From the NCBI GenBank assembly GCA_005808665.1, contig SYLG01000049.1, positions 1 to 64,000 on the forward strand: DNA of 64,000 bases, read 5' to 3'. Under the pieces are notes generated by a model, which ran no database searches, had not been told where the DNA came from, and was given only the letters and a program-made list of their open reading frames with translations. Shown here piece after piece: positions 1 to 64,000 of this stretch. A program made the translations under genes and the position numbers. The stretch is from Planctomycetia bacterium. Lineage in GTDB: Bacteria > Planctomycetota > Planctomycetia > Gemmatales > Gemmataceae. The first letter of the stretch is position 1. The number at the start of each line of letters is the position of its first letter.

Positions 1-352
1 ATGGTCCCTTCAAGGGCCAAGCTGGTCCTCTCCTGCATTTTGCACAACATTCCCAAACTGAGAGGTATGCCATACATTTCCCCCAGGAAGGAAACCGTTT
101 TTCGCTTCGAAAAACGGTTTCCTGTCAAGTTGGTAACGAGCGTTGATGTGGGGACCGGTTTGCGCATTGAAACGGGGACCATCTGGGAACAAGAATATAC
201 CTCAATTGGGCAATGGGATGGATTTTTTCTTCGTGCCTGCCTTTGTTTTTGGCTTTCTAATCGTTAACCTTGATTGGACCTTCCTTCTTGTTCCTGAGAG
301 TGGATTGGAGACGATAGCTGTCACCCAGAAAAACATCCGTGCATTTTTCCTC
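1..352. other. Left-edge non-coding stretch downstream of cstA
   Basis: No convincing gene is seen here. Short open frames exist on both strands, but they look like random translations and have no clear ribosome binding site. The stretch lies beyond the stop codon of the minus-strand cstA gene and contains one strong perfect hairpin (89-123), listed separately. A gene entering from the left edge cannot be excluded for the first few dozen bases. Confidence 0.5.
89..123. repeat. Perfect 16-bp inverted repeat (hairpin)
   Basis: Two 16-bp arms (89-104 and 108-123) are exact reverse complements separated by the 3-base loop CTT. Each arm contains a run of five T or A. It is about 230 bases past the cstA stop. 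No T-tract follows on either strand, so it is not a textbook intrinsic terminator. It could be a processing or 3'-end stabilising structure, or a protein-binding palindrome. Confidence 0.7.
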
Positions 353-2533
353 TCAGGATTTCGGTTGGGATCGCCAAAATCCCAACCAGCGAGTCACCGC
401 CATCAACACCAGGCTCAAAACGCTTGTCATGACAAACAGTGTTAGGCAAAGGCAGAAAGCGCCGGTGATTTGCTTGGCAGGATCATCCAGCCTCATCATG
501 GCAGGGAAACGCCAACCGATGAGTTCCACGCCAGCGGTGGTGGTTGTTACGATGACAAACGCCATCGGAAGGATGGTAACCCAAGCGTAGACACCCTTGC
601 CATTCTCAAATAGAAGGGTTGTCACCACCGCCAAGGCCAAAACCGCCAACATTTGATTGGCAATGCCAAACATGGGCCAAATGGTTCCAATAGAACCGGT
701 TGAAACCAAAAACCCCCAACCAAGGGTAACGGCAAGCGAAGCTCCGAGGGAACCCGGTAACCAATCCGTTCGTCCCCACGCAGGACGGATTTGTCCGAAA
801 AGTTCCTGAACCAAAAACCGGGCAATGCGGGTTCCCGTGTCAATGGTGGTAAGGATGAACAGAGCCTCAAACATAATGGCAAAATGGTACCAATACTTCC
901 AATAGTTTGTTATTGTTACCTCGGAAACGCCCGCCCGTTCCAAAGGACGGGTCAGGATTTGGGCCATACCCACCGCCAAGGTTACTGCCCCCCCGGTGCG
1001 TCCGCGAAGAGTCTCTTCCACCCTTCGTTCCACCTCGGGAAGTTCCAAATGGGAAAGGTCACGGGCCGCCCCCAATTCTTCATGGAGGCGATCCATCTGT
1101 GCCTGGTACTTGGGTAATTGGTTGAGGTCCGTATTGATTTCATAGTAAAGCTTCGGGTCGATCGACGCCCCGGCAATGAGGGCAACCAACCCTACCAACC
1201 CTTCCATAAGCATGGCCCCATATCCAATGGGCCGAATGCTACTTTCCTTGCTGATCATTTTGGGTGTGGTGCCGCTTGATACCAAAGCATGGAAACCGGA
1301 AATGGCACCGCACATGACGCAGATGAAAACAAAGGGAAACATATTTCCCGCAAAGGTGGGACCACCTTGTGCAAACACCGGTTCAATCGGGCGGTGAAGA
1401 AGCGGGGGGTTGGCAAGCATCGTTCCAACCACCAATAAGCCAATGGTGCCAATTTTCAGGAAACTTGAAAGGTAATCCCTTGGGCAAAGGAGCATCCAAA
1501 CCGGGAGGACCGAGGCAACGAAACCGTAGCCACATAAGGCCAGGATGGTTTGGGTTTTATCAAGCGAAAACCAGGATTCCAAAACGGACCCGGGAATGAG
1601 GCTTCCCGCCCAAGTCGCAACGAGCACAGCGAGGCCCCCACCAATGGAAGCCTCAACCACCGCTCCAGGGCGGATTTTGTACATGTAAAGCCCCACCAAA
1701 AGGGCAATGGGAATTGTGCAGGCAATGGTGAAAACACCCCAGGAACTCCCAGGGATGACTTGCACCCCACCATTGGGCAAAACCACCGATTTTGTGGAGG
1801 GTTCCAGGGCTTGTTCCGGTAACTTTCCCGATTGGGGCAAGCCTAATAAAAACGGTTCGGATCGGTGGATAGGATCGGTTCCTTTGGCGAGGACAACCCT
1901 GGTTCCTCCCGGGATGCGATAAATCTCCCTTTGGGTATTCGACCGGGAACCATCCACCAAAAGAGTACCCTCTTTGGGCAGAATGATTACCGTTCCCCTG
2001 GGAAAAGTAACCTCCTCTCCCCCCAAGGCTTTAACCACAACGAATCCAAGCCCTGCCAAGGCAATTATGACGATTGCCAGGATGGCTAAAGCAACCGCCC
2101 GCCAAGCCCAGGGGCCAAGAGCGATGCGGGTCAATTCGGCAAGGGATTTGCCATCGTGCCGCACAGAGGCGGCGAGGACGAGCATATCCTGAACGGCCCC
2201 GGCAAGGCAAACGCCAATGAGAAGCCACAATAGCCCTGGGGCATACCCATATTGCAGGGCAAGCACGGGACCGATCAGGGGGCCCGCCCCGGAGATGGCC
2301 GCAAAGTGATGCCCGAAAAGAACCCACTTATTGGTTGGGTGGTAATTTTGACCATCATCCAGGCTATGGGCGGGAGTTCTTCGAGAATCATCAAGGCAGG
2401 CCACTTTGGCAGCAAGGAATGCAGAATAATACCGATAGGCAATGGAAAGTATCAAAAGGGCGGCAAGCATCACCGGAAGGGCGTGCAAGATGACCCTCCC
2501 ATCGGGAAGTGTTTGCCAGAATTCAAATCCCAT
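353..2533 (-). CDS. cstA: Carbon starvation protein CstA family transporter
   Basis: A 726-residue polytopic inner-membrane protein of the CstA family, members of which take up peptides or pyruvate under carbon limitation. Family landmarks are visible: HHFAAISGAGPLIGP near residues 75-89, AVQDMLVL near 113-120 and CTIPIALLVGLY near 272-282, with hydrophobic segments throughout. The start is ATG with GAGG nine bases upstream. It is the last gene of a minus-strand run after the pyrophosphatase and a small membrane protein (71-base gap). Oddity: about 90 mostly soluble residues (about 172-262) separate VVVKAL from SSWGVFTIACT, which I believe are nearly adjacent in enterobacterial CstA. The family call is secure; the substrate here is not known. 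Confidence 0.93.
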   Translation of the reverse strand: MGFEFWQTLPDGRVILHALPVMLAALLILSIAYRYYSAFLAAKVACLDDSRRTPAHSLDDGQNYHPTNKWVLFGHHFAAISGAGPLIGPVLALQYGYAPGLLWLLIGVCLAGAVQDMLVLAASVRHDGKSLAELTRIALGPWAWRAVALAILAIVIIALAGLGFVVVKALGGEEVTFPRGTVIILPKEGTLLVDGSRSNTQREIYRIPGGTRVVLAKGTDPIHRSEPFLLGLPQSGKLPEQALEPSTKSVVLPNGGVQVIPGSSWGVFTIACTIPIALLVGLYMYKIRPGAVVEASIGGGLAVLVATWAGSLIPGSVLESWFSLDKTQTILALCGYGFVASVLPVWMLLCPRDYLSSFLKIGTIGLLVVGTMLANPPLLHRPIEPVFAQGGPTFAGNMFPFVFICVMCGAISGFHALVSSGTTPKMISKESSIRPIGYGAMLMEGLVGLVALIAGASIDPKLYYEINTDLNQLPKYQAQMDRLHEELGAARDLSHLELPEVERRVEETLRGRTGGAVTLAVGMAQILTRPLERAGVSEVTITNYWKYWYHFAIMFEALFILTTIDTGTRIARFLVQELFGQIRPAWGRTDWLPGSLGASLAVTLGWGFLVSTGSIGTIWPMFGIANQMLAVLALAVVTTLLFENGKGVYAWVTILPMAFVIVTTTTAGVELIGWRFPAMMRLDDPAKQITGAFCLCLTLFVMTSVLSLVLMAVTRWLGFWRSQPKS

Positions 2534-2604
2534 GAAAGATCACCTCATAAAAGCATGATAAGGGATTCGTTAGATGCAAATCTTTAGGTCGCAATGGAGG
2601 CAAG

Positions 2605-3087
2605 CTAATCGGATGCGCCAAGAGATTCCAGAAACCGGCCATGCGTGGGAAAACGAACGATCATTAGGGTTAGTAAACAAAGGGTAACACCAAGGAGGAT
2701 CCCCTTCTCCAGGTTGGATTTCACCAGGGTGAAAAAGATAAGGTTGATAAAGGCAGGCCCCTCCAATGTGGCATAGGTAATTATCCAGGACCAGGTTGCA
2801 TGTTTGGCCAACTGAAGGGGATCCGAAGAAGGCTTTTTTATCGAGGATAAAGAAAACCCAACTCCCAGGGAAGTGGATGTTAAAGCCATTGCCAGCGTAA
2901 AATGTACCCAATTGGGTTCATGGTCGATTTCCCGAAAAGGAGAGAGAATCACAAAAATAACAATGGCGGTGGCGACCCCCATCATCAAAACCGAACAGAT
3001 GATTTGCAGGATTTGGAGGTGGGACTTTCCACTTGGGGAGTCCAGCCAAGTCCGGATTGCGTAGGAGCTTGCCATTGGATCCGACAT
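2605..3087 (-). CDS. Small four-helix membrane protein, function unknown
   Basis: A 160-residue protein I do not recognise by name. Four hydrophobic segments can be seen, near residues 24-47, 60-80, 98-118 and 127-143, separated by short polar loops. An amphipathic N-terminus contains SSYAIRTWLDSPSGKSH. The start is ATG with AAGGA about ten bases upstream. It lies between the pyrophosphatase gene (93-base gap) and cstA (71-base gap) on the same strand, so it may be cotranscribed with them. A role linked to membrane energetics would be inference from position only. Confidence 0.75.
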   Translation of the reverse strand: MSDPMASSYAIRTWLDSPSGKSHLQILQIICSVLMMGVATAIVIFVILSPFREIDHEPNWVHFTLAMALTSTSLGVGFSLSSIKKPSSDPLQLAKHATWSWIITYATLEGPAFINLIFFTLVKSNLEKGILLGVTLCLLTLMIVRFPTHGRFLESLGASD

Positions 3088-3180
3088 GATTGCATTTCCT
3101 TTTCAGGGACAGAGTAATCCCCAAACCATGCTTTCCAAAAAACCAACGGAGCGGACGAAAGTTGGCAACGCAATCAGAGG

Positions 3181-6102
3181 TTAACCTTGGTTTGAGGCAT
3201 GGGCAAATTCTTCATCAATGCGCTTCATCTCATCGGTTTCACGCTTCGACTGCCACCAAGCCCAGGCGACGGCCAAAAGGGAAACACCAAGGACCGCAAT
3301 GCCAATGGTCCAGCGGGCGTCCATGTGCGTTCCATCCTTGAGATTGAAATTGATCACGGAAGGCAGGATTAGCAGACTAACCATGTTCATGACCTTGAGA
3401 AGGGGATTGATGGCAGGTCCTGCCGTATCCTTCAGGGGATCACCCACCGTGTCACCCGTAACCGAAGCTTTGTGGGTTTCTGACCCTTTGCCGGAGGTTG
3501 CCGTTTTGGGTTGATCCTCGATGGTTTTTTTGGCATTGTCCCATGCCCCACCGGCATTGGTCATAAAAACCGCAATCAATTGGCCGGTGACAATCATGCC
3601 AGCCAGGTAGCCGCCCAATGCCCATGGCCCCATTGAGAAACCGATTACGACCGGGGCAAAAATGGCAAGGAGACCTGGACCAATCAGTTCTTTTTGGGCG
3701 GTTGAGGTGCAAATGTCCACAACCCGGCCATAGTCAGGCCGTTTGCGACCCTCCCAAATGTCCTTGTCACGGAATTGGAGGCGACATTCGTGGACAATGA
3801 GGAAAGCGGCCCGGCCAACCGCCCGAATCGTCATGCTGGAAAACAGGAAGGGAACCGCTCCCCCAAAAAGCATCCCGATAAACACATAGGGATCGGCCAG
3901 ATTGAGGCGTTGTGCCCCACGGAGAAACTCTTCAATCGAAAGCCGGATGATGGCGTCCTCACCCTTTCCGGTTGCCGCAATGGCGATGAAACAGGCAAAA
4001 AGGGAAACCGCTGCAAGGACGGCTGAGCCGATGGCGATACCCTTGGTGATGGCTTTGGTGGTGTTACCCACGGCATCAAGGTCGGCCAGAATTTGCCGGG
4101 CTTTGCGATAGGATTCCGCATCCATATGGTCGGGATCGGACGGTGCCAAAGGCTGATTGTTGGTATCCCGATTGAAACCCATCTCCCCAATGCCGGAAGC
4201 GTTGTCCGCAACGGGGCCAAACACATCCATCGAAATAATGTTACCCGTGAGGGTCAGCATTCCAATGCCGCAAAGGGAGACGCCGTAGGCAATGAAAATA
4301 GGATTATTCGTATCGGCAAAGGTGAGAACCGAACCAAGGAGAGCCCCGGCAATGATCATGGTGGTCCACACAGCGGATTCATACCCCAGGGCAAGGCCCT
4401 GAATGATGTTGGTGGCATGGCCGGTGCGGCAAGCTTTGGCAAGGGTTTTTACGGGTTCGTGTTCGGTGCTGGTCCAATAATCCGTGCAACGAAGCAGGGC
4501 CAAGGCCAAAACGATACCGATCAGGCAGGTAATAATCGGTCGATAATCAAAGCCCTCGTAAATGGGCATTATTTTCTGGGCAAGTTGCACCATGGTTGCA
4601 CCCGGGGCAACGCCTGATTTTTCCGTCTCTTTTACGGGTGATTTGCAAATCTGGCTTTGCTTGGACTCGTCAAGTTTTTGGTAAAGGCCATACACCTGGT
4701 TGATGTAGGATTCCTGGATTGCATCCAGTTTCTCGGCTTCGGTGGAATTCCCGGCTTTACGGAATTTGGTCAGTTCCTTTTCAAACTGGTTCTGGGAGTC
4801 GGCGGTACGGAAATTGATTTTACCCGCTTCCTCGCCGGCGGCTAACCGGAGGGCGGAAACAAACTCCGCTTCCCGGTACAACCCACGCTTGATGGCTTCC
4901 CGGACTATGTAATGGCCTGAAGGACGCAGGTAAATAGTTCCCATGATGCAAATGGCAATGGCGGAGAATACGGCCCCAAACTTGAAGGACCTAACCAAGG
5001 CCCCCATGGCGGCCTTGACTCCTTCAGATTTTCGGGCCCGAACGCGACTGGTAGAAATAATGTCTCCAACCACCCCAATGGCATGAACCAGAAGGGGGAA
5101 GATCACACCCATGTGCCCAAAGCTGGCAAGTCCCAAAATCAACGCGGCAACCATGGTTACCTCGTAGCTTTCAAAAATGTCAGCCGCCATCCCGGCGCAA
5201 TCGCCCACATTGTCGCCTACATTGTCGGCGATAGTTGCAGCATTCCTTGGATCATCCTCTGGAATACCGGCCTCAACCTTGCCAACCAGGTCGGCACCCA
5301 CATCCGCGGCTTTGGTATAGATTCCCCCGCCAACACGCATGAAAAGGGCCAAAAGTGTGCCCCCGAATCCAAAACCGAGCAATACCTCAAAGGCTTTTTC
5401 ACCAAAGTAAAGGAAAATCAGGGTGCCACCAAGGAGACCAAGGCCATCCGTAAGCATGCCGGTGATCGTGCCCGTCCGGTAGCCAATGATCAGGGCCTTG
5501 CCAAAACTTTCACGGGAGGCGGCGGCCACTTTGACATTGCCAAGAGTAGCCATCCGCATACCGACAAAACCGACGAGTCCGGAAAAAAGGGAGCCCATTA
5601 AAAAGGCAATTCCCCGGCCAATGGCCACCTGTTTTTCCACGAAATCTTCGGGCCTATCCCAAGGCCATTTGGCAACAACCAGGATGGCTGTGATGATGGC
5701 GATAAGAATGCCCACCACGCGAAATTGCCGAAACAAATAGGCATTCGCCCCATCACGAATGGCTTTGGCGATTTCCTGCATGGCTTGGGTGCCATTGCCA
5801 TTGGCCAGCACATATTTGGTTAGCCAAAAGGCGTATCCCAAACCGGTAAAGGCCACGACAATATTGGCCAAAAGGGCAACCCGTTCGCCCATGGAAAAGG
5901 CGGGATTGGTGAAAATGCCAAAAGGGGTCCAATCGGAACTGGATTGGGTTGTGGCAAATAGTCCAATGCCTTGGGAACCCATGAGCCCCAAGACAAGAAA
6001 CGCCGCAGAAAAAAGTAACCAACGATTGGCTGCCCGTTTTTGGAGCCGCTCAATTACACCAAGTTTCCGCATGGGGAAAGGAACCTCATGGAAAAAATCC
6101 AC
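3181..6102 (-). CDS. hppA: K+-independent H+-translocating membrane pyrophosphatase
   Basis: A polytopic inner-membrane pump that couples pyrophosphate hydrolysis to ion export. The catalytic signature is clear: ADVGADLVGKVEAGIPEDDP near residues 267-285 and IADNVGDNVGDCAGMAADI near 291-309. The motif GNTTKAITKG (about 679-688) carries Lys where K+-dependent enzymes have Ala, which by established family knowledge marks the K+-independent proton-pumping class. At 973 residues it is longer than the usual 660-770. Most of the excess is a charged, probably extramembrane insertion at about 395-517. The listed start is GTG; an in-frame ATG at 6072 with GAGG upstream (963 residues) is a good alternative. 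It sits 170 bases downstream of the aminotransferase gene and precedes a small membrane protein and cstA. Confidence 0.95.
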   Translation of the reverse strand: MDFFHEVPFPMRKLGVIERLQKRAANRWLLFSAAFLVLGLMGSQGIGLFATTQSSSDWTPFGIFTNPAFSMGERVALLANIVVAFTGLGYAFWLTKYVLANGNGTQAMQEIAKAIRDGANAYLFRQFRVVGILIAIITAILVVAKWPWDRPEDFVEKQVAIGRGIAFLMGSLFSGLVGFVGMRMATLGNVKVAAASRESFGKALIIGYRTGTITGMLTDGLGLLGGTLIFLYFGEKAFEVLLGFGFGGTLLALFMRVGGGIYTKAADVGADLVGKVEAGIPEDDPRNAATIADNVGDNVGDCAGMAADIFESYEVTMVAALILGLASFGHMGVIFPLLVHAIGVVGDIISTSRVRARKSEGVKAAMGALVRSFKFGAVFSAIAICIMGTIYLRPSGHYIVREAIKRGLYREAEFVSALRLAAGEEAGKINFRTADSQNQFEKELTKFRKAGNSTEAEKLDAIQESYINQVYGLYQKLDESKQSQICKSPVKETEKSGVAPGATMVQLAQKIMPIYEGFDYRPIITCLIGIVLALALLRCTDYWTSTEHEPVKTLAKACRTGHATNIIQGLALGYESAVWTTMIIAGALLGSVLTFADTNNPIFIAYGVSLCGIGMLTLTGNIISMDVFGPVADNASGIGEMGFNRDTNNQPLAPSDPDHMDAESYRKARQILADLDAVGNTTKAITKGIAIGSAVLAAVSLFACFIAIAATGKGEDAIIRLSIEEFLRGAQRLNLADPYVFIGMLFGGAVPFLFSSMTIRAVGRAAFLIVHECRLQFRDKDIWEGRKRPDYGRVVDICTSTAQKELIGPGLLAIFAPVVIGFSMGPWALGGYLAGMIVTGQLIAVFMTNAGGAWDNAKKTIEDQPKTATSGKGSETHKASVTGDTVGDPLKDTAGPAINPLLKVMNMVSLLILPSVINFNLKDGTHMDARWTIGIAVLGVSLLAVAWAWWQSKRETDEMKRIDEEFAHASNQG

Positions 6103-6272
6103 CCACGCTGGAGCATCGTTTCCGCAGGGGAGGTGGAAAAATGTTCAGTTCGTGGCATGCCCAGCTTGGAAAGGTGGAACCCCCGATTCATTCGGCAAGG
6201 CTCAAAAATCCAAGTTCCGGGATTCCCCGGAATTGCGTGTCCACATCTAAGGAAATGTTAGTGAAGAAAGAA

Positions 6273-7217
6273 TTAGAGGCTAGCGATACCCAAGAACCAA
6301 TTGGAAAGATTTACCCCAACCTCGTTTTCCCACATTTTGAGCAATTTTTTATAAAGCGGACCGGGCCAGGGCAACTTTTTTCCCTCGAAAGAACTTACCC
6401 CAGCCACCCCAAAGAGTGTCCCCGTGAGCATAACCTCGTCGGCACAGGCGACTTCATCGGGATATACTGGGCCTTCTACCCAATTTATTCCCATTTGCAA
6501 CAGCATAAGATGAATGTGGGCATGGGTGATTCCAGGCAAAATGGAGGAACGGGGAGGACTTTTGCAGGTGTTCTCCTTTACCAATAAAACATTGGCCGCT
6601 GCCGTTTCTGTGATTTGGCCCTGAATGTTTTGAATCAAAGCCAAGCTGCCTGGTTCCAGGGCCTTGGCTTCGCGCTCCGCTAGCCACCAATGCAACCGGC
6701 TTCGGGTTTTCAGGCCAACGGGGACCGACTCCATGGGAACCTGTCGGGTGGCTACCAACCGTAACCTTGCCCCCGATTCAAACCAGCTTGCATACCGGGC
6801 TTTTGGGACGGGAAAGGTGTGGACAATGAGAGTCGGGTTCCCATCTCCAAATCCACCAGGTTCACCCAAGTAAAACCCAACCGGACCAGGGGTCGCCAAC
6901 AGGACAACCGCCAATTCGCTTTTAGGCCCCCAAACAGGGCGATTTCGTTCGATGGCCTCCAGGACGATTTCACCAAGGGTTTGAGGGGTAATTCCTGTTG
7001 GAGGTGGAATTTCCGCCCTAAAGCAATTCATGATAAATCGATCAATGTGTTCCTCCATCAAAAAAGGCTTCCCTTGGAATGTGCGGATCATATCGGTGAT
7101 TGTGGAACCCTGCACGAACCCTGCATCATGAAGCGAGATGTGAGCTTGTTTGACTGGAATCCAATGGGGATGGTGATAAACAAAAGGCTCGGCATGGGAT
7201 TCTTTGGATTCAGTCAT
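6273..7217 (-). CDS. Class IV PLP-dependent aminotransferase (IlvE / PabC-like)
   Basis: A 314-residue cytoplasmic enzyme of fold-type IV, which includes branched-chain aminotransferase, D-amino acid aminotransferase and aminodeoxychorismate lyase. Visible landmarks are HDAGFVQGSTITDMIRTF near residues 30-47, the PLP-lysine context LKTRSRLHWW (Lys170), the cofactor-phosphate loop GQITETAAANVLLV near 203-216 and ILPGITHAHIH near 232-242. Its ATG overlaps the TAA stop of waaA by one base (TAATG), indicating translational coupling. The substrate cannot be decided from sequence alone: branched-chain aminotransferase and aminodeoxychorismate lyase are both possible. Confidence 0.85.
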   Translation of the reverse strand: MTESKESHAEPFVYHHPHWIPVKQAHISLHDAGFVQGSTITDMIRTFQGKPFLMEEHIDRFIMNCFRAEIPPPTGITPQTLGEIVLEAIERNRPVWGPKSELAVVLLATPGPVGFYLGEPGGFGDGNPTLIVHTFPVPKARYASWFESGARLRLVATRQVPMESVPVGLKTRSRLHWWLAEREAKALEPGSLALIQNIQGQITETAAANVLLVKENTCKSPPRSSILPGITHAHIHLMLLQMGINWVEGPVYPDEVACADEVMLTGTLFGVAGVSSFEGKKLPWPGPLYKKLLKMWENEVGVNLSNWFLGIASL

Positions 7218-8488
7218 TAAACCACCTTGGAAAGCATGTTTGACAACAGTTCTACCGATCTTTTGGTCGCTCCTTGTTGGCTTTGAACAAATTGGCGGGC
7301 TTTGAGACCTCTGGTTTTTTGTCGGTCTGGTTGATTCATTTGAGATTGTAGTTTAATCAAGAGGTCTGCCTGGTCAATGACCAGGTCCGCCATGTCTCCC
7401 GCCACCAAGGCATTGGCAATGGCTTGAAAATTCCAGACATGGGGACCAAAGATTGGGACCAAGCCAATGGCAGCGGGTTCGATCATGTTTTGGCCACCCC
7501 GTTTGCCATCAAGGCTGCCCCCAACAAAAGCAAAGTTTGCCAGATTCCAAAGTATTCCGAGTTCGCCAATCGTGTCCATAAGGGTAAGGGGTTCCGCCTC
7601 ACCCGGTTGCTCCCCTAATGATCGGCGGGGGCATTTCAGTCCCAAGGATCGGGCAAACTCCGCAATTTCCCCTCCTCTGGACGGGTCCCTTGGGACGATT
7701 GCCATCCGTAAATGGGGAAAGTTTTTTCGAAGCGTTTGAAATACCTCGATCCCGATCTTTTCTTCGGGAGGCTGGGTAGACCCCATAACCCAAAGCATTT
7801 CGGAATCCCGTATTTTCAGGTATTCCCGGAGGGATTGGATTTTGGATTGATCCGTAGCATGGGAAGCATGGTCAAATTTGACAGACCCGGTTACAAGAAT
7901 TCGTTCGTTTGGGACCCCTAAAGTTTCCAGAGCTTGGGCATGGTCGGGTTGTTGAACCGCCCATTTGTCCACTTTGGCCAAAAGCCACCCCACCAAATGC
8001 CGGAAGGTGCGCCACCGTTTGGTGCTTTTTGGACTCATCCTTGCGTTGATCACAGCAAGCGGGATTCCCCGACCCTTGGCGATGGTCATAAAGTTGGGCC
8101 AAAGTTCGCTTTCTGCCAAAACAATGAGGTTCGGCCTGATCGCATTTAAAGCCCGGTTGACAGCAAAAGTGAAATCAAAGGGAAAAGGGAAGGGTAAATA
8201 AGCATTATGGCGTTTGAGAGCCTCCAGCATCCCAGAGTCTGTGGAGCAGGACACAACGCAAGAGACATCGGGTCGTAAAAGGGTAAACTCCCTAAGTACG
8301 GTTTCAAGGAGGATGATTTCCCCGACGCTAACCCCATGAAACCAAACAACGGATCCTTTTGGTCGCACGGGAAGCCCGCCAGCAATCAGGCGGGTTGGCA
8401 ATAATTTGCGCCGATGGGATCGTGCCAATAACCATGGCAGGGTCACGATGAGTCCCAGGAAATAGATTCCGTTTAAAATCCAGCCCAT
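7217..8488 (-). CDS. waaA: 3-deoxy-D-manno-octulosonic acid (Kdo) transferase
   Basis: A GT-B glycosyltransferase that adds Kdo to lipid A precursors at the cytoplasmic face of the inner membrane. The 423 residues begin with one membrane anchor (about 4-22). Family motifs follow in order: WFHGVSVGE, SCSTDSGMLEALKRH, ESELWPNF, NARMSPKSTKRW, the late nucleotide-sugar site VGGSLDGKRGGQN followed by MIEPAAIG, and FGPHVWNF. The start is ATG with GGAAGG about seven bases upstream. It lies 29 bases after secA and is coupled to the aminotransferase gene. Its presence supports an LPS-type outer membrane. Confidence 0.93.
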   Translation of the reverse strand: MGWILNGIYFLGLIVTLPWLLARSHRRKLLPTRLIAGGLPVRPKGSVVWFHGVSVGEIILLETVLREFTLLRPDVSCVVSCSTDSGMLEALKRHNAYLPFPFPFDFTFAVNRALNAIRPNLIVLAESELWPNFMTIAKGRGIPLAVINARMSPKSTKRWRTFRHLVGWLLAKVDKWAVQQPDHAQALETLGVPNERILVTGSVKFDHASHATDQSKIQSLREYLKIRDSEMLWVMGSTQPPEEKIGIEVFQTLRKNFPHLRMAIVPRDPSRGGEIAEFARSLGLKCPRRSLGEQPGEAEPLTLMDTIGELGILWNLANFAFVGGSLDGKRGGQNMIEPAAIGLVPIFGPHVWNFQAIANALVAGDMADLVIDQADLLIKLQSQMNQPDRQKTRGLKARQFVQSQQGATKRSVELLSNMLSKVV

Positions 8489-8517
8489 GGGGGGCCCTTC
8501 CGGGGAGGATTCCAGCC

Positions 8518-11500
8518 TTAGGCGTGTTGTTTCATACAGCAGTTTTTATGTTTTTTACCGCTTCCGCAAGGGCAAGGATCATTTCGGCCCACCTTTACCC
8601 CAAAATTGCGAACGGTTTCCACCTTGGGAGGTGTATTTTGTCCGGGAAGGGGTTCCCGCCCCTGATTTTGCGATTGGGCAGCGGCTGCTGCCTGTTCTGC
8701 GGCCGCCTGGGAATAGATCGATGGGCTGTCTTCATGTCGTGTAGTATTGATGACCCAAATGCTTTCCTCATAGCCTTCTGCTTCTTCCATGCGAAAGACA
8801 AGTTCGCTGGTTCGTTCGATGACGCCTGACCACATCGCCTCAAACTCGCGCATACCTTCGCGTTTGTAAACGATTTTCGGGTCTTCCTGGGCGTAGCCCC
8901 TAAGGCCTACGGCTGAGCGAAGCTGGTCCATGGCGTAGAGGTGATTTTTCCAGGCCGAATCGAGCTGCATGAGCACCAGGTGGCGCTCCATGGTTTTCAT
9001 TTCGGGTCGATAGGCGTTGTCAAATTCATTAAGCAATAGTTGGCGAATGGCATCGGCCGGGCGACCCATGAATTGTTCGGCGGTTATCTCAAGGGCCAAG
9101 CCATCACGGGCCAATTCTTCCAACTCATTAACATCGGATTGCTCCGGTGTTTTTGCCCCGGCCAGGATCTCCAATATGCGTTTGTCTACCGCTTCCGGGT
9201 GAAGGGGGGGGAGGTTTGCTTCACTAATGCGCAGTAATTCCTTGCGAACTTTTTCCGCAGACTCGGTGAGGACCAGTTCAATATTCAGGTCTGCCGCACC
9301 CCTTGGGAACCGGACCTGTGCCCAATGGGCCAGGTCCTCACGCCGGGTTTGGCCAGATTCAGGCATGAATTGGGCCATGCCGGCATTCACGGGAAACTCC
9401 ACATCCTTGGTGCGGTACAGATTCCTGAGGCTTTCCCTGAGGATTTTGGTCGCAACATCCATGTTTACTTCGAAGAATTTTTCCTGATCCAGTTTGAGGC
9501 GATAACTCAAGCCTACCCAATTGCAAAGCGTTGCGGCAGCAAAGTTTTTTTCGAGGAACTGGTTGCCTTGCGAGAGATCGACTTTTTCAATGGCGGCCTC
9601 GGCCTTGGGAAGCAAATCGTCAAGTAATCCGTCCTTGCCGATTTTTTTGAGGGCAACCTCACTGATTTCAAGGTCGTAGCGCCGTTTGAGCATCATGCTC
9701 AGTGCTTGCCAGTTGTATTCTGACTCTTCTTCGCCTCCAAGGTTTTCTTCGATCAAATCATTTACATGGTCAAAACTCAAGGTTTTGGCCCGGGTTCGTG
9801 CCGTATCTTCCGCGGATTCGGCGTTACATCCCCGAAAGTCTTTCCCGGAAAATTCGATACCCAACCGCTCGGAGGCAAATTTGGCGTAACAATCAAATCC
9901 GTAATCGGGCTTGAGGAACATGTTGGCAACATTGGCCCCTTGTTTGTCAAGCATATCGAGGATGAGAAGGCGGCAGTTGGTGTCGTTCAGGACTGCCTGG
10001 CGATAGGAATAGACCCGGCGCCTTTGCATATCCATGACTTCATCGTATTCGAGGAGGTTTTTCCGTGTTTCAAAATGGCGTTCCTCAACCTTTTTTTGTG
10101 ATTTCTGGATTTGCCAATTGACCAATTTTCCCTCGATGGGTTCGTTCTCGGGAATCCCAAGTCGTCCCATGATCGAGGAGGCCCATTCCCCATTGAAAAC
10201 ACGCAACAAATCGTCCTGAAGGGACAGGTAAAAACGGCTTGAACCGGGGTCACCCTGGCGGCCCGCACGGCCACGAAGCTGGTTGTCCACCCGCCGACTG
10301 TCATGGCGTTCCGTCCCGAGAACATGCAAGCCACCATTTCCGGCAACCTGTCGTCCTTGTTCCTTCATCTGCTCCTTGGTTTCAATATCCCCGACCAATT
10401 GCTTCCAAACCCCTTCGGGGACTTCCAGGCGTGTGGGATATTTGTCCTTAAGCCTTGCCCAAGCAAGGGTCTCCGGGTTTCCGCCAAGGATAATATCGGG
10501 ACCACGACCTGCCCTGTTGGTAGAAATGGTGACGGCCCCGATGCGGCCGGCTTGGGCCACAATTTCCGCCTCCCTTGCCGCATGTTCAGGCAAGGCGTTC
10601 AGCAATTCGTGTTTGATCCCTTTTTGTTTGAGAAGTTGGCTTAATTTGGCCGATTTCGCCACATCCGTGGTGCCGATGAGGACAGGTCGGCCCTCTTTGT
10701 GAACCTCTGCCACTTCATCCAGAACGGCTTTCCATTTTTCCTTTTCGGTCCGGAAAATGATGTCGTTGTATTCTTTGCGGACGAGGGGACGGTTGGTGGG
10801 AATGGCAACCACATCGAGTTTATAGATCTTCCAAAATTCGTCGGCCTCGGTCATGGCGGTACCCGTCATGCCAGCAAGTTTGCCGTAGAGCTTGAAAAAG
10901 TTTTGCAAAGTAATGGTGGCAAGGGTCTGGGTTTCCTCCTTGATTTGGACCCCATCCCGGACATGCTTGGCCTCTACCGCCTGGTGTAGGCCATCGGACC
11001 ATTGGCGACCAATCATTAGGCGCCCGGTAAATTCGTCGATAATGATAACGCATTTTTCGCCGGTTTCCGGATGGTCCATTACGGCGTATTGCTTGTCCCT
11101 GCGGTAAAGATGGTGAGCCTTAAGGGCATTGTCGATAAGGTGGGGCCACTCCATATTGCCTGCAGTGTAAAAACTTTCGACACCAGCGATTTTTTCGGCT
11201 TCCCGGGTTCCCCGATCGGTAAGGTGGACGGAATGCTCCTTTTCCTTGATTTCAAAGTGGACCCCTTGAAGGGTATCTTCCCCGGGCTTGGGCAGAGGCA
11301 AGGGCGGAAGGCCTCCCCCTTGAGTAGATTCTGCGTGAAGGAGAGCCGGGTCAACAATGGTTTCCCCTTTGGCCTTTGCTATATCGCGAAGCTCCTGCAG
11401 GCGCTCGATGCGTGCCTTCCGTTCAAGGTCGGTCAGTTTGCGGGCAATTTCATCCGCCTTGGCGAAGCGTGTACGATCGGAGGAACTGGGTCCTGAAATA

Positions 11501-12318
11501 ATCAAGGGAGTTCGTGCTTCGTCAATGAGGATGTTGTCTACCTCGTCGATAACGGCAAAATTAAGGCCCCTTTGGCTTTGATGGGAATGACTAGGGTAGG
11601 TGGGATCGCCCCACCGGGCGGGTTTCATATTATCCCGCAGGTAGTCAAAGCCAAATTCGCTGTTGGTGCCGTAGGTAATGTCGCATTCATAGGCTTTGCG
11701 CCTGGCCGTGGGATCCATGTCCGATTGGATGAAACCGGCCTCCATGCCCAAACCACGGAAGATGGGTAGCATCCATTCACAGTCACGACGGGCAAGGTAG
11801 TCGTTGACCGTGATGACATGGACCCCTTTCCCATCAAGGGCATTGAGGTAGGCGGGTAGGGTTGCTACCAGCGTTTTGCCCTCCCCGGTTACCATTTCGG
11901 CGATTTTGCCCCGGTGGAGAACGATTCCCCCCACCAATTGGGTGTCATAATGGCGCATTCCTTTCGTTCGTTTTCCGGATTCCCGAACGGCGGCAAACGC
12001 TTCGGGCAATAAGGATTCAATAGTGGCGCCGGCAAGGCGTTTTTCCCTCAACCGGGTGGTGGTAAGAGCTAAATCGTCATTGGATTTGGCATTCATCGAT
12101 GACTCAAGGGCATTGATTTTGGCCAAAAACGATCCCACAATCACATCATGAACGGCACCGGCGCGGTTGGTTCGTTTATACCCTAGTGATTTGACATAGC
12201 GTTCGTTTCGGGACCCAAAAACCCCTAAAAGGAGTGAACCTACCCCTTCAGAAAAGCGGTTCATCCATTGATTGAAGCGTTCCCAAAGGGAAAGTTCAAG
12301 CTGCGCATTATCCGCCAT
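8518..12318 (-). CDS. secA: Protein translocase ATPase SecA (long form)
   Basis: The motor ATPase that drives preproteins through SecYEG. Visible features in order: Walker A MVTGEGKT; DEVD box VIDEVDNILIDEARTPLI; the helicase-like motif GTERHDSRRVDNQLRGRAGR; and the C-terminal zinc-binding SEC-C motif RNDPCPCGSGKKHKNCC. The protein is 1266 residues against about 900 in E. coli. Extra sequence includes a charged insert between the DEVD region and HSVHLTDRG, and an expanded C-terminal half. I chose ATG at 12318 because GGAG lies eight bases upstream; an in-frame TTG at 12336 is less likely. It heads a minus-strand run with waaA and the aminotransferase. Confidence 0.97.
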   Translation of the reverse strand: MADNAQLELSLWERFNQWMNRFSEGVGSLLLGVFGSRNERYVKSLGYKRTNRAGAVHDVIVGSFLAKINALESSMNAKSNDDLALTTTRLREKRLAGATIESLLPEAFAAVRESGKRTKGMRHYDTQLVGGIVLHRGKIAEMVTGEGKTLVATLPAYLNALDGKGVHVITVNDYLARRDCEWMLPIFRGLGMEAGFIQSDMDPTARRKAYECDITYGTNSEFGFDYLRDNMKPARWGDPTYPSHSHQSQRGLNFAVIDEVDNILIDEARTPLIISGPSSSDRTRFAKADEIARKLTDLERKARIERLQELRDIAKAKGETIVDPALLHAESTQGGGLPPLPLPKPGEDTLQGVHFEIKEKEHSVHLTDRGTREAEKIAGVESFYTAGNMEWPHLIDNALKAHHLYRRDKQYAVMDHPETGEKCVIIIDEFTGRLMIGRQWSDGLHQAVEAKHVRDGVQIKEETQTLATITLQNFFKLYGKLAGMTGTAMTEADEFWKIYKLDVVAIPTNRPLVRKEYNDIIFRTEKEKWKAVLDEVAEVHKEGRPVLIGTTDVAKSAKLSQLLKQKGIKHELLNALPEHAAREAEIVAQAGRIGAVTISTNRAGRGPDIILGGNPETLAWARLKDKYPTRLEVPEGVWKQLVGDIETKEQMKEQGRQVAGNGGLHVLGTERHDSRRVDNQLRGRAGRQGDPGSSRFYLSLQDDLLRVFNGEWASSIMGRLGIPENEPIEGKLVNWQIQKSQKKVEERHFETRKNLLEYDEVMDMQRRRVYSYRQAVLNDTNCRLLILDMLDKQGANVANMFLKPDYGFDCYAKFASERLGIEFSGKDFRGCNAESAEDTARTRAKTLSFDHVNDLIEENLGGEEESEYNWQALSMMLKRRYDLEISEVALKKIGKDGLLDDLLPKAEAAIEKVDLSQGNQFLEKNFAAATLCNWVGLSYRLKLDQEKFFEVNMDVATKILRESLRNLYRTKDVEFPVNAGMAQFMPESGQTRREDLAHWAQVRFPRGAADLNIELVLTESAEKVRKELLRISEANLPPLHPEAVDKRILEILAGAKTPEQSDVNELEELARDGLALEITAEQFMGRPADAIRQLLLNEFDNAYRPEMKTMERHLVLMQLDSAWKNHLYAMDQLRSAVGLRGYAQEDPKIVYKREGMREFEAMWSGVIERTSELVFRMEEAEGYEESIWVINTTRHEDSPSIYSQAAAEQAAAAAQSQNQGREPLPGQNTPPKVETVRNFGVKVGRNDPCPCGSGKKHKNCCMKQHA

Positions 12319-13040
12319 CCCATTCACTCCAAACAATAAGTCGCACCCAATTCGGAATTGGTCCTATCCCAACCTGCCAAGGGGTTTGGGGTCAAGATCA
12401 TTGGGCCATCCCGGGCAAAAGTGGGAATGGATCCATTGGGATTTATCTTATTGGATTCCATGATCGCCGAAATGCCAACCCAATGAGGCAAAAGCACCTA
12501 ATCCACCTATTTTTTCTATGCATGCCAAACTTACATTGTGCTTGCTGTGGCTTGGGTTGGTGGATTGCCTGGCAATGGGATTCAATGGCATGGTGGTTAA
12601 AGGAAAATGATTCATAAACAGCGATAATTCGGCCTTCCCGGGCAAATCCTCCACAGAAAAGTCAATTCCCAATGGTATTGCGAAACCTGCCTAAGTGGCC
12701 GGTTGACCGGGTGGGCTATTCTTTGCCTTGCCCTTTTTCACGGTCTTGGATTTCGTTTGGAATTGCCAAAGGTTTCTTTGCAGTATTTGATTTGGTGGAC
12801 ATAATTTGGTTGGACGACCAGCTGATTGGGAAAACCCGTCGCTTTAATGCTTGAATTGAGGGCGCAATCCTGTCCTGGCTGTGGGACCTTAGGTCATTTG
12901 AACCAGTGGAATCCCGTCTCCTTGAACCAAGAAAATTACCCGTAATAATGGTGGCATGCATCCCTAAGCAAAGAATGGACCTTTCGGGACCAACCGGGGG
13001 ACCTATCAATAAACAAGGAAGTCAATGGAGGATTTTAGGC
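12319..13040. other. 722-base divergent intergenic region
   Basis: This separates secA (minus) from the molybdopterin oxidoreductase gene (plus), so it must hold promoters for both. Short open frames of 60-100 codons are present but lack plausible protein character or ribosome binding sites. The upstream in-frame extension of the oxidoreductase (from 12906) is rejected in favour of the ATG at 13041. I see no RNA gene or clear repeat, and I could not fix a promoter with confidence. Confidence 0.5.
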
Positions 13041-15155
13041 ATGGGCACCTCTCTTTCGGTGAAGCTTCATGGGGAACATACAAACTTGACAAACCTGAAA
13101 ACCATTAGAGCGGTTTGTCCTCATGATTGCCCGGACACATGCTCCATGATCATTACCGTCAAGGAAGGGAAGGCAGTTGACCTGCGGGGGGATAAAGGCC
13201 ACCCGTTTACCCAAGGATTTTTGTGTCAAAAGGTGAATCGCTATCTCGATCGTACCTATCACAAGGACAGGTTGCTTTACCCCTTGCGGCGGGTGGGGCC
13301 AAAAGGGACCGGCCAATTTGAACGGATTTCCTGGGAAGCGGCATTAAAGGAAATAGTCTTTCGACTTAAGGAAATTGCCAACTCAGTGGATGGCCCCCAA
13401 TCCATTCTCCCCTTCAGTTATGGGGGTACCATGGGGAAACTTCAGGAGGCGAGCATTGATCGCCGATTTTTTCATGGGATTGGCGCATCGCTTTTGGATC
13501 GAACCATTTGCGCCACGGCGGGGACGGTTGGTTGCGACATGACCTTGGGGGGCCGGGCGGTTGCGGATCCCTTTATGACCGAGAATTGTCGTCACATCAT
13601 CAATTGGGGATCCAATACCGCGGTCACTAACAGCCACCTGTGGGTGCGCATGGTAAAGGCCCAAAAACAGGGAGCGAGGGTAGTTACCATTGATCCCTAT
13701 AAAACGCCAACGGCGTGCCGGTCGGATGAATGGATTGCGATTCGCCCGGGTACGGATGCGGCCTTGGCTCTTGCCATGATGCATGTGGTATTTCGCGAAC
13801 AGTTGGAAGACCGGGATTATTTAGGGCAATACACGCTTGGGGAGGACCAATTGAGGCAAAGGGTGTCCGAATGGACCCCGGAAAGGGCTCAAAAAATTAC
13901 AGGAATTCCAGCGGACACGATTCGGCGCCTTTCCATGGACCATGCCCAAGCCAGACCCGCATTGATTCGCCTCAACTATGGACTCCAAAGACACGGTGGT
14001 GGGGGGATGGCGGTAAGGACAATCACCTGCATCCCGGCCGTGCTTGGCACCTGGAAGGATCCAGGCGGGGGAGCGATGCTTAGCACAAGCAAGGTCTATT
14101 CCTTTAAGGACAGTGAATCGTTTTGCCGGCACGACCTCATCAGGGCGGGCACCCGAACCATCAATATGACCCGTTTGGCAGAAGCCTTGGCGGGGGAGGG
14201 GGACAATGGCCGACCGTTTGGCCCACCCTTGAAAGCCCTTATGGTTTATAACAGTAACCCTGCTGCCATTTGTCCCAATCAGGCCAAAGTAATCGAAGGC
14301 TTGAAAAGGGATGACCTTTTCACAGTGGTTTTGGAACACTTTCAAACCGATACGGCCGATTATGCGGACATCCTTTTGCCCGCCACTACCCAATTGGAAC
14401 ATTGGGATGTCCATTCAAGTTATGGCCACCTTATGGTTCAACTCAATGAACCTGCAATCGCACCGCTTGGGGAAAGTCGACCCAATACGGCCATCTTTCG
14501 GGAATTGGCCAAACGGTTTGAACTTTCCCCGGAAATATGGGACAATACCGATCAGGAATTGATCCGGGAAGCTCTTTCTCCGATGCCAAATATCACGCTT
14601 GAAAAATTGCTGGAGGAAGGCCCCAAGTCTCTGGAATTGCCCAAACCCTTTGCACCATTTGCCCAAGGCCACTTTGAAACACCCTCGGGTAAATGCGAGT
14701 TCTACTCGCAAAGAATGGCGGATTTGGGACTGGACCCACTGCCGGGTTATACCCCCCCCCATGAGGATCCCCAAAGTGGCAATTCGACCTATCCCCTGCA
14801 AATGATCTCCCCGCCCGAACCGGCTTTCCTGAATTCCAGTTTTGCCAACCTTGAGGCCAATCAAAGGGATTCCGGCCAACCTAAACTTCGGATCCACCCA
14901 TTGGATGCCAAGTTTAGGGACATTGCCAGCCTAACCAAAGTCAGGGTCTTCAATGATCGGGGTTCGTTCCAGGCCTTGGCTATGGTGGAAGAAACGGTGC
15001 CTCCCGGGGTCGTCGTTTCGCATGGGGTATGGTGGAATAAACGAACCAACGATGGTGTGAATGTCAACTGCACCACCAGCACCAGGCTTACGGATTTGGG
15101 CGCTGGCGCAACCTTTTTTGACAACCTTGTTCAGGTAGAAACCATTCCCTTATGA
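13041..15155 (+). CDS. Molybdopterin-containing oxidoreductase (formate dehydrogenase / DMSO reductase superfamily)
   Basis: A 704-residue Mo/W-bis-MGD enzyme. The N-terminus carries a [4Fe-4S] cluster motif, Cys26-x3-Cys30-x3-Cys34-x27-Cys62, within AVCPHDCPDTC and GFLCQKV. Superfamily features follow: SWEAALKEI, INWGSNTAVTNSHLW, VTIDPYKTPTACRSDEWIAIRPGTDAALALAMMH (read across residues about 218-251), and a C-terminal molybdopterin-dinucleotide-binding domain with RVFNDRGSF. No TAT signal is visible, so it is probably cytoplasmic. The start at 13041 has GGAGG nine bases upstream. The stop overlaps the next start as ATGA. A C9 tract lies at 14752-14760. Substrate unknown; the enzyme is not clearly a formate dehydrogenase. 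Confidence 0.88.
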   Translation: MGTSLSVKLHGEHTNLTNLKTIRAVCPHDCPDTCSMIITVKEGKAVDLRGDKGHPFTQGFLCQKVNRYLDRTYHKDRLLYPLRRVGPKGTGQFERISWEAALKEIVFRLKEIANSVDGPQSILPFSYGGTMGKLQEASIDRRFFHGIGASLLDRTICATAGTVGCDMTLGGRAVADPFMTENCRHIINWGSNTAVTNSHLWVRMVKAQKQGARVVTIDPYKTPTACRSDEWIAIRPGTDAALALAMMHVVFREQLEDRDYLGQYTLGEDQLRQRVSEWTPERAQKITGIPADTIRRLSMDHAQARPALIRLNYGLQRHGGGGMAVRTITCIPAVLGTWKDPGGGAMLSTSKVYSFKDSESFCRHDLIRAGTRTINMTRLAEALAGEGDNGRPFGPPLKALMVYNSNPAAICPNQAKVIEGLKRDDLFTVVLEHFQTDTADYADILLPATTQLEHWDVHSSYGHLMVQLNEPAIAPLGESRPNTAIFRELAKRFELSPEIWDNTDQELIREALSPMPNITLEKLLEEGPKSLELPKPFAPFAQGHFETPSGKCEFYSQRMADLGLDPLPGYTPPHEDPQSGNSTYPLQMISPPEPAFLNSSFANLEANQRDSGQPKLRIHPLDAKFRDIASLTKVRVFNDRGSFQALAMVEETVPPGVVVSHGVWWNKRTNDGVNVNCTTSTRLTDLGAGATFFDNLVQVETIPL

Positions 15156-15955
15156 TCCCTGCAATCAGTCAATGCACCACCCTTGCCGCCCCATTCAGGG
15201 AGGAACTCGAGCAATTCGCTGGTTGCCGTTTGAATCATGTCGAAATCTGGCTACCCAAGCTGGAGGCATGGCTAAAAGCGGAAACCATTCCAACCACAAG
15301 GAAGCTCTTCACGGATTTGGGTATCATTCCCATCGCCGGGTCGATCCAGGGAGGCCTCCTTAGGCAAAATGGTGAAGCCCGAAAAGCCCATGAAGACCAT
15401 TTCCGCAAAAGGCTTGACCTTATGGGGGAATTAAACATTCCACAGGTCGTTATTGTCCCCGATACGGATCATGAATCCCAGGAATTGGGACCGATGGCAG
15501 AAGGGTTGGTCAGGGCTTGCCAATGGGCGGAAGCGTATGGCATCAGGGTTGCACTTGAATTTTCCTGCCGGGCAAGGGTGGTGAACAATTTGCAAACCGC
15601 GGCAATGATGATCCGCCATGCCGCCCAAGCCAACCTTGCCCTTTGTCTGGATCTGTTTCATTTTTGGCACGGGCCAAGCAAGGAATCCGACCTGGACCTA
15701 TTGGCGGAAGTACCTTTGGGATTGGTCCAGGTGTCCGATATTTCCGGGGTTTGCCGGGAATGGGCCACGGATGGCCAGAGAATCCTGCCAGGGGATGGGG
15801 ATATTCCCCTGAAGGGACTATTGGCCAAAATCAGGCAAACGGGTTACCAAGGTCCGGTGAGTGTGGAATTACTCAACCCTCAAATATGGGGGATTAAACC
15901 GTCCAATGTTGCGGAATTGGCCCTTTCGGCATTGATGCGTTTATTCAACCCTTAA
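15152..15955 (+). CDS. Sugar phosphate isomerase/epimerase-like TIM-barrel protein (AP endonuclease 2 family)
   Basis: A 267-residue protein resembling the xylose-isomerase-like / AP endonuclease family 2 TIM barrel. Candidate metal-ligand strands are visible: VALEFSCRARVVNN, LCLDLFHFWHG and PVSVELLNPQIWG, giving the usual Glu, Asp/His, Glu arrangement. No signal peptide is seen, so it is cytoplasmic. It starts within the stop codon of the molybdopterin oxidoreductase (ATGA overlap), so the two are translationally coupled and probably act on the same pathway, perhaps sugar or polyol oxidation. Members of this family have very varied substrates, so no specific reaction is assigned. Confidence 0.82.
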   Translation: MIPAISQCTTLAAPFREELEQFAGCRLNHVEIWLPKLEAWLKAETIPTTRKLFTDLGIIPIAGSIQGGLLRQNGEARKAHEDHFRKRLDLMGELNIPQVVIVPDTDHESQELGPMAEGLVRACQWAEAYGIRVALEFSCRARVVNNLQTAAMMIRHAAQANLALCLDLFHFWHGPSKESDLDLLAEVPLGLVQVSDISGVCREWATDGQRILPGDGDIPLKGLLAKIRQTGYQGPVSVELLNPQIWGIKPSNVAELALSALMRLFNP

Positions 15956-15972
15956 AGTATCTGTAAGCTATG

Positions 15973-16057
15973 CGGGTTGTTTGGAACCTTTGGAAACCAA
16001 AAGCAACCGCAGTAAGATCGGAGGATTGAAGGGGTAGGAAAGATTCCTTTCCTACCC
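15973..16057. terminator. Two stem-loops between convergent genes
   Basis: The second hairpin (16032-16057) has a perfect 11-bp stem, GGGTAGGAAAG with its complement, around the loop ATTC. The first (about 15973-16013) is an imperfect stem with arms TGCGGGTTG and CAACCGCA. They lie between the convergent isomerase and metalloprotease genes, where a bidirectional transcription stop is expected. Neither is followed by a long T-tract, so factor-independent termination is uncertain. Confidence 0.5.
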
Positions 16058-16075
16058 AGGTCTTGGGTTTGCGTT

Positions 16076-18796
16076 TCAAGGTTCCAGATTTCGAATTCCG
16101 GCATGGAGGACCTGATGGATTCGTTCCTTCATTTCATCCCAATGAGCGATTTGAATTTCGTCCATGGGTGAGGTTGCCTTGGCAGATTCCTCCATGGCCC
16201 GGGTGATTTTCGCCAATAAGGCCTTCAGTTGCATTCGTGCCAAACTTCGCGCATCCGCAGGCCAGGCATTGGACCCGGAAAGCACCATGTTGGAAAGGGT
16301 TTTTACATATTGGCGTTGCAAGTTTCGCCTTTGGGTGGTGGTAGCCTCCAATGGTTTTCCCGTTTCGGCAAAAATCCCCTCCGATAGGGCTTTAAACACT
16401 TCACCTAAGCTAATTGCCTTGTCCTTTTCTACCTTGCGCAATGTGTTATCCACCACCCGTTGCAGGGTGCCTGGGCTGGTGAGGTGGTTGAGGACGACCA
16501 TTTGAATGGAAAGAATCCGTTGGTTGACAGGGTATTCCACCGGACCCATGGCAGCGGCTTCATTTCCCCAATGGTACCAGCGATCCGCAGCGAGTTTTCG
16601 CAGCAAGGCCGGGGAAAATTGGAAGGATTTTTCCTGGAGGATTTTTTCCTTGAGAAAGGCTAGGGCTTCGCGTTGCTTTTCTCCGGTAACGGGAATCATC
16701 GGCTCGCGACCGCTGGGATCGTCCTTGTGATCACGATTGTAATGGACGCCTCCAACATGAATCGTGGCCAAATAGGCACCATTACCGACCTGATTGAGTA
16801 GAAGTGCAAAAGCCTGTCGAACTCTTTGAAATCCTTCACCCTTGTCCACAGCCTTGTCCGCCACGGTTTTGAGGAGATCCTCGGACATTTCAACCCTTTC
16901 CTTGGCAAATTTCAGTGGATCGGAACCGAGGTCCCACAGATTCACCAGGGGATCATTGTTGGCAAAAAGATCCTCATCGGTTGCGTAATCCTGACCCGGG
17001 AGGGCAATGGATTTGGCAATTTCGGAAAGTTTTTCCACTTCGCCTTCGGTTCCACCCGAGAGAGGTTTGTAGGCGTATTCAATAACCCGATAGTCGTATG
17101 GCCCAAGGGTGGTGGTGAAATAGTCGCCCTGTTTGACTCCCTTGGGGGCCAAATTCACTGGTGTGTAATCCATAACGGACCCTAAAAGTCCCTGTTTACG
17201 GGTGATTGAGGTGTCATGGAGTTGTTCGTTTTTGAGCATGGTTGAAGCCTTGAAATTGTGTCTTAGGCCCAAGGTATGGCCCACTTCGTGCATGGTCACC
17301 TCCTTGACCGCTTGCTGGATCAATTCCTCGGGGACTTTCTCCCCGGGCTTTAGGTCGTTAAGGCCTTGCATTACCAGGGCGGCCATTCCCAATTCATATT
17401 TCATGTGGGCACCGCATTGGCAATATCCGTGGCGGGCGGCAAGGTCGGTTGCCTTGAGCCGTTGGACAGGCTCATTCCACCCTGTGCGGGCTTCGGGAAC
17501 CGCCTCCAAATCTCCCGTTAACAAGGGAGGGCGGATGAAATTCCAACCCAGGCGGGCGGCTTGAATGGTGCTTGCCGGGGCACCTGGTTTGGCAAGGCTG
17601 TATTCGCTCCGGTAGAAACGAACCATGCTGGCATCGAAGATGATATCGGCATCAATGATTTCGCCGGTCAATGGGTTGGCCCGGGATGGTCCCATGGCGA
17701 ATCCCTGGTCGGTGGCAATCCAACGAAAAGTATTGTAATTGATGTCTTCCGGGTCGAATTCTTCGTTTTCCTGTTGGCGAACCTCAATGGCGTCGCGAAA
17801 GCCGATTTTTTCAAAGGCTTTGTTCCATTCGAGGATACCTTCACGAACCGAAGCGCGGTATTCATCCGGTACGGAATTTTCGATCCAATAAACGATCTTC
17901 TTTTTCGGGGCGGAAAGTTTGTTGGGATATTTGGGGTCAATGGGTTCGGCCCTTTCCAATCGCCATCGGTTAATGTGTCTGACAAAGGATGTGTCCACCG
18001 TGTCGCTGGTAAAATCCTTGACCACGCTTAAAAAATGGCCGACCCGATCATCGGCTAGACGGGGGGAATAGCCGGATTCGGGCAACATGCAGAATCCATA
18101 ATGGATGACCAGGGTTTTTCCCCGGTTGTCGATAATCGATTCATCGTCGGAATGGAAACCGGACATCCGGCCGCTCCCGGTAAAAGTGGCGGTTAATTCC
18201 ATTTCCACATTGCGGGGATAACCCTTTACTTTGGACCAGGTGCTTCGGGAGGAGTCGAATCCCCCCAGCCCCAATTGGGCAAAATCGCCCATAAAGATGT
18301 CGTTGAAGTTGATAAGCAGGCTCTGACGGCCCGAGTGTATGCTGACAATACGAAGCCCCATCAGGATGGAATCGGTGTAGGTGGTCTGGACAGCCCGGGC
18401 GACAGGGGTCCCCGGTTTTGCCTGAAAGCGTACATTGCGGCGGATCAATTGGACCCTGTCCCCAACCCGCCTGAAAAAAACAACCCATTGCTCATCAAAA
18501 TTAAGGGTGTTGCCTCCCATTCCAGCTCCCCTTGCTACGGCAATGGGCAAAAGGAAGGGGCGTTCCAATTGATCTGGCCGAATCTCGGCAAACAATTTGT
18601 CTTCTTTGTGATGCAGTTTGAAAAGCCCTTCAACTTCACGAAAACCGCGGATCGTGGTTTCAAAATCATCAAACTTTTTTTCAGTAGTACTGCTTTGGGA
18701 TGGGGAAGCGGAAGGGGGTGTCCCGACATTGGTTTGGGCGGAAAGGTTGCCAAAACTTGCCAAGACCAGGCAACAATAGCCAATGTGACGGTGCAT
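16076..18796 (-). CDS. Secreted zinc-dependent metalloprotease (DUF5117/DUF4953 type)
   Basis: A 906-residue exported protein. The zinc site HEVGHTLGLRH (HExxHxxGxxH, about residue 502) is the metzincin-type motif with third histidine ligand. Surrounding text such as MDYTPVNLAPKG, VVIHYGFCMLPESG and IVYWIENSVPDEYR resembles the DUF5117/DUF4953 family of large bacterial metalloproteases. The N-terminus is a Sec signal peptide ending near LSAQ. I chose ATG at 18796 because GAGG lies five bases upstream; an in-frame TTG at 18817 is weaker. It is transcribed alone, convergent with the isomerase gene. The natural substrate is unknown. Confidence 0.88.
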   Translation of the reverse strand: MHRHIGYCCLVLASFGNLSAQTNVGTPPSASPSQSSTTEKKFDDFETTIRGFREVEGLFKLHHKEDKLFAEIRPDQLERPFLLPIAVARGAGMGGNTLNFDEQWVVFFRRVGDRVQLIRRNVRFQAKPGTPVARAVQTTYTDSILMGLRIVSIHSGRQSLLINFNDIFMGDFAQLGLGGFDSSRSTWSKVKGYPRNVEMELTATFTGSGRMSGFHSDDESIIDNRGKTLVIHYGFCMLPESGYSPRLADDRVGHFLSVVKDFTSDTVDTSFVRHINRWRLERAEPIDPKYPNKLSAPKKKIVYWIENSVPDEYRASVREGILEWNKAFEKIGFRDAIEVRQQENEEFDPEDINYNTFRWIATDQGFAMGPSRANPLTGEIIDADIIFDASMVRFYRSEYSLAKPGAPASTIQAARLGWNFIRPPLLTGDLEAVPEARTGWNEPVQRLKATDLAARHGYCQCGAHMKYELGMAALVMQGLNDLKPGEKVPEELIQQAVKEVTMHEVGHTLGLRHNFKASTMLKNEQLHDTSITRKQGLLGSVMDYTPVNLAPKGVKQGDYFTTTLGPYDYRVIEYAYKPLSGGTEGEVEKLSEIAKSIALPGQDYATDEDLFANNDPLVNLWDLGSDPLKFAKERVEMSEDLLKTVADKAVDKGEGFQRVRQAFALLLNQVGNGAYLATIHVGGVHYNRDHKDDPSGREPMIPVTGEKQREALAFLKEKILQEKSFQFSPALLRKLAADRWYHWGNEAAAMGPVEYPVNQRILSIQMVVLNHLTSPGTLQRVVDNTLRKVEKDKAISLGEVFKALSEGIFAETGKPLEATTTQRRNLQRQYVKTLSNMVLSGSNAWPADARSLARMQLKALLAKITRAMEESAKATSPMDEIQIAHWDEMKERIHQVLHAGIRNLEP

Positions 18797-19336
18797 AAAA
18801 ACCTCGGGATGGAGCAAGCAAAAGTCCGCTATGAAATCAGGCTAAAAGGTAGAAGCTGTCTACTTCAACCCATTATCCTATTCCTTGGAGTTCCCCTCAG
18901 TAGCCCAGTCGTTAAATTCAGTAAAGTCGTAATAAAAGGAGCTAGATTACCAAATCAAGGCACTAATAAAGGGAGGATTGGGATGGCTAGGGGTTTTGTA
19001 GTGATTCGAACTCAAGGGTTATTTAGGGATTCGCCTTTGATATGGGATTTTGGCAAACCAATATCGGGTGGAAAGCCCCCGTCCAGGTTGCCCTTGGCGT
19101 TTTTTGAAGAACCAAAGGCCCCCAGGAAAATGAGGGCTCAAAAGAGGGCCCATTCCATCTGGGTCCAATCCGTTTCAAAGGGTGGCTTGGATAGAATTCA
19201 GGTGCCACTTCAACCGGAAAGGAAAAGGTTGGGAGACCTATATATTGGCCCCAAAAACGGCATACCTTATTCTTGAAATAATCAACCATTTGATGTAAGT
19301 AGTCAGGAACTCGTTCAACCATTGCTGAGGATTGCC
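18797..19336. other. 540-base divergent intergenic region
   Basis: Located between the minus-strand metalloprotease and the plus-strand DUF1552 gene. It should contain both promoters, but I could not fix either. A small hairpin (AGGTAGA with TCTACTT, 18847-18865) and a possible 97-codon gene (18983-19276) are the only structures noted. Confidence 0.45.
18983..19276 (+). CDS. Possible small protein, uncertain
   Basis: An ATG-initiated frame of 97 residues preceded by GGGAGG with six-base spacing, a very good ribosome binding site. The product is basic (many Lys, Arg and Pro) with no recognised motif, signal peptide or membrane segment. It ends 60 bases before the DUF1552 gene. The frame also continues open far upstream, through antisense of the metalloprotease, so openness alone is weak evidence. 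It may be fortuitous. Confidence 0.22.
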   Translation: MARGFVVIRTQGLFRDSPLIWDFGKPISGGKPPSRLPLAFFEEPKAPRKMRAQKRAHSIWVQSVSKGGLDRIQVPLQPERKRLGDLYIGPKNGIPYS

Positions 19337-20578
19337 ATGCGTTTTTCGATCAATCGGCGCAAATTTCTCCGGGCTTCAGGAATATCGTTGGCTTTACCCT
19401 TGCTTGAAGGGATGGCCCAAAATTCCCTTGGGAAAGACCAAGGGAACCCGATTCGGCGCATGGTGGCAATTCAGACCAATATGGGGATTTTGCCCCAATA
19501 TTTTTTCCCCGACAAAGCAGGACTGGATTATGTAGCCTCCCCTTATTTGATGAGGCTCAAAGCGCATAAAAGCGAAATGACTGTTTTTTCCGGGGTTAGC
19601 CTTCCCGGGGTTACCGGCGGTCATACCGCAGAACGCTGTTTTCTCACCGGAACTCCCCACCCCGAACGGGGTGGGTTTCGCAATTGGGTTTCGCTGGATC
19701 AGGTAGCTGCGGAACAAATCGGGAACCAAACGCGCTTTCCCTCGCTTGTATTGGCCATGAGTGGAGAATCGGGTCAAACCCTTAGCTATACCAGGAGTGG
19801 TGCACCTATCAGTGCCGAGCGAAGTCCCAGAAAATTGTTTCAAAACCTATTCCTGCAAGGGAGCAAGGAACAGTTGGCAACCAATGTGGAGGCGATTAAA
19901 CAAGGCCGAAGTTTGTTGGATTTTGTCGGAGACCAATCCAAAAGGCTGAATCGGTCATTATCCAAGTTGGATCAGGCAAGAATGGATCAGTACTATTCCT
20001 CGGTCCGGGAATTGGAGAAACGCCTCCACAGTTCCGAGGAATGGGAATACAAGCCCAAACCGGTGGTGGCTGCCAAAGCTCCCGAGGATATTGATGATGC
20101 CCGGGAATTTGTACGGAAAACCCGATTGATGTTCGATGTCATCAAGTTGGCCCTCGAAACCGATTCCACCAGGTTGATTACCCTTTTCATTGACACCACG
20201 GTCATCCATAACATCACTCATCATGGGAACCGACCCGATGTGCTAGCCGAATTGAAAGGGCATGAAGAGAAGCAGTTTGATGCGTTGAACGGTTTTTTGA
20301 CCTCACTAAAAGGAACCACGGAGGCAGGCCAATCGCTCCTTGAAAGGACCATGGTCCTGTATGGAACCTGTATGGGTAGTGCCAATTCCCATTCAAATGT
20401 CAACCTCCCGGTTTTGCTTGCGGGTGGGGGATTTAGGCATGGGAAACACCTTGCCTTTGACAAAGAAAATAACCATCCCTTAACCAACCTCCACCTCAGT
20501 ATGCTCCATCGCCTGGGAATTCCGGCCAAGGAGTTTTCAACATCACGGGGAACGATGTCAGGATTGGAGTTGGCATGA
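19337..20578 (+). CDS. DUF1552 domain-containing secreted protein
   Basis: A 413-residue protein of the DUF1552 family, abundant in planctomycetes and of unknown biochemical role. The N-terminus INRRKFLRASGISLALPLLEG is a twin-arginine (TAT) signal, suggesting export of a folded protein. Family-like segments include GVSLPGVTGGHTAERCFLTG, DQAR-MDQYYSSVRELEKRL and the C-terminal AGGGFRHGKHLAFD and NLHLSMLHRLGI. The start at 19337 has GAGG six bases upstream; TTG at 19322 is rejected. It overlaps the following DUF1592 gene by four bases (ATGA). The pairing with a DUF1592 cytochrome-like gene is a standard planctomycete arrangement, here with DUF1552 first. Confidence 0.92.
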   Translation: MRFSINRRKFLRASGISLALPLLEGMAQNSLGKDQGNPIRRMVAIQTNMGILPQYFFPDKAGLDYVASPYLMRLKAHKSEMTVFSGVSLPGVTGGHTAERCFLTGTPHPERGGFRNWVSLDQVAAEQIGNQTRFPSLVLAMSGESGQTLSYTRSGAPISAERSPRKLFQNLFLQGSKEQLATNVEAIKQGRSLLDFVGDQSKRLNRSLSKLDQARMDQYYSSVRELEKRLHSSEEWEYKPKPVVAAKAPEDIDDAREFVRKTRLMFDVIKLALETDSTRLITLFIDTTVIHNITHHGNRPDVLAELKGHEEKQFDALNGFLTSLKGTTEAGQSLLERTMVLYGTCMGSANSHSNVNLPVLLAGGGFRHGKHLAFDKENNHPLTNLHLSMLHRLGIPAKEFSTSRGTMSGLELA

Positions 20579-23211
20579 CCTTTCCTATCCTCTCCCAGGG
20601 AAGATGGCTAACATGGGTTTTGTTATTTGTCCCATGTGTTGTGGGTGAAGGCCGAGTTCTGGGTGGGGACATACAATCCTTTCTGGGGAAGCATTGCCTT
20701 GCCTGTCACGATTCCGAAACCCGGAAAGGCCAATTGGATTTATCCCAAGGCAAACCGGATTTTGCCAATCCGGAAGTTTTTTCCCGATGGGTAAAGGTCT
20801 TTGATAAAATTGACCGTCACGAAATGCCCCCTCCCAAACGCCCTCGACCCAACCGGGATGAAATGGGGGAAGTATTGTCGGATCTCAAAAAACAATTGTT
20901 GGAAGCGGATCGAAGGATTGCCCCTGTGGGCCGGAAACCGATCCTTCGCCGATTAACCCGGTCGGAATATGAAAACACCATCCGGGACCTTTTTGACATT
21001 CCGGGAATTGCCCTCCAAGGGGACCTGCCCGCGGATGGTATGGCCTATGGGTTTGACAAAAATGCCGATTCTTTGGATATTTCCCATGTCAATATGGCCA
21101 AGTATATCCAGGCAGCTGACCAAGTCCTTGATATGGTCATTGCCACCAGACCTTCCCCCCCAACGGTGCAAAAGCGGCGTATTTCCCTTGCCAATCGTGG
21201 GGGATTTGTCGCCCATGTGCTTTTGAATGGCGATGGCGTGTTGCTCCGTGACAAAAAACCCGACCCTGATTTTCCGCCGGCCGGGGAGCAAAATCACCTC
21301 GACGAAGGGGCTCATGAACGCATGGGCACTTTTCAGACCGGGAGCAGCGTAGGCCTTTTTCGTCATGAAGACGAATCGTTTAGCCCCTATTTAATCGAAC
21401 AGGTAACCATTTATCCTGGAAACTACCGACTTTCCACCTCGCTTTGGAGTTTCCAATGGGACAAGGGCAAGGTTCTTCCTTCACGGGGCACGGAATCCGC
21501 GCGGCTTTCGGTTGTCCAACTAACGGGAGATGGTCGCGGTGGACAGCATCCAAGCCGGGTCCTTGGCTATTATGACGCACCTTCAATCCATTCCCAACTC
21601 CATCATGAACAGGTTTGGTTGAACGCCAATGAGATCATTGGTTTTAACGCCGCTTCCCTGGCACCTGCCGTTAATTATTCCCGGAAAGGCCGGGCAATGG
21701 CTTTTACAGGGCCAGGTATTGCCTGTGACTGGGTTGAAGTGGAGGGGCCTATTCATGATCAATGGCCTCCCAAGGGGCACCAGACTCTTTTTGGTGACCT
21801 CCCCTTGAAAGAGTTTATTTCCAACGGACAAAGGAAGGTGCGCCCACCTGTACGCCTAAAGACCCGCCAACTGGGGGCAGGTATGAATCGGCCGGATCCG
21901 GATGTGGGACTATTTACCATTCAAAGTGATAATCCTGTTGAAGATTCGGATCGGTTATTGGGGGAATTTCTGCCCAAAGCTTTCCGTCGCCCTGTTGCTC
22001 CCGGGATCAGGAAAGGTTATGTGGAAAAGGTAAAAGAAAGGTTGGCAGCCGGGGATTGTTTTGAAACCGCCATGAGGTGGGCCTATCGGGCCGCTCTTTG
22101 TTCACCGGATTTTTTGTTTCATTTCAATCCCGATGGCCGCTTGGACAATTATTCTTTGGCGTGCCGGATTTCCTACCTTCTTTGGAATTCGGTTCCCGAT
22201 CAAATCCTTGGAGACCTTGCCCTAAATGGGAAACTGGGTGACCCAAAGATTCTCCACAATCAGGTGGAGCGTATGCTAAAAGATGTCAAATCCCAGCGGT
22301 TTGTCGAGGACTTTTTGGGCCAATGGTTGAAACTGCGTCAAATTGCCGCCACCGATCCCGACAAAAAGCTTTACCCCGAGTTTAGTTCCTTTTTGCAAGA
22401 TTCCATGGTCGCGGAGACAAGAGGATATTTTCGGGAATTGTTGGAACGGAATCTTGGAGCTGAATTTCTGGTTCGTTCGGATTTTGTCATGATTAACAAT
22501 GTCCTGGCCAAGCATTATGGAATTCCCGGAGTGACTTCCTCCAAAATTCACCGTGTAAACTTGCCAATGGACTGTCCTCGCGGGGGATTCCTCACCCAAG
22601 CTGCAATTCTTAAGGTCACATCAAATGGCACCACCACCTCCCCTGTTCCCAGGGGTGCCATGGTGTTGGAGCGATTTTTAGGCCAACCACCCGAGCCGCC
22701 GCCCCCCAATATCACGGCAATTGAACCGGATGTTCAAGGTTCCCAAACCATTCGCCAACAGCTCAAAAAACATCGGTCGGATCCTGCCTGTGCTACTTGC
22801 CACGACAAAATTGATCCCCCCGGATTCGCCCTGGAATCCTTTGATGTTATCGGGGGATTTCGGAACCGGTACCGTTCCATTGGGGCTGGTGATCCTCCCA
22901 TCCGGGGTTGGATTGACCCATTTTTATCCATCAACTTCAAGTTGGGGCCTGGTGTGGATCCTTCGGGTATCCTTCCGGATGGCAGGAGCTTTGATGGGAT
23001 AAAAAAATATCAGGAACTCCTGGCCGCTGATCCCAAAATGCTCCTTCGGAACATGGCCGAACAATTTGTGGTTTATGGGGTTGGCCGACCTCTTTCCTTT
23101 GCGGACCGACCCCAAATAAACTCAATTGTTTCAAAAACGATGAACAAAGGGGGGGGAATTCGCACGGTTGTCCATGAGGTGATTCAGAGTGACCTATTTC
23201 AAAACAAATGA
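20575..23211 (+). CDS. DUF1592/DUF1588/DUF1585 planctomycete cytochrome-like protein
   Basis: An 878-residue secreted protein with two c-type haem motifs, CLACH at residues 41-45 and CATCH near 739-743. Between them lie segments typical of the DUF1587-DUF1595-DUF1592-DUF1588 series: ILRRLTRSEYENTIRDLF, LPKAFRRPV, CRISYLLWNSVPD, LGQWLKLRQI and HYGIPG. CATCHDKIDPPGFALESFD starts the DUF1585 end domain. A hydrophobic signal segment occupies residues 10-25. It is translationally coupled to the DUF1552 gene. The family is thought to act in periplasmic electron transfer or polymer oxidation in planctomycetes, but the reaction is unproven. A G8 tract lies near the 3' end (23149-23156). Confidence 0.93.
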   Translation: MTFPILSQGRWLTWVLLFVPCVVGEGRVLGGDIQSFLGKHCLACHDSETRKGQLDLSQGKPDFANPEVFSRWVKVFDKIDRHEMPPPKRPRPNRDEMGEVLSDLKKQLLEADRRIAPVGRKPILRRLTRSEYENTIRDLFDIPGIALQGDLPADGMAYGFDKNADSLDISHVNMAKYIQAADQVLDMVIATRPSPPTVQKRRISLANRGGFVAHVLLNGDGVLLRDKKPDPDFPPAGEQNHLDEGAHERMGTFQTGSSVGLFRHEDESFSPYLIEQVTIYPGNYRLSTSLWSFQWDKGKVLPSRGTESARLSVVQLTGDGRGGQHPSRVLGYYDAPSIHSQLHHEQVWLNANEIIGFNAASLAPAVNYSRKGRAMAFTGPGIACDWVEVEGPIHDQWPPKGHQTLFGDLPLKEFISNGQRKVRPPVRLKTRQLGAGMNRPDPDVGLFTIQSDNPVEDSDRLLGEFLPKAFRRPVAPGIRKGYVEKVKERLAAGDCFETAMRWAYRAALCSPDFLFHFNPDGRLDNYSLACRISYLLWNSVPDQILGDLALNGKLGDPKILHNQVERMLKDVKSQRFVEDFLGQWLKLRQIAATDPDKKLYPEFSSFLQDSMVAETRGYFRELLERNLGAEFLVRSDFVMINNVLAKHYGIPGVTSSKIHRVNLPMDCPRGGFLTQAAILKVTSNGTTTSPVPRGAMVLERFLGQPPEPPPPNITAIEPDVQGSQTIRQQLKKHRSDPACATCHDKIDPPGFALESFDVIGGFRNRYRSIGAGDPPIRGWIDPFLSINFKLGPGVDPSGILPDGRSFDGIKKYQELLAADPKMLLRNMAEQFVVYGVGRPLSFADRPQINSIVSKTMNKGGGIRTVVHEVIQSDLFQNK

Positions 23212-23265
23212 CGGTAGGATTTGGGATCCTCTCCCCGCAAATTTCGGAAAAGCCAAAGGATAGCA

Positions 23266-23829
23266 ATGAAAAAAAACATGGTTCAATGTACCTTTTTCCT
23301 TGTGGCATTGGCAGTTCCCCTTGCCCATGCCAATCCGGTTCCAATCGTTGTCAATGAACCCGCAAAACTAAAAGTGCGGATCCTGGGCTTATTTGCAATG
23401 GAACGGATTGGCGATTTTCGGTTGCTGTTGGATAAACTGAAAATCAAAATCCTTGAGTTGGATTTTCATCAGGCCGAGGGGATTTTGGAGTTTGATCCGG
23501 CCAAAGTTTTGTCAGGGGCAAAGCTACAGGAATATACAAGCCGATTGGATGAATTGGTTCGCAATTCTTCCCAAGGGACATTTGGACTGAAACCGCCTGG
23601 AACGACTCCAAAAAACAAGCTCAAACGCATTGAAATCCCGGTGTTGGGCCTGGATTGCAAAGCATGTTGCCTGGCTGCTTACGAAATCGTTGCCCGATTG
23701 GACGGTGTTGAACAGGCAACAGCCAGCTTCAAGGAGGGACGGATCACGGCACTCATTGATCCTGGGAGGATTCAATTAAGCCAACTGGAAACGACGCTCA
23801 AGGAGCGTGGGGTAACCCTGAAAAAGTGA
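23266..23829 (+). CDS. Secreted protein with heavy-metal-associated-like domain
   Basis: A 187-residue protein with a Sec signal peptide, MKKNMVQCTFF to PLAHA, cleaved near residue 22. The C-terminal part, IEIPVLGLDCKACCLAAYEI with GVEQATASFKEGRITALID, matches the ferredoxin-like HMA fold. Its metal loop is Cys131-x2-Cys134, followed directly by Cys135. The N-terminal half has a similar strand pattern (VRILGLF, LDFHQAEGILEFDP) but no cysteines, so it may be a degenerate second HMA domain. The start at 23266 has AAGGA about seven bases upstream. It follows the DUF1592 gene by 54 bases on the same strand and may be cotranscribed. The metal is unknown. Confidence 0.72.
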   Translation: MKKNMVQCTFFLVALAVPLAHANPVPIVVNEPAKLKVRILGLFAMERIGDFRLLLDKLKIKILELDFHQAEGILEFDPAKVLSGAKLQEYTSRLDELVRNSSQGTFGLKPPGTTPKNKLKRIEIPVLGLDCKACCLAAYEIVARLDGVEQATASFKEGRITALIDPGRIQLSQLETTLKERGVTLKK

Positions 23830-23844
23830 GTTACTCCCGAAAGT

Positions 23845-23870
23845 ATTTCCATTGATCTTTTGATGGAAAT
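23845..23870. terminator. Hairpin between convergent genes
   Basis: Arms ATTTCCAT (23845-23852) and ATGGAAAT (23863-23870) form an 8-bp stem around a ten-base loop. It lies just after the stop of the HMA-domain gene and before the 3' end of the convergent ceramidase-like gene. There is no strong T-tract, so it is a possible rather than certain terminator. Confidence 0.35.
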
Positions 23871-23978
23871 TGGAGCTGGGAAAATCCCAATGGAAACCAG
23901 TCTGGCTGGTCCCATTCCATTAAACGATTTATGGAATCAGGCACCTGGAAGAAGGGTTTCGGAGTCTGGGTGGATGGT

Positions 23979-25496
23979 TCAGTCTTTCTCTGGAGGAACG
24001 CTGCCATAAGACCAAGGCAGGCCCTTGAACGCTGCTGCTTGGGCAAATGCTGGAATCCTTCCAGCCTTCATTTTGTGGGCGAGTTCAACACCAATCTTTA
24101 CCATCTCCTCTCCCGATCCCAATTCCAGGTTACTGTAACTGGTTAGGCGTGTTTCATAGCCTCCGCCCCTTGGGCCAAAGGATTCAATGGTGGGTACATA
24201 TCCCACGCAACCATTGGCCAGGGAAACCGGAAAGGTGAGAGGGAATCCTGATTTTTGCTTGAGATCCAAACCGAACGCACAAAAGAATTCTGCCGGGTTG
24301 GAGATAAAAACCGCCGGGCCTACCTGGATTGCCTGAATTTCGACTTCAGCGACAGGAAATTTTTGAATCAAAGCATCAAGCAAAACAGTTTCCTTGGCAA
24401 AAGCCCATTCGGTTGGATCGGTTTTTTGTCTAACCCCTTGCAAGATCCCCATAGACTTTTGAATATGGGGTTTTGAGGGAAGCCGACGCTTCATTTCCAC
24501 CACCCGGGTTTGATAATCGACCTGTAAATCGGCACCTTTTTCCATGGAAATGAGTTGTTTAAAAGCTTCCGCGCCGATGCGACCTCCCACAAATTCAGCC
24601 CAAGCTTCCGGCTTTCGGTTGGTGAGGGGATTCCTGTTGTCCACCTGAGTTACATCTCCTGAATTGCCATTAAGGAAAACGACTGGTTTGTCTTTCCCGT
24701 AATACCCCTGAATCACTTTTTCCAAATAGTAGACATAATTGGCGGAAATTCCCCCCGGATTGGTGGTGGCGTGGCAGGAAAAATTCACCACACAACCAAG
24801 GAACTTTCCCTCTTTTGACCAAACCCCAATCACCCCTACCTCCGGATCCACCGGCCCTGCCGGGCCCGCAATTTCCGGATTATTTTGGCCAGGGTGGGTC
24901 ATCGTCATGCCACCCTTCATAAAGAACCGCCGGTTAAAGGCAACCTGATTTTCCAGCCCTTTTCCCATCCCGGCAAATGCGTGGATTCGCTTGTTAAACG
25001 CCTCTTCGACGGCCTCCACCACTCCTGTTTCCATTTTCTCCAGATATTTAAGATCCGCTGTGCTTGATAAATTATAGGCTAGGTCCTGAATGAATGGGGT
25101 GGAGTGGTCATAATCACCTGGCATAACCATTCCCACCGGTCCCGAAGAATGGGAATGCGAAGCCCCAATCAGAACCCCGGACCCTGGTATTTTGGTCCTT
25201 GCAAAAATACGATTGCGAATCCTGGTCGCACTGCGCCGATCAATACCAAGGGCATCCAAACCAACCAATACAACGATCTTTTTCCCATCATCAAAAACGG
25301 CGGCTCGTGCCTTGCATGCGTCGTGGAAACTTTGGTGAAACGCCTTTCCGTAGCCCCCCGGTTGCTCCTGACCCAAGGTGGGAGAAATATCCCGTTCGGC
25401 AAAACCGGCTTTGAAAATCATCTCCCCGGCAGAGACCATGGTGTTGGGGAATGGATGAAGTAATACCATCAATGCCAGGACAAGAAAACGTTTCAC
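23979..25496 (-). CDS. Neutral/alkaline ceramidase-like secreted hydrolase
   Basis: A 505-residue secreted protein resembling the N-terminal catalytic domain of neutral/alkaline non-lysosomal ceramidases. A signal peptide (about residues 1-24) is followed by FKAGFAERDISPT, the family's usual opening. Likely zinc-site segments are GASHSHSSGP (His114, His116) and NFSCHATTNPGG; FLNGNSGDVTQVDNR also fits. The start is GTG with GGAGG seven bases upstream. The separate C-terminal Ig-like domain of true ceramidases is not evident. Planctomycetes encode many such proteins, often annotated as neutral/alkaline non-lysosomal ceramidase, and amide substrates other than ceramide are likely. It is divergent from the large haem protein gene. 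Confidence 0.83.
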   Translation of the reverse strand: MKRFLVLALMVLLHPFPNTMVSAGEMIFKAGFAERDISPTLGQEQPGGYGKAFHQSFHDACKARAAVFDDGKKIVVLVGLDALGIDRRSATRIRNRIFARTKIPGSGVLIGASHSHSSGPVGMVMPGDYDHSTPFIQDLAYNLSSTADLKYLEKMETGVVEAVEEAFNKRIHAFAGMGKGLENQVAFNRRFFMKGGMTMTHPGQNNPEIAGPAGPVDPEVGVIGVWSKEGKFLGCVVNFSCHATTNPGGISANYVYYLEKVIQGYYGKDKPVVFLNGNSGDVTQVDNRNPLTNRKPEAWAEFVGGRIGAEAFKQLISMEKGADLQVDYQTRVVEMKRRLPSKPHIQKSMGILQGVRQKTDPTEWAFAKETVLLDALIQKFPVAEVEIQAIQVGPAVFISNPAEFFCAFGLDLKQKSGFPLTFPVSLANGCVGYVPTIESFGPRGGGYETRLTSYSNLELGSGEEMVKIGVELAHKMKAGRIPAFAQAAAFKGLPWSYGSVPPEKD

Positions 25497-25734
25497 GGAA
25501 GGCCTCCAAACAGGGAAGGAGTGTCATTAAAGGTGGGGGGATTTTTCCTGCACCCAAGGATTTTGTCTACCCGGTCAGGAGCGGTAATCCATCCTTATTA
25601 AAACAATTTGAGTCGCTTTTTTCGAACAAAGGGAACATTTTTGGCAAATCAGTCTACCCCTGTTGGACATTCCTTTAGCCTATTGCACAATTTCCTTAGC
25701 AGATTTCCTTCACTAACACATTCGGTGTAATGCC

Positions 25735-28605
25735 ATGGGTGTTTTCCCCTGTTTATTGCTTTTTATTGGCTTGGATCCAATCATTCCCTCGGTGGAAACA
25801 ATTCGGGATTCCATTCGGTTACCGTTGGAATTGAAAATCGAATTGGCCGCTTCTGACCCATTGATAAAGAGCCCTGTTGCCGCCACCTTTGATGAAAAAG
25901 GCAGGCTCTGGGTGGTGGAAATGCCCGATTATCCCAATGGGCCAAAACCGGGTCAAAAACCGGGGGGGACTATCAAAATCCTGGAGGACACAAACAGGGA
26001 TGGCCTTTTTGACAAGGCCACGCTTTTTGCCAAGGAACTACTTTTTGCCAATGGGGTCCTACCCTGGAAAAAAGGAGCATTTGTAACCGCGGCCCCCCAT
26101 ATCCTCTTCCTTGACGATGCCGATGGCGACGGTGTTTCCGACAAAAGGGAAGTCCTGTTTGAGGGATTTTCCGAGGGAAATCCCCAACTTCGGGTTAGTT
26201 TCCCGGTGCTTGGGCCGGATGGGTGGGTGTATGTGGCGAATGGCCTTCGTGGTGGCAGCATCAAGCGTCCCAACGATTCGAAATTAAAAGCCACGAATAT
26301 TGGAGGTCGTGATTTTCGTTTTCACCCGGAGACCTATGTTGGCGAGGCCATCACGGGTCCGGGCCAATTTGGTAACACCATTGGCCGCTGGGGGGACCGG
26401 TTCGTGTGCGACAATCGCCATCATTTGCGCCATGTTGTCCTGTCCGAGAAAGACATCCGGCGCAATCCGCTTATTCGTGCCGGGGAACTATTAATCGATG
26501 CGGCAGGGGAGGAGGCTGGCCCACTCAGTTCAGGAGGAAAAATCTATCCTTTAAGTCGTAACTGGACCACATCCAACCTCCATCAGGGAAGATTCACTGC
26601 GGCCAGCGGTGTTTTTTCCTACCAGGGACCCGGTTTGGGACCAACCCATCAGGATGCTGTTTTTACCTGTGATCCTACGGCCAATTTGATTCATGAAGAA
26701 GTCCTCAAACCACAGGGAGGTACTTTCAAAGCCGTGTCACCCCAAAAGGGAATGGAGTTTTTGGCGACCAGGGAGGAGTGGTTTCGTCCGGTGAGTTTAA
26801 CCTCCGGGCCAGATGGAGGGTTGTATGTGGTGGATATGTGCCGGGCGGTAATCGAACATCCGGAGTTTATGCCCACAGAGCTTCGGAATAGGCCAGACCT
26901 TTTATGGGGTAGCCAAAAGGGGCGAATTTGGCGCATTACCTCAAAAAAATCAACACCCCCAAAAGCCTTCCCGTTTGCCCAAACGGAGGGTGATATCCTT
27001 GCGGACCTTGGCCATTTGGACGGCTGGAGGAGGATGACCGCCCACCGATTGATTTTACAGGACATTTCCAATCCCAAATGGGCTCCACTTCTTTTCCCTC
27101 TTCTTCAAAGTCCATCCTCCGATGCCAGGTACCATTCCCTTTGGCTCCTGGCGTCCTGTAACAGGATCGACATTAACCACTTGAAAAAGCTTCTCCATGA
27201 CAATGACCCTGTCCTGGTCCGTGCCGCCCTTTCTTGCCTGGAAAACTTAACCGGTATCCACATAACACAGGACCAGTTACACCCCTTGGCAGTCCACAAA
27301 AATCCTACGATCCGTTTTCAGACTGCAATAGCTTCGGAGCGCCTTTTGCCCAGGGAACGCTCGGCCATTTTGGCCGAAATTGCCAAACGGGACGGTTCGG
27401 ATCCATGGACCTCCCTGGCAATCCAGTCCTCCGCTGCCGGGTGCCAGGGTTCCATTCTTTTGGCACTTCTTCAGGAAATTGGGAAGGATCCATTACCCCT
27501 GAACCTTTGCCAGGAATTGGCTCGCCAATCGGGAATTTCCGCATCCGATGCCGAGATTTCAGCGTTAGGTTTTTTGGCCCTTAAACGAAACGATCAATCC
27601 CTTGGAAGGAAAATCCTGGCGGGACTTCAGGTTGGGCTAAAATCCAGAGGAAAATCGCTGGTAACCTATGTTGGAAAAAGCCCGGAATGGGCGGACTTTT
27701 CCAGGAAGGAAAAGGTACGGGCAGCCAACCCCAAGGAAACCGCAGAAGCCCGAACCGATTCCCTGGAAATTGCTTTGGTAAACCAACCCATGGACACGAA
27801 ATGGCTGGCAAAACTAGCCCTTCAGGATCCTGACTCTCAAATGCGCATAATGGCCCTTCGGGAGGCCTCGGCGCTGGCTTGGGATCAAGCGGGCCCTATT
27901 CTTCTCGACGATTGGAAAACCCAGCCCCCCAGCATTCGTCGTGAACGACTGGAACTTTTGGGAAAGTCCCCGGAACGCATTTTATACTTTTTGGAACGGG
28001 TTCAAAACGGTACGATTCCGGCAAGAGAAGTAGACCCCGCCCGAAGTCGCCAATGGATCAACCATACCCAAGCCAAAGTAAATGCAATGGCCAAGGCACT
28101 TTTGGCTGGCAACCTGCCGGCTAACCGGGAAAAAGTTTTGGCAGAATATCGTGTTAGCCTCGACAAACCCGGGAATGCCCAAAAGGGAAGGGATGTTTTT
28201 GTGAAAAATTGTGCCACCTGTCACAAAGTGGGGGACCTTGGCATGGATGTTGGACCAGATATTTCCGATACTCGTACCAAAACCACCGCAATGCTGCTGG
28301 CAGATATCCTTAACCCCAATTTGGCAATCGACAATAACTATATTAACTATATCGTTCATCTGAAAAATGGGCAAACTTCCACAGGCATGATCAAGGCAAC
28401 CAATGCTGGTTCGATTACCCTGCTTCGGGCTGAAAAACAGTCCGAGGTTATCCCCCAAAACCTGATCGAAGAATTGCAAAGCACCGGGCAATCCATTATG
28501 CCCGAGGGCATTGAAAAAACAGTATCTGTTTCTGAAATGACCGATCTGCTCCGTTTCCTTAAGGATTGGCGCTATTTGGACGGCAAAACACCCCAAAATC
28601 CTTAG
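25735..28605 (+). CDS. PVC-type haem-binding protein with beta-propeller and HEAT-like repeats
   Basis: A 956-residue exported protein of the planctomycete/verrucomicrobia membrane-bound dehydrogenase type. Residues about 30-400 look like a glucose/sorbosone-dehydrogenase-like beta-propeller (FDEKGRLWVVEMPDYPNG, DTNRDGLFDKATLFA, DADGDGVSDKREVLFEGF, GPDGGLYVVDMCRAVIEHP). Residues about 420-780 are helical and HEAT-like. The C-terminal cytochrome c domain has NCATCHKVG (haem motif near 826-830) and the later region ILNPNLAIDNNYINYIV, typical of PVC-type haem domains. The N-terminus is hydrophobic and signal-like. It stands alone on the plus strand, divergent from the ceramidase-like gene. Likely a periplasmic sugar or polyol oxidase passing electrons to its haem; the substrate is inferred only. 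Confidence 0.9.
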   Translation: MGVFPCLLLFIGLDPIIPSVETIRDSIRLPLELKIELAASDPLIKSPVAATFDEKGRLWVVEMPDYPNGPKPGQKPGGTIKILEDTNRDGLFDKATLFAKELLFANGVLPWKKGAFVTAAPHILFLDDADGDGVSDKREVLFEGFSEGNPQLRVSFPVLGPDGWVYVANGLRGGSIKRPNDSKLKATNIGGRDFRFHPETYVGEAITGPGQFGNTIGRWGDRFVCDNRHHLRHVVLSEKDIRRNPLIRAGELLIDAAGEEAGPLSSGGKIYPLSRNWTTSNLHQGRFTAASGVFSYQGPGLGPTHQDAVFTCDPTANLIHEEVLKPQGGTFKAVSPQKGMEFLATREEWFRPVSLTSGPDGGLYVVDMCRAVIEHPEFMPTELRNRPDLLWGSQKGRIWRITSKKSTPPKAFPFAQTEGDILADLGHLDGWRRMTAHRLILQDISNPKWAPLLFPLLQSPSSDARYHSLWLLASCNRIDINHLKKLLHDNDPVLVRAALSCLENLTGIHITQDQLHPLAVHKNPTIRFQTAIASERLLPRERSAILAEIAKRDGSDPWTSLAIQSSAAGCQGSILLALLQEIGKDPLPLNLCQELARQSGISASDAEISALGFLALKRNDQSLGRKILAGLQVGLKSRGKSLVTYVGKSPEWADFSRKEKVRAANPKETAEARTDSLEIALVNQPMDTKWLAKLALQDPDSQMRIMALREASALAWDQAGPILLDDWKTQPPSIRRERLELLGKSPERILYFLERVQNGTIPAREVDPARSRQWINHTQAKVNAMAKALLAGNLPANREKVLAEYRVSLDKPGNAQKGRDVFVKNCATCHKVGDLGMDVGPDISDTRTKTTAMLLADILNPNLAIDNNYINYIVHLKNGQTSTGMIKATNAGSITLLRAEKQSEVIPQNLIEELQSTGQSIMPEGIEKTVSVSEMTDLLRFLKDWRYLDGKTPQNP

Positions 28606-28693
28606 GGGTGCGAATCAGGATTCCATGGGAGCCCGTTTCCAATTCCGGATTTTGGGTCGACTATTTTTCACCCACCTCAGGAACCGGGTTGGC

Positions 28694-29908
28694 TTAGAGC
28701 CCTTGGAGCCATTTCAAGGGCAAGCCATCCAACCGTTTGGTGGAAACCTTTAGAAATTGGCCGAATTTTTGATTGGCTTCCGCCTGGAGTTCCATGGTCG
28801 CCGCTCCAAAACGGATGGCTTCATTGATTTGGGTATCGGCTCCCAAAGCCGCTGCCGTTTTGAGAAGCGGTGCGATTTGCGGGTCGCTTTTGATGATTGC
28901 CTCCGCCGCCGGTCGAGCCCGGGTGCCGTCCCCAATAAGTTGGGTTTGCCAGATCACGCCCCATCGACCTGACCCGGATTTTCCCAAAATCGTGTCCTCA
29001 ACCATGATCCGCCTATTGGCCAATTCGGGTTCCACCCGGATCACTCGAAGTGTGTCTACTTTAGCCTCCTCTCCCATTTGGATCGCCAACGGTTGCCATG
29101 CTTTGGGAGGGGTTGGCGTCCCCAAGATGTCCCCCAGGGCTTTATTCAACAATTTGGGAATCATCTGAACCAAAAGTCCTTCGACTCCCTTGGCAGCACC
29201 AGGTTTAGCCTGTTCCACCAAAAGGTCACCACTTCCCTGGATTTGGAGCACGCGACCCATTTGAAAGGTGAAAAGGGCTTTTCGGGCCAACCAATCTGCT
29301 TCATCTTCGATGGGGAATGGGGGAATTCGATCCAAAATATTGGCCCGATCCCGCCCTGGTTCCAAACCAAGCCCCTTTAAATCGTTCACCAATTCCAAGG
29401 TTGATCTTTCTTCCAAACCTTGAACCCGTTCTTGAATGGCAAGCATTATTAATTGACGAATTTGGGCCGTACGAGGCTCCATTTTTTTGATTTGGGATGG
29501 CCTTAAGCGAATAAGCACCAATTGCCCCTTGGAGGGTTCAGCCTTACCTTCCCATTGTTTAAGTTCGTTCCCCAAAAACTGGCGAAGGCCTTCCTGGTCC
29601 GCACCCAGCTCGGCGCGCCAAATCCGAATCCTTCGATTCAGATCGATTCGAATTTGGTTTTCCCGCTCTTCGGTTTCCTTATCCCATTTTTCCAAAAGTC
29701 CCGGTTGGGTCCGTTTGAGCCATTGCCTTTGAACCACAAGCCAGAGATGGCGGTTGGCCGCTTGACCAAGGACAAGGCCCCGAATTTCTTCGCCTGAGGT
29801 GAGCCTGACCACCTCGGCAGCCGGGGTTACCGCTTGTCCCCAACCGAAACTTGGCAGGAAACTTGGTATAAAAAGTGACCATGCCAGGATAACCTTGAGG
29901 GAGTGCAT
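28694..29908 (-). CDS. Secreted protein of unknown function
   Basis: I do not recognise this 404-residue protein. It has a signal peptide (MHSLKVILAWSLF to FGWGQA), then a small beta-rich segment EVVRLTSGEEIRGLVLGQ, which suggests a Sm-like or SH3-like barrel. A long charged helical stretch follows (KWDKETEERENQIRIDLNRRIRIW in two pieces near residues 75-100), likely coiled coil, and then a mixed region with IPPFPIEDEADWLARKALF. The start is ATG with AGG immediately upstream in AGGAGGTCCCA-type context. It is convergent with the haem-protein gene and divergent from the pilin-like gene. Confidence 0.75.
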   Translation of the reverse strand: MHSLKVILAWSLFIPSFLPSFGWGQAVTPAAEVVRLTSGEEIRGLVLGQAANRHLWLVVQRQWLKRTQPGLLEKWDKETEERENQIRIDLNRRIRIWRAELGADQEGLRQFLGNELKQWEGKAEPSKGQLVLIRLRPSQIKKMEPRTAQIRQLIMLAIQERVQGLEERSTLELVNDLKGLGLEPGRDRANILDRIPPFPIEDEADWLARKALFTFQMGRVLQIQGSGDLLVEQAKPGAAKGVEGLLVQMIPKLLNKALGDILGTPTPPKAWQPLAIQMGEEAKVDTLRVIRVEPELANRRIMVEDTILGKSGSGRWGVIWQTQLIGDGTRARPAAEAIIKSDPQIAPLLKTAAALGADTQINEAIRFGAATMELQAEANQKFGQFLKVSTKRLDGLPLKWLQGL

Positions 29909-30369
29909 TGGGACCTCCTAAACGGCTGGGAAAATACCATTGCGTTTCCCTTAACGAATCCTACGCCCCCGGTTGTCGATTGTCGTTTCGAAAAGACCAC
30001 CTTGAGAGGGTTGATTGGCCCAAGGGACATTTAAAAAAACGATCCATTATTTCAGCTGTCCTCAAGGATTCAAAAATGTATTCAAGCTTTCGTTTGTACC
30101 CAAATTAATAATTATTTTCCCACGACCCTTTTGGCGGTTGGCAAAGCCCGAAATCGCAACCCAGATAAGCATAAATGAACTTGTTTTCATGGAAATTTGG
30201 TTTGCGGATTGATGGGCCTTGTGGCAATCATTAGATATCAAAGGCAATCTTATGCAAAATAATCACTAAAAACGGCCCAGCCCTCTGGATTCTCTTGACT
30301 CTTGACGGCAATTGAATTATAAATAAAGTGGGTTCATAGTTTTTTCACATTTTTCTTGGGAGAACGATC
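29909..30369. other. 461-base divergent intergenic region, A+T-rich near its right end
   Basis: It separates the unknown secreted protein (minus) from the DUF1559 gene (plus). Apart from the near-consensus promoter at 30295-30323 I see no gene. The stretch from about 30050 to 30350 is noticeably A+T-richer than the flanking genes and includes a run TTAATAATTATTTT near 30104-30117. Confidence 0.5.
30295..30323 (+). promoter_or_regulatory. Near-consensus sigma-70 promoter for the pilin-like gene
   Basis: TTGACT (30295-30300) and TATAAA (30318-30323) are separated by exactly 17 bases. Each hexamer differs from consensus at one base. Transcription would start near 30330, giving a leader of about 40 bases before the ATG at 30370, which has GGGAGA upstream. 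This is the best-looking promoter in the window. Confidence 0.75.
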
Positions 30370-31368
30370 ATGGTCCATCAAAAGGGAGGAAGGCGTTTCG
30401 CCTTCACCCTAATCGAGCTCTTGGTGGTGATTGCAATCATCGCCGTGCTAATCGGTCTTTTACTTCCTGCCGTGCAAAAAGTTCGCGAAGCGGCGAACCG
30501 GATGCAAAGCCACAACAACCTCAAGCAGATTGGAATTGCGCTCCATAGTGTGCACGATACCAACGGTAAATTGCCAACCACCCATGGTTGTTTCCCCAAA
30601 ACCGGCAACGGGGACGATTGGGGCAACCGTCGCATTCCTTCGGGATTCGGTACCCAGCAATATTTCTTGCTTCCCTACCTGGAACAGGATTCCGTTTACA
30701 AGCACCCCGAAATCAACGACAATGGTAACGGAAACAGCCAATCTTGGCGTTCACGCCAAGTCGTAAAAACCTACATTGCTCCTGGTGATCCCAGCGTTCC
30801 CACCGAAGGGAAAACATGGGGTGACCGTGGAGCTACTTCCTATTCCTCCAATTGGCACGCCTTTGGTGGCGGTTGGGGTGAAGATTGGCAAGTGGGCGGC
30901 AAAGCCCGCATTCCCTCCTCGTTCCCCGATGGCACCTCCTCAACGGTTGCCTATGTGGAACGCTATTGTATTTGCGGGACCAACGGCCAACCCACCGGCA
31001 CGGGCTATGTGGAGCGCATTTGGAACGAAGACGGCCAAAACTCCGGCCCAATCGCCAGCAAGTACACCGGAAATGTGTTTTTCATGCCTGCTTATTGGTT
31101 CCATATCCCGGGTGGTTATGATCCTACCCCCCCAGTGGATTACCCATTCAATCGTCAAACCGGGGCCTCGGCCTATGTGACCCTTCCCCAAGACAAACCC
31201 AATGTTGGTTTGTGTGATCCTACCCGACTTCAATCCCTTACCACAGGTGGCATTGGCTGCCTCATGATGGACGGGGCTGTTCGCAATGTGAGCTTGGGTA
31301 TAAGCAAAGCTACTTGGGGCCGGGCTTTCGTTCCCAACGATGGCGGCGTGATGGGTAACGATTGGTAA
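30370..31368 (+). CDS. DUF1559 pilin-like protein (type II secretion/type IV pilin N-terminus)
   Basis: A 332-residue protein with the prepilin signature [37 protein letters not shown] near residues 8-44: a basic leader, the FTLIE processing site with Glu5, then one hydrophobic helix. The rest is the DUF1559 domain, with landmarks [21 protein letters not shown] and the C-terminal [16 protein letters not shown]1559 proteins are greatly expanded in planctomycetes and probably form surface fibres or pseudopili; individual roles are unknown. It has a strong promoter and is followed after 82 bases by a lipoprotein gene and a terminator, so the two form a compact, likely highly expressed unit. Confidence 0.94.
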
Positions 31369-31450
31369 GTCGATTTTGAAGGATATATTTCAGGTAGCAA
31401 TGGCCAGATCCATTGCTACCTTTCACTTATTTAGCAAAGGATTTTTACCA

Positions 31451-31936
31451 ATGAATCGGGCAGTTTTTTCCTTGTTAGGTCTTGGCACACTTTTTACACT
31501 TATGGTCGGGTGTGGCGGGGATGCGACCAACGCACCTTGCAATATTTCCGGCAAGGTTACCTATAAAGGGGCCCCGGTTACCGGTGGTACCATGACTTTT
31601 TGGTCCAGCGAAGGAGGAAGTTATTCTGCCTCCCTTGATGCAACCGGCAAATATTCAACTGCCAACTTGCCCGCCGGAACGGCCAAGGTAAGCGTGGATA
31701 CGGAATCCACCAATCCGGACCGGAAAATGGAAGGCTACGGAGGTGGCAAGGGAAAACCGGGGCAATCCGGTGGTGGTGGTGCCAAAAAAATGACTGCCAG
31801 CCCTATGCCTGATTATGCCAAAAAGAATGTAATTACCTATGTAAAGATTCCGGCCAAATACGCTCAAAAAGACTCTCCTTTAACGACAACCCTTAAACCA
31901 GGTGCCAATAAAGCAGACTTTGATTTGGTCGATTAA
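31451..31936 (+). CDS. Small lipoprotein with carboxypeptidase-regulatory-like domain
   Basis: A 161-residue protein whose N-terminus MNRAVFSLLGLGTLFTLMVGC ends in a lipobox with Cys21, so it is probably lipidated. The body NISGKVTYKGAPVTGGTMTF, then YSASLDATGKYSTANLPAG, fits a transthyretin/carboxypeptidase-regulatory-like beta domain, a common partner of DUF1559 genes in planctomycetes. A Gly-rich segment lies near residues 96-112. I chose ATG at 31451 (AAGGA nine bases upstream) over upstream in-frame starts. It ends 24 bases before a strong terminator. Confidence 0.85.
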   Translation: MNRAVFSLLGLGTLFTLMVGCGGDATNAPCNISGKVTYKGAPVTGGTMTFWSSEGGSYSASLDATGKYSTANLPAGTAKVSVDTESTNPDRKMEGYGGGKGKPGQSGGGGAKKMTASPMPDYAKKNVITYVKIPAKYAQKDSPLTTTLKPGANKADFDLVD

Positions 31937-31960
31937 TAGTAAAACTTAAACTTTTACTTG

Positions 31961-31990
31961 AAGCCGACAAAGTTTTTTGTCGGCTTTTTT
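31961..31990 (+). terminator. Intrinsic terminator of the pilin-like/lipoprotein unit
   Basis: AAGCCGACAAA (31961-31971) pairs perfectly with TTTGTCGGCTT (31976-31986) around a four-base loop and is followed by T residues to 31990. An 11-bp stem, short loop and T-tract make a textbook factor-independent terminator for plus-strand transcription. Confidence 0.9.
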
Positions 31991-32130
31991 ATTGCCCTTG
32001 AAAATAATAAAATGAAGTCGATAATTTTTTATGAGTGAACAAAAGTTAATTGATCTTTTTTAATATCCCCTCATTCTCCCATCACTAAGGAAGGGATTCC
32101 TTTTGAACGGAGGAAATGGAATGGCGCAGG

Positions 32131-33505
32131 TTAGCCTTGGGTGCGAAATATTCCCTGTTTGCGTTGGCCAGAATGGCTTACATCCATGATTTTGCCCTTT
32201 TCATTCATGGCAAGGTGGAAGCGTTCCCGCCCCTGAAGTTTGTGTAGCGTGATGTGGTATTCCGAACTGGTTTTCACCATGACATCCAGGTCATCCTGCG
32301 GTCTGGGTATGCGTATTTTTCCCCAAGATCCATCGCCCAAATAAAGCACCCCGTTTTCATGCTGCATCCCATTGAGGAGTGGTTTGGTTCGTTTAAAGGT
32401 ATGGTCATGGTGTTCCAAAACCAGGGGAACACGATACTTGTCAAAAAGAGGAACCCAATGCTTGCGGTTTTCAATTCCGGTTCCGTTCACGGCTTTCTTG
32501 CCATCCTTGGCGGGAACACCAAGTGGGTTGCGGTGGGAGGGGTACGCTGGAACATGGTTTACACAAAGGGTGTGGGGTAGGTCCTGGCGGGCCAAAAGCG
32601 TTTTTTCGAGCCAACACGATTGATCCCCGCCGATAGGGGTTAGGTGACCGGAATCAAGCAGAACCAAACTCAGGTAGTCGCCAAAATCGAGCATATTGAA
32701 GGTCTTGTCGGGAAAGAGGCCATCAAAAAGGGCCAGATAAAAAGGGGCTTTGCCTCGGTCACTTGTGTATCCACCATTCACCTCATGATTCCCAATGCAG
32801 GTGACCATGGGAATGAGTCGCCCTTCCGAATCAATCATGGTTTTGGACCAATTACGAATGAAAGCAAGGCTAATTTCGACGGATCGCCCGTTATCATACC
32901 CAAGGTCTCCCCCCACGATGGCAAAATGAGGGTTTTGGCGTGCCGCCATGACATTGTTGGCAACGGCGGCGGCCTGAATTCCCACATCCCCTCCGGAAAC
33001 GAAAGAGATAGTGTCGTTTGCTTTTTTTGGCATGGTCCTGAACCGATAAACCCCGGAAGATTTGCCAATCCTGAAGGCATATTCGGTACCGGGTGCAAGG
33101 CAGGTTAATTCCGCCCGGAATACTTGAAAATCCGTCATGGGATAGGGTTTGGAAAGCGTTTTTTGGGATTTCCAGGAAATGGGGGTTGGCAAGTGTGTTT
33201 AAGGCTTCAGCCGCCACCTTGGGCGCCGGTACTTTGGGAGTCCAAGCTTGCGGGTTGGAGGTATACTGGACCGTGGTGTCTGCCGTTTCCCCGCGAACGC
33301 CAATCCATTGAACCACCATCGTTGTGGTTGGGTCCCGATGCCAAGTCAAAAACAGGGTGTTTGGGTGAAAATCGGGGCTATCCTGGCCAAGCAAAGCGAG
33401 GGCATTCCCAATGAAATCGTGGGTTTCTTTGGCCCAAAGGACACTTCCTGCCTGGCAAGCCAAAAACGAGGAACCCAAAAACAATCGCCGGGAATTTGAG
33501 GCCAC
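32131..33505 (-). pseudogene. TAT-exported purple-acid-phosphatase-like metallophosphoesterase, frameshifted
   Basis: Two minus-strand frames together encode one protein. The first, from GTG at 33505 (AAGGAG six bases upstream), gives a TAT signal, SRRLFLGSSFLA, and an N-terminal fibronectin-like domain (LTWHRDPTTTMVVQWIG). The second continues with FRAELTCLAPGTEYAFRIG and the catalytic domain: SGGDVG, VGGDLGYDNG, CIGNHEVNG, NHVPAYPSH and EHHDHTF, the metal ligands of metallophosphoesterases. The frames join near the run of five G on the plus strand (33181-33185): removing one base restores a single protein of about 457 residues. Both halves look well conserved, so this is a recent mutation, a sequencing error or, less likely, programmed frameshifting. 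A start within the second frame alone would lose the signal and first domain. Confidence 0.82.
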
Positions 33506-33812
33506 AATTCTCTCCTTAAAGGGATCCTGTTGTTGAAGATTAAACAATAATTTCATCCTCCTGAAAGTGTCTGTTCCTAATTATTTGCGTCAAATCCAGA
33601 AAAAAGGGTGGTGTTACACCACGGTCCTTGTGGCCTTTACAGCCTCCCGAATCCTAATTGGTTCAATGATTCCGCCAATGAAACCCTATTCTTGCCTTAA
33701 AAATGCGGTGAATTGCTTCCTTTTATGCTTCCAACCTTCCGGAAAAGGTTGGATTTCCCCAATTACCTAGGATATCGTTGAAGGTGAAATCAGGATTGGC
33801 ACGAGTTAGACT
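33506..33812. other. 307-base divergent intergenic region with two palindromes
   Basis: It lies between the phosphoesterase gene (minus) and the TPR gene (plus). A 15-base near-perfect palindrome, GTGGTGT-T-ACACCAC (33608-33622), could be an operator. CCAACCTT with AAGGTTGG (33731-33752) forms an 8-bp hairpin. No gene is supported here. Confidence 0.5.
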
Positions 33813-35087
33813 ATGTTGGTTGTTCCACCCAGTAATCCGGTTTTTGTGAAACAGGCATCGGAACCGATTTCCCAAAAAAAATGGAAATGGGTGGTCATTG
33901 GTCTGTTTTTCCTAGGACTCCTCTGGTCCGGTTCCTTTTGGGCTAGCCGTTGGCTGGGGTTGGAGGCCCTGCATAGGGGATCATTTCCTTTTGCCAAACG
34001 GGCCCTGACCTTGGCCAATTGGCTATGGCCAATTAGTCATGGCAACCAATTGGCCTTGGCCACCGCCTGTCGGCGCAATCAGGATTATTCCGAGGCGGAA
34101 AAACACCTGAATCAATGCCTCAAACTCGAAGGAGGGGCCAATGAGGATGTCCAGATTGAATTTTTGCTCATGCGCACGGCAACCGGGGAGGTGGACGAAA
34201 GCTCGTGGCATTTGATGGGTTATGTGGACCAAAACCATCCAAGGAGTTACGAGATTATGGAGGCAATAACAGGGGCCTATCTTCGGCGGCTTAAATATGG
34301 CCCAGCTTATGCGTTGTTAAATCGAATGGTGGAGTTGGCCCCCGAAAAAGCCCTTTCCTATTTCTGGCGAGGATGGGTCCTGGAAAGGATGGACAATCCC
34401 GGTGAAGCCAAAACAAACTATTTATTGGCAATGGAGCGTGATCCCTCCCTTGTCCAGGTTAAGCTTCGCCTTGGGGAAATCCTTTTGGAGGACAATCGCC
34501 CTGAAGAAGCAGTCCCGTATCTTGAAAGCCTGTACACGGATTTCCCAGGCCGCGCGGATGTCCAGGCTCGCCTGGGACAACTTCGTTTCCTCCAGGGGCG
34601 CTGGTCCCAGGCAAGGGAACTCCTTGAATCCGCCCTACCCCGATTGGAAAACGACCCCAGTTTGTTGATTCATCTGGCCCGGTTGGACCTGCAGGAGGAC
34701 CGCCCGGTGGAGGCAGAGGTTTTTTTGAGGCGTATCCTGAAAAACGATCCAACTGACACCGAGGCCCAATTTTCACTGGTTGCTTCCCTTCAAAGCCAAG
34801 GCAGGGTGCCGGAAGCGAAAATGGCTTTGGACGAATACAAAATCAAAAAGAAAAACCTGGAAATGGCAAACAATATGCTGAAAGACGAGGCGCAGCACCC
34901 AAGCAAAAGTGCCCAAACGGCTTACGAAATCGGCAAAGTGTTATTGGAAATTGGCCGCACCTCTTTGGGAACCTATTGGTTGGACCAAGCTCTCCTTCGG
35001 GATCCTACCCATGCCCCTTCCAAGGCCCTTTTGGACAAACAAAATAGCCTAAAAAAGGTTCCGCCCAAGAGTGGCTTTCCCCAGTAG
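33813..35087 (+). CDS. Membrane-anchored tetratricopeptide-repeat protein
   Basis: A 424-residue protein with a cytoplasmic-type basic N-terminus and one membrane segment (KWVVIGLFFLGLLWSGSFWA, about residues 26-45). It is followed by repeated helix pairs of TPR type from about residue 60 to 400, for example NQDYSEAEKHLNQCLKLEG, NPGEAKTNYLLAMERDPS, NRPEEAVPYLESLYTDFPG, GRWSQARELLESALPRL and RPVEAEVFLRRILKNDP. TPR arrays bind proteins; no catalytic motif is seen. It starts at an ATG with only a weak ribosome binding site. It is monocistronic as far as visible and divergent from the phosphoesterase. Partner unknown. Confidence 0.85.
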   Translation: MLVVPPSNPVFVKQASEPISQKKWKWVVIGLFFLGLLWSGSFWASRWLGLEALHRGSFPFAKRALTLANWLWPISHGNQLALATACRRNQDYSEAEKHLNQCLKLEGGANEDVQIEFLLMRTATGEVDESSWHLMGYVDQNHPRSYEIMEAITGAYLRRLKYGPAYALLNRMVELAPEKALSYFWRGWVLERMDNPGEAKTNYLLAMERDPSLVQVKLRLGEILLEDNRPEEAVPYLESLYTDFPGRADVQARLGQLRFLQGRWSQARELLESALPRLENDPSLLIHLARLDLQEDRPVEAEVFLRRILKNDPTDTEAQFSLVASLQSQGRVPEAKMALDEYKIKKKNLEMANNMLKDEAQHPSKSAQTAYEIGKVLLEIGRTSLGTYWLDQALLRDPTHAPSKALLDKQNSLKKVPPKSGFPQ

Positions 35088-35520
35088 GAAGTTCCTTTGC
35101 ATTCTTGCCCCAGCTACCAAATGCCAACCCGTTTGTAAACCAAAACAAGAATGTCCTGACACATGGGTAGGGATTGTCAGGCACCAGGGAAACCCCCTAC
35201 CGAACGGTGGTTGGATTTTTGTTGAAGGCTTTGGTATCCTTCCCAAGTTTTTTTGTGGCGGCTATTTTTTTTGGAGAAATGTCCTTATCCAGGGGAGCCA
35301 TTCCCTAGGTGGAAATGGATCACGGTTTCCTCACCGATCGCTTGGGCCAGAAATCGAATGACCGGGTTTACTTTTTTGGGAGGCAAGGGTCCGCAATAAC
35401 CAAGTGATTTGCACATTTTGGGCAAAATTTTCCGATTAACAAGTTTTTCACCCAACCTTGTGCTATGTTTTGATTGTCAGGTCCTTCGCATTTTCCCCGG
35501 TTTATTCAGGTGATCCAATT
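35088..35520. other. 433-base intergenic region
   Basis: Between the TPR gene and an unknown secreted protein, both on the plus strand. Short frames exist but have no coding character. T-rich stretches occur near 35249-35275 and 35369-35378. No convincing terminator, promoter or RNA could be fixed. Confidence 0.45.
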
Positions 35521-36768
35521 ATGTTCCGGATTGGGTTTATTTGTTTTGCGGCATTCCTGATGGGGTCGGTTGACGCCAGGGGGGGGATTTCTTTCACCTT
35601 GGATAATTCCAAAAACCGGATGGTTCAGGCCCGCATGGTGGCCCTGGAATTTACTTCGGATCACAATTTGATGTGTCGTGATGGAAGTGATCTGTTAAGT
35701 CATGCTGGCCGCTTTCCGGATGTGGAATGGTCCTCCAAAGAGCCCAACTTTGTTGCCCCAATGTCTCACACTCAAGGCAAAACGGTGGAGGCGCGGATTT
35801 TGATTCACCTAACCTGGGTGCCTTTGGGGTCGAAAATTCATGTGGTGGGTCATTCCGCAAATGAGGCATTTTCTTTTGAGGGCACAGGGGTTGTTGAGGA
35901 ATTGGGGGGCGATCCCCGAAAGGCGGTAGTCCTGGTCAAAGGAAAAAAACTCCTACCCGCCCAAATGCGCAAAATGGAAGCCAATATTCATTGGATGGCG
36001 ACCCTTGAGGTGCCCGGGGAAAATGCCAAGCCTTTTGATTTGGGGTCGACCGAGGGTATCCTCTGTTTTTTAACTAGGGGAACCCCACGAAGGGGAAGTG
36101 AGGAGTCTTCCGCGGTTACCCAAATGCGCATTCGGGAAGCCTACAGTAAATTGGCAACCGCCCTGGAGGTGGGGCCAGAGAATCCTTCGGCGGTTGCCAT
36201 TGTTCATTCGCTGACGAGTTATTGTGGCAAATGGTATAACCCCAAGGTGCACATGGAACGGGATGTTGCGTGGCGGGTTCCCACAACCTGGCGTGCGCGC
36301 CAGGCGGGTGCCAGTTGCATATCCATTTGCAATTATTGTTCGCTGATTTTTGATCAGATCGGGATGGAAGGGGCCATTTCCCAGGTGGAAATATGGGCTT
36401 CTCCCGAACAGCCCACCATGGCGAAAATTGGTGGCGTGGATTCGGAGGATTTCTTCAAAAATATTGGTCCGTACCAATGCCAATTATTCCTTGCCGATGA
36501 CCGCAATACACGCTTGGGCCAGGTGGGCGGCTGGGGTGGAATGAACCATTATGAGGGCTGTATTGTCTACCATTACAACAATAGAACCTATTATTTTCCA
36601 GGCGGTACCGACCGGGTTTATGAGGACAAAAATACTGTTCTTTATATCTTTAGAACCCTGGTTTGGGCTCGCTACGATAATAGTCGCAAGGAATGGCAGG
36701 TTGTCCAGGTGGTCAAGACTTACACACCGCCCAGAAACGGCGCACCCGCCAATTGCGAAATACCCTAA
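35521..36768 (+). CDS. Secreted protein of unknown function, possibly transglutaminase-like
   Basis: A 415-residue protein with a signal peptide, MFRIGFICFAAFLMGSVDA, starting at ATG 35521 with AGGTGA about eight bases upstream; the in-frame extension to 35458 is rejected. The N-terminal half is beta-rich (ISFTLDNSKNRMVQARMV). The C-terminal half has QAGASCISICNYCSLIFDQIG with Cys266 as the first cysteine, then MNHYEGCIVYHYNNRTYYF (His343) and GGTDRVYED (Asp364). That order and spacing suggest the Cys-His-Asp triad of transglutaminase-like/papain-like folds, but this is inference. No neighbour points to a pathway. It is convergent with rpoN. Confidence 0.72.
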   Translation: MFRIGFICFAAFLMGSVDARGGISFTLDNSKNRMVQARMVALEFTSDHNLMCRDGSDLLSHAGRFPDVEWSSKEPNFVAPMSHTQGKTVEARILIHLTWVPLGSKIHVVGHSANEAFSFEGTGVVEELGGDPRKAVVLVKGKKLLPAQMRKMEANIHWMATLEVPGENAKPFDLGSTEGILCFLTRGTPRRGSEESSAVTQMRIREAYSKLATALEVGPENPSAVAIVHSLTSYCGKWYNPKVHMERDVAWRVPTTWRARQAGASCISICNYCSLIFDQIGMEGAISQVEIWASPEQPTMAKIGGVDSEDFFKNIGPYQCQLFLADDRNTRLGQVGGWGGMNHYEGCIVYHYNNRTYYFPGGTDRVYEDKNTVLYIFRTLVWARYDNSRKEWQVVQVVKTYTPPRNGAPANCEIP

Positions 36769-36801
36769 TTCGGGTAGTGGGTTTTATTCCTCTTGCGAAA
36801 A

Positions 36802-38346
36802 TCAGTCCGAAGGGGAGGGTGGGGGATTTTCCAGCCAAATCCGCCTTTGGCGGGATGAAGGAATGTTGAGCATTTTTCGATATTTGGTAATGGTTCGCCG
36901 GGCAATGGGAAAGCCCTCGGCCGTCATTTTTTGGACCAGATCATCATCCGAAAGAGGCATAGTCCTGTTTTCGCTGGCAACCAGTTCCTGGAGGCGTTTT
37001 TTCAGTTTTTCCCATGCAATTTCCTCGCCACCACTGGTGGTTGTTCCCCCGGTAAAGAAGCGCTTAAGGGGAAAAAGACCTCGTGGGGTTTGAACATATT
37101 TATCGTCAACCGCCCGGCTTACCGTGGTAACATGAACCCCAACCTCATCGGCAACCTGCTGCATCTTGAGAGGTTCAATAAAATCAGGTCCCTCCTCCAA
37201 AAACCGTCGTTGTCGCCGAATAATGGATTCCGATACGCGCTTGATGGTGCTTCGCCTTTGTTGAATGGCCTCCTCGAGCCACTGGGCCGACTGGATTTTG
37301 CGTTTGAGGTATTCCCTGGTTTTTGGGTCCGTATCAGGATCGCGTAAAGTCTCCCGCCACATGGGATTGATGCGGATTTCCGGGATTCCTCCATCGGTCA
37401 ACCGGACCTGGTATTCGCCTTGATCGTTGGCCTCCACAAAAAGGTCAGGAACCACATATTGGACCGGGGTGCTGTCGAAACCCGCTCCAGGTCGGGGATT
37501 CAGGTGGCTGATTTTGCCAATGGCTCGTTGGATAGGCCCCAATTCAAAACCGGTTTTCTTATGGATAAGCGGCAGGCGATTGTGCCTGATGTCTTCCAAA
37601 TGTTGGGTAATGAGGATTCGCATCAGGTCGGCATCGGGTTCCTTTTGGGGAATTTGCAAAACCAGACATTCGGCCAGACTTTGAGCTCCGACACCTTTGG
37701 GTTCGAGCTTTTGGAGGATCTCCAAAACCACTTCAAGGATGCCAGGATCCGTAATCGGTGGGACATACGAGGCTGCCAATTCAGGCAGGGGTGTCCGCAA
37801 ATAGCCAGACGCATCCACAAAGGAAACAAGGTACCGCAAAAGGGCCTCGTCCTCGGGAGTCAAATTGAGAAAGGTAACCTGTTCGCAAAGGTGGTCCTGG
37901 AGGGATGGTAATCGGCCTACCAAATTTTGCATCAAATCATGTTGGCGGTCGGACGCCTGTTCAACCGCTCCCCGGGAAGGTTTCGAGTCTCCCATGGCTT
38001 CTGCCCAGTCCCCACTCAAACTGGTGAGTCGGTCGAGACGGTCAAAATCGGCACAGTCCCCTTCCTGGTCAATATGGAGCTCCTGGCCTTCTGCCTCCAG
38101 GACCAGGCCATCCTCGGCGGTATGGGGTTCAGGAGCACCTTTTTCTGCCCAGTCCGGGGATTCGGCGTTAGGTGGGTTTTCCACATCCGTTGCCAGTTCA
38201 AGCACCGGGTTTTCCTGGAGTTCGGTTTCCACTTTTTCAAGCAGTGCCATTAAAGGCATCTGCAGGATTTCCATGGACTGAATCATGCGGGGTCCCAAGG
38301 TCAGACCAAGGGTCTGCTTCTGGACCATGCTCATTTCTTGTCGCAT
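36802..38346 (-). CDS. rpoN: RNA polymerase sigma-54 factor
   Basis: The alternative sigma factor that recognises -24/-12 promoters and needs AAA+ activators. The 514 residues contain region I (KQTLGLTLGPRMIQSMEILQ, Gln/Leu-rich), the acidic region II, the core-binding domain (EPLKMQQVADEVGVHVTTVS followed by PRGLFPLKRFF) and the diagnostic RpoN box ARRTITKYRKMLNIPSSRQRR-type sequence near the C-terminus. I chose ATG at 38346, which starts exactly before region I; the in-frame extension to 38457 overlaps recR and is rejected. It follows recR by 44 bases on the same strand, so ybaB-recR-rpoN is a likely operon. Confidence 0.97.
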   Translation of the reverse strand: MRQEMSMVQKQTLGLTLGPRMIQSMEILQMPLMALLEKVETELQENPVLELATDVENPPNAESPDWAEKGAPEPHTAEDGLVLEAEGQELHIDQEGDCADFDRLDRLTSLSGDWAEAMGDSKPSRGAVEQASDRQHDLMQNLVGRLPSLQDHLCEQVTFLNLTPEDEALLRYLVSFVDASGYLRTPLPELAASYVPPITDPGILEVVLEILQKLEPKGVGAQSLAECLVLQIPQKEPDADLMRILITQHLEDIRHNRLPLIHKKTGFELGPIQRAIGKISHLNPRPGAGFDSTPVQYVVPDLFVEANDQGEYQVRLTDGGIPEIRINPMWRETLRDPDTDPKTREYLKRKIQSAQWLEEAIQQRRSTIKRVSESIIRRQRRFLEEGPDFIEPLKMQQVADEVGVHVTTVSRAVDDKYVQTPRGLFPLKRFFTGGTTTSGGEEIAWEKLKKRLQELVASENRTMPLSDDDLVQKMTAEGFPIARRTITKYRKMLNIPSSRQRRIWLENPPPSPSD

Positions 38347-38390
38347 GAAACCTATCCCCCAAGGGGGCCTATCCTGGGTCCAAAAAGGGC

Positions 38391-39023
38391 TTAAAAGGCG
38401 TGACGGCCATCCAGGGCGTCCGCCAACATCTGGCTGTTTGCAAATTCCAGGGAACACCCAGTGGGCAAACCTCGTGCCAATCTAGTGATTTTTATATCAA
38501 AATTCCCCAATACGCTCGCAAGGTAAAGGGCGGTACCGTCCCCCTCCAGGGTGGGATTAGTGGCAAGGATCACCTCTTTTACGGTTCCCTGGCGGACCCG
38601 ATCAAGCAAGTGGTCTATTGTCAGCTGTTCCGGGCTAATGCCATCCAAGGGCGAAATGCGACCATGAAGCACATGAAACTGACCCCGAAATCGTCCCGCC
38701 CGGTCGATCAGGGCCACATCCCTTGGATGTTCCACGACGCAAATCAGTGAGGGATCCCTTTTTTGATCCAGGCAGCAGGAGCAAACCACCTCCTCGGTTG
38801 GGGCACAGCATTGACGACACCGATGGATTCGCTCCTTGAGTTCCCGCAAGCTGTCCGCCAAGCCTAGTACCTCCTTTGAGGAAGCCTCCATCAGGAAATG
38901 GAGCATTCGTTCGGCACTTTTTGGTCCAATTCCAGGCAGCCTTCCCAAATGCCACAATACTTTGGGAAGGAGCTCGTCGGGGGGCTCGGAAAAGGTATTT
39001 TTCGAACGGATTTGTCGGCTCAA
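38391..39023 (-). CDS. recR: Recombination mediator protein RecR
   Basis: A 210-residue cytoplasmic protein of the RecFOR pathway, which loads RecA at gapped DNA. Visible domains: helix-hairpin-helix RLPGIGPKSAERM (about 28-40), a zinc finger with Cys69-x2-Cys72 and Cys81-x2-Cys84, and a Toprim domain beginning ICVVEHPRDVALID with later GRISPLDGI and ATNPTLEGDGTALYL. The length is close to the usual 200. The start is TTG, with GAGG eight bases upstream. It lies 48 bases after ybaB, the classic partner, and upstream of rpoN. Confidence 0.97.
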   Translation of the reverse strand: MSRQIRSKNTFSEPPDELLPKVLWHLGRLPGIGPKSAERMLHFLMEASSKEVLGLADSLRELKERIHRCRQCCAPTEEVVCSCCLDQKRDPSLICVVEHPRDVALIDRAGRFRGQFHVLHGRISPLDGISPEQLTIDHLLDRVRQGTVKEVILATNPTLEGDGTALYLASVLGNFDIKITRLARGLPTGCSLEFANSQMLADALDGRHAF

Positions 39024-39071
39024 AGGGTTAACCTCAAACGGGGTTCAGGGAATCACAAGGCTGAAAAAACG

Positions 39072-39434
39072 CTATCCAAGCAAACCTGGAAGACCCAAGG
39101 CCCCCGGCAAACCGGCCCCTGCAGGTAATCCCATTGCCGCGGTTATCCGTGCCATTTCGTTGGCGATTTGTTCGCGCATCCGGTGAATGGCCAAATTGGT
39201 AGCCCCGCGAATCAAATCTTCGAAAAGAACCTTGTCCTCGGGTCGAATCACCGGAACATTCAGGTGCAGTCTGGTCAATTCAAAATTCCCGTTGACCTCC
39301 ACCTGGACCAAACCCCCTCCCGATTCGCCAAATGCACTAAGTCCAGGAAGCCGTTCCTGAAAGGCTTTCATTTCGGCCTGGATCTTGGGGAGATTTTTGA
39401 GGAGAGAGGCCATTTGGCCCATTTCTTTGAACAT
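39072..39434 (-). CDS. ybaB: YbaB/EbfC family nucleoid-associated protein
   Basis: A 120-residue DNA-binding protein of the YbaB/EbfC family, homodimeric and often encoded beside recR, as here. The N-terminal helix MGQMASLLKNLPKIQAEMKAFQERL and the central strand VQVEVNGNFELTRLHLN followed by LFEDLIRGATNLAIHRMREQI are typical. The C-terminal tail is Gly/Ala/Leu-rich (LPAGAGLPGALGLPGLLG), a common low-complexity end in this family. It begins the probable ybaB-recR-rpoN operon and is divergent from the second DUF1559 gene. Confidence 0.93.
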   Translation of the reverse strand: MFKEMGQMASLLKNLPKIQAEMKAFQERLPGLSAFGESGGGLVQVEVNGNFELTRLHLNVPVIRPEDKVLFEDLIRGATNLAIHRMREQIANEMARITAAMGLPAGAGLPGALGLPGLLG

Positions 39435-39529
39435 GTATTCGTTCCCATTTTCAAAAAGGCTTGAATTCCTTAACCTTGGAGCTCATTTTATTCCTGGAGT
39501 TCGCCTTCTCCACAAGGGATTTCCTGTTT

Positions 39530-39558
39530 TTGCCGATACCTGACGGGGATAGGATAAA
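39530..39558 (+). promoter_or_regulatory. Candidate promoter for the second DUF1559 gene
   Basis: TTGCCG (39530-39535) and GATAAA (39553-39558) are separated by 17 bases, each with four of six consensus positions. Transcription would start about 50 bases before the ATG at 39619. Weaker than the promoter of the other DUF1559 gene. Confidence 0.35.
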
Positions 39559-39618
39559 GGAAGGGACTGGGATGAACCTGGCTCTGCTTCCTACTTAAAC
39601 CTTCAGGAGACCCTGGCA

Positions 39619-40629
39619 ATGGCCCGGAAGGCATTCACCCTGATCGAACTTTTGGTGGTCATTGCAATTATCGGCGTTTTGGTAGGGTTACTCCTTCCGG
39701 CCGTTCAAAAGGTTCGCGAAGCCGCCAGTCGAATGAGTTGTCAAAACCAGATGAAACAATTGGGCCTGGCAACCACTCAATTTGAGGGAACAATGCGGGT
39801 ATTTCCAGCCGCCTATTCCTACCTCGATGCCTTGGTCCCGGGCCAGTCCCTGCGCCCGATCAGCCTTTTCACGGCGTTGCTTCCTTTTTTGGAACAGGAC
39901 AGCCTTTACCAGCAATTTTTGGCCACCAATCCCACCCAATTACGCCTTGCCGGCGGGCCCGCAAGTCAACCCATCAGACTGTTTGTTTGTCCTTCTGCTT
40001 CTGGCATCATAAATCCTGTGGGCACCGGAACGATGATTGCAGGGGTTACGACCTATGGTGGAAATTCCGGAATTCGGAATTTTCCTTTGGAACAAGGAAC
40101 GGCGGATGGGGCCTTTCCTGTTTTTGATGATTCCCCCACTAAAAATGCGGCTCAAACAGCCCTATCGATGGCGAATGTTCGTGACGGGACCAGCAATACC
40201 CTCCTTTTTGGGGAAAAAATAGGAGGGGACGGCAATTGGGACAGCTGGGGTAGCGCAACGATTGATCCCCCCCCTCCCTTTGCCTTATCGGGGTATGCCT
40301 CTTACCAGGTTTGGGCAGGGATTGGGCAATTCCCCCCTGCCCAAGTAACCGGATCGGCCTGGAGTACCCTGAACTATTCCGTGCCTAGACCTTATATTCC
40401 CCCGCCACCCGTTTTTGGTGCTCCGCAACCGCCGCCAAAAATCCCCTGGAATACCATTCAGGGGGATATGGAGGCTCGGGTGGGAGCTTGGGGGAGTGCC
40501 CACACAAGTGTGGTTCAATTTGGTTTTGTGGATGGGTCGGTTCGTTCGCTCAATGTCAATATTTCCCTGGCCGCTCTGCGGGCCTTTGCAACGGTTGCGG
40601 GCGGAGAAATCACCGACAATACTCCGTGA
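39619..40629 (+). CDS. DUF1559 pilin-like protein (second copy)
   Basis: A 336-residue DUF1559 protein. The N-terminus [20 protein letters not shown] is a prepilin leader and helix with the FTLIE processing site. Family features follow: NQMKQLGLATTQFEG, LLPFLEQDSLYQQF, RDGTSNTLLFGEKIGGDG and the C-terminal HTSVVQFGFVDGSVRSLN. A Pro-rich insertion (YIPPPPVFGAPQPPPKIPW) lies near residues 258-276, and a C8 run at 40267-40274 encodes part of another Pro stretch. The ribosome binding site AGGAG lies about nine bases upstream. No lipoprotein partner follows; the next gene is mqnE, 127 bases on. Confidence 0.93.
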   Translation: MARKAFTLIELLVVIAIIGVLVGLLLPAVQKVREAASRMSCQNQMKQLGLATTQFEGTMRVFPAAYSYLDALVPGQSLRPISLFTALLPFLEQDSLYQQFLATNPTQLRLAGGPASQPIRLFVCPSASGIINPVGTGTMIAGVTTYGGNSGIRNFPLEQGTADGAFPVFDDSPTKNAAQTALSMANVRDGTSNTLLFGEKIGGDGNWDSWGSATIDPPPPFALSGYASYQVWAGIGQFPPAQVTGSAWSTLNYSVPRPYIPPPPVFGAPQPPPKIPWNTIQGDMEARVGAWGSAHTSVVQFGFVDGSVRSLNVNISLAALRAFATVAGGEITDNTP

Positions 40630-40756
40630 TTTGGGTTGATTTTGAACCGGTTTTAGGGAAAAACCTTGGATTTATTCGACTGAATATAAAGGTTGTGGTT
40701 GGCCAATCCGCCCGGTAGCCGGTTAGATACCTACAGGGGTTGGCAAAGGGTGAAGT

Positions 40757-41887
40757 ATGGCCGTTGCAATGCAGTTGAAAACCATTAGGGAAAAAATAGA
40801 GAATGGCCAACGCTTAACCTTTGAAGACGGGATGGTCCTTGAGGAAAAAGCGGACCTGTTTTTCCTGGCGAAAATGGCCCATTTGGTTCGGACCCGCAAA
40901 AACGGTACAACGGCCTATTACAATGTCAATGTCCATCTCAATCCAACCAATGTTTGCGTTTACCGCTGTTCGTTTTGTGCCTTTCGGGCCAACATGGATG
41001 ATGTCCGTGCCTATGTGATGAGTGATGATGAAATTCTGGCAAGAGGGGCGGACGCTGATCAGCGCGGTGCCACGGAAATGCATATTGTTGGGGGTCTCCA
41101 CAATAAAAAACCTTTTGAATGGTACCGGCATATCCTTGAAATCGTTCACAAGGCTTACCCCAAAATCCACCTCAAGGCCTATACGGCGGTGGAGTGGGAT
41201 TGGTTTCAAAGGCTTACCGGAAGGCCAATCAAAGACCTGTTGCAAGAGTTTCGGGATGTGGGGATGGGTAGTATCCCAGGCGGTGGCGCAGAAATATTTC
41301 ATGAGGAAGTTCGTTCTCAAATTTGCGAACACAAAGCCGACACCGCCAAATGGTTTGAGTGCCATCGGGAAGCCCATAAATTGGGCATTCGATCCAATGC
41401 AACCATGCTTTATGGCCACATTGAAAAACCGGTTCACCGAATTGATCACCTGATTCGGTTGCGTGAGCTTCAGGAGGAAACAGGTGGGTTTCAAACCTTT
41501 ATTCCCCTTGCGTTTCACCCCAACAACAACAAATTAAGCCACCTGCCAAAAGCTTCTGGAGTAATGGATCTTCGGGTGATGGCCATTAGTCGATTGATGC
41601 TGGACAATTTTCCGCATATTAAAGCCTATTGGGTGATGTTGGGAATAAAAACGGCCCAAATAGCACTATGGCATGGGGCAGACGATATTGATGGAACAGT
41701 GGTGCATGAAAAAATATACCACGATGCTGGGTCGGATAGCCCTCAAGAACTTACTGTTCAAGAAATCCGCCACCTGATCACAGAGGCGGGTTTCAACCCC
41801 TTGGAACGAGATACCTTGTACCAAGAAGTCATTCGTGAGCCCAATCAAAGTTGGAAACGGCGAATGTCCCTCCCTATATCTCAATAA
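40757..41887 (+). CDS. mqnE: Aminodeoxyfutalosine synthase (radical SAM)
   Basis: A radical-SAM enzyme of the futalosine pathway to menaquinone, joining the chorismate-derived enolpyruvyl benzoate to SAM-derived adenosine. The [4Fe-4S] site is Cys67-x3-Cys71-x2-Cys74 in NPTNVCVYRCSFCAF. Other MqnE landmarks are ATEMHIVGGLHNKKPF, MGSIPGGGAEIFHEEVR, RSNATMLYGHIEKP, ETGGFQTFIPLAFHPNN and DDIDGTVVHEKIYH. These favour MqnE over its relatives MqnC and CofH. Length 376 is normal. No other menaquinone gene is in the window. Confidence 0.94.
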   Translation: MAVAMQLKTIREKIENGQRLTFEDGMVLEEKADLFFLAKMAHLVRTRKNGTTAYYNVNVHLNPTNVCVYRCSFCAFRANMDDVRAYVMSDDEILARGADADQRGATEMHIVGGLHNKKPFEWYRHILEIVHKAYPKIHLKAYTAVEWDWFQRLTGRPIKDLLQEFRDVGMGSIPGGGAEIFHEEVRSQICEHKADTAKWFECHREAHKLGIRSNATMLYGHIEKPVHRIDHLIRLRELQEETGGFQTFIPLAFHPNNNKLSHLPKASGVMDLRVMAISRLMLDNFPHIKAYWVMLGIKTAQIALWHGADDIDGTVVHEKIYHDAGSDSPQELTVQEIRHLITEAGFNPLERDTLYQEVIREPNQSWKRRMSLPISQ

Positions 41888-41913
41888 ATTTATAGCCATA
41901 AGACAAATTTATT
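41883..41913. terminator. A+T-rich inverted repeat at the 3' end of mqnE
   Basis: AATAAATTT (41883-41891) and AAATTTATT (41905-41913) are exact reverse complements 13 bases apart. The left arm overlaps the TAA stop codon of mqnE. The stem has no G or C, so it is a weak terminator at best; it may only reflect the A+T-rich junction. Confidence 0.3.
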
Positions 41914-42251
41914 TATTAATTGATATCTTGATATTGTCCTCGCATGGTTTACCTTACCAGAACGCTTTTCCCAAGTGGAAAAGTTTGCCAATTCGTTACC
42001 AGTTCCACCCATTCACAGCATTTTTCTCCCAGCTTTGGCCCAAGGTGGCCGAATTAAGAAGTGGATCGGCGCACCTCGGGTTCAATCCGGGCGTGTGGAT
42101 CGTTCGTCGTAGGTTGTCGGGCAAGTCATGGGGACTTTTTCGGCAATCTGGATGAAACTTTCCCGCTAACCTTCCTGTCCTTTGCAAGGGCAAAGAGGGT
42201 GATCGTGCGGATTCTGGGATTTGCCTTTAGTGGCCACCCCGAGGTGTTCAC
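41888..42251. other. 364-base leader region before the giant gene
   Basis: The first 50 bases are strongly A+T-rich, and the rest has the composition of coding DNA. Short frames are present but unconvincing. GAGG eight bases before ATG 42252 is the ribosome binding site of the giant gene. No promoter could be fixed with confidence. Confidence 0.45.
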
Positions 42252-45200
42252 ATGTCAGCATCTGAATCGGTTCGTAATTGGTTAAGCCGCAAGGGTAAAA
42301 ATACGGCGGTTCCGTTGAACCGTCCCCTTTTGCTTAACCCGGCTTTGGAACTCCTTGAAGATAGGGCAGTACCAACCGCCTATCTCGTGGACACCACGCT
42401 GGATAATGTGGTAACCGATGGGTTGATCACCCTTCGGGAGGCGGTTTTGGCCGCCAATACAGGTCAACCGGTGGGGGATGCCCCTGCGGGTGATGGAAAT
42501 GATCAAATCCATTTTGCAACGGCTCTCGCAGGGCAGGCCATAAGTTTTCAAATCACAGGCGATTCCAGCTTGGGAAACAGTGCCTTGGCAGTAGCCAGAA
42601 ACATTGCCATAGAGGGCCTTCCCCAAGGGGGCCTCATTTCCGTAACGCTTAGAAACGATTCTACTTATGGCGATAGGCGACTTTTCGTGGTGGAACCGGG
42701 GGCCAACCTGCAACTTTTTGATGTAATTCTTTCGGAGGGTGTGGCGGTTGGAGCAAGTGGCAATTCAGGCGTCCAAGGGGGTGGAGGCGGAGGTGGCGGC
42801 GCAGGGATGGGTGGTGCCATCCTTAATCAAGGAAATTTAACCCTCCAAAACAGCACTCTCCATAAAAACATGGCCCAAGGGGGCCGAGGGGGAGATGGGG
42901 CGTTTGCTCCTGGTTCTGGCGCCCAGGGTGGTTTGGGAGGCGGGCTTTTGGGAGGAGCCGGAGGCACCGCCAATGTGGCCGGGATTGCGGGGGGATTTGC
43001 TTCCGGAGGCGGTGGGGGTGGCGGAACAGGAGCAAGTGCATCCGGGGCCGGGGGTTTTTCAGGTGAAAATGGCTTTGGTGGGGGAGCAGGGGGTGGTTCC
43101 GCTTCCAATTCCGCAAGTCCAGGCGATTTTGGCGGTCGAAATGTTGTCTATGGTGGACGGGGTGGTCAAGGTGACTCCATTCAAGGCGGTGGCGGCGGTG
43201 GCGGAGCGGGACTTGGTGGAGCTTTATACAATTTGGGCGGTTCCGTTTCTGTGGTCAATTCCACTTTTGGTTTCAATCAGGCCAAGGGGGGCCAAGCAGG
43301 AATAGGGGGGAATTTTTCTGCGACAGGGCTCGGTTTAGGGGGGGCAATCTTTTCACAAAACGGCTTTGTCCGGGTGGACAATTCCACCTTGGCTAAAAAT
43401 AGTGCCAGCCAAGGCGGGGCAATATTCGCCGTTGCTGATGGTGCTTCGGCAAGCGTAACCATGAACAGTTCGATAGCAGCCCAATCGGATGGTGCCAGCG
43501 ATGTGGTCGGCCAATCTATCCATTCCGGGATTCTCTCCGTATTGGGTGAGGCCAACCTGATTCAATATGCTGATAACTTTGCTGCCGGAACTTCCACTAA
43601 CCTTGATCCCCAATTAACAAACCTGGCCCGGAATGGGGGGCCAACCCCTTCGTTTTCCCTCCGATCGGGCAGCCCTGCACTTCAACTGGGCACAAATAGC
43701 CTGGGTTTGATCTTTGATCAGAGGGGCCAAGGATTTCCCCGAACCGTAGCCTCCTCCATTGACATTGGGGCCTTTGAATATGGGAACAACCAGGTTCCCC
43801 AAGTCATTGCCATCAATCGCAATTTCCCCTTGGATCAGGCCACCAACGCCACCACGGTTGATTTTCGTGTTGTTTTCAATCAATCCCTAACCGGTGTAAC
43901 TCCCGCCGATTTTGCACTTGCTGGTTCCGGGATCAGTGGGGCCACCATTCAATCTGTCGTTCCCGCATCCGGCTTGGAACCCGCAACGGAATACCTTGTC
44001 CAGGTTAAAACCGGTGGTGATGGCTCATTAGGCCTCAATCTTGCCCAACCCGGTGGGGCGGTTAATGCCCTGGGCGATAAGGTCCAGGGGACTTTTGTCG
44101 GGGATTTTTACAACATCGATAAAACTCAGCCCGCCGTCGTGGGAATCAATCTTTTGGATACCAATCCCACCAATGCAAATTCGGTTCGGTTTGGAGTTAT
44201 TTTCAGCAAAGATTTGGCAAATTCGCCCGCCTTGGCCAATTTCTCCCTGGATGGATCGGGTGTTACCGGGGATATTTTTTCCGTGGTTGCTGTCAATGGC
44301 TCGGCAAGTGCCTTTGTCGTAACCGTTACCAATGTCTCTGGCAGCGGCAACCTCAAGTTAAACCTGTCCGACCCTGCCGGGATCACCGACCTGGTCGGGA
44401 ATCCCCTCCAGAGTTCATTTTTTGCCGGACAAAACTACATCGTTGACCAGGTTGCACCAGAAGTAAGTTCCATAACTTTGTTGCAGGACCGATTGGCAAC
44501 CGAAGGTGCCCTTGAGTTTCAGGTGGTCTTTTCGAAACCAATCAACCGTTTGACCGTTAATGCCTTGACGGTTCAGGCCAGTTCAACTGGGGCTCCCGCG
44601 CCCGGTTTTGCCTTGGGTACTATATCCGGGAGCGAAACTACTTATCGGGTCCGGATCAATGGCATTGGAAGTGATGGCTTGATCACCGTTTCCATTGCGG
44701 ACAACGCAGCAATTTTTGATCTTTATGGAAATCAACTTGGGTTGGGGCTTGCCAGCAATCCAGTCGCCGTTTCAACCACCAAGCCTTGGGTTCAATCGAT
44801 CGTTCCCCTGGTTGGCACCCCAACCAATCAGCCGGTTGTATTCCAGGTGACTTTTTCCAAGGATATGCAGCCAGCGTCAGTGACCGTTGACGATTTCACC
44901 CTTGTTGGGGATGGAACTGCGGTAGGCCAAATCATCTCCGTGACCCCAACGGCAAATGCTGCCGTTTATGAAGTGTTAACCGGTGGGTTGGTTGGTACGG
45001 GGAGACTAGGTCTGGACATCAGTCCAGCGGCTATTCTTCAGGATCAAGCAACCGGTCAGCGACTTACCGGGACCTTTACCGATACCCAATTTGCCTTGGT
45101 GGACACAAATGGTCCCCTCGTAACCAGTATCCTCCCGATGGATGCCAACCCATCCCAGGAAACGACCCTCCATTTTCGGGTGAGTTTCGATAAGGAAGTG

Positions 45201-48200
45201 GATCCGGTAACCGTTGTTAATTCTGCATTTACAGTCGTTGGCCCCGTTGGGACTACCTGGGTGGTTAGCACCGCAACCCAGGATCCAACCTTTGCCAACC
45301 AATATATCATTGCCGTCCAGTCTACCGGGGCCGCCGCCAATGGGGCCCTGGTCCTTTCCGTTCCTACCACGGGCGGAATTCGGGATTTGGCCGGTAACCT
45401 TCTGGAACGGAGTTTTGATTCCGGCCAATCGTACTCCATTACCTCTGCAGCTCCGGGTGTTTCGTCCATCATCCTGGCCGATCCCAATCCTACCCGGGCT
45501 TCGCTGTTGGGTTACTACATCAGTTTCTCCGAGGATATTGATCCGCAAACGCTTAATCCCTCGGATTTTGTTGTTGAAACCGTTTCGGGAACGGCTTCCG
45601 GGGTGGTCTCTTCCATTTCAGGTTCGGGCAACCAATATTTGGTGTTGGTAACAATCACAGATGGCGATGGTCAACTACGCCTTGATACAGCAAATGACTC
45701 GGAAATTCGTAACCTTGCAGGCGTAAAAATCAACGCACAAGGGTACACGGGCGGCCAAATATACGACATCCTTTTTCAGCCACCTACCGTTAATTCTTCC
45801 ACCCCAACGGCACCCCGATCTGGTGTGTCCACTGTTTCCTTTTTAGTCAATTTTAGTTCGGTTATGAATGCCTCTACCTTGACCCCAGGCAACTTTCAGG
45901 TGTCATCAGTAGGCCTGGGGGGATCCCCATTTATTTCCTCCGTCGTGGCTGACCCGGTTTTCCGGAATCTTTGCCAAGTCTATGTTTCAGGCTATTCCGG
46001 GTCTGGTTCCTTAAAGGTTAATGTCCTTGGGAATCGTGGAGCCCAGGATGCCGCCGGGAACCCCCTCATTCAAGGTTTCAGTGGCGGGACAGCCATGGAA
46101 ATCAATACGGTTCCCGTGGTAGCTACTTCGGTTAGTTCCTTTTCCGTAGCCACCAGGTTGGACACAGCGTTTTCCCCTCCGGCGACTGCGGTTCCCTTTG
46201 AAGTACCTTTTACGGGTGCGATTAACCCAGCTTCGATTTCAATAGCCAGTTTCACCCTGATCGGGTCCTCCGGGACGATTAGCAGTGTTTTTATTGACCC
46301 ATTTACCCAGGTCAGGGCTTTATTGATCATTTCAGGCGTTACCACCGAGGGACTCCTTTCCGTCAATCTCAAACCCAACTCCGGAATAACCGATACCTTT
46401 GGCAATTTGGTATCCCCAATGGGTGTTGTCGGAACGCCCATTATCGTAAGCAACGCCCAACCATCCATTGCTTCGATTGTTTTGGTGGGAAGCCCCATTG
46501 TCGTTACTTCAACGGCCCAATATCGGGTTACATTTACCCCGCAAAATGGGGTCAATATCGATCCCTCCACCGTGATTCCAACCGGGTTCCATCTGGCAAC
46601 AACCGGCTCTGTTCAAGGAGTAATCTCAAGCGTCACCCCGGACAGTACGAATCCCAATGTTTTCCTGGTGAATGTAACCAATCTCACAGGGAAGGGGACC
46701 ATGGCGGTGGAGGTTCCCCAACCGGCACAAATCATGGATTATGCCGGGAATTTACTTGCCGGACTTCCATATTCTGAAACCCCAACCAATGTGAATGCCA
46801 TTGGCCCGGTTGTTCTTTCCATTGAATGTGTAAACCCTTCGGTGACAAATAGTACAAGCGTCGTATTTCGGGTGAAATACTCGGAACCTGTCCTTAACGC
46901 CCTGGTCCTTTCCAACTATTCCCAAACCATTTCCGGATCATTGACCGCAAACATTGTTGGGGTGGTTCCAACGGCTTTGGTCCCGGACAATACCAGTTTT
47001 GATGTCACCATTGGGTCGATTGGCGGGCAGGGAACCTTGGGCCTTCAGGTCTCAGGGGCTAGTATCCAAAATTTCGACGGAACCGCTTTCAAGGGGCTCT
47101 TCGCGGCCGGGCAATCTTACCTTATCGACAACCGGCTCCCTGCCGTTTCCAGCAGTACCCCAAGTGTCAGTGGACCGACTTCGACCGCCTCCATGACATT
47201 CACTCTTTTATTGAATGAACCCGTTAAAATTGCTACCGTGACCCCGGGTGTCCTCAATTGGGTTCAAACAGGATCCGTGACCAGTACCTTGACTTCCATT
47301 ACCCCGATCAATGAAGTTGCTCCTGGCTTGGCAAACACTTTTCAGGTTGAAGTCAATTCCATTGGTGGGACTGGAACTCTTGGATTAGGGCTTATCGCCA
47401 ATTCGAATATAGAAGACGCCTTTGGCAACCTAATGAAAGCGTCTTTTACGCCTACAAATATAGCAGTAATCAATCATTCTACCCCAAAGGTCACAAATAT
47501 CGTTTCCGGTAACACTAGCCCGATCACCAGCAGTTCTGCGATTTTCCGGGTTCTCTTTGACACCCCAATCAACCCGGCCACCGTGGATGCCTCCGATTTT
47601 GAACTGATAAAATTCGGCGTTAACGGGTTCATCAGTTCCATTGTTCCGGACGATTCGACCAATCAAACGATGCGTGTAACCCTGGAGGGGCTCCAAGGTG
47701 ATGGGTCTTTGACCCTAGATTTGGTCGAAAATGCTTCCATTCAGGATTTTGCCGGCAATCTGATTGATCCTGAACAAGTGTTTGGCCCCTATGAAAGGGT
47801 GCTCAATGTTGCCCCACGGGTGGAAGCCATCATTGCCCAAACTCCCAAGGTCAATAGTTCTACAGCAAATTATCAGGTCTTTTTAAATCAACAAATCCAA
47901 GCACCTTCAGGTACAGGATCAGAATTCCCCGTAGACATTAACAATTTCAATCTCCAAATGAATGGAAGCCTTACCGGACAAATCATTAGTGCTGTTGGGA
48001 ACAATGGATTTTTTGGCGGTTCTCATATTTTGGTGGAAATTGGCAATTTGGCCGGTCAAGGCACATTGACCCTTGGAGTTTCCGGGAACTCAACCATTTT
48101 CAATACGGTAGGCATCCCCCTTTCCCAGCCGGTGGACCCCTCGGCCAGTCAAACCATTGAGGTTAACACAATTGTCACGGTTGCTCAAACCATTGACCTA

Positions 48201-51200
48201 GGCGGGGAAGTGGATCTTGATCCCACCAGGGCAATGGGTAAAGCCTCCTTTGTGGTGAATTTCTCACAACCGGTGGATTCGGCTACAGTACTGTTAGCTG
48301 CTTTTGAACCCCAATTTTCAGGGACAACCACAGGGACTTTGGATTCGGTACTGGGGAGTGGTTCGAGCTATCTTGTCATGGTGAAAAACCTCACCGGAAC
48401 CGGTACCTTGCAATTGAACCTTCGTGCCGATTCGGGAGTTGTGGATACCTTTGGTACGCCGGTGACTGCACCTTTCAACTCTGGCCAATCGTATATTGTT
48501 CAATCGATCCTCCCCATTCAGACCCCTGAACCCCAGGTTACCTTGAATGCCGTTGATGCAACCCTTCCCACCAACCGTCAAAATCTTCAGTTCGTGGCCC
48601 AGTTTAATCGTGACATGGTTTCATCCACCGTTACCGCCGAAAAATTTGAGCTTGTCCTGTCCGGGGGAGCAACCGGCCGGGTTACCTCGGTGGTTGGTTC
48701 GGGACAGACCTATTTGGTCTCGGTGGATTCGGTATCCGGAACCGGGTCTTTATCCCTTCGAACCATTCAGGATCCCCAATTTCAAGACTACTATGGCAAC
48801 CAAATTTCGGGCCAACCGACTTCGCTATCCGGATTCGAGGTGGATAATACCAAACCAACGGTAGCCGGGATAATTCTGGATAATCCAATCCAAACCAATC
48901 GTGAATTGGTTGTCTATTCTGTTGATTTTTCGGAAGCAGTAAATCCCCTAACGGTTACTTCTGCAAATATGGTAACCGCTTCTCGTGGTGGCCAAATTGT
49001 TTCCATCCAACAATTGACCTCCACAAACTATCAAATTTCTGTGGCCACGAATGCAAGTTCCGAATCTCTGGGTTTGGTCTTCTTTAATATTCTGGACCTG
49101 GCTGGAAACCCACTTTATTATGATTCGACAAATGACCAATCCTACCAGGTAGACCGGGTTGGACCCAATGTGGTTAGCATTGACCGTTTGGATTCCTCAC
49201 CCACCGGGTCTCCTTCTGTCCGATACCAAATCGTTTTCAGCGAAACTGTTGATGCGACCACTGTTTCCCCAGCAGACTTTTTACCCGTGGTTTCGGGAAC
49301 ATTAACTGCAAGTATTCAAAGTGTCCAAGGGTCGGGATCAACCTACATTTTAACGGTTGATGTTCTGGGTGGATCGGGTAACCTCACTATTTCCGTACCG
49401 GCAACATCTGGAATCATTGACATTGTTGGCAATCCTTTGACAGGTCCGTTTTCGGCATCGGAATCCTATACGATCAATCGAAATGCGCCCAAGGTGGTTT
49501 CTTTCAATTCTGTTGTCCCTGCCGTTTCAGCAGGTCAAACTATCAACTATTTGTTAACCTTTGATTCCCCGGTGGATGCGGCAACGGTGGTACCTGGTGC
49601 ATTTCTTGTCCAGGCAACCGAATCGGCCTCCGGACAAGTGACAGGCATTGTTGGATCGGGAAATCAATATCAGGTTTCGGTGGCTCCTTCGGGGGGTAAC
49701 GGTGTCATTTCCCTGGAATTGCCGACTTTTTCAGGTGTCGTCGATCCGGAAGGAAATGAGGTCCAATCCGCATCTGTATCCACGGTTTGCCAATACGAAG
49801 CCGTTGCCCCTACGGTAACCAGCCTTATTCCCAGGGGCAGTTCCATTCAGGGTGGACCAGTCCTCCAGTTCCAGGTTACCTTTAGCCAACCGATGTTGGC
49901 TGGGTCATTCACCTCGGACAGCGTGGTTTTCCAAACAACGGGAAATGCGGTTGTGGGTTTTGGCAATATACAGTGGGTTAGTTCTACCGAAGCAATCCTG
50001 AATGTAAATGTGGTCAATGGCCAGGGTTCCATCGCTGTTCAAATTTTGGCCAACAGCGGGATTTTGGACCTTGCTGGAAATGCCCTTTCCCTGGGGGCAA
50101 CCAGCACCGAAATACTCCTGGAAGTAACACCCCCCTCGGTTGTCCTCCTTTATCCTGAACTTGGCAGTGGATTTCGAACAAATGCTTCCCAGGTTTCCTT
50201 TGCGGTTGTGTTTAGTGAAGGAATGCCGGCAGGGGCGGTACCCCTAAGTGCCATCCAGGTACTAACCACCGGGACCCTTGTTGCCCAGGTAATCCGTGTG
50301 GATCAGGATCCTCAGGATCAATCCGTATTCCATATCATCGTGGGTGGTCCCTTGCCTGGTCTTGCCATGTCGGGTGCAGGAACACTTAACCTTAAGATTC
50401 CGGATGGTGCGGCAATCTATGATGAAGCTGGCAACCAATTGTTCCAAGGTGCGTCCACCAATATTGGCATTTTAGTCAATCGTGTCACCCCTGCAATAAC
50501 CGGTATCGTGCCGATTGGTTCATGGAAATCGGGATCAGCAAGCCCTGGTTTTATTGTTTCCTTTAATGAAGTCTTACCGTTTGATGCGGTAAAACCATCT
50601 GATTTCACAATTTCCCTGGTTGGCATTTTTAGTGCTGGGATGACGGTGGATTCAGTCCTTCCGATTAACTTTACCGGGAATGAATCCTCCCAGTTCCAAG
50701 TCACACTTGCCGGGGCGGACGGATTGGGAACAATAACGATTGGCGTCAGTCCCACCGCAGACATCAAGGATTTCGAAGGCAACCAGCTTGATCCCTTGGC
50801 ACCGGTTTCCAGTACGGCCTTGGACTTCAATTCGGAGATTACCACGGTCCAATCGGTGAACCTGGTTGGGGTGATTCCTTCCCCTACGAATCAAACCTCC
50901 ATCACTTATGAATTGGTGTTTGAAGCACCCGTTAGCCACGCCGATGGCAGTGCCCTTGACCTGTCTGATTTTGAAACCACTGCTCCCAAGGGTGGGACTG
51001 CCCGAGGCACCGTTAGTGCGGTAATCGGTTCAGGAACGACTTATCAGGTTACGGTTTCCTTTGTTTCGGGAACGGGGGATATGGGGATCCGCCCTCTTTC
51101 AACCATTGTTAATGGGTATGGAGTATCGGTAAACCTGGGTACTCCTGATCCTGATGCTTTGGCCAATGTGGATCGTACTCCTCCGGCGGTGGTCTCCATA

Positions 51201-54200
51201 ATTCGTACCGGGGGAGGCTCCGCCATTACAGGGAGTCCAACGAGTACCTGGACGGTAACCTTTAGTAAACCTGTAAATGCCTCCTCGGTAAATGCCAGCG
51301 ATTTCAGACTCATTACCTCCAACTCCCTCATTGCCGAAATCGTGGATGTTATCGGCGAGGGCAATCTTTTCCAGGTAACCGTTCGCAATATCACAGGCGA
51401 TGGTGTAATAAACCTTGCGGTACCCCAGGGTGCCTCCATTTTTGACAATGTAGGAAACCGGCTGGTTGGCGATTTTACTGCGGGTGAAACCTATTCCACG
51501 GATAGGGTATTACCAAAGGTCTTTGAAATTCGTCCGATAACTGATACTTTGGTCCATTCAGGGGAGCAAATCCTGTGGAATGTGTATTTTGATAAACCTG
51601 TCCAACCCTCTACTGTAACTCCGGAGGTTTTTAAATTATCCAATCCGGATGGAACGGAATCCAATCCAACCGCATTTGGACGCATTGCCTCGGTCCTAAC
51701 CTCGCCGGATAACCCTTACGACTATATCGTGGTGGTGGATCAACTTGGCGGTAATGGCCAGCTTCGGCTTGATCTTCCCTCCGGAAGTCCTGTTGCCGAC
51801 GCTGCGGGCAATCGTCTTGCCAATGGGTATAATTCCGCACGAGTAGTTGTTGTTGATTCCCATGCTCCGGTACCCGAGTTGATTACCCGGGCTAACAACT
51901 CACCAACTGCTGCCTCTGGAGTCGGTTTCGTCATTACTTTTGATACGCCCGTATCCTTCGCAAGCCTGACGCCTGAAGATTTTGAGGTGGTAGGCACATT
52001 CTCCGCCTCGGGAATCGTCACCTCGTTCAGCCCCATTGATTTCGAAGGCAAACGGTTTGGGGTTCAGGTTTCAGGCATCACAGGTGAAGGGACCCTTGGT
52101 TTGGCCATCAGGCCGACTGCCCTGATCACTGACCTTGCGGGAAATCCGCTCGCCTATGGCCTCGGGGGACAACTACCCTACTCGGTTGATCGGGTGGCCC
52201 CTACCGTCCAGGAAATCCTGACCATTCCCAACGGCTCACCCATACTAACCGGATCTTCTGCGATATTTGAAATCGCTTTTACCGAAATTGTTACCGCCTC
52301 TACCGTGAATCCAACGGATTTTAACCTCTTAAAGACAGGGGGAATCACGGGAACGGTCAGCTCCGTTCAGCCAAAATCCGGCGTTGGCAATGACCAAAGG
52401 TACCTGGTTACCGTCAATGGTGTGTCAGGAACCGGAACGCTTGGCCTTCAAGTTCCATCAGGTGCCATTATTACAGACCTGTTGGGTAATAACCTGTCCG
52501 GCGGGTACACGATTGGCCAAACCTTCTCCGTTCGGACAACCGCCCCGACGGTCGCCAGCATTACCACCACTTTGCCAACCAGTCAAATCGTTCGCGTTTC
52601 CTCCGCGTCCTTTAACCTGGCATTTTCCAAGCCGGTTCAATGGGCCACGGTCAACACGGGATCGTTGAAAATCGGCACGGTGGGCGGCATCACAGGGACC
52701 CTTACCAATGCCAGCATAATTCCATTGGATGGGGATGCTATTACCGCCACCAACTTTAAAGTGGTGGTGACCAATATCCAGGGTTCCGGTTCCCTCCAAC
52801 TCAAGGTTGTTGGCAACATTATCAAAGATGCAACGGGTCAGTTTCTGGTTACCCCGTATTCGGGCCCTTTGGTTTCCATTGATAATCAGGCACCCAATAT
52901 CGTGGGAACCCCACTTCTGAATGTCAGTCCCACAAGTGCTTCCAGTTTTGGTTTCCGGGTCAATTTCAGTGAGAATGTGGTGGTGGATTCCGTTTTGCCC
53001 ACCTCTTTTGCATTGAATGACCCAACCCTAAAGGTTACGGGACAAATCTGGAGCATCGTTCCGGTTTCACCCATTAACGGTCGGGCAAGTGCATTCAATG
53101 TGTTGGCTCAGGGTATCAAAGGTACCGGTTCCGTCACTCTAAGCCTTTTGCAGAATTCAGGCATTCAGGACTCCCTGGGAAATACTCAAAACGGAGCCTT
53201 TAATGGCAGTACCCTGTACAGCGTCCAGAATGCCCTGGGGACCACCAACCCCATGGTTTCGTCGATTGTTTTGGATCCGGGCAATCCCGCAACCTCAAGC
53301 ACAGCAACCTTCCTGGTGGCTTTTGATAAACCGGTTACCAATGTATTGCCAACCAGTTTTACAACCACCATTGCTGGTGCTTCCGTGGATTTGGCCACAG
53401 CAATCAATCCTTCGCTTTATCGGGTTGTGGTTAGCCAACTGCCTTCCATCCAGGGCAACCTCAGGCTTAACCTTCCCAATAATTCGGGCATCGTTGATGC
53501 TTCCACCGGACTACCCTGTTTGGGTTACCTTGCCGGTGAAACGCTCTACCGGTCCAGCGTGAATTCCCTAAGTTCAACCGTGGATACATCTGCCCCTACC
53601 AATGGTGGGGTAACCGGTCGGGTGGTTTATCATGTGACCTTTTCCCAACCCGTTCAGATTTCAACGGTCGAAAACAACCTTCTCCAAAATTTTGGTTTTA
53701 CCTCCGTTTCCGGGAATCCAACAGGCACGGTGCTTTCCGCCACGGCTGCCGATTCATTGGGTGGATTGGCCACCCGCTTCGACATTGAAGTTGGTTCCCT
53801 TTCGGGGCAAGGCCAGCTTCGACTTAATGTGGCAAACACAAACCTGATTCTTTCCGCGGGGGGTAACAGCACCGCTGCTTTCAATGCAGGCCAAAGCTAC
53901 AACATCGACACCGTAAATCCCACCGTGGTGAGTATTGTTTGCTTGAACGGAGCCCTGACCTCTGCTAGCCAAATCACTTGGCGGGTTACCTTCTCGGAGC
54001 CGGTTGTTCCAGCATCTGTTACCCAGGACACTCTTTTTCTGGTCGAATCGGGCTCTGCACGCGGTGGTTTTGCCTCCATCAGTGGATCGGGTTCGGTTTA
54101 CCAAATCACCGCGAACCTGGTTGAGGGCATGGGAACCATAGGGCTTTCCGTTTTACCCGGTTCAGGCTTAAGTGGAATTAGGGACCTTGCCGGAAATGTA

Positions 54201-56789
54201 CTTGTTGAATCTGCCCAAGGCCCCAATACCAATGTCGATTACACCCCACCCAGGGTTTTGGGTGTAGCCATCAAGGATCCCAGTACGGTTACTTCGGGTC
54301 CGGCTTCGTTTGCCATTGGTTTTTCCAAGGCGATGAATCCCGCAACCGTAAATAATAACGCCCTGAAGCTGGTGGCGGATCCTCTTGGAAGTGTTTCCAG
54401 TTCCATCCAAACGATAGCGGTCACCGGTCCCAACACATTTGAGGTTGGGACGAACATTTCTTCTGGTAAAGGTAGCTTGGGCCTGGATGCGATTGTTGGC
54501 CGAGCCAGGGATGCGGCAGGCAACCCACTGGTAGCCGGATTCTCCGGTGGCCAAAGTTATGCCGTTTCCGCCAATCCACCAGAATGTTTGTCGATTTACC
54601 CTGCGGATGGTAACCGAAGCACCCGGCAAAGGTCTTTGGACTTTAATGCCTACTTTAATACTCCCATGAACCCTCAAACGGTGCTGGCTTCGGCTTTTCA
54701 AACAAGGAGTTCAACGGGTGGAGTAACCGGATCGGTCACCATGGTGGTGCCTTTGAATGAGAGCTCAACGGCATTTCGCATCACCGTTGAAAATGTCTCA
54801 GGAAATGGAACACTTGAGGTTGAGCCAATCAATGGGAATTCCATGGCGGACCAGATGGGCAGGGTTCTGGTTTATAATCCTAATCTTTACACAGGATCCT
54901 ATGAGGTTGACCATATCGCACCGACGGTTACGGGGATTTCCATAGTAGGAAATAGCCTGAGTAACCAAGCCTCAGTTCAGTTTTTGGTTTCCTTCAGCGA
55001 AGGAATTTCCTCGGAATCGTTGATTCCCGCTGCGTTTGGTCTGGTTACTACGGGTAACCTGATTGGGCGGATTTCAACTGTGGGTGGTGATAATGGGTCC
55101 TATTCGGTTCTCGTTAATAACCTTTACGGGGAAGGGACCGTGGCCCTGGTGGTGCTTGGGAACGGATTGATCACAGATATTGCCGGTAATTCCTTTGTCG
55201 GAAACCCGGTTACAGGCCCCGCCATCACCATTTCCACCCAAGCCCCAACCGTGCTTTCGATTGATCCGGTAGGACCCACCAAAACCAATGCATCCGAGGT
55301 GCAATTCCAGGTGGCATTCTCCCAACCGATGGATCTTGGAAACATTGAACCGTCTGACTTTGTTCCCCTCTTTACGGGCAGCCTTTCGGGCCAAACCCTC
55401 ACCGCCGTGGCGGTACCGGGATCAACCTCCCTTTTCACCATAACCGTGGGCAATTTGGTAGGCAAGGGCACCGTTGGCCTCATGGTGCCCGAAAATGCCA
55501 CACTGCTGGATCAGGCAGGGAACCCACTCCAGACTTCCTTTACCGGGTCATCCACCTTTAATGTGAATCGGGTTGCTCCGGTAATATCCACTTTCCAATC
55601 CCTGGAGGGCTACAACCCCACCAGCAAATCCGCACCCTTCCTGCTTTCTTTCACAGAAGCCGTGGTAGGCGTTACTCCCACCCGCTTCACCATCACCCCT
55701 GCCGGGGCCGGGGTGATCACCAATCTGCAATCTTTGGATGGTGGCATTACCTTTACATTCGATGTTCTCTCCAGTCGGCAGGGTGCGCTAAAGGTAACCT
55801 TGAACCCGGGGGGTATTACCGACACCTATGGAAATGCGTTGGTGAGCGGGGGATCGGTAGCCATTAATTATGCTCCTGCTTTGCCAACCGTTGCTGCGTT
55901 AGGAATAGGTGGACTTCCAAAGGTTCAGGTCATTACTTCGGATGGTTCAAGCCATACTTTCCAACCCTTTGGTTCAGGGTACAAGGGTGGAATCAGCGTA
56001 GCGGCCGGCGATGTCAATGGAGATGGGGTAGCCGACATCATTATTGGGGTGGCCAGTGGAGCCGCACCTCACATTAAGGTCTTTTCTGGAACGACTTACC
56101 AACCGATCATGAGTTTCTTTGCCTTTGCCACATCCTACACAGGTGGGATCAATGTGGGAGCAGGGGACATCAATGGCGACGGTTTCTCGGATGTGATTGT
56201 GGGTTCGGGGCTCAATGCCAGGCCTCATGTCAAAGCTTTCTCCGGCAATAACGGGCTCGCCATCCGAAGTTTCTTTGCCTATGCGGCCAATTTTGCCGGT
56301 GGAGTTCGGGTGGCGACTGGCGATGTTGACGGGGATGGGGTGGCCGAAATCATTACCGGTTCGGGTGCGGGAACCAGGGGCCATATCAAGGCTTTCAAGG
56401 GTGGGTTTAATACGGTCATCAAGAGTTTCTTTGCTTATGGCCCCAGCATCACCACCGGAGTTTTTGTGGCCTCGGGAGATTTGGATGGAGATGGCCAGGC
56501 GGAAATCGTTGCCTCCCTGGCCCAAGGTGGACTATCGACTGTCCGCATTTTCAAGGGTAACCAACTAACCCCCCACCAGGAGTTCCAGGCGTTTACCACC
56601 TCCTTCCGCGGAGGATCGAGGGTTGCCATTGTAAACCGTGCCGATCAAACGGGGCCAGTGATTGCAGCCGGGAACGGCCCAGGCCTTCCTTCCCAAATCC
56701 GCTCCTTCAATGGCCAAACCACCGCCTTCATTGACACCGTGTTTGTCTTGACCGAGTTTGGTTTCGAAGGGGGAATTTTTATAGGGTAA
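42252..56789 (+). CDS. Giant surface protein: LEDR N-terminus, Gly-rich beta-helix, 36 Ig-like repeats, FG-GAP tail
   Basis: One uninterrupted frame of 4845 residues, about 23% of the window. Residues 32-43 (LELLEDRAVPTA) match the LEPR/LEDR motif found near the N-terminus of many large planctomycete exported proteins in place of a classical signal peptide. Residues about 43-515 resemble a CSLREA/choice-of-anchor-Q module: ITLREAVLAANTG, beta-helix turns such as GGAILNQGNLTLQNSTLHKN and the end SIDIGAFEYG. A very Gly-rich segment (171-370) lies inside it. Residues about 515-4541 are tandem Ig-like repeats of about 112 residues, and 4545-4845 hold four Ca-binding DxDGDG motifs of FG-GAP type. 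No catalytic domain or C-terminal sorting signal is visible. Probably a cell-surface or adhesive filament; function unproven. A strong terminator follows. Confidence 0.93.
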   Translation: MSASESVRNWLSRKGKNTAVPLNRPLLLNPALELLEDRAVPTAYLVDTTLDNVVTDGLITLREAVLAANTGQPVGDAPAGDGNDQIHFATALAGQAISFQITGDSSLGNSALAVARNIAIEGLPQGGLISVTLRNDSTYGDRRLFVVEPGANLQLFDVILSEGVAVGASGNSGVQGGGGGGGGAGMGGAILNQGNLTLQNSTLHKNMAQGGRGGDGAFAPGSGAQGGLGGGLLGGAGGTANVAGIAGGFASGGGGGGGTGASASGAGGFSGENGFGGGAGGGSASNSASPGDFGGRNVVYGGRGGQGDSIQGGGGGGGAGLGGALYNLGGSVSVVNSTFGFNQAKGGQAGIGGNFSATGLGLGGAIFSQNGFVRVDNSTLAKNSASQGGAIFAVADGASASVTMNSSIAAQSDGASDVVGQSIHSGILSVLGEANLIQYADNFAAGTSTNLDPQLTNLARNGGPTPSFSLRSGSPALQLGTNSLGLIFDQRGQGFPRTVASSIDIGAFEYGNNQVPQVIAINRNFPLDQATNATTVDFRVVFNQSLTGVTPADFALAGSGISGATIQSVVPASGLEPATEYLVQVKTGGDGSLGLNLAQPGGAVNALGDKVQGTFVGDFYNIDKTQPAVVGINLLDTNPTNANSVRFGVIFSKDLANSPALANFSLDGSGVTGDIFSVVAVNGSASAFVVTVTNVSGSGNLKLNLSDPAGITDLVGNPLQSSFFAGQNYIVDQVAPEVSSITLLQDRLATEGALEFQVVFSKPINRLTVNALTVQASSTGAPAPGFALGTISGSETTYRVRINGIGSDGLITVSIADNAAIFDLYGNQLGLGLASNPVAVSTTKPWVQSIVPLVGTPTNQPVVFQVTFSKDMQPASVTVDDFTLVGDGTAVGQIISVTPTANAAVYEVLTGGLVGTGRLGLDISPAAILQDQATGQRLTGTFTDTQFALVDTNGPLVTSILPMDANPSQETTLHFRVSFDKEVDPVTVVNSAFTVVGPVGTTWVVSTATQDPTFANQYIIAVQSTGAAANGALVLSVPTTGGIRDLAGNLLERSFDSGQSYSITSAAPGVSSIILADPNPTRASLLGYYISFSEDIDPQTLNPSDFVVETVSGTASGVVSSISGSGNQYLVLVTITDGDGQLRLDTANDSEIRNLAGVKINAQGYTGGQIYDILFQPPTVNSSTPTAPRSGVSTVSFLVNFSSVMNASTLTPGNFQVSSVGLGGSPFISSVVADPVFRNLCQVYVSGYSGSGSLKVNVLGNRGAQDAAGNPLIQGFSGGTAMEINTVPVVATSVSSFSVATRLDTAFSPPATAVPFEVPFTGAINPASISIASFTLIGSSGTISSVFIDPFTQVRALLIISGVTTEGLLSVNLKPNSGITDTFGNLVSPMGVVGTPIIVSNAQPSIASIVLVGSPIVVTSTAQYRVTFTPQNGVNIDPSTVIPTGFHLATTGSVQGVISSVTPDSTNPNVFLVNVTNLTGKGTMAVEVPQPAQIMDYAGNLLAGLPYSETPTNVNAIGPVVLSIECVNPSVTNSTSVVFRVKYSEPVLNALVLSNYSQTISGSLTANIVGVVPTALVPDNTSFDVTIGSIGGQGTLGLQVSGASIQNFDGTAFKGLFAAGQSYLIDNRLPAVSSSTPSVSGPTSTASMTFTLLLNEPVKIATVTPGVLNWVQTGSVTSTLTSITPINEVAPGLANTFQVEVNSIGGTGTLGLGLIANSNIEDAFGNLMKASFTPTNIAVINHSTPKVTNIVSGNTSPITSSSAIFRVLFDTPINPATVDASDFELIKFGVNGFISSIVPDDSTNQTMRVTLEGLQGDGSLTLDLVENASIQDFAGNLIDPEQVFGPYERVLNVAPRVEAIIAQTPKVNSSTANYQVFLNQQIQAPSGTGSEFPVDINNFNLQMNGSLTGQIISAVGNNGFFGGSHILVEIGNLAGQGTLTLGVSGNSTIFNTVGIPLSQPVDPSASQTIEVNTIVTVAQTIDLGGEVDLDPTRAMGKASFVVNFSQPVDSATVLLAAFEPQFSGTTTGTLDSVLGSGSSYLVMVKNLTGTGTLQLNLRADSGVVDTFGTPVTAPFNSGQSYIVQSILPIQTPEPQVTLNAVDATLPTNRQNLQFVAQFNRDMVSSTVTAEKFELVLSGGATGRVTSVVGSGQTYLVSVDSVSGTGSLSLRTIQDPQFQDYYGNQISGQPTSLSGFEVDNTKPTVAGIILDNPIQTNRELVVYSVDFSEAVNPLTVTSANMVTASRGGQIVSIQQLTSTNYQISVATNASSESLGLVFFNILDLAGNPLYYDSTNDQSYQVDRVGPNVVSIDRLDSSPTGSPSVRYQIVFSETVDATTVSPADFLPVVSGTLTASIQSVQGSGSTYILTVDVLGGSGNLTISVPATSGIIDIVGNPLTGPFSASESYTINRNAPKVVSFNSVVPAVSAGQTINYLLTFDSPVDAATVVPGAFLVQATESASGQVTGIVGSGNQYQVSVAPSGGNGVISLELPTFSGVVDPEGNEVQSASVSTVCQYEAVAPTVTSLIPRGSSIQGGPVLQFQVTFSQPMLAGSFTSDSVVFQTTGNAVVGFGNIQWVSSTEAILNVNVVNGQGSIAVQILANSGILDLAGNALSLGATSTEILLEVTPPSVVLLYPELGSGFRTNASQVSFAVVFSEGMPAGAVPLSAIQVLTTGTLVAQVIRVDQDPQDQSVFHIIVGGPLPGLAMSGAGTLNLKIPDGAAIYDEAGNQLFQGASTNIGILVNRVTPAITGIVPIGSWKSGSASPGFIVSFNEVLPFDAVKPSDFTISLVGIFSAGMTVDSVLPINFTGNESSQFQVTLAGADGLGTITIGVSPTADIKDFEGNQLDPLAPVSSTALDFNSEITTVQSVNLVGVIPSPTNQTSITYELVFEAPVSHADGSALDLSDFETTAPKGGTARGTVSAVIGSGTTYQVTVSFVSGTGDMGIRPLSTIVNGYGVSVNLGTPDPDALANVDRTPPAVVSIIRTGGGSAITGSPTSTWTVTFSKPVNASSVNASDFRLITSNSLIAEIVDVIGEGNLFQVTVRNITGDGVINLAVPQGASIFDNVGNRLVGDFTAGETYSTDRVLPKVFEIRPITDTLVHSGEQILWNVYFDKPVQPSTVTPEVFKLSNPDGTESNPTAFGRIASVLTSPDNPYDYIVVVDQLGGNGQLRLDLPSGSPVADAAGNRLANGYNSARVVVVDSHAPVPELITRANNSPTAASGVGFVITFDTPVSFASLTPEDFEVVGTFSASGIVTSFSPIDFEGKRFGVQVSGITGEGTLGLAIRPTALITDLAGNPLAYGLGGQLPYSVDRVAPTVQEILTIPNGSPILTGSSAIFEIAFTEIVTASTVNPTDFNLLKTGGITGTVSSVQPKSGVGNDQRYLVTVNGVSGTGTLGLQVPSGAIITDLLGNNLSGGYTIGQTFSVRTTAPTVASITTTLPTSQIVRVSSASFNLAFSKPVQWATVNTGSLKIGTVGGITGTLTNASIIPLDGDAITATNFKVVVTNIQGSGSLQLKVVGNIIKDATGQFLVTPYSGPLVSIDNQAPNIVGTPLLNVSPTSASSFGFRVNFSENVVVDSVLPTSFALNDPTLKVTGQIWSIVPVSPINGRASAFNVLAQGIKGTGSVTLSLLQNSGIQDSLGNTQNGAFNGSTLYSVQNALGTTNPMVSSIVLDPGNPATSSTATFLVAFDKPVTNVLPTSFTTTIAGASVDLATAINPSLYRVVVSQLPSIQGNLRLNLPNNSGIVDASTGLPCLGYLAGETLYRSSVNSLSSTVDTSAPTNGGVTGRVVYHVTFSQPVQISTVENNLLQNFGFTSVSGNPTGTVLSATAADSLGGLATRFDIEVGSLSGQGQLRLNVANTNLILSAGGNSTAAFNAGQSYNIDTVNPTVVSIVCLNGALTSASQITWRVTFSEPVVPASVTQDTLFLVESGSARGGFASISGSGSVYQITANLVEGMGTIGLSVLPGSGLSGIRDLAGNVLVESAQGPNTNVDYTPPRVLGVAIKDPSTVTSGPASFAIGFSKAMNPATVNNNALKLVADPLGSVSSSIQTIAVTGPNTFEVGTNISSGKGSLGLDAIVGRARDAAGNPLVAGFSGGQSYAVSANPPECLSIYPADGNRSTRQRSLDFNAYFNTPMNPQTVLASAFQTRSSTGGVTGSVTMVVPLNESSTAFRITVENVSGNGTLEVEPINGNSMADQMGRVLVYNPNLYTGSYEVDHIAPTVTGISIVGNSLSNQASVQFLVSFSEGISSESLIPAAFGLVTTGNLIGRISTVGGDNGSYSVLVNNLYGEGTVALVVLGNGLITDIAGNSFVGNPVTGPAITISTQAPTVLSIDPVGPTKTNASEVQFQVAFSQPMDLGNIEPSDFVPLFTGSLSGQTLTAVAVPGSTSLFTITVGNLVGKGTVGLMVPENATLLDQAGNPLQTSFTGSSTFNVNRVAPVISTFQSLEGYNPTSKSAPFLLSFTEAVVGVTPTRFTITPAGAGVITNLQSLDGGITFTFDVLSSRQGALKVTLNPGGITDTYGNALVSGGSVAINYAPALPTVAALGIGGLPKVQVITSDGSSHTFQPFGSGYKGGISVAAGDVNGDGVADIIIGVASGAAPHIKVFSGTTYQPIMSFFAFATSYTGGINVGAGDINGDGFSDVIVGSGLNARPHVKAFSGNNGLAIRSFFAYAANFAGGVRVATGDVDGDGVAEIITGSGAGTRGHIKAFKGGFNTVIKSFFAYGPSITTGVFVASGDLDGDGQAEIVASLAQGGLSTVRIFKGNQLTPHQEFQAFTTSFRGGSRVAIVNRADQTGPVIAAGNGPGLPSQIRSFNGQTTAFIDTVFVLTEFGFEGGIFIG
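42762..43361 (+). repeat. Gly-rich low-complexity segment in the giant gene
   Basis: Encodes residues about 171-370 of the giant protein, in which glycine is the most common residue, with runs of up to eight (VQGGGGGGGGAGMGG) and repeated GGAGG and GGGGG blocks. Glycine codons are mixed, so this is protein-level low complexity rather than a simple DNA repeat. It interrupts beta-helix turns, so the Gly-rich stretches may be extended loops. Confidence 0.85.
43797..55874 (+). repeat. 36 tandem Ig-like repeats in the giant gene
   Basis: Counting by eye gives 36 units of about 100-120 codons. A typical unit reads P-x-V-x-S-I near its start, then VxFxVxFSxPV, xSVxxxDF, SGxLxGxIxSVxGSG, YxVxVxxxxGxGxLxLxV, a loop IxDxAGNPL and an ending QSYxVDRxAP that runs into the next unit. 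Units are clearly related but diverged, with no two identical by eye, so the array is old rather than a recent expansion. The pattern resembles bacterial Ig-like domains of the family often found before VCBS or FG-GAP modules. Confidence 0.88.
55900..56780 (+). repeat. FG-GAP / VCBS-like C-terminal repeats of the giant protein
   Basis: Four calcium-binding loops of the DxDGDG type occur at regular spacing of about 157 bases, beginning near 56009, 56168, 56325 and 56479: GDVNGDGVADIIIG, GDINGDGFSDVIVG, GDVDGDGVAEIITG and GDLDGDGQAEIVAS. Each is followed by a segment like PHIKVFSG and FFAF or FFAY. Together they fit an integrin-like beta-propeller. The last blade lacks a clear loop before the stop. 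Confidence 0.88.
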
Positions 56790-56814
56790 CCGACCGGGGC
56801 GACCTACCTTTGCC

Positions 56815-56840
56815 AAAACCCCGGTTCTCCGGGGTTTTTT
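56815..56840 (+). terminator. Intrinsic terminator after the giant gene
   Basis: AAAACCCCGG (56815-56824) pairs perfectly with CCGGGGTTTT (56829-56838) around the loop TTCT, followed by T residues to 56840. It is 26 bases after the stop codon of the giant gene and upstream of the rpsA promoter. Confidence 0.9.
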
Positions 56841-56862
56841 CTTGGACTTTCGTTCCATATTC

Positions 56863-56891
56863 TGGATACGGAACACTTTTCGACCTATAAT
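56863..56891 (+). promoter_or_regulatory. Promoter of rpsA
   Basis: A perfect TATAAT (56886-56891) is preceded at 17 bases by TGGATA (56863-56868), four of six matches to TTGACA. The predicted start near 56898 gives a leader of about 110 bases before ATG 57010. Confidence 0.6.
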
Positions 56892-56910
56892 ACCATTTCC
56901 AAACGAAGAA

Positions 56911-57009
56911 GGTGGGCACTTGCCCGCCCGCTTGGAGCAATATCCAAACATTTGATTTCGTCCTTGCCTTCGTGCCCAGGGACGGATTTCGAACGGGGTT
57001 TTTTCCTTC
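56911..57009 (+). promoter_or_regulatory. rpsA leader with stem-loops
   Basis: The leader holds a 7-bp hairpin (56911-56928, GGTGGGC with GCCCGCC, one G-U pair) and a weaker possible stem formed by CGTCC and GGACG (within about 56959-56986). No good Shine-Dalgarno sequence lies at the usual distance from ATG 57010, as in E. coli rpsA, whose structured leader is autoregulated by S1. Autoregulation here is inference. Confidence 0.4.
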
Positions 57010-58791
57010 ATGGTCAATCGTAACATTTTACGCCAATTCGAACTTACCGATCTCGATATTAACGACCAACTCAATGAGGCTTTCGTAAACGAAGAAAGCA
57101 TTTGCGATCTTGAGAATTGGCTTCCGGAAGAAAAGCAGGCTTTTGACGCCAATAAAATTGTAACCGGCCGCGTCGCCAATATCCTCAGTGACCGTATCGT
57201 CATCGATGTCGGCCACAAGAGCGAGGGGGAAATCCCGATCAATGAATGGCAAGAAGAAGGAATTGCCAAAATTTTGTTGCCGAAAATTGGCGATGAAATT
57301 CAGGTTCTTATCGACTCGGTGGAAGATGAAAATGGCATCATCCAGCTTAGTTTCCGCAAAGCGAAACGGCTCAAGGAATGGCAAGCCATTATTGTCAAGC
57401 ACAAGGAAGGGGATGTCATTTCCGGTGCGGTTACCAAGAAAATCAAGGGCGGTTTATTGGTAAACATCGGAGTGAATGTGTTCCTGCCCGCTTCCCAGGT
57501 TGATATTCGTCGTCCCCCTGACATTGGCGAATACATTGGGAAGTCAATTGACTGCAAAATCCTGAAGATCGACGAAGCAAGGCGAAACATTGTTGTCAGC
57601 CGCCGGAAGTTGCTTGAAGATCAGCGCGAAGAGATGAAATCCAATCTCCTTGGGGAAATTGAGCCCGGACAAATTCGTCGCGGTATTGTCAAAAACATTG
57701 CCGATTTCGGTGCGTTCGTTGACTTGGGGGGAATCGATGGCCTTCTCCACATTACCGACATGACTTGGGGCCGGGTCAGCAATCCCCACGAGGTGGTTCG
57801 GATCGATCAACAAATCGAGGTCTATATTATCTCGGTGGACAAGGATCGTGAAAAAATCGCCCTTGGACTCAAGCAAAAATCGCAAAGTCCATGGCAGGAT
57901 GTCAAGGACAAATACCCCGTCGCAAGCCGCCATTCCGGCGAGGTTGTCAATGTGATGAGTTATGGTGCCTTTGTAAAGCTCGAGTCGGGCATCGAAGGAC
58001 TGGTTCACATCTCCGAGATGTCCTGGACCAAGCGCATCAATCACCCCTCCGAAATCGTCAGCATTGGCGATCAGGTCGAAGTGGTTGTTTTAAGCATCAA
58101 TACCGACAAACAGGAAATCTCACTTGGAATGAAGCAGGTTTCCGACAACCCCTGGGACAAGGTTGCCGAACGCTATCCCAAAGACACCATTGTCAGCGGT
58201 GTGGTCAGAAACCTCACCAACTACGGTGCCTTTGTGGAAATTGAGGAAGGCATTGACGGCCTCCTTCATGTCAGCGACATGAGTTGGGTCCGCAAAGTGA
58301 GTCACCCCTCCGAGGTCATTCAAAAGGGCGAAACGGTTACCTGCATCGTCCTCAATGTGGATCAGGAACGGAAACGAATCGCCCTTGGACTGAAACAAAT
58401 GAAGGGTGATCCATGGGAAGGTGATATCCCCGCCAAGTACCGTCCAGGCGACCTGAAAACCGGAAAGGTCACGAAAGTTACCAATTTTGGGGTGTTTATC
58501 GAACTTGAACCTAGCCTTGAAGGCTTGCTCCATATCAGCGAATTGGCTGACGAGAAAATCGAAAATCCCGAGGAACACATCAAGGTCGGCGACGAAATTG
58601 AGGTACGCATCCTCAGGGTTGATGCGGTGGAACGCAAAATTGGCCTCAGCAAACGGCGGGTGGATTGGACCGAAGAGGAAGCGGCAGAGTCGGCAACCCC
58701 CGAAGGCGGAATCCCTGCCTCACGACCCCAAAGGGAGCTTCGTGGTGGCACAGGGGGCAATTCAGGCAATCTCATTAATATGCCCGAATAG
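57010..58791 (+). CDS. rpsA: 30S ribosomal protein S1
   Basis: A 593-residue protein with six S1 (OB-fold) RNA-binding domains, roughly residues 48-116, 134-200, 220-289, 306-375, 393-462 and 481-550. The last four share the motif GAFVxLxxGIxGLLHxSxMSW, as in VVNVMSYGAFVKLESGIEG and VVRNLTNYGAFVEIEEGID. The first two are diverged ribosome-binding domains, as in E. coli S1. A basic/Gly-rich tail follows. S1 brings mRNA to the 30S subunit. It has its own promoter and a terminator, so is probably monocistronic. Confidence 0.96.
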   Translation: MVNRNILRQFELTDLDINDQLNEAFVNEESICDLENWLPEEKQAFDANKIVTGRVANILSDRIVIDVGHKSEGEIPINEWQEEGIAKILLPKIGDEIQVLIDSVEDENGIIQLSFRKAKRLKEWQAIIVKHKEGDVISGAVTKKIKGGLLVNIGVNVFLPASQVDIRRPPDIGEYIGKSIDCKILKIDEARRNIVVSRRKLLEDQREEMKSNLLGEIEPGQIRRGIVKNIADFGAFVDLGGIDGLLHITDMTWGRVSNPHEVVRIDQQIEVYIISVDKDREKIALGLKQKSQSPWQDVKDKYPVASRHSGEVVNVMSYGAFVKLESGIEGLVHISEMSWTKRINHPSEIVSIGDQVEVVVLSINTDKQEISLGMKQVSDNPWDKVAERYPKDTIVSGVVRNLTNYGAFVEIEEGIDGLLHVSDMSWVRKVSHPSEVIQKGETVTCIVLNVDQERKRIALGLKQMKGDPWEGDIPAKYRPGDLKTGKVTKVTNFGVFIELEPSLEGLLHISELADEKIENPEEHIKVGDEIEVRILRVDAVERKIGLSKRRVDWTEEEAAESATPEGGIPASRPQRELRGGTGGNSGNLINMPE

Positions 58792-58824
58792 ATTTTGGTT
58801 AGATTTTGCTAGCTTCTTTGCTTC

Positions 58825-58864
58825 AAGCCCCTCCATTCTTTTTTTGGAATGAAGGGGCTTTTTT
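58825..58864 (+). terminator. Intrinsic terminator after rpsA
   Basis: AAGCCCCT-C-CATTC pairs with GAATG-A-AGGGGCTT (one mismatch) around a T-rich loop, followed by a run of T to 58864. It lies 33 bases after the rpsA stop. Confidence 0.85.
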
Positions 58865-58871
58865 ACTTCTC

Positions 58872-58900
58872 ATTACCCCATTTTTCTGACATGATATACT
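58872..58900 (+). promoter_or_regulatory. Extended -10 promoter upstream of the sigma factor gene
   Basis: TATACT (58895-58900) is preceded by TG one base away (TGATATACT), the extended -10 form, with a poor -35 (ATTACC, 58872-58877) at 17 bases. The predicted start near 58907 would leave a leader of about 210 bases. Confidence 0.45.
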
Positions 58901-59117
58901 TTCCTTCCCCGAAACGCCAAATGGAACGGTCGTGACGGGTGTTGGGATGATTCGGGTCAAAACACAAGGTGGAGTTTGAACGAATGCATCTGCCATGACG
59001 GGAAGAGTTCCCCACCAAGGGGATTCTTGACCTTCCAAGGAGCATTAAACCGATTGGTCGGGACGATAAAAAAGGTCAGATAGGGCACCTTGGTGCTCTC
59101 CCGGGCCTAGGTCCATT
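58901..59117 (+). other. Leader of the sigma factor gene
   Basis: Non-coding by eye. It contains an interrupted palindrome, GCACC-TT-GGTGC (59085-59096), shortly before the gene. No upstream open frame with a ribosome binding site could be supported. Confidence 0.35.
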
Positions 59118-59996
59118 GTGGCTATTCGCCGCAGCCGACACCGTGCTGGAATTTGCAAAATGATGCGCTCACCCAAACCCTCTGAAAGCGTTCAGTCCCC
59201 TCTGGAGACTTATCTTCGGGAGATCAATGAGACTCCGCTTTTAAGTGCCGATGAAGAAAAGGCCTTGGCTTTTCGGATTCGCAAAGGGGATGTCAAGGCC
59301 CGTGACAGGATGATTCGTTCCAACCTCCGATTGGTGGTTAATATCGCCCGGAATTACACGGGAAAGGGACTAGTACTTCAGGACCTCATTGAAGAGGGCA
59401 ACATTGGAGTCCTTCGGGCGGTGGAAGGGTTCGACCCCACCATGGGTACCCGCTTTAGCACCTATGCCAGCTACTGGATCAAACAATCGATCAAACGGGC
59501 ATTAGTGAACACGGCCAAAACCATTCGCATTCCCGCCTACATGGTGGAGCTACTTTCCAAATGGCGGCGAGCCAGTGCCAAACTTACCGACGAACTTGGC
59601 CGCATTCCTTCCCAGGAGGAAGTGGCCAAATACATGGCACTTCCCAAAAAGAAACTCAACATCATCAAGAAAGCCATTCGGGTCTATTGTTCCCCCCCCC
59701 AATCGGACCAATCGGACTCAGGCTGGTCCCTTGAGGACATGATTGAGGATGACAAAACCAAAACCCCTGAAGTCGAACTCATCGAAATGGATAGCCTCAC
59801 CCATGTGATGGCCCTTTTGGAGAAAATGGACCAGCGGGAAGCAACCGTTCTCCGGATGCGCTTTGGAGTCGATGATGAACAACCCCGGACCCTCAAGGAA
59901 ATCGGTGAAAGCCTTGGGTTGACCCGGGAAAGGGTACGGCAAATTGAAACCCAGGCCCTCGGAAAACTCCGCGTGAGTTTACAAATCGAGGTTTAA
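59118..59996 (+). CDS. RNA polymerase sigma-70 family factor (RpoD-like, group 2)
   Basis: A 292-residue sigma factor with region 1.2 (SPLETYLREINETPLLSADEE), region 2 (NLRLVVNIARNYTGKGLVLQDLIEEGNIG read in two parts, then FDPTMGTRFSTYASYWIKQS), region 3 (ELGRIPSQEEVAKYM) and region 4 (REATVLRMRFGVDDEQ, then LGLTRERVRQIETQALGKLR). It lacks the long region 1.1 and non-conserved segment of primary RpoD, so group 2 is the better call. The start is uncertain: GTG 59118 has a weak site, while ATG 59160 or 59163 (278 or 277 residues) are also possible. A C9 tract at 59692-59700 lies inside the coding sequence before SDQSDSGWSLEDMI. Confidence 0.92.
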   Translation: MAIRRSRHRAGICKMMRSPKPSESVQSPLETYLREINETPLLSADEEKALAFRIRKGDVKARDRMIRSNLRLVVNIARNYTGKGLVLQDLIEEGNIGVLRAVEGFDPTMGTRFSTYASYWIKQSIKRALVNTAKTIRIPAYMVELLSKWRRASAKLTDELGRIPSQEEVAKYMALPKKKLNIIKKAIRVYCSPPQSDQSDSGWSLEDMIEDDKTKTPEVELIEMDSLTHVMALLEKMDQREATVLRMRFGVDDEQPRTLKEIGESLGLTRERVRQIETQALGKLRVSLQIEV

Positions 59997-60039
59997 TTAC
60001 CCATCTTTCCTTATCGTTAGTCGTTTCCCAACACGAAGG

Positions 60040-60068
60040 CCCAAGGGGATCCCGGGCGGATCCTTGGG
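60040..60068 (+). terminator. Hairpin after the sigma factor gene
   Basis: CCCAA and TTGGG enclose two copies of GGATCC, giving an 11-bp stem with a two-base bulge and a five-base loop. A short T-run follows about ten bases later (60078-60082). Located 44 bases after the stop codon; probably a terminator, although the T-run is offset. Confidence 0.5.
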
Positions 60069-60178
60069 AACTCGACCTTTTTCCACCAACCGATCCTCTG
60101 TCCACTCGTCGATACCCATTTCGGTGCGGTTTGGCGGCCGCCTTTTGCCGCCGGATTTTACCCTCATGGGGCGTGCAA

Positions 60179-60994
60179 ATGCGTCGCTGGTTTACCTGGA
60201 TTGGGCTTGGAATTGTCGCCGCTGGTTTTTGCCAGGTAGCCATCGGCCTCCCGCAGGAAATTCCTTTTCTATCCAAAATATCTACCCCATCTGCGGCTTT
60301 GAACCTTTGGGAGCGTGGTCAAAAAGCCATTACGAATGGCCTTCCCAAGGATGCGATTCCCCTTTACAAACAAAGCTTGGCTCTCGATCCCCAATTGCAT
60401 CGCAATCATTTAAGCCTTGCGGCGGCTTTTCTCGAGGAGGGAGAGGATAAACAGGCCGCCGATGCGATGGAACGCTACCTGGATCGTGAACCAAACCACC
60501 TTTCCGTTCGCCAACATTATGGCGAATTGCTGATACGATTGGGAAGGCTACCCGATGCCAGGAGGCAGTTGGATCGCTTCCTGGCCGAGGCTCAAAAACA
60601 GGCACAACCCGATGGGATCCTGCTTCATACCCATGGCCGGCTTCTGGAAATTGCCGAATCGGCCAACGACTCTTATGAAGAGCACTTTCACAGGGGGATC
60701 GGCCTCTTCTATCTGGCCTTCCAACCGGTTGCCACCGGGACACCCCTTGAAAATCAACCCGAAACCCTCCTTTGCAAGGCGGCACTCCAACTCAATCAGG
60801 CAGTAAGGCTCAAACCCCAAATGCCAAGGCCCAGGCTTTACCTGTATAAAATTTGGCATAAATTGGGTCAGACCCAACCGGCTCTTCAAGCCCTTCACGA
60901 GGCCGAAACCCTTCAATGGGAAGGGGAAATGACCCCTTGGGAACGATCTTCCCTTTGGAGCCTTTTGTCGGAAAAAAACAGGCTTGTGGGATGA
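60179..60994 (+). CDS. Secreted or membrane-anchored tetratricopeptide-repeat protein
   Basis: A 271-residue protein with an N-terminal signal or anchor (MRRWFTWIGLGIVAAGFCQVAIG) followed by TPR-like helix pairs: LWERGQKAITNGLPKDAIPLY, LAAAFLEEGEDKQAADAME, YGELLIRLGRLPDARRQLD and a last pair near YKIWHKLGQTQPALQALHE. I chose ATG 60179 because it starts directly at the signal and has GGGG nine bases upstream; the extension to 60131 is rejected. It probably serves as an envelope scaffold. The next gene begins 153 bases on, same strand, and also has a signal peptide. Confidence 0.8.
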   Translation: MRRWFTWIGLGIVAAGFCQVAIGLPQEIPFLSKISTPSAALNLWERGQKAITNGLPKDAIPLYKQSLALDPQLHRNHLSLAAAFLEEGEDKQAADAMERYLDREPNHLSVRQHYGELLIRLGRLPDARRQLDRFLAEAQKQAQPDGILLHTHGRLLEIAESANDSYEEHFHRGIGLFYLAFQPVATGTPLENQPETLLCKAALQLNQAVRLKPQMPRPRLYLYKIWHKLGQTQPALQALHEAETLQWEGEMTPWERSSLWSLLSEKNRLVG

Positions 60995-61147
60995 TTTTCC
61001 TTTCCCGACCGTCAAAATATCTCCCTCCAGGGAAAAATAACCCACCCTAAGGCCAACTATGCCCTGTCCCAAGGGTTTAAAAAAGGATAGGATTGCCCAT
61101 AGGTTTTTCCTCATCCTTTGCTGGCACCGTTCATGCCGAGGCACCCC

Positions 61148-62500
61148 ATGTTCGCAAAATCCCAGGCGTTTGGGCGTTGGTTTTCGGGTTTATGCCTGAT
61201 GGGCTTGGCCGTAGCCGGCCTGGTTGCCCAAGACATTCCTTTGGGTGAGACTTCCTTCAAAGACCTTCAGAAAAAGGCAGGAATCGCCCGTGGGCCTTTC
61301 AACGACCTGATCAAGGGGACCCGGATTTGGAACCCGAAGGACCTTTTAGCCGTTGCTGCGGTGGAGGATGTTGCCCGGTTCCAGATCTATTCCTTTACAT
61401 ATCCCAAAAATATTGAAAACAAAACCGATAAAGGGCCTGATCTCAACAAGCAATTCGTTGAGGCCGAACAGCAGATGCGTGCCATCCTGCTTAGCGATAA
61501 AAATCGTGTCAATACGCAGGTGCTGGTTGACCTTTATTACGGTGCCATTATCAACAATTCTGCCACGGTTGCCAAATCGGACAATTTGGTTTCCAGGGTC
61601 AATGCCCTTCGGATGATGGCTACTTCAGCTTCGTTACTTTCCACCAGGGATGAGGCTTCCTACAAAGCGATTGTGAACACCCCAACCCTGATAAAAACAG
61701 GGGAACTCCTATTGGATAGGGTGGCCCCATTTTTGGAAAAAGCTCCCGATGAGGCGACCCGTTATTATGCACTTCGTGCCCTAAGGGAAACCTTGAAGGT
61801 CAATCAACTCCTCAGGGAGAACCGTCCGGCAAAAAGTCTAAACCCAGTCAAGGAAGCGGTTTGCCTGAAAGCAGCTGCCCAATTGATTACCGCTCCCCCT
61901 GCCTATGCCCTTGAACTTCCCAAAAATAGTGCCGAAATGGAGGGCTTCCGGGGGCTTCGGCGTGAAGCCGTTCGGGCCCTTGCCAATGCCAGTTCTCCCT
62001 TGCTGCCCCAGGATTTTAGCCCGATTTATGTGTTGGCACTTTGCATCAATGATCCCGGTCTGAATCCGGAAGCAAGGCTGGATGAAATGGCAGAAGCAGC
62101 TGCGGGAATGGCCCGGATGGCCCCGCTTGACAAAAACGATACCGACTATTCCCCCGAATACACCGTGGTTCTCATTGGCCGTTTCATCCAGAATTTTGCC
62201 GAACGCTACAGCACCAAAGGCAACAGCGAATTCGACAAGGCAAACTCCTGGAAAACCCAGGCAGCCCGACTGAACGAATCTCTCGATTTCTTCCGGAATC
62301 GCTATCCCAAAAACAAATTCATCCAGGAAATGTCCTTGACCTATATCGATTTTTTGCTTGCCGTGGAAAAGGGGCAAACCGATTTCAAAGCCGTAAATGT
62401 CGAAGACAGGCTCAATGTCTGGATGCGTGATCCCACTACCATCAAGCGATTTTTCAAAAGCAAACCGAATTCTGCCCTACCTGAAAAGGCAGGCGGGTAA
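61148..62500 (+). CDS. Secreted protein of unknown function, mostly helical
   Basis: I do not recognise this 450-residue protein. A signal peptide (MFAKSQAFGRWFSGLCLMGLAVAGLVAQ) is followed by a largely helical body, for example VEAEQQMRAILLSDK, VSRVNALRMMATSASLL and TRYYALRALRETLKVNQLL, reminiscent of HEAT or armadillo-like packing, though no repeat unit is regular. The start at 61148 has GAGG six bases upstream; in-frame ATGs at 61118 and 61133 are less likely. It is followed after 159 bases by the DUF1501 gene on the same strand. Confidence 0.75.
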   Translation: MFAKSQAFGRWFSGLCLMGLAVAGLVAQDIPLGETSFKDLQKKAGIARGPFNDLIKGTRIWNPKDLLAVAAVEDVARFQIYSFTYPKNIENKTDKGPDLNKQFVEAEQQMRAILLSDKNRVNTQVLVDLYYGAIINNSATVAKSDNLVSRVNALRMMATSASLLSTRDEASYKAIVNTPTLIKTGELLLDRVAPFLEKAPDEATRYYALRALRETLKVNQLLRENRPAKSLNPVKEAVCLKAAAQLITAPPAYALELPKNSAEMEGFRGLRREAVRALANASSPLLPQDFSPIYVLALCINDPGLNPEARLDEMAEAAAGMARMAPLDKNDTDYSPEYTVVLIGRFIQNFAERYSTKGNSEFDKANSWKTQAARLNESLDFFRNRYPKNKFIQEMSLTYIDFLLAVEKGQTDFKAVNVEDRLNVWMRDPTTIKRFFKSKPNSALPEKAGG

Positions 62501-62659
62501 GCTCCAGGATCGGAAGTTTGGTGCAAAGGAAAACTTCCCCAAAAGGGTTTCCCCTTCCGGCAATTCTGTCTATCGGGTAGAATTTTGAATAGTTGGCATC
62601 CCCTGTCAACCTGATTCCCGAATCCCCGTCGGGAACGCACTCCTTGAGGAGGCTTTTTG

Positions 62660-64000
62660 ATGCTGAAGATTGATCTTGGCAAAACCAAGGGTTACTGTGA
62701 CGGGCTTTCACGCCGCAGTTTTCTTACTCTGGGTGCGGCAGGGATGGCATCCACCGGCCTATCGGGATTTCTCCGTGCCAAAAACAAGGAACAAACCCAG
62801 GCAGGCTCCGATCCCTCTGTTATCCTCATTTGGCTGGATGGGGGGCCTGGTCACCTGGATATGTACGATTTGAAACCGGAAGCCCCAGCCGAATACCGGG
62901 GGTTCTGGAACCCGATTGCCACAACCGTTCCCGGAATGCAGGTTACCGAGCTGTTTCCCAGGCAGGCCAAAGTTGCCCACCTGTTTTCCCTGGTGCGTGG
63001 GCTCCATCACGACACGGGAGATCATTTCGCCGGGGGCCATAGGATGCTCACCGCAAAAAATCTTGGGGTTAGCGGGGCCAATACGGCTACGAAATTTCCA
63101 TCCATTGGAAGTATCGTCCATCGGGAATTGGGTTCCAGGAAAAGTGGCCTGCCAGGTCATGTGGGGGTGCCCCATGCGTCCAGTATTGGGTTAAACCCCG
63201 GATATTTCGGGGCACACTTTCTAGGCAAGCAACATGACCCCTTTCAACCAGGCGGGGATCCCAATGACCCCGGTTTCAAGGTTCAAAACCTGGAATTCGC
63301 CCAAGGATTGGATTTTAACCGTTTGGAGGACAGGTCAGGTCTTTCCAGGACTTTTGATAATCTCAATCGGTCCATTGATGCGTCGGGAACCCTTAGCGCC
63401 ATGGACCGATTTGACCGTGGGGCATTGGATTTTGTCCTCTCGCACCAATCAAGAATTGCCTTTGATATTTCCCGTGAAGATCCCAGGGTTCGGGACCATT
63501 ATGGCCGGCATTCCTGGGGGCAATCTGCCCTTCTGGCGAGACGATTGGTGGAGGCCGGTTCCACCTTTGTGACCGTTCATCTGGGGGGGTGGGATCACCA
63601 CTGGGATTTGAAGGCTGGAATGGAAAATTACCTTCCCAAGGTGGACGATGCGGTTGCCGCCCTTTTGGAGGATCTGAAAGAACGAGGTCTATGGGAAACC
63701 ACCCTGGTGGTCCTTTGTGGAGAGTTTAGCCGAACCCCTAAAATCAACGATGGGGGCAACGGGGGGCCCGCCGGAAGCAAAGGAACTCCTGGTCGCGATC
63801 ACTGGGGCAACTCCATGTTTTGTTTTATGGGGGGTGGGGGTGTACAGGGAGGCCGCATAATTGGATCGACCGATCGGTTGGGCCAAACCCCAAAGACCCG
63901 CCCGGTTACACCTTCAAATATTCATGCTTCCATTTACAAAGTGTTGGGAATCGATCCGGGCCTTAGCCTTCTCGATCCTTCGGGTCGGCCAACCCCGGTG
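62660..64000 (+). CDS. DUF1501 domain-containing TAT-exported protein (cut by window end)
   Basis: An open frame from ATG 62660 (GAGGAGG upstream) to the right edge, giving 447 residues without a stop. The twin-arginine signal SRRSFLTLGAAG lies at residues 17-28. DUF1501 features follow: VILIWLDGGPGHLDMYDLKP, MQVTELFPRQAKVAHLFSLVRG (read in parts), GDHFAGGHRMLT, TVHLGGWDHHWD, VVLCGEFSRTPKIN and RDHWGNSMFCFMGGGGVQGG. These resemble the sulfatase/alkaline-phosphatase-superfamily fold, with Asp and His metal ligands. DUF1501 proteins are usually paired with DUF1549/DUF1553 cytochrome-like genes, whose presence beyond the edge cannot be judged. Little of the C-terminus should be missing. Confidence 0.93.
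   Translation, partial: MLKIDLGKTKGYCDGLSRRSFLTLGAAGMASTGLSGFLRAKNKEQTQAGSDPSVILIWLDGGPGHLDMYDLKPEAPAEYRGFWNPIATTVPGMQVTELFPRQAKVAHLFSLVRGLHHDTGDHFAGGHRMLTAKNLGVSGANTATKFPSIGSIVHRELGSRKSGLPGHVGVPHASSIGLNPGYFGAHFLGKQHDPFQPGGDPNDPGFKVQNLEFAQGLDFNRLEDRSGLSRTFDNLNRSIDASGTLSAMDRFDRGALDFVLSHQSRIAFDISREDPRVRDHYGRHSWGQSALLARRLVEAGSTFVTVHLGGWDHHWDLKAGMENYLPKVDDAVAALLEDLKERGLWETTLVVLCGEFSRTPKINDGGNGGPAGSKGTPGRDHWGNSMFCFMGGGGVQGGRIIGSTDRLGQTPKTRPVTPSNIHASIYKVLGIDPGLSLLDPSGRPTPV

Follow-up and report, generated by a model that had tools for sequence, protein, structure and literature searches.

The 64,000-nucleotide window, the whole stretch of DNA that was analyzed, is a piece of a planctomycete genome (contig C18; 4.48 Mb in 186 contigs) and holds one 14.5-kb gene whose product is, judged by its sequence, the longest sampled member of a group of giant putative surface proteins in the Gemmataceae. 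The protein is a clean example of a planctomycete giant-gene product: a putative rod of 36 immunoglobulin (Ig)-like repeats set between two recognizable end modules. The domain families concerned (Big_5, FG-GAP, choice_anch_Q) are already known; what appears to set the protein apart is the repeat number, 36. Taken together, its sequence and the structure models point to a probable surface rod, structural or adhesive in role.

As the earlier note had stated, the frame is open throughout, with 4,845 codons and no interruption (Table 1). Its ATG start is kept in the orthologue of a related genome (MSASESVR..., G002). The product has a predicted mass of 493 kDa and a pI of 4.4, and only 6/4845 residues are Cys. 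Hydropathy gives no evident transmembrane helix or anchor; an acidic pI, few Cys, and no evident transmembrane helix are a predicted profile typical of secreted proteins. The protein has no recognizable export signal of any known type, and RGD, KGD, and LDV motifs are absent from it. No NCBIfam model of a C-terminal sorting signal (PEP-CTERM, LPXTG, and similar) matches, the propeller being the end of the protein. The gene lies between mqnE upstream and rpsA downstream, neighbors that give no hint of function. No promoter was found by consensus on its 5′ side. The inverted repeat of a probable terminator lies shortly behind the stop codon, overlapped by a scanner candidate (56828-56846) that is not above chance. 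Two DUF1559/prepilin-like proteins, of a family typical of planctomycetes, are encoded nearby (window 39619-40629, confirmed by Pfam and NCBIfam; 30370-31368, assigned by eye).

Table 1. Features of the giant gene and its product, in window coordinates.
Feature	Residues	Positions	Strand	Basis
Giant ORF, 4845 aa		42252..56789	+	ATG start; uninterrupted frame
Motif ELLEDRAVP	33-41	42348..42374	+	Sequence motif
Gly-rich module, probably right-handed beta-helix		42378..43604	+	TIGR04212, TIGR04214 matches; composition
Choice-of-anchor Q domain	452-510	43605..43781	+	NF041518, E 1e-16
36 tandem Ig-like repeats	516-4542	43797..55877	+	Pfam, own HMM, AlphaFold2, Foldseek
Six-bladed FG-GAP beta-propeller	4543-4845	55878..56786	+	Pfam, model, PDB sequence and fold search
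Ca-binding-type loop 1, DVNGDGVAD	4587	56010..56036	+	Sequence motif
Ca-binding-type loop 2, DINGDGFSD	4639	56166..56192	+	Sequence motif
Ca-binding-type loop 3, DVDGDGVAE	4691	56322..56348	+	Sequence motif
Ca-binding-type loop 4, DLDGDGQAE	4743	56478..56504	+	Sequence motif
Probable terminator, perfect 10-bp inverted repeat AAAACCCCGG-TTCT-CCGGGGTTTT and T run		56815..56841	+	By eye

A profile HMM was built from 16 repeats, delimited by the D..GN motif, and run in rounds on the giant protein; each round returns 36 domains (residues 516-4535), exactly the number that had been counted by eye. The final independent E-values, which improve by construction over the iterations, range from 9e-31 to 3e-15. 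On 50 shuffles the seed HMM finds 0 domains, against 36 in the real sequence; a second HMM, made from the odd repeats alone, recovers 18/18 even ones (E 1e-30 to 2e-8). Spacing averages 112.2 aa (sd 5.3), in line with the earlier estimate of about 112 residues. The earlier note had proposed a Pfam search and a structure prediction as checks. Pfam assigns 16 stretches to Big_5 (PF13205; E 8.6e-44, 149 bits against a cut-off of 23.6), the remaining copies being recognized only by the protein's own HMM. The AlphaFold2 model, which covers repeats 25-26 only and used an alignment of 25 overlapping window pairs, contains two Ig-like beta-sandwiches (pLDDT 93.4).

In Foldseek, the nearest structures to this repeat pair are the E. 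coli adhesin FdeC and the S-layer protein SbsC, followed by immunoglobulin-like proteins, with TM-scores of 0.2-0.44 that are probably low because the query had two domains. The sequence profile of the repeats also finds SbsC. FdeC and SbsC are likewise bacterial surface proteins with a series of Ig-like beta-sandwiches, but they share 13-17% identity with the repeats described here, have other termini, and contain far fewer repeats. Big_5 domains are also known from non-fiber proteins.

The age of the array can be judged from its internal divergence and from the genus. Mean pairwise identity between repeats is 25.6%, against 26.3% for adjacent ones; recent tandem expansion is rejected since neighbors are no more alike than distant copies. 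The genus comparison used two other genomes, G001 and G002, in which the orthologues are split by contig ends. G002 encodes the N-terminal 1,503 residues on one contig, following mqnE, with 72% identity across residues 1-513; a second contig carries the C-terminal 1,378 residues, preceding rpsA. In G001, the last 412 residues lie in front of rpsA. The compared set comprises repeats 1-9 and 27-36 of G002 and repeat 36 of G001, the 17 positions from 10 to 26 being lost to contig ends in the relatives. In 20/20 cases, a repeat matches its same-position counterpart best, with 51-81% identity against 30-41% for the next best. The dN/dS ratio is about 0.13 in the repeats, where dS is nearly saturated. 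In the tail (G001), which is more conserved between species than the repeats, it is 0.05. Over the readable repeats 1-9 and 27-36, same-position orthology and low dN/dS indicate an old, ordered array subject to purifying selection. In 18 genomes of other genera, the surroundings of mqnE, as far as they were read, have neither rpsA nor the giant gene next to it; in this sample, the locus order is therefore specific to the genus.

The N-terminal region carries the LEDR motif of the earlier note within ELLEDRAVP, a type of motif that further large proteins of this genome also carry. Hydropathy gives no evident Sec-type signal peptide or hydrophobic stretch near the N-terminus. Planctomycete N-terminal export motifs are represented by the families Planc_extracel (Pfam) and LEPR-XLL (NCBIfam). 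Over the first 60 residues, neither these curated models nor any other Pfam or NCBIfam model matches the LExR motif at E<=1, and the likeness to the two families is by eye only. At the DNA level, an LExR pattern has 11 matches in the own genome and 0 in the control. A looser pattern has 28, of which the independent number is smaller because about 12 look, from DNA similarity, like one repeated paralogous N-terminus. As a phylum-wide signal the motif is rejected, the pattern being near control level in 194 other genomes of the phylum sample.

A repeated N-terminus of the type ESLENRLVPDGQGFSQLLPQWNGD recurs on about a dozen contigs of the own genome, often near contig ends and in some cases by DNA similarity only (L179, L181-L183, L187, L189, L192, L193, L197, L198, L200, and L203, all on different contigs). 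To judge from the shared sequence, these proteins are a paralogous family using the same kind of motif as LExR, and they may break the assembly of this genome.

Behind the motif, the Gly-rich module described in the earlier note is borne out by composition, with 22.5% Gly across residues 1-515. The beta-helix fold also proposed there stays likely rather than certain, because similarity to the rhombotarget A/CSLREA models is weak (TIGR04212, E 1.4e-5; TIGR04214, E 0.1) and no PDB sequence relative is significant. The Gly-rich part ends in a choice-of-anchor Q domain, which the earlier note had left unnamed and which scores 57-61 bits on NF041518 against a curated cut-off of 25.

At the other end, the four loops of the FG-GAP tail noted earlier are all present, and the tail proves larger than described, with six blades in the model. 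Pfam recognizes FG-GAP (E 3e-14, 52.8 bits against a cut-off of 22.1) and FG-GAP_3 (E 2e-10). The model, from an alignment with nine relatives, has a pTM of 0.88 and consists of five four-stranded blades plus one closed by the N- and C-terminal strands, the last strand GGIFIG completing the first blade. By sequence, integrin alpha-V is the closest PDB match (E 9e-16), and it ranks among the nearest folds too. The integrin alpha propeller has seven blades, and integrin-type FG-GAP propellers occur in bacteria, including Gemmata obscuriglobus (PMC3192720). The tail shares with them its FG-GAP blades and DxDxDG Ca loops, but six blades are modeled here instead of seven, and the protein is without an integrin-like partner or membrane helix.

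The propeller is widespread in the family. A tail HMM at E<=1e-20 finds it in 72/95 family genomes and 26/39 genera. Single genomes have as many as 44 matches, and the own genome has 23. The repeat profile matches 60/95 genomes. Among named genomes, close relatives of the tail occur in Limnoglobus roseus, Fimbriiglobus, and other Gemmataceae MAGs, which would put the present genome close to this family. In the own genome, about 15-20 large proteins with different middles terminate in the propeller (L061-L064, L076-L090), which ends in a strand like GGVFVG and lies no more than about 50 aa from the stop in nearly all copies. Eight tail-bearing ORFs there, including the giant one, have the strict motif E.LE.R.(VLIM)P near the N-terminus. 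One of these eight LExR proteins (L079:1554-4421) has its propeller directly behind the N-terminal motif and not at the C-terminus. Propeller relatives over much of the length are also found in CPR genomes (Falkowbacteria and Uhrbacteria; L106, L107, L113, L114), possibly by transfer.

In the search for co-linear homologues advised in the earlier note, a contig scan with residues 1-1000 found none in the named genomes. Besides the orthologue fragments of the same genus, another genus of the family has a protein of 823 aa with the same order (L238:2670-5138, G050). This protein has the LExR motif, a CSLREA/beta-helix-type region, choice-of-anchor Q, an Ig repeat, and the FG-GAP propeller, but only 1 Ig-like repeat against 36. 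Other proteins carry several repeats followed by the same propeller: 17 in L233:4996-15471 (G087), 7 in L246 (G008), 5 in L076 of the own genome, and 4 each in L230 (G060) and L231 (G058). All except L246 are recorded with the LExR motif, and several of the group differ at the N-terminus, where they carry domains such as ELWxxDGT repeats. These counts come from the best loci only, not from every match of the repeat profile; no protein read has more repeats than the 36 described here, and a longer relative may exist among the other matches.

The suggestion that the architecture may be undescribed holds in part. The repeat number is unmatched elsewhere among the proteins read, and the papers searched contain no description of 36 Big_5 repeats combined with an FG-GAP propeller at the C-terminus, nor did any paper on the combined domain names turn up. 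The families are known, though, and the order recurs with 1 repeat or, as repeats and propeller, with 4-17 in family proteins, so the counter-case the earlier note had itself named, a known repeat family in the same order in other proteins, is largely what is found. Giant genes are common throughout the phylum and reach about 36 kb (Reva and Tummler 2008, as cited in PMC5352709, PMC5177795), and the same two sources describe most of them as annotated for cell-surface or adhesion proteins (PMC5352709, PMC5177795). The present gene resembles these very long, repeat-rich single genes with predicted surface or adhesion products and, at 14.5 kb, lies above the 5 kb used to define giant surface-protein genes, but it is not the largest of the phylum.

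In the proposed mechanism, the protein would leave the cell and stay fixed to its surface as an extended rod, in which the Ig array would act as a spacer about 150 nm long. The estimate is roughly 36 x 4 nm, and a length above 100 nm, as in the earlier note, is geometrically reasonable; the stalk, holdfast, or contact fiber named there would be a putative role. An acidic chain of Ig domains, almost free of Cys and with a different module at each end, would suit such a rod. The propeller might serve as a shared end for surface holding or sorting, or might bind a common ligand with Ca-stabilized blades. A holding or sorting end is favored because the propeller is constant across many otherwise different proteins; a common-ligand head is the less favored alternative. 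The N-terminal region would be the more variable, presented end, and attachment, cell-cell contact, or matrix building is the likely role. A further idea, though a doubtful one, is that tens of large Gemmataceae-type proteins per genome use the six-bladed propeller as their dedicated C-terminal module for sorting or surface anchoring, often with an N-terminal LExRxVP-type export motif, which would make it part of an undescribed secretion and display route with the 36-Ig rod as one client.

Against this anchored rod stands the view that the protein is secreted into a matrix without anchoring, or is a coat component akin to Ig-like S-layer proteins, and forms no anchored fiber. The repeats are closest in sequence to the Ig-like domains of S-layer SbsC, and no membrane anchor is seen. 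However, Pfam and NCBIfam searches of the protein return no SLH or other S-layer wall-binding domain, and a 493-kDa protein that is one of about 20 paralogues with this tail does not resemble a single, abundant S-layer component; we regard a matrix or coat function as unlikely. Alternatively, function could reside in the N-terminal module and propeller only, with the array a neutral by-product of repeat expansion. The greater conservation of the tail and the shorter relatives with 1-17 repeats agree with such an origin, but it is improbable given repeats too diverged for recent expansion, their position-specific orthology, their low dN/dS, and an intact 14.5-kb frame.

Beta-helices often hold polysaccharide lyases, and the top fold match of the propeller is the rhamnogalacturonan lyase YesX. 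Both would suit an N-terminal region with an unrecognized activity, enzymatic or ligand-degrading, for which the repeats would be a spacer. Yet Pfam and NCBIfam find no catalytic domain or family in the protein, in agreement with the earlier note, and the N-terminal module is without a significant PDB sequence relative, so that an enzyme is a highly improbable reading. A surface rod that has a structural or adhesive function stays the probable interpretation.

To our knowledge, how very large planctomycete surface proteins are exported and held is not understood. The C-terminal propeller and N-terminal motif, common to many large proteins, offer a handle on this problem, and natural variants with 1 to 17 repeats allow length to be compared with function. 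The newest aspect lies outside the repeats, in the family-wide propeller and the LExR motif, which together may constitute a display route.

Other genomes have other shared ends. Four proteins of G034 (L236, L237, L240) share a dockerin-like end, ...D(F/L)LQFRL(R/H)FLQSV, in place of the propeller; they measure 347 to 6187 aa in the pieces read, and contig C44 of this genome has an open frame of 8146 codons. In G094 (L244, L245), where the propeller tail has no match at E<=1e-20, three proteins share the C-terminal end PTPQGxGDFxVxx. Compared by sequence, such C-terminal ends seem to be lineage-specific alternatives.
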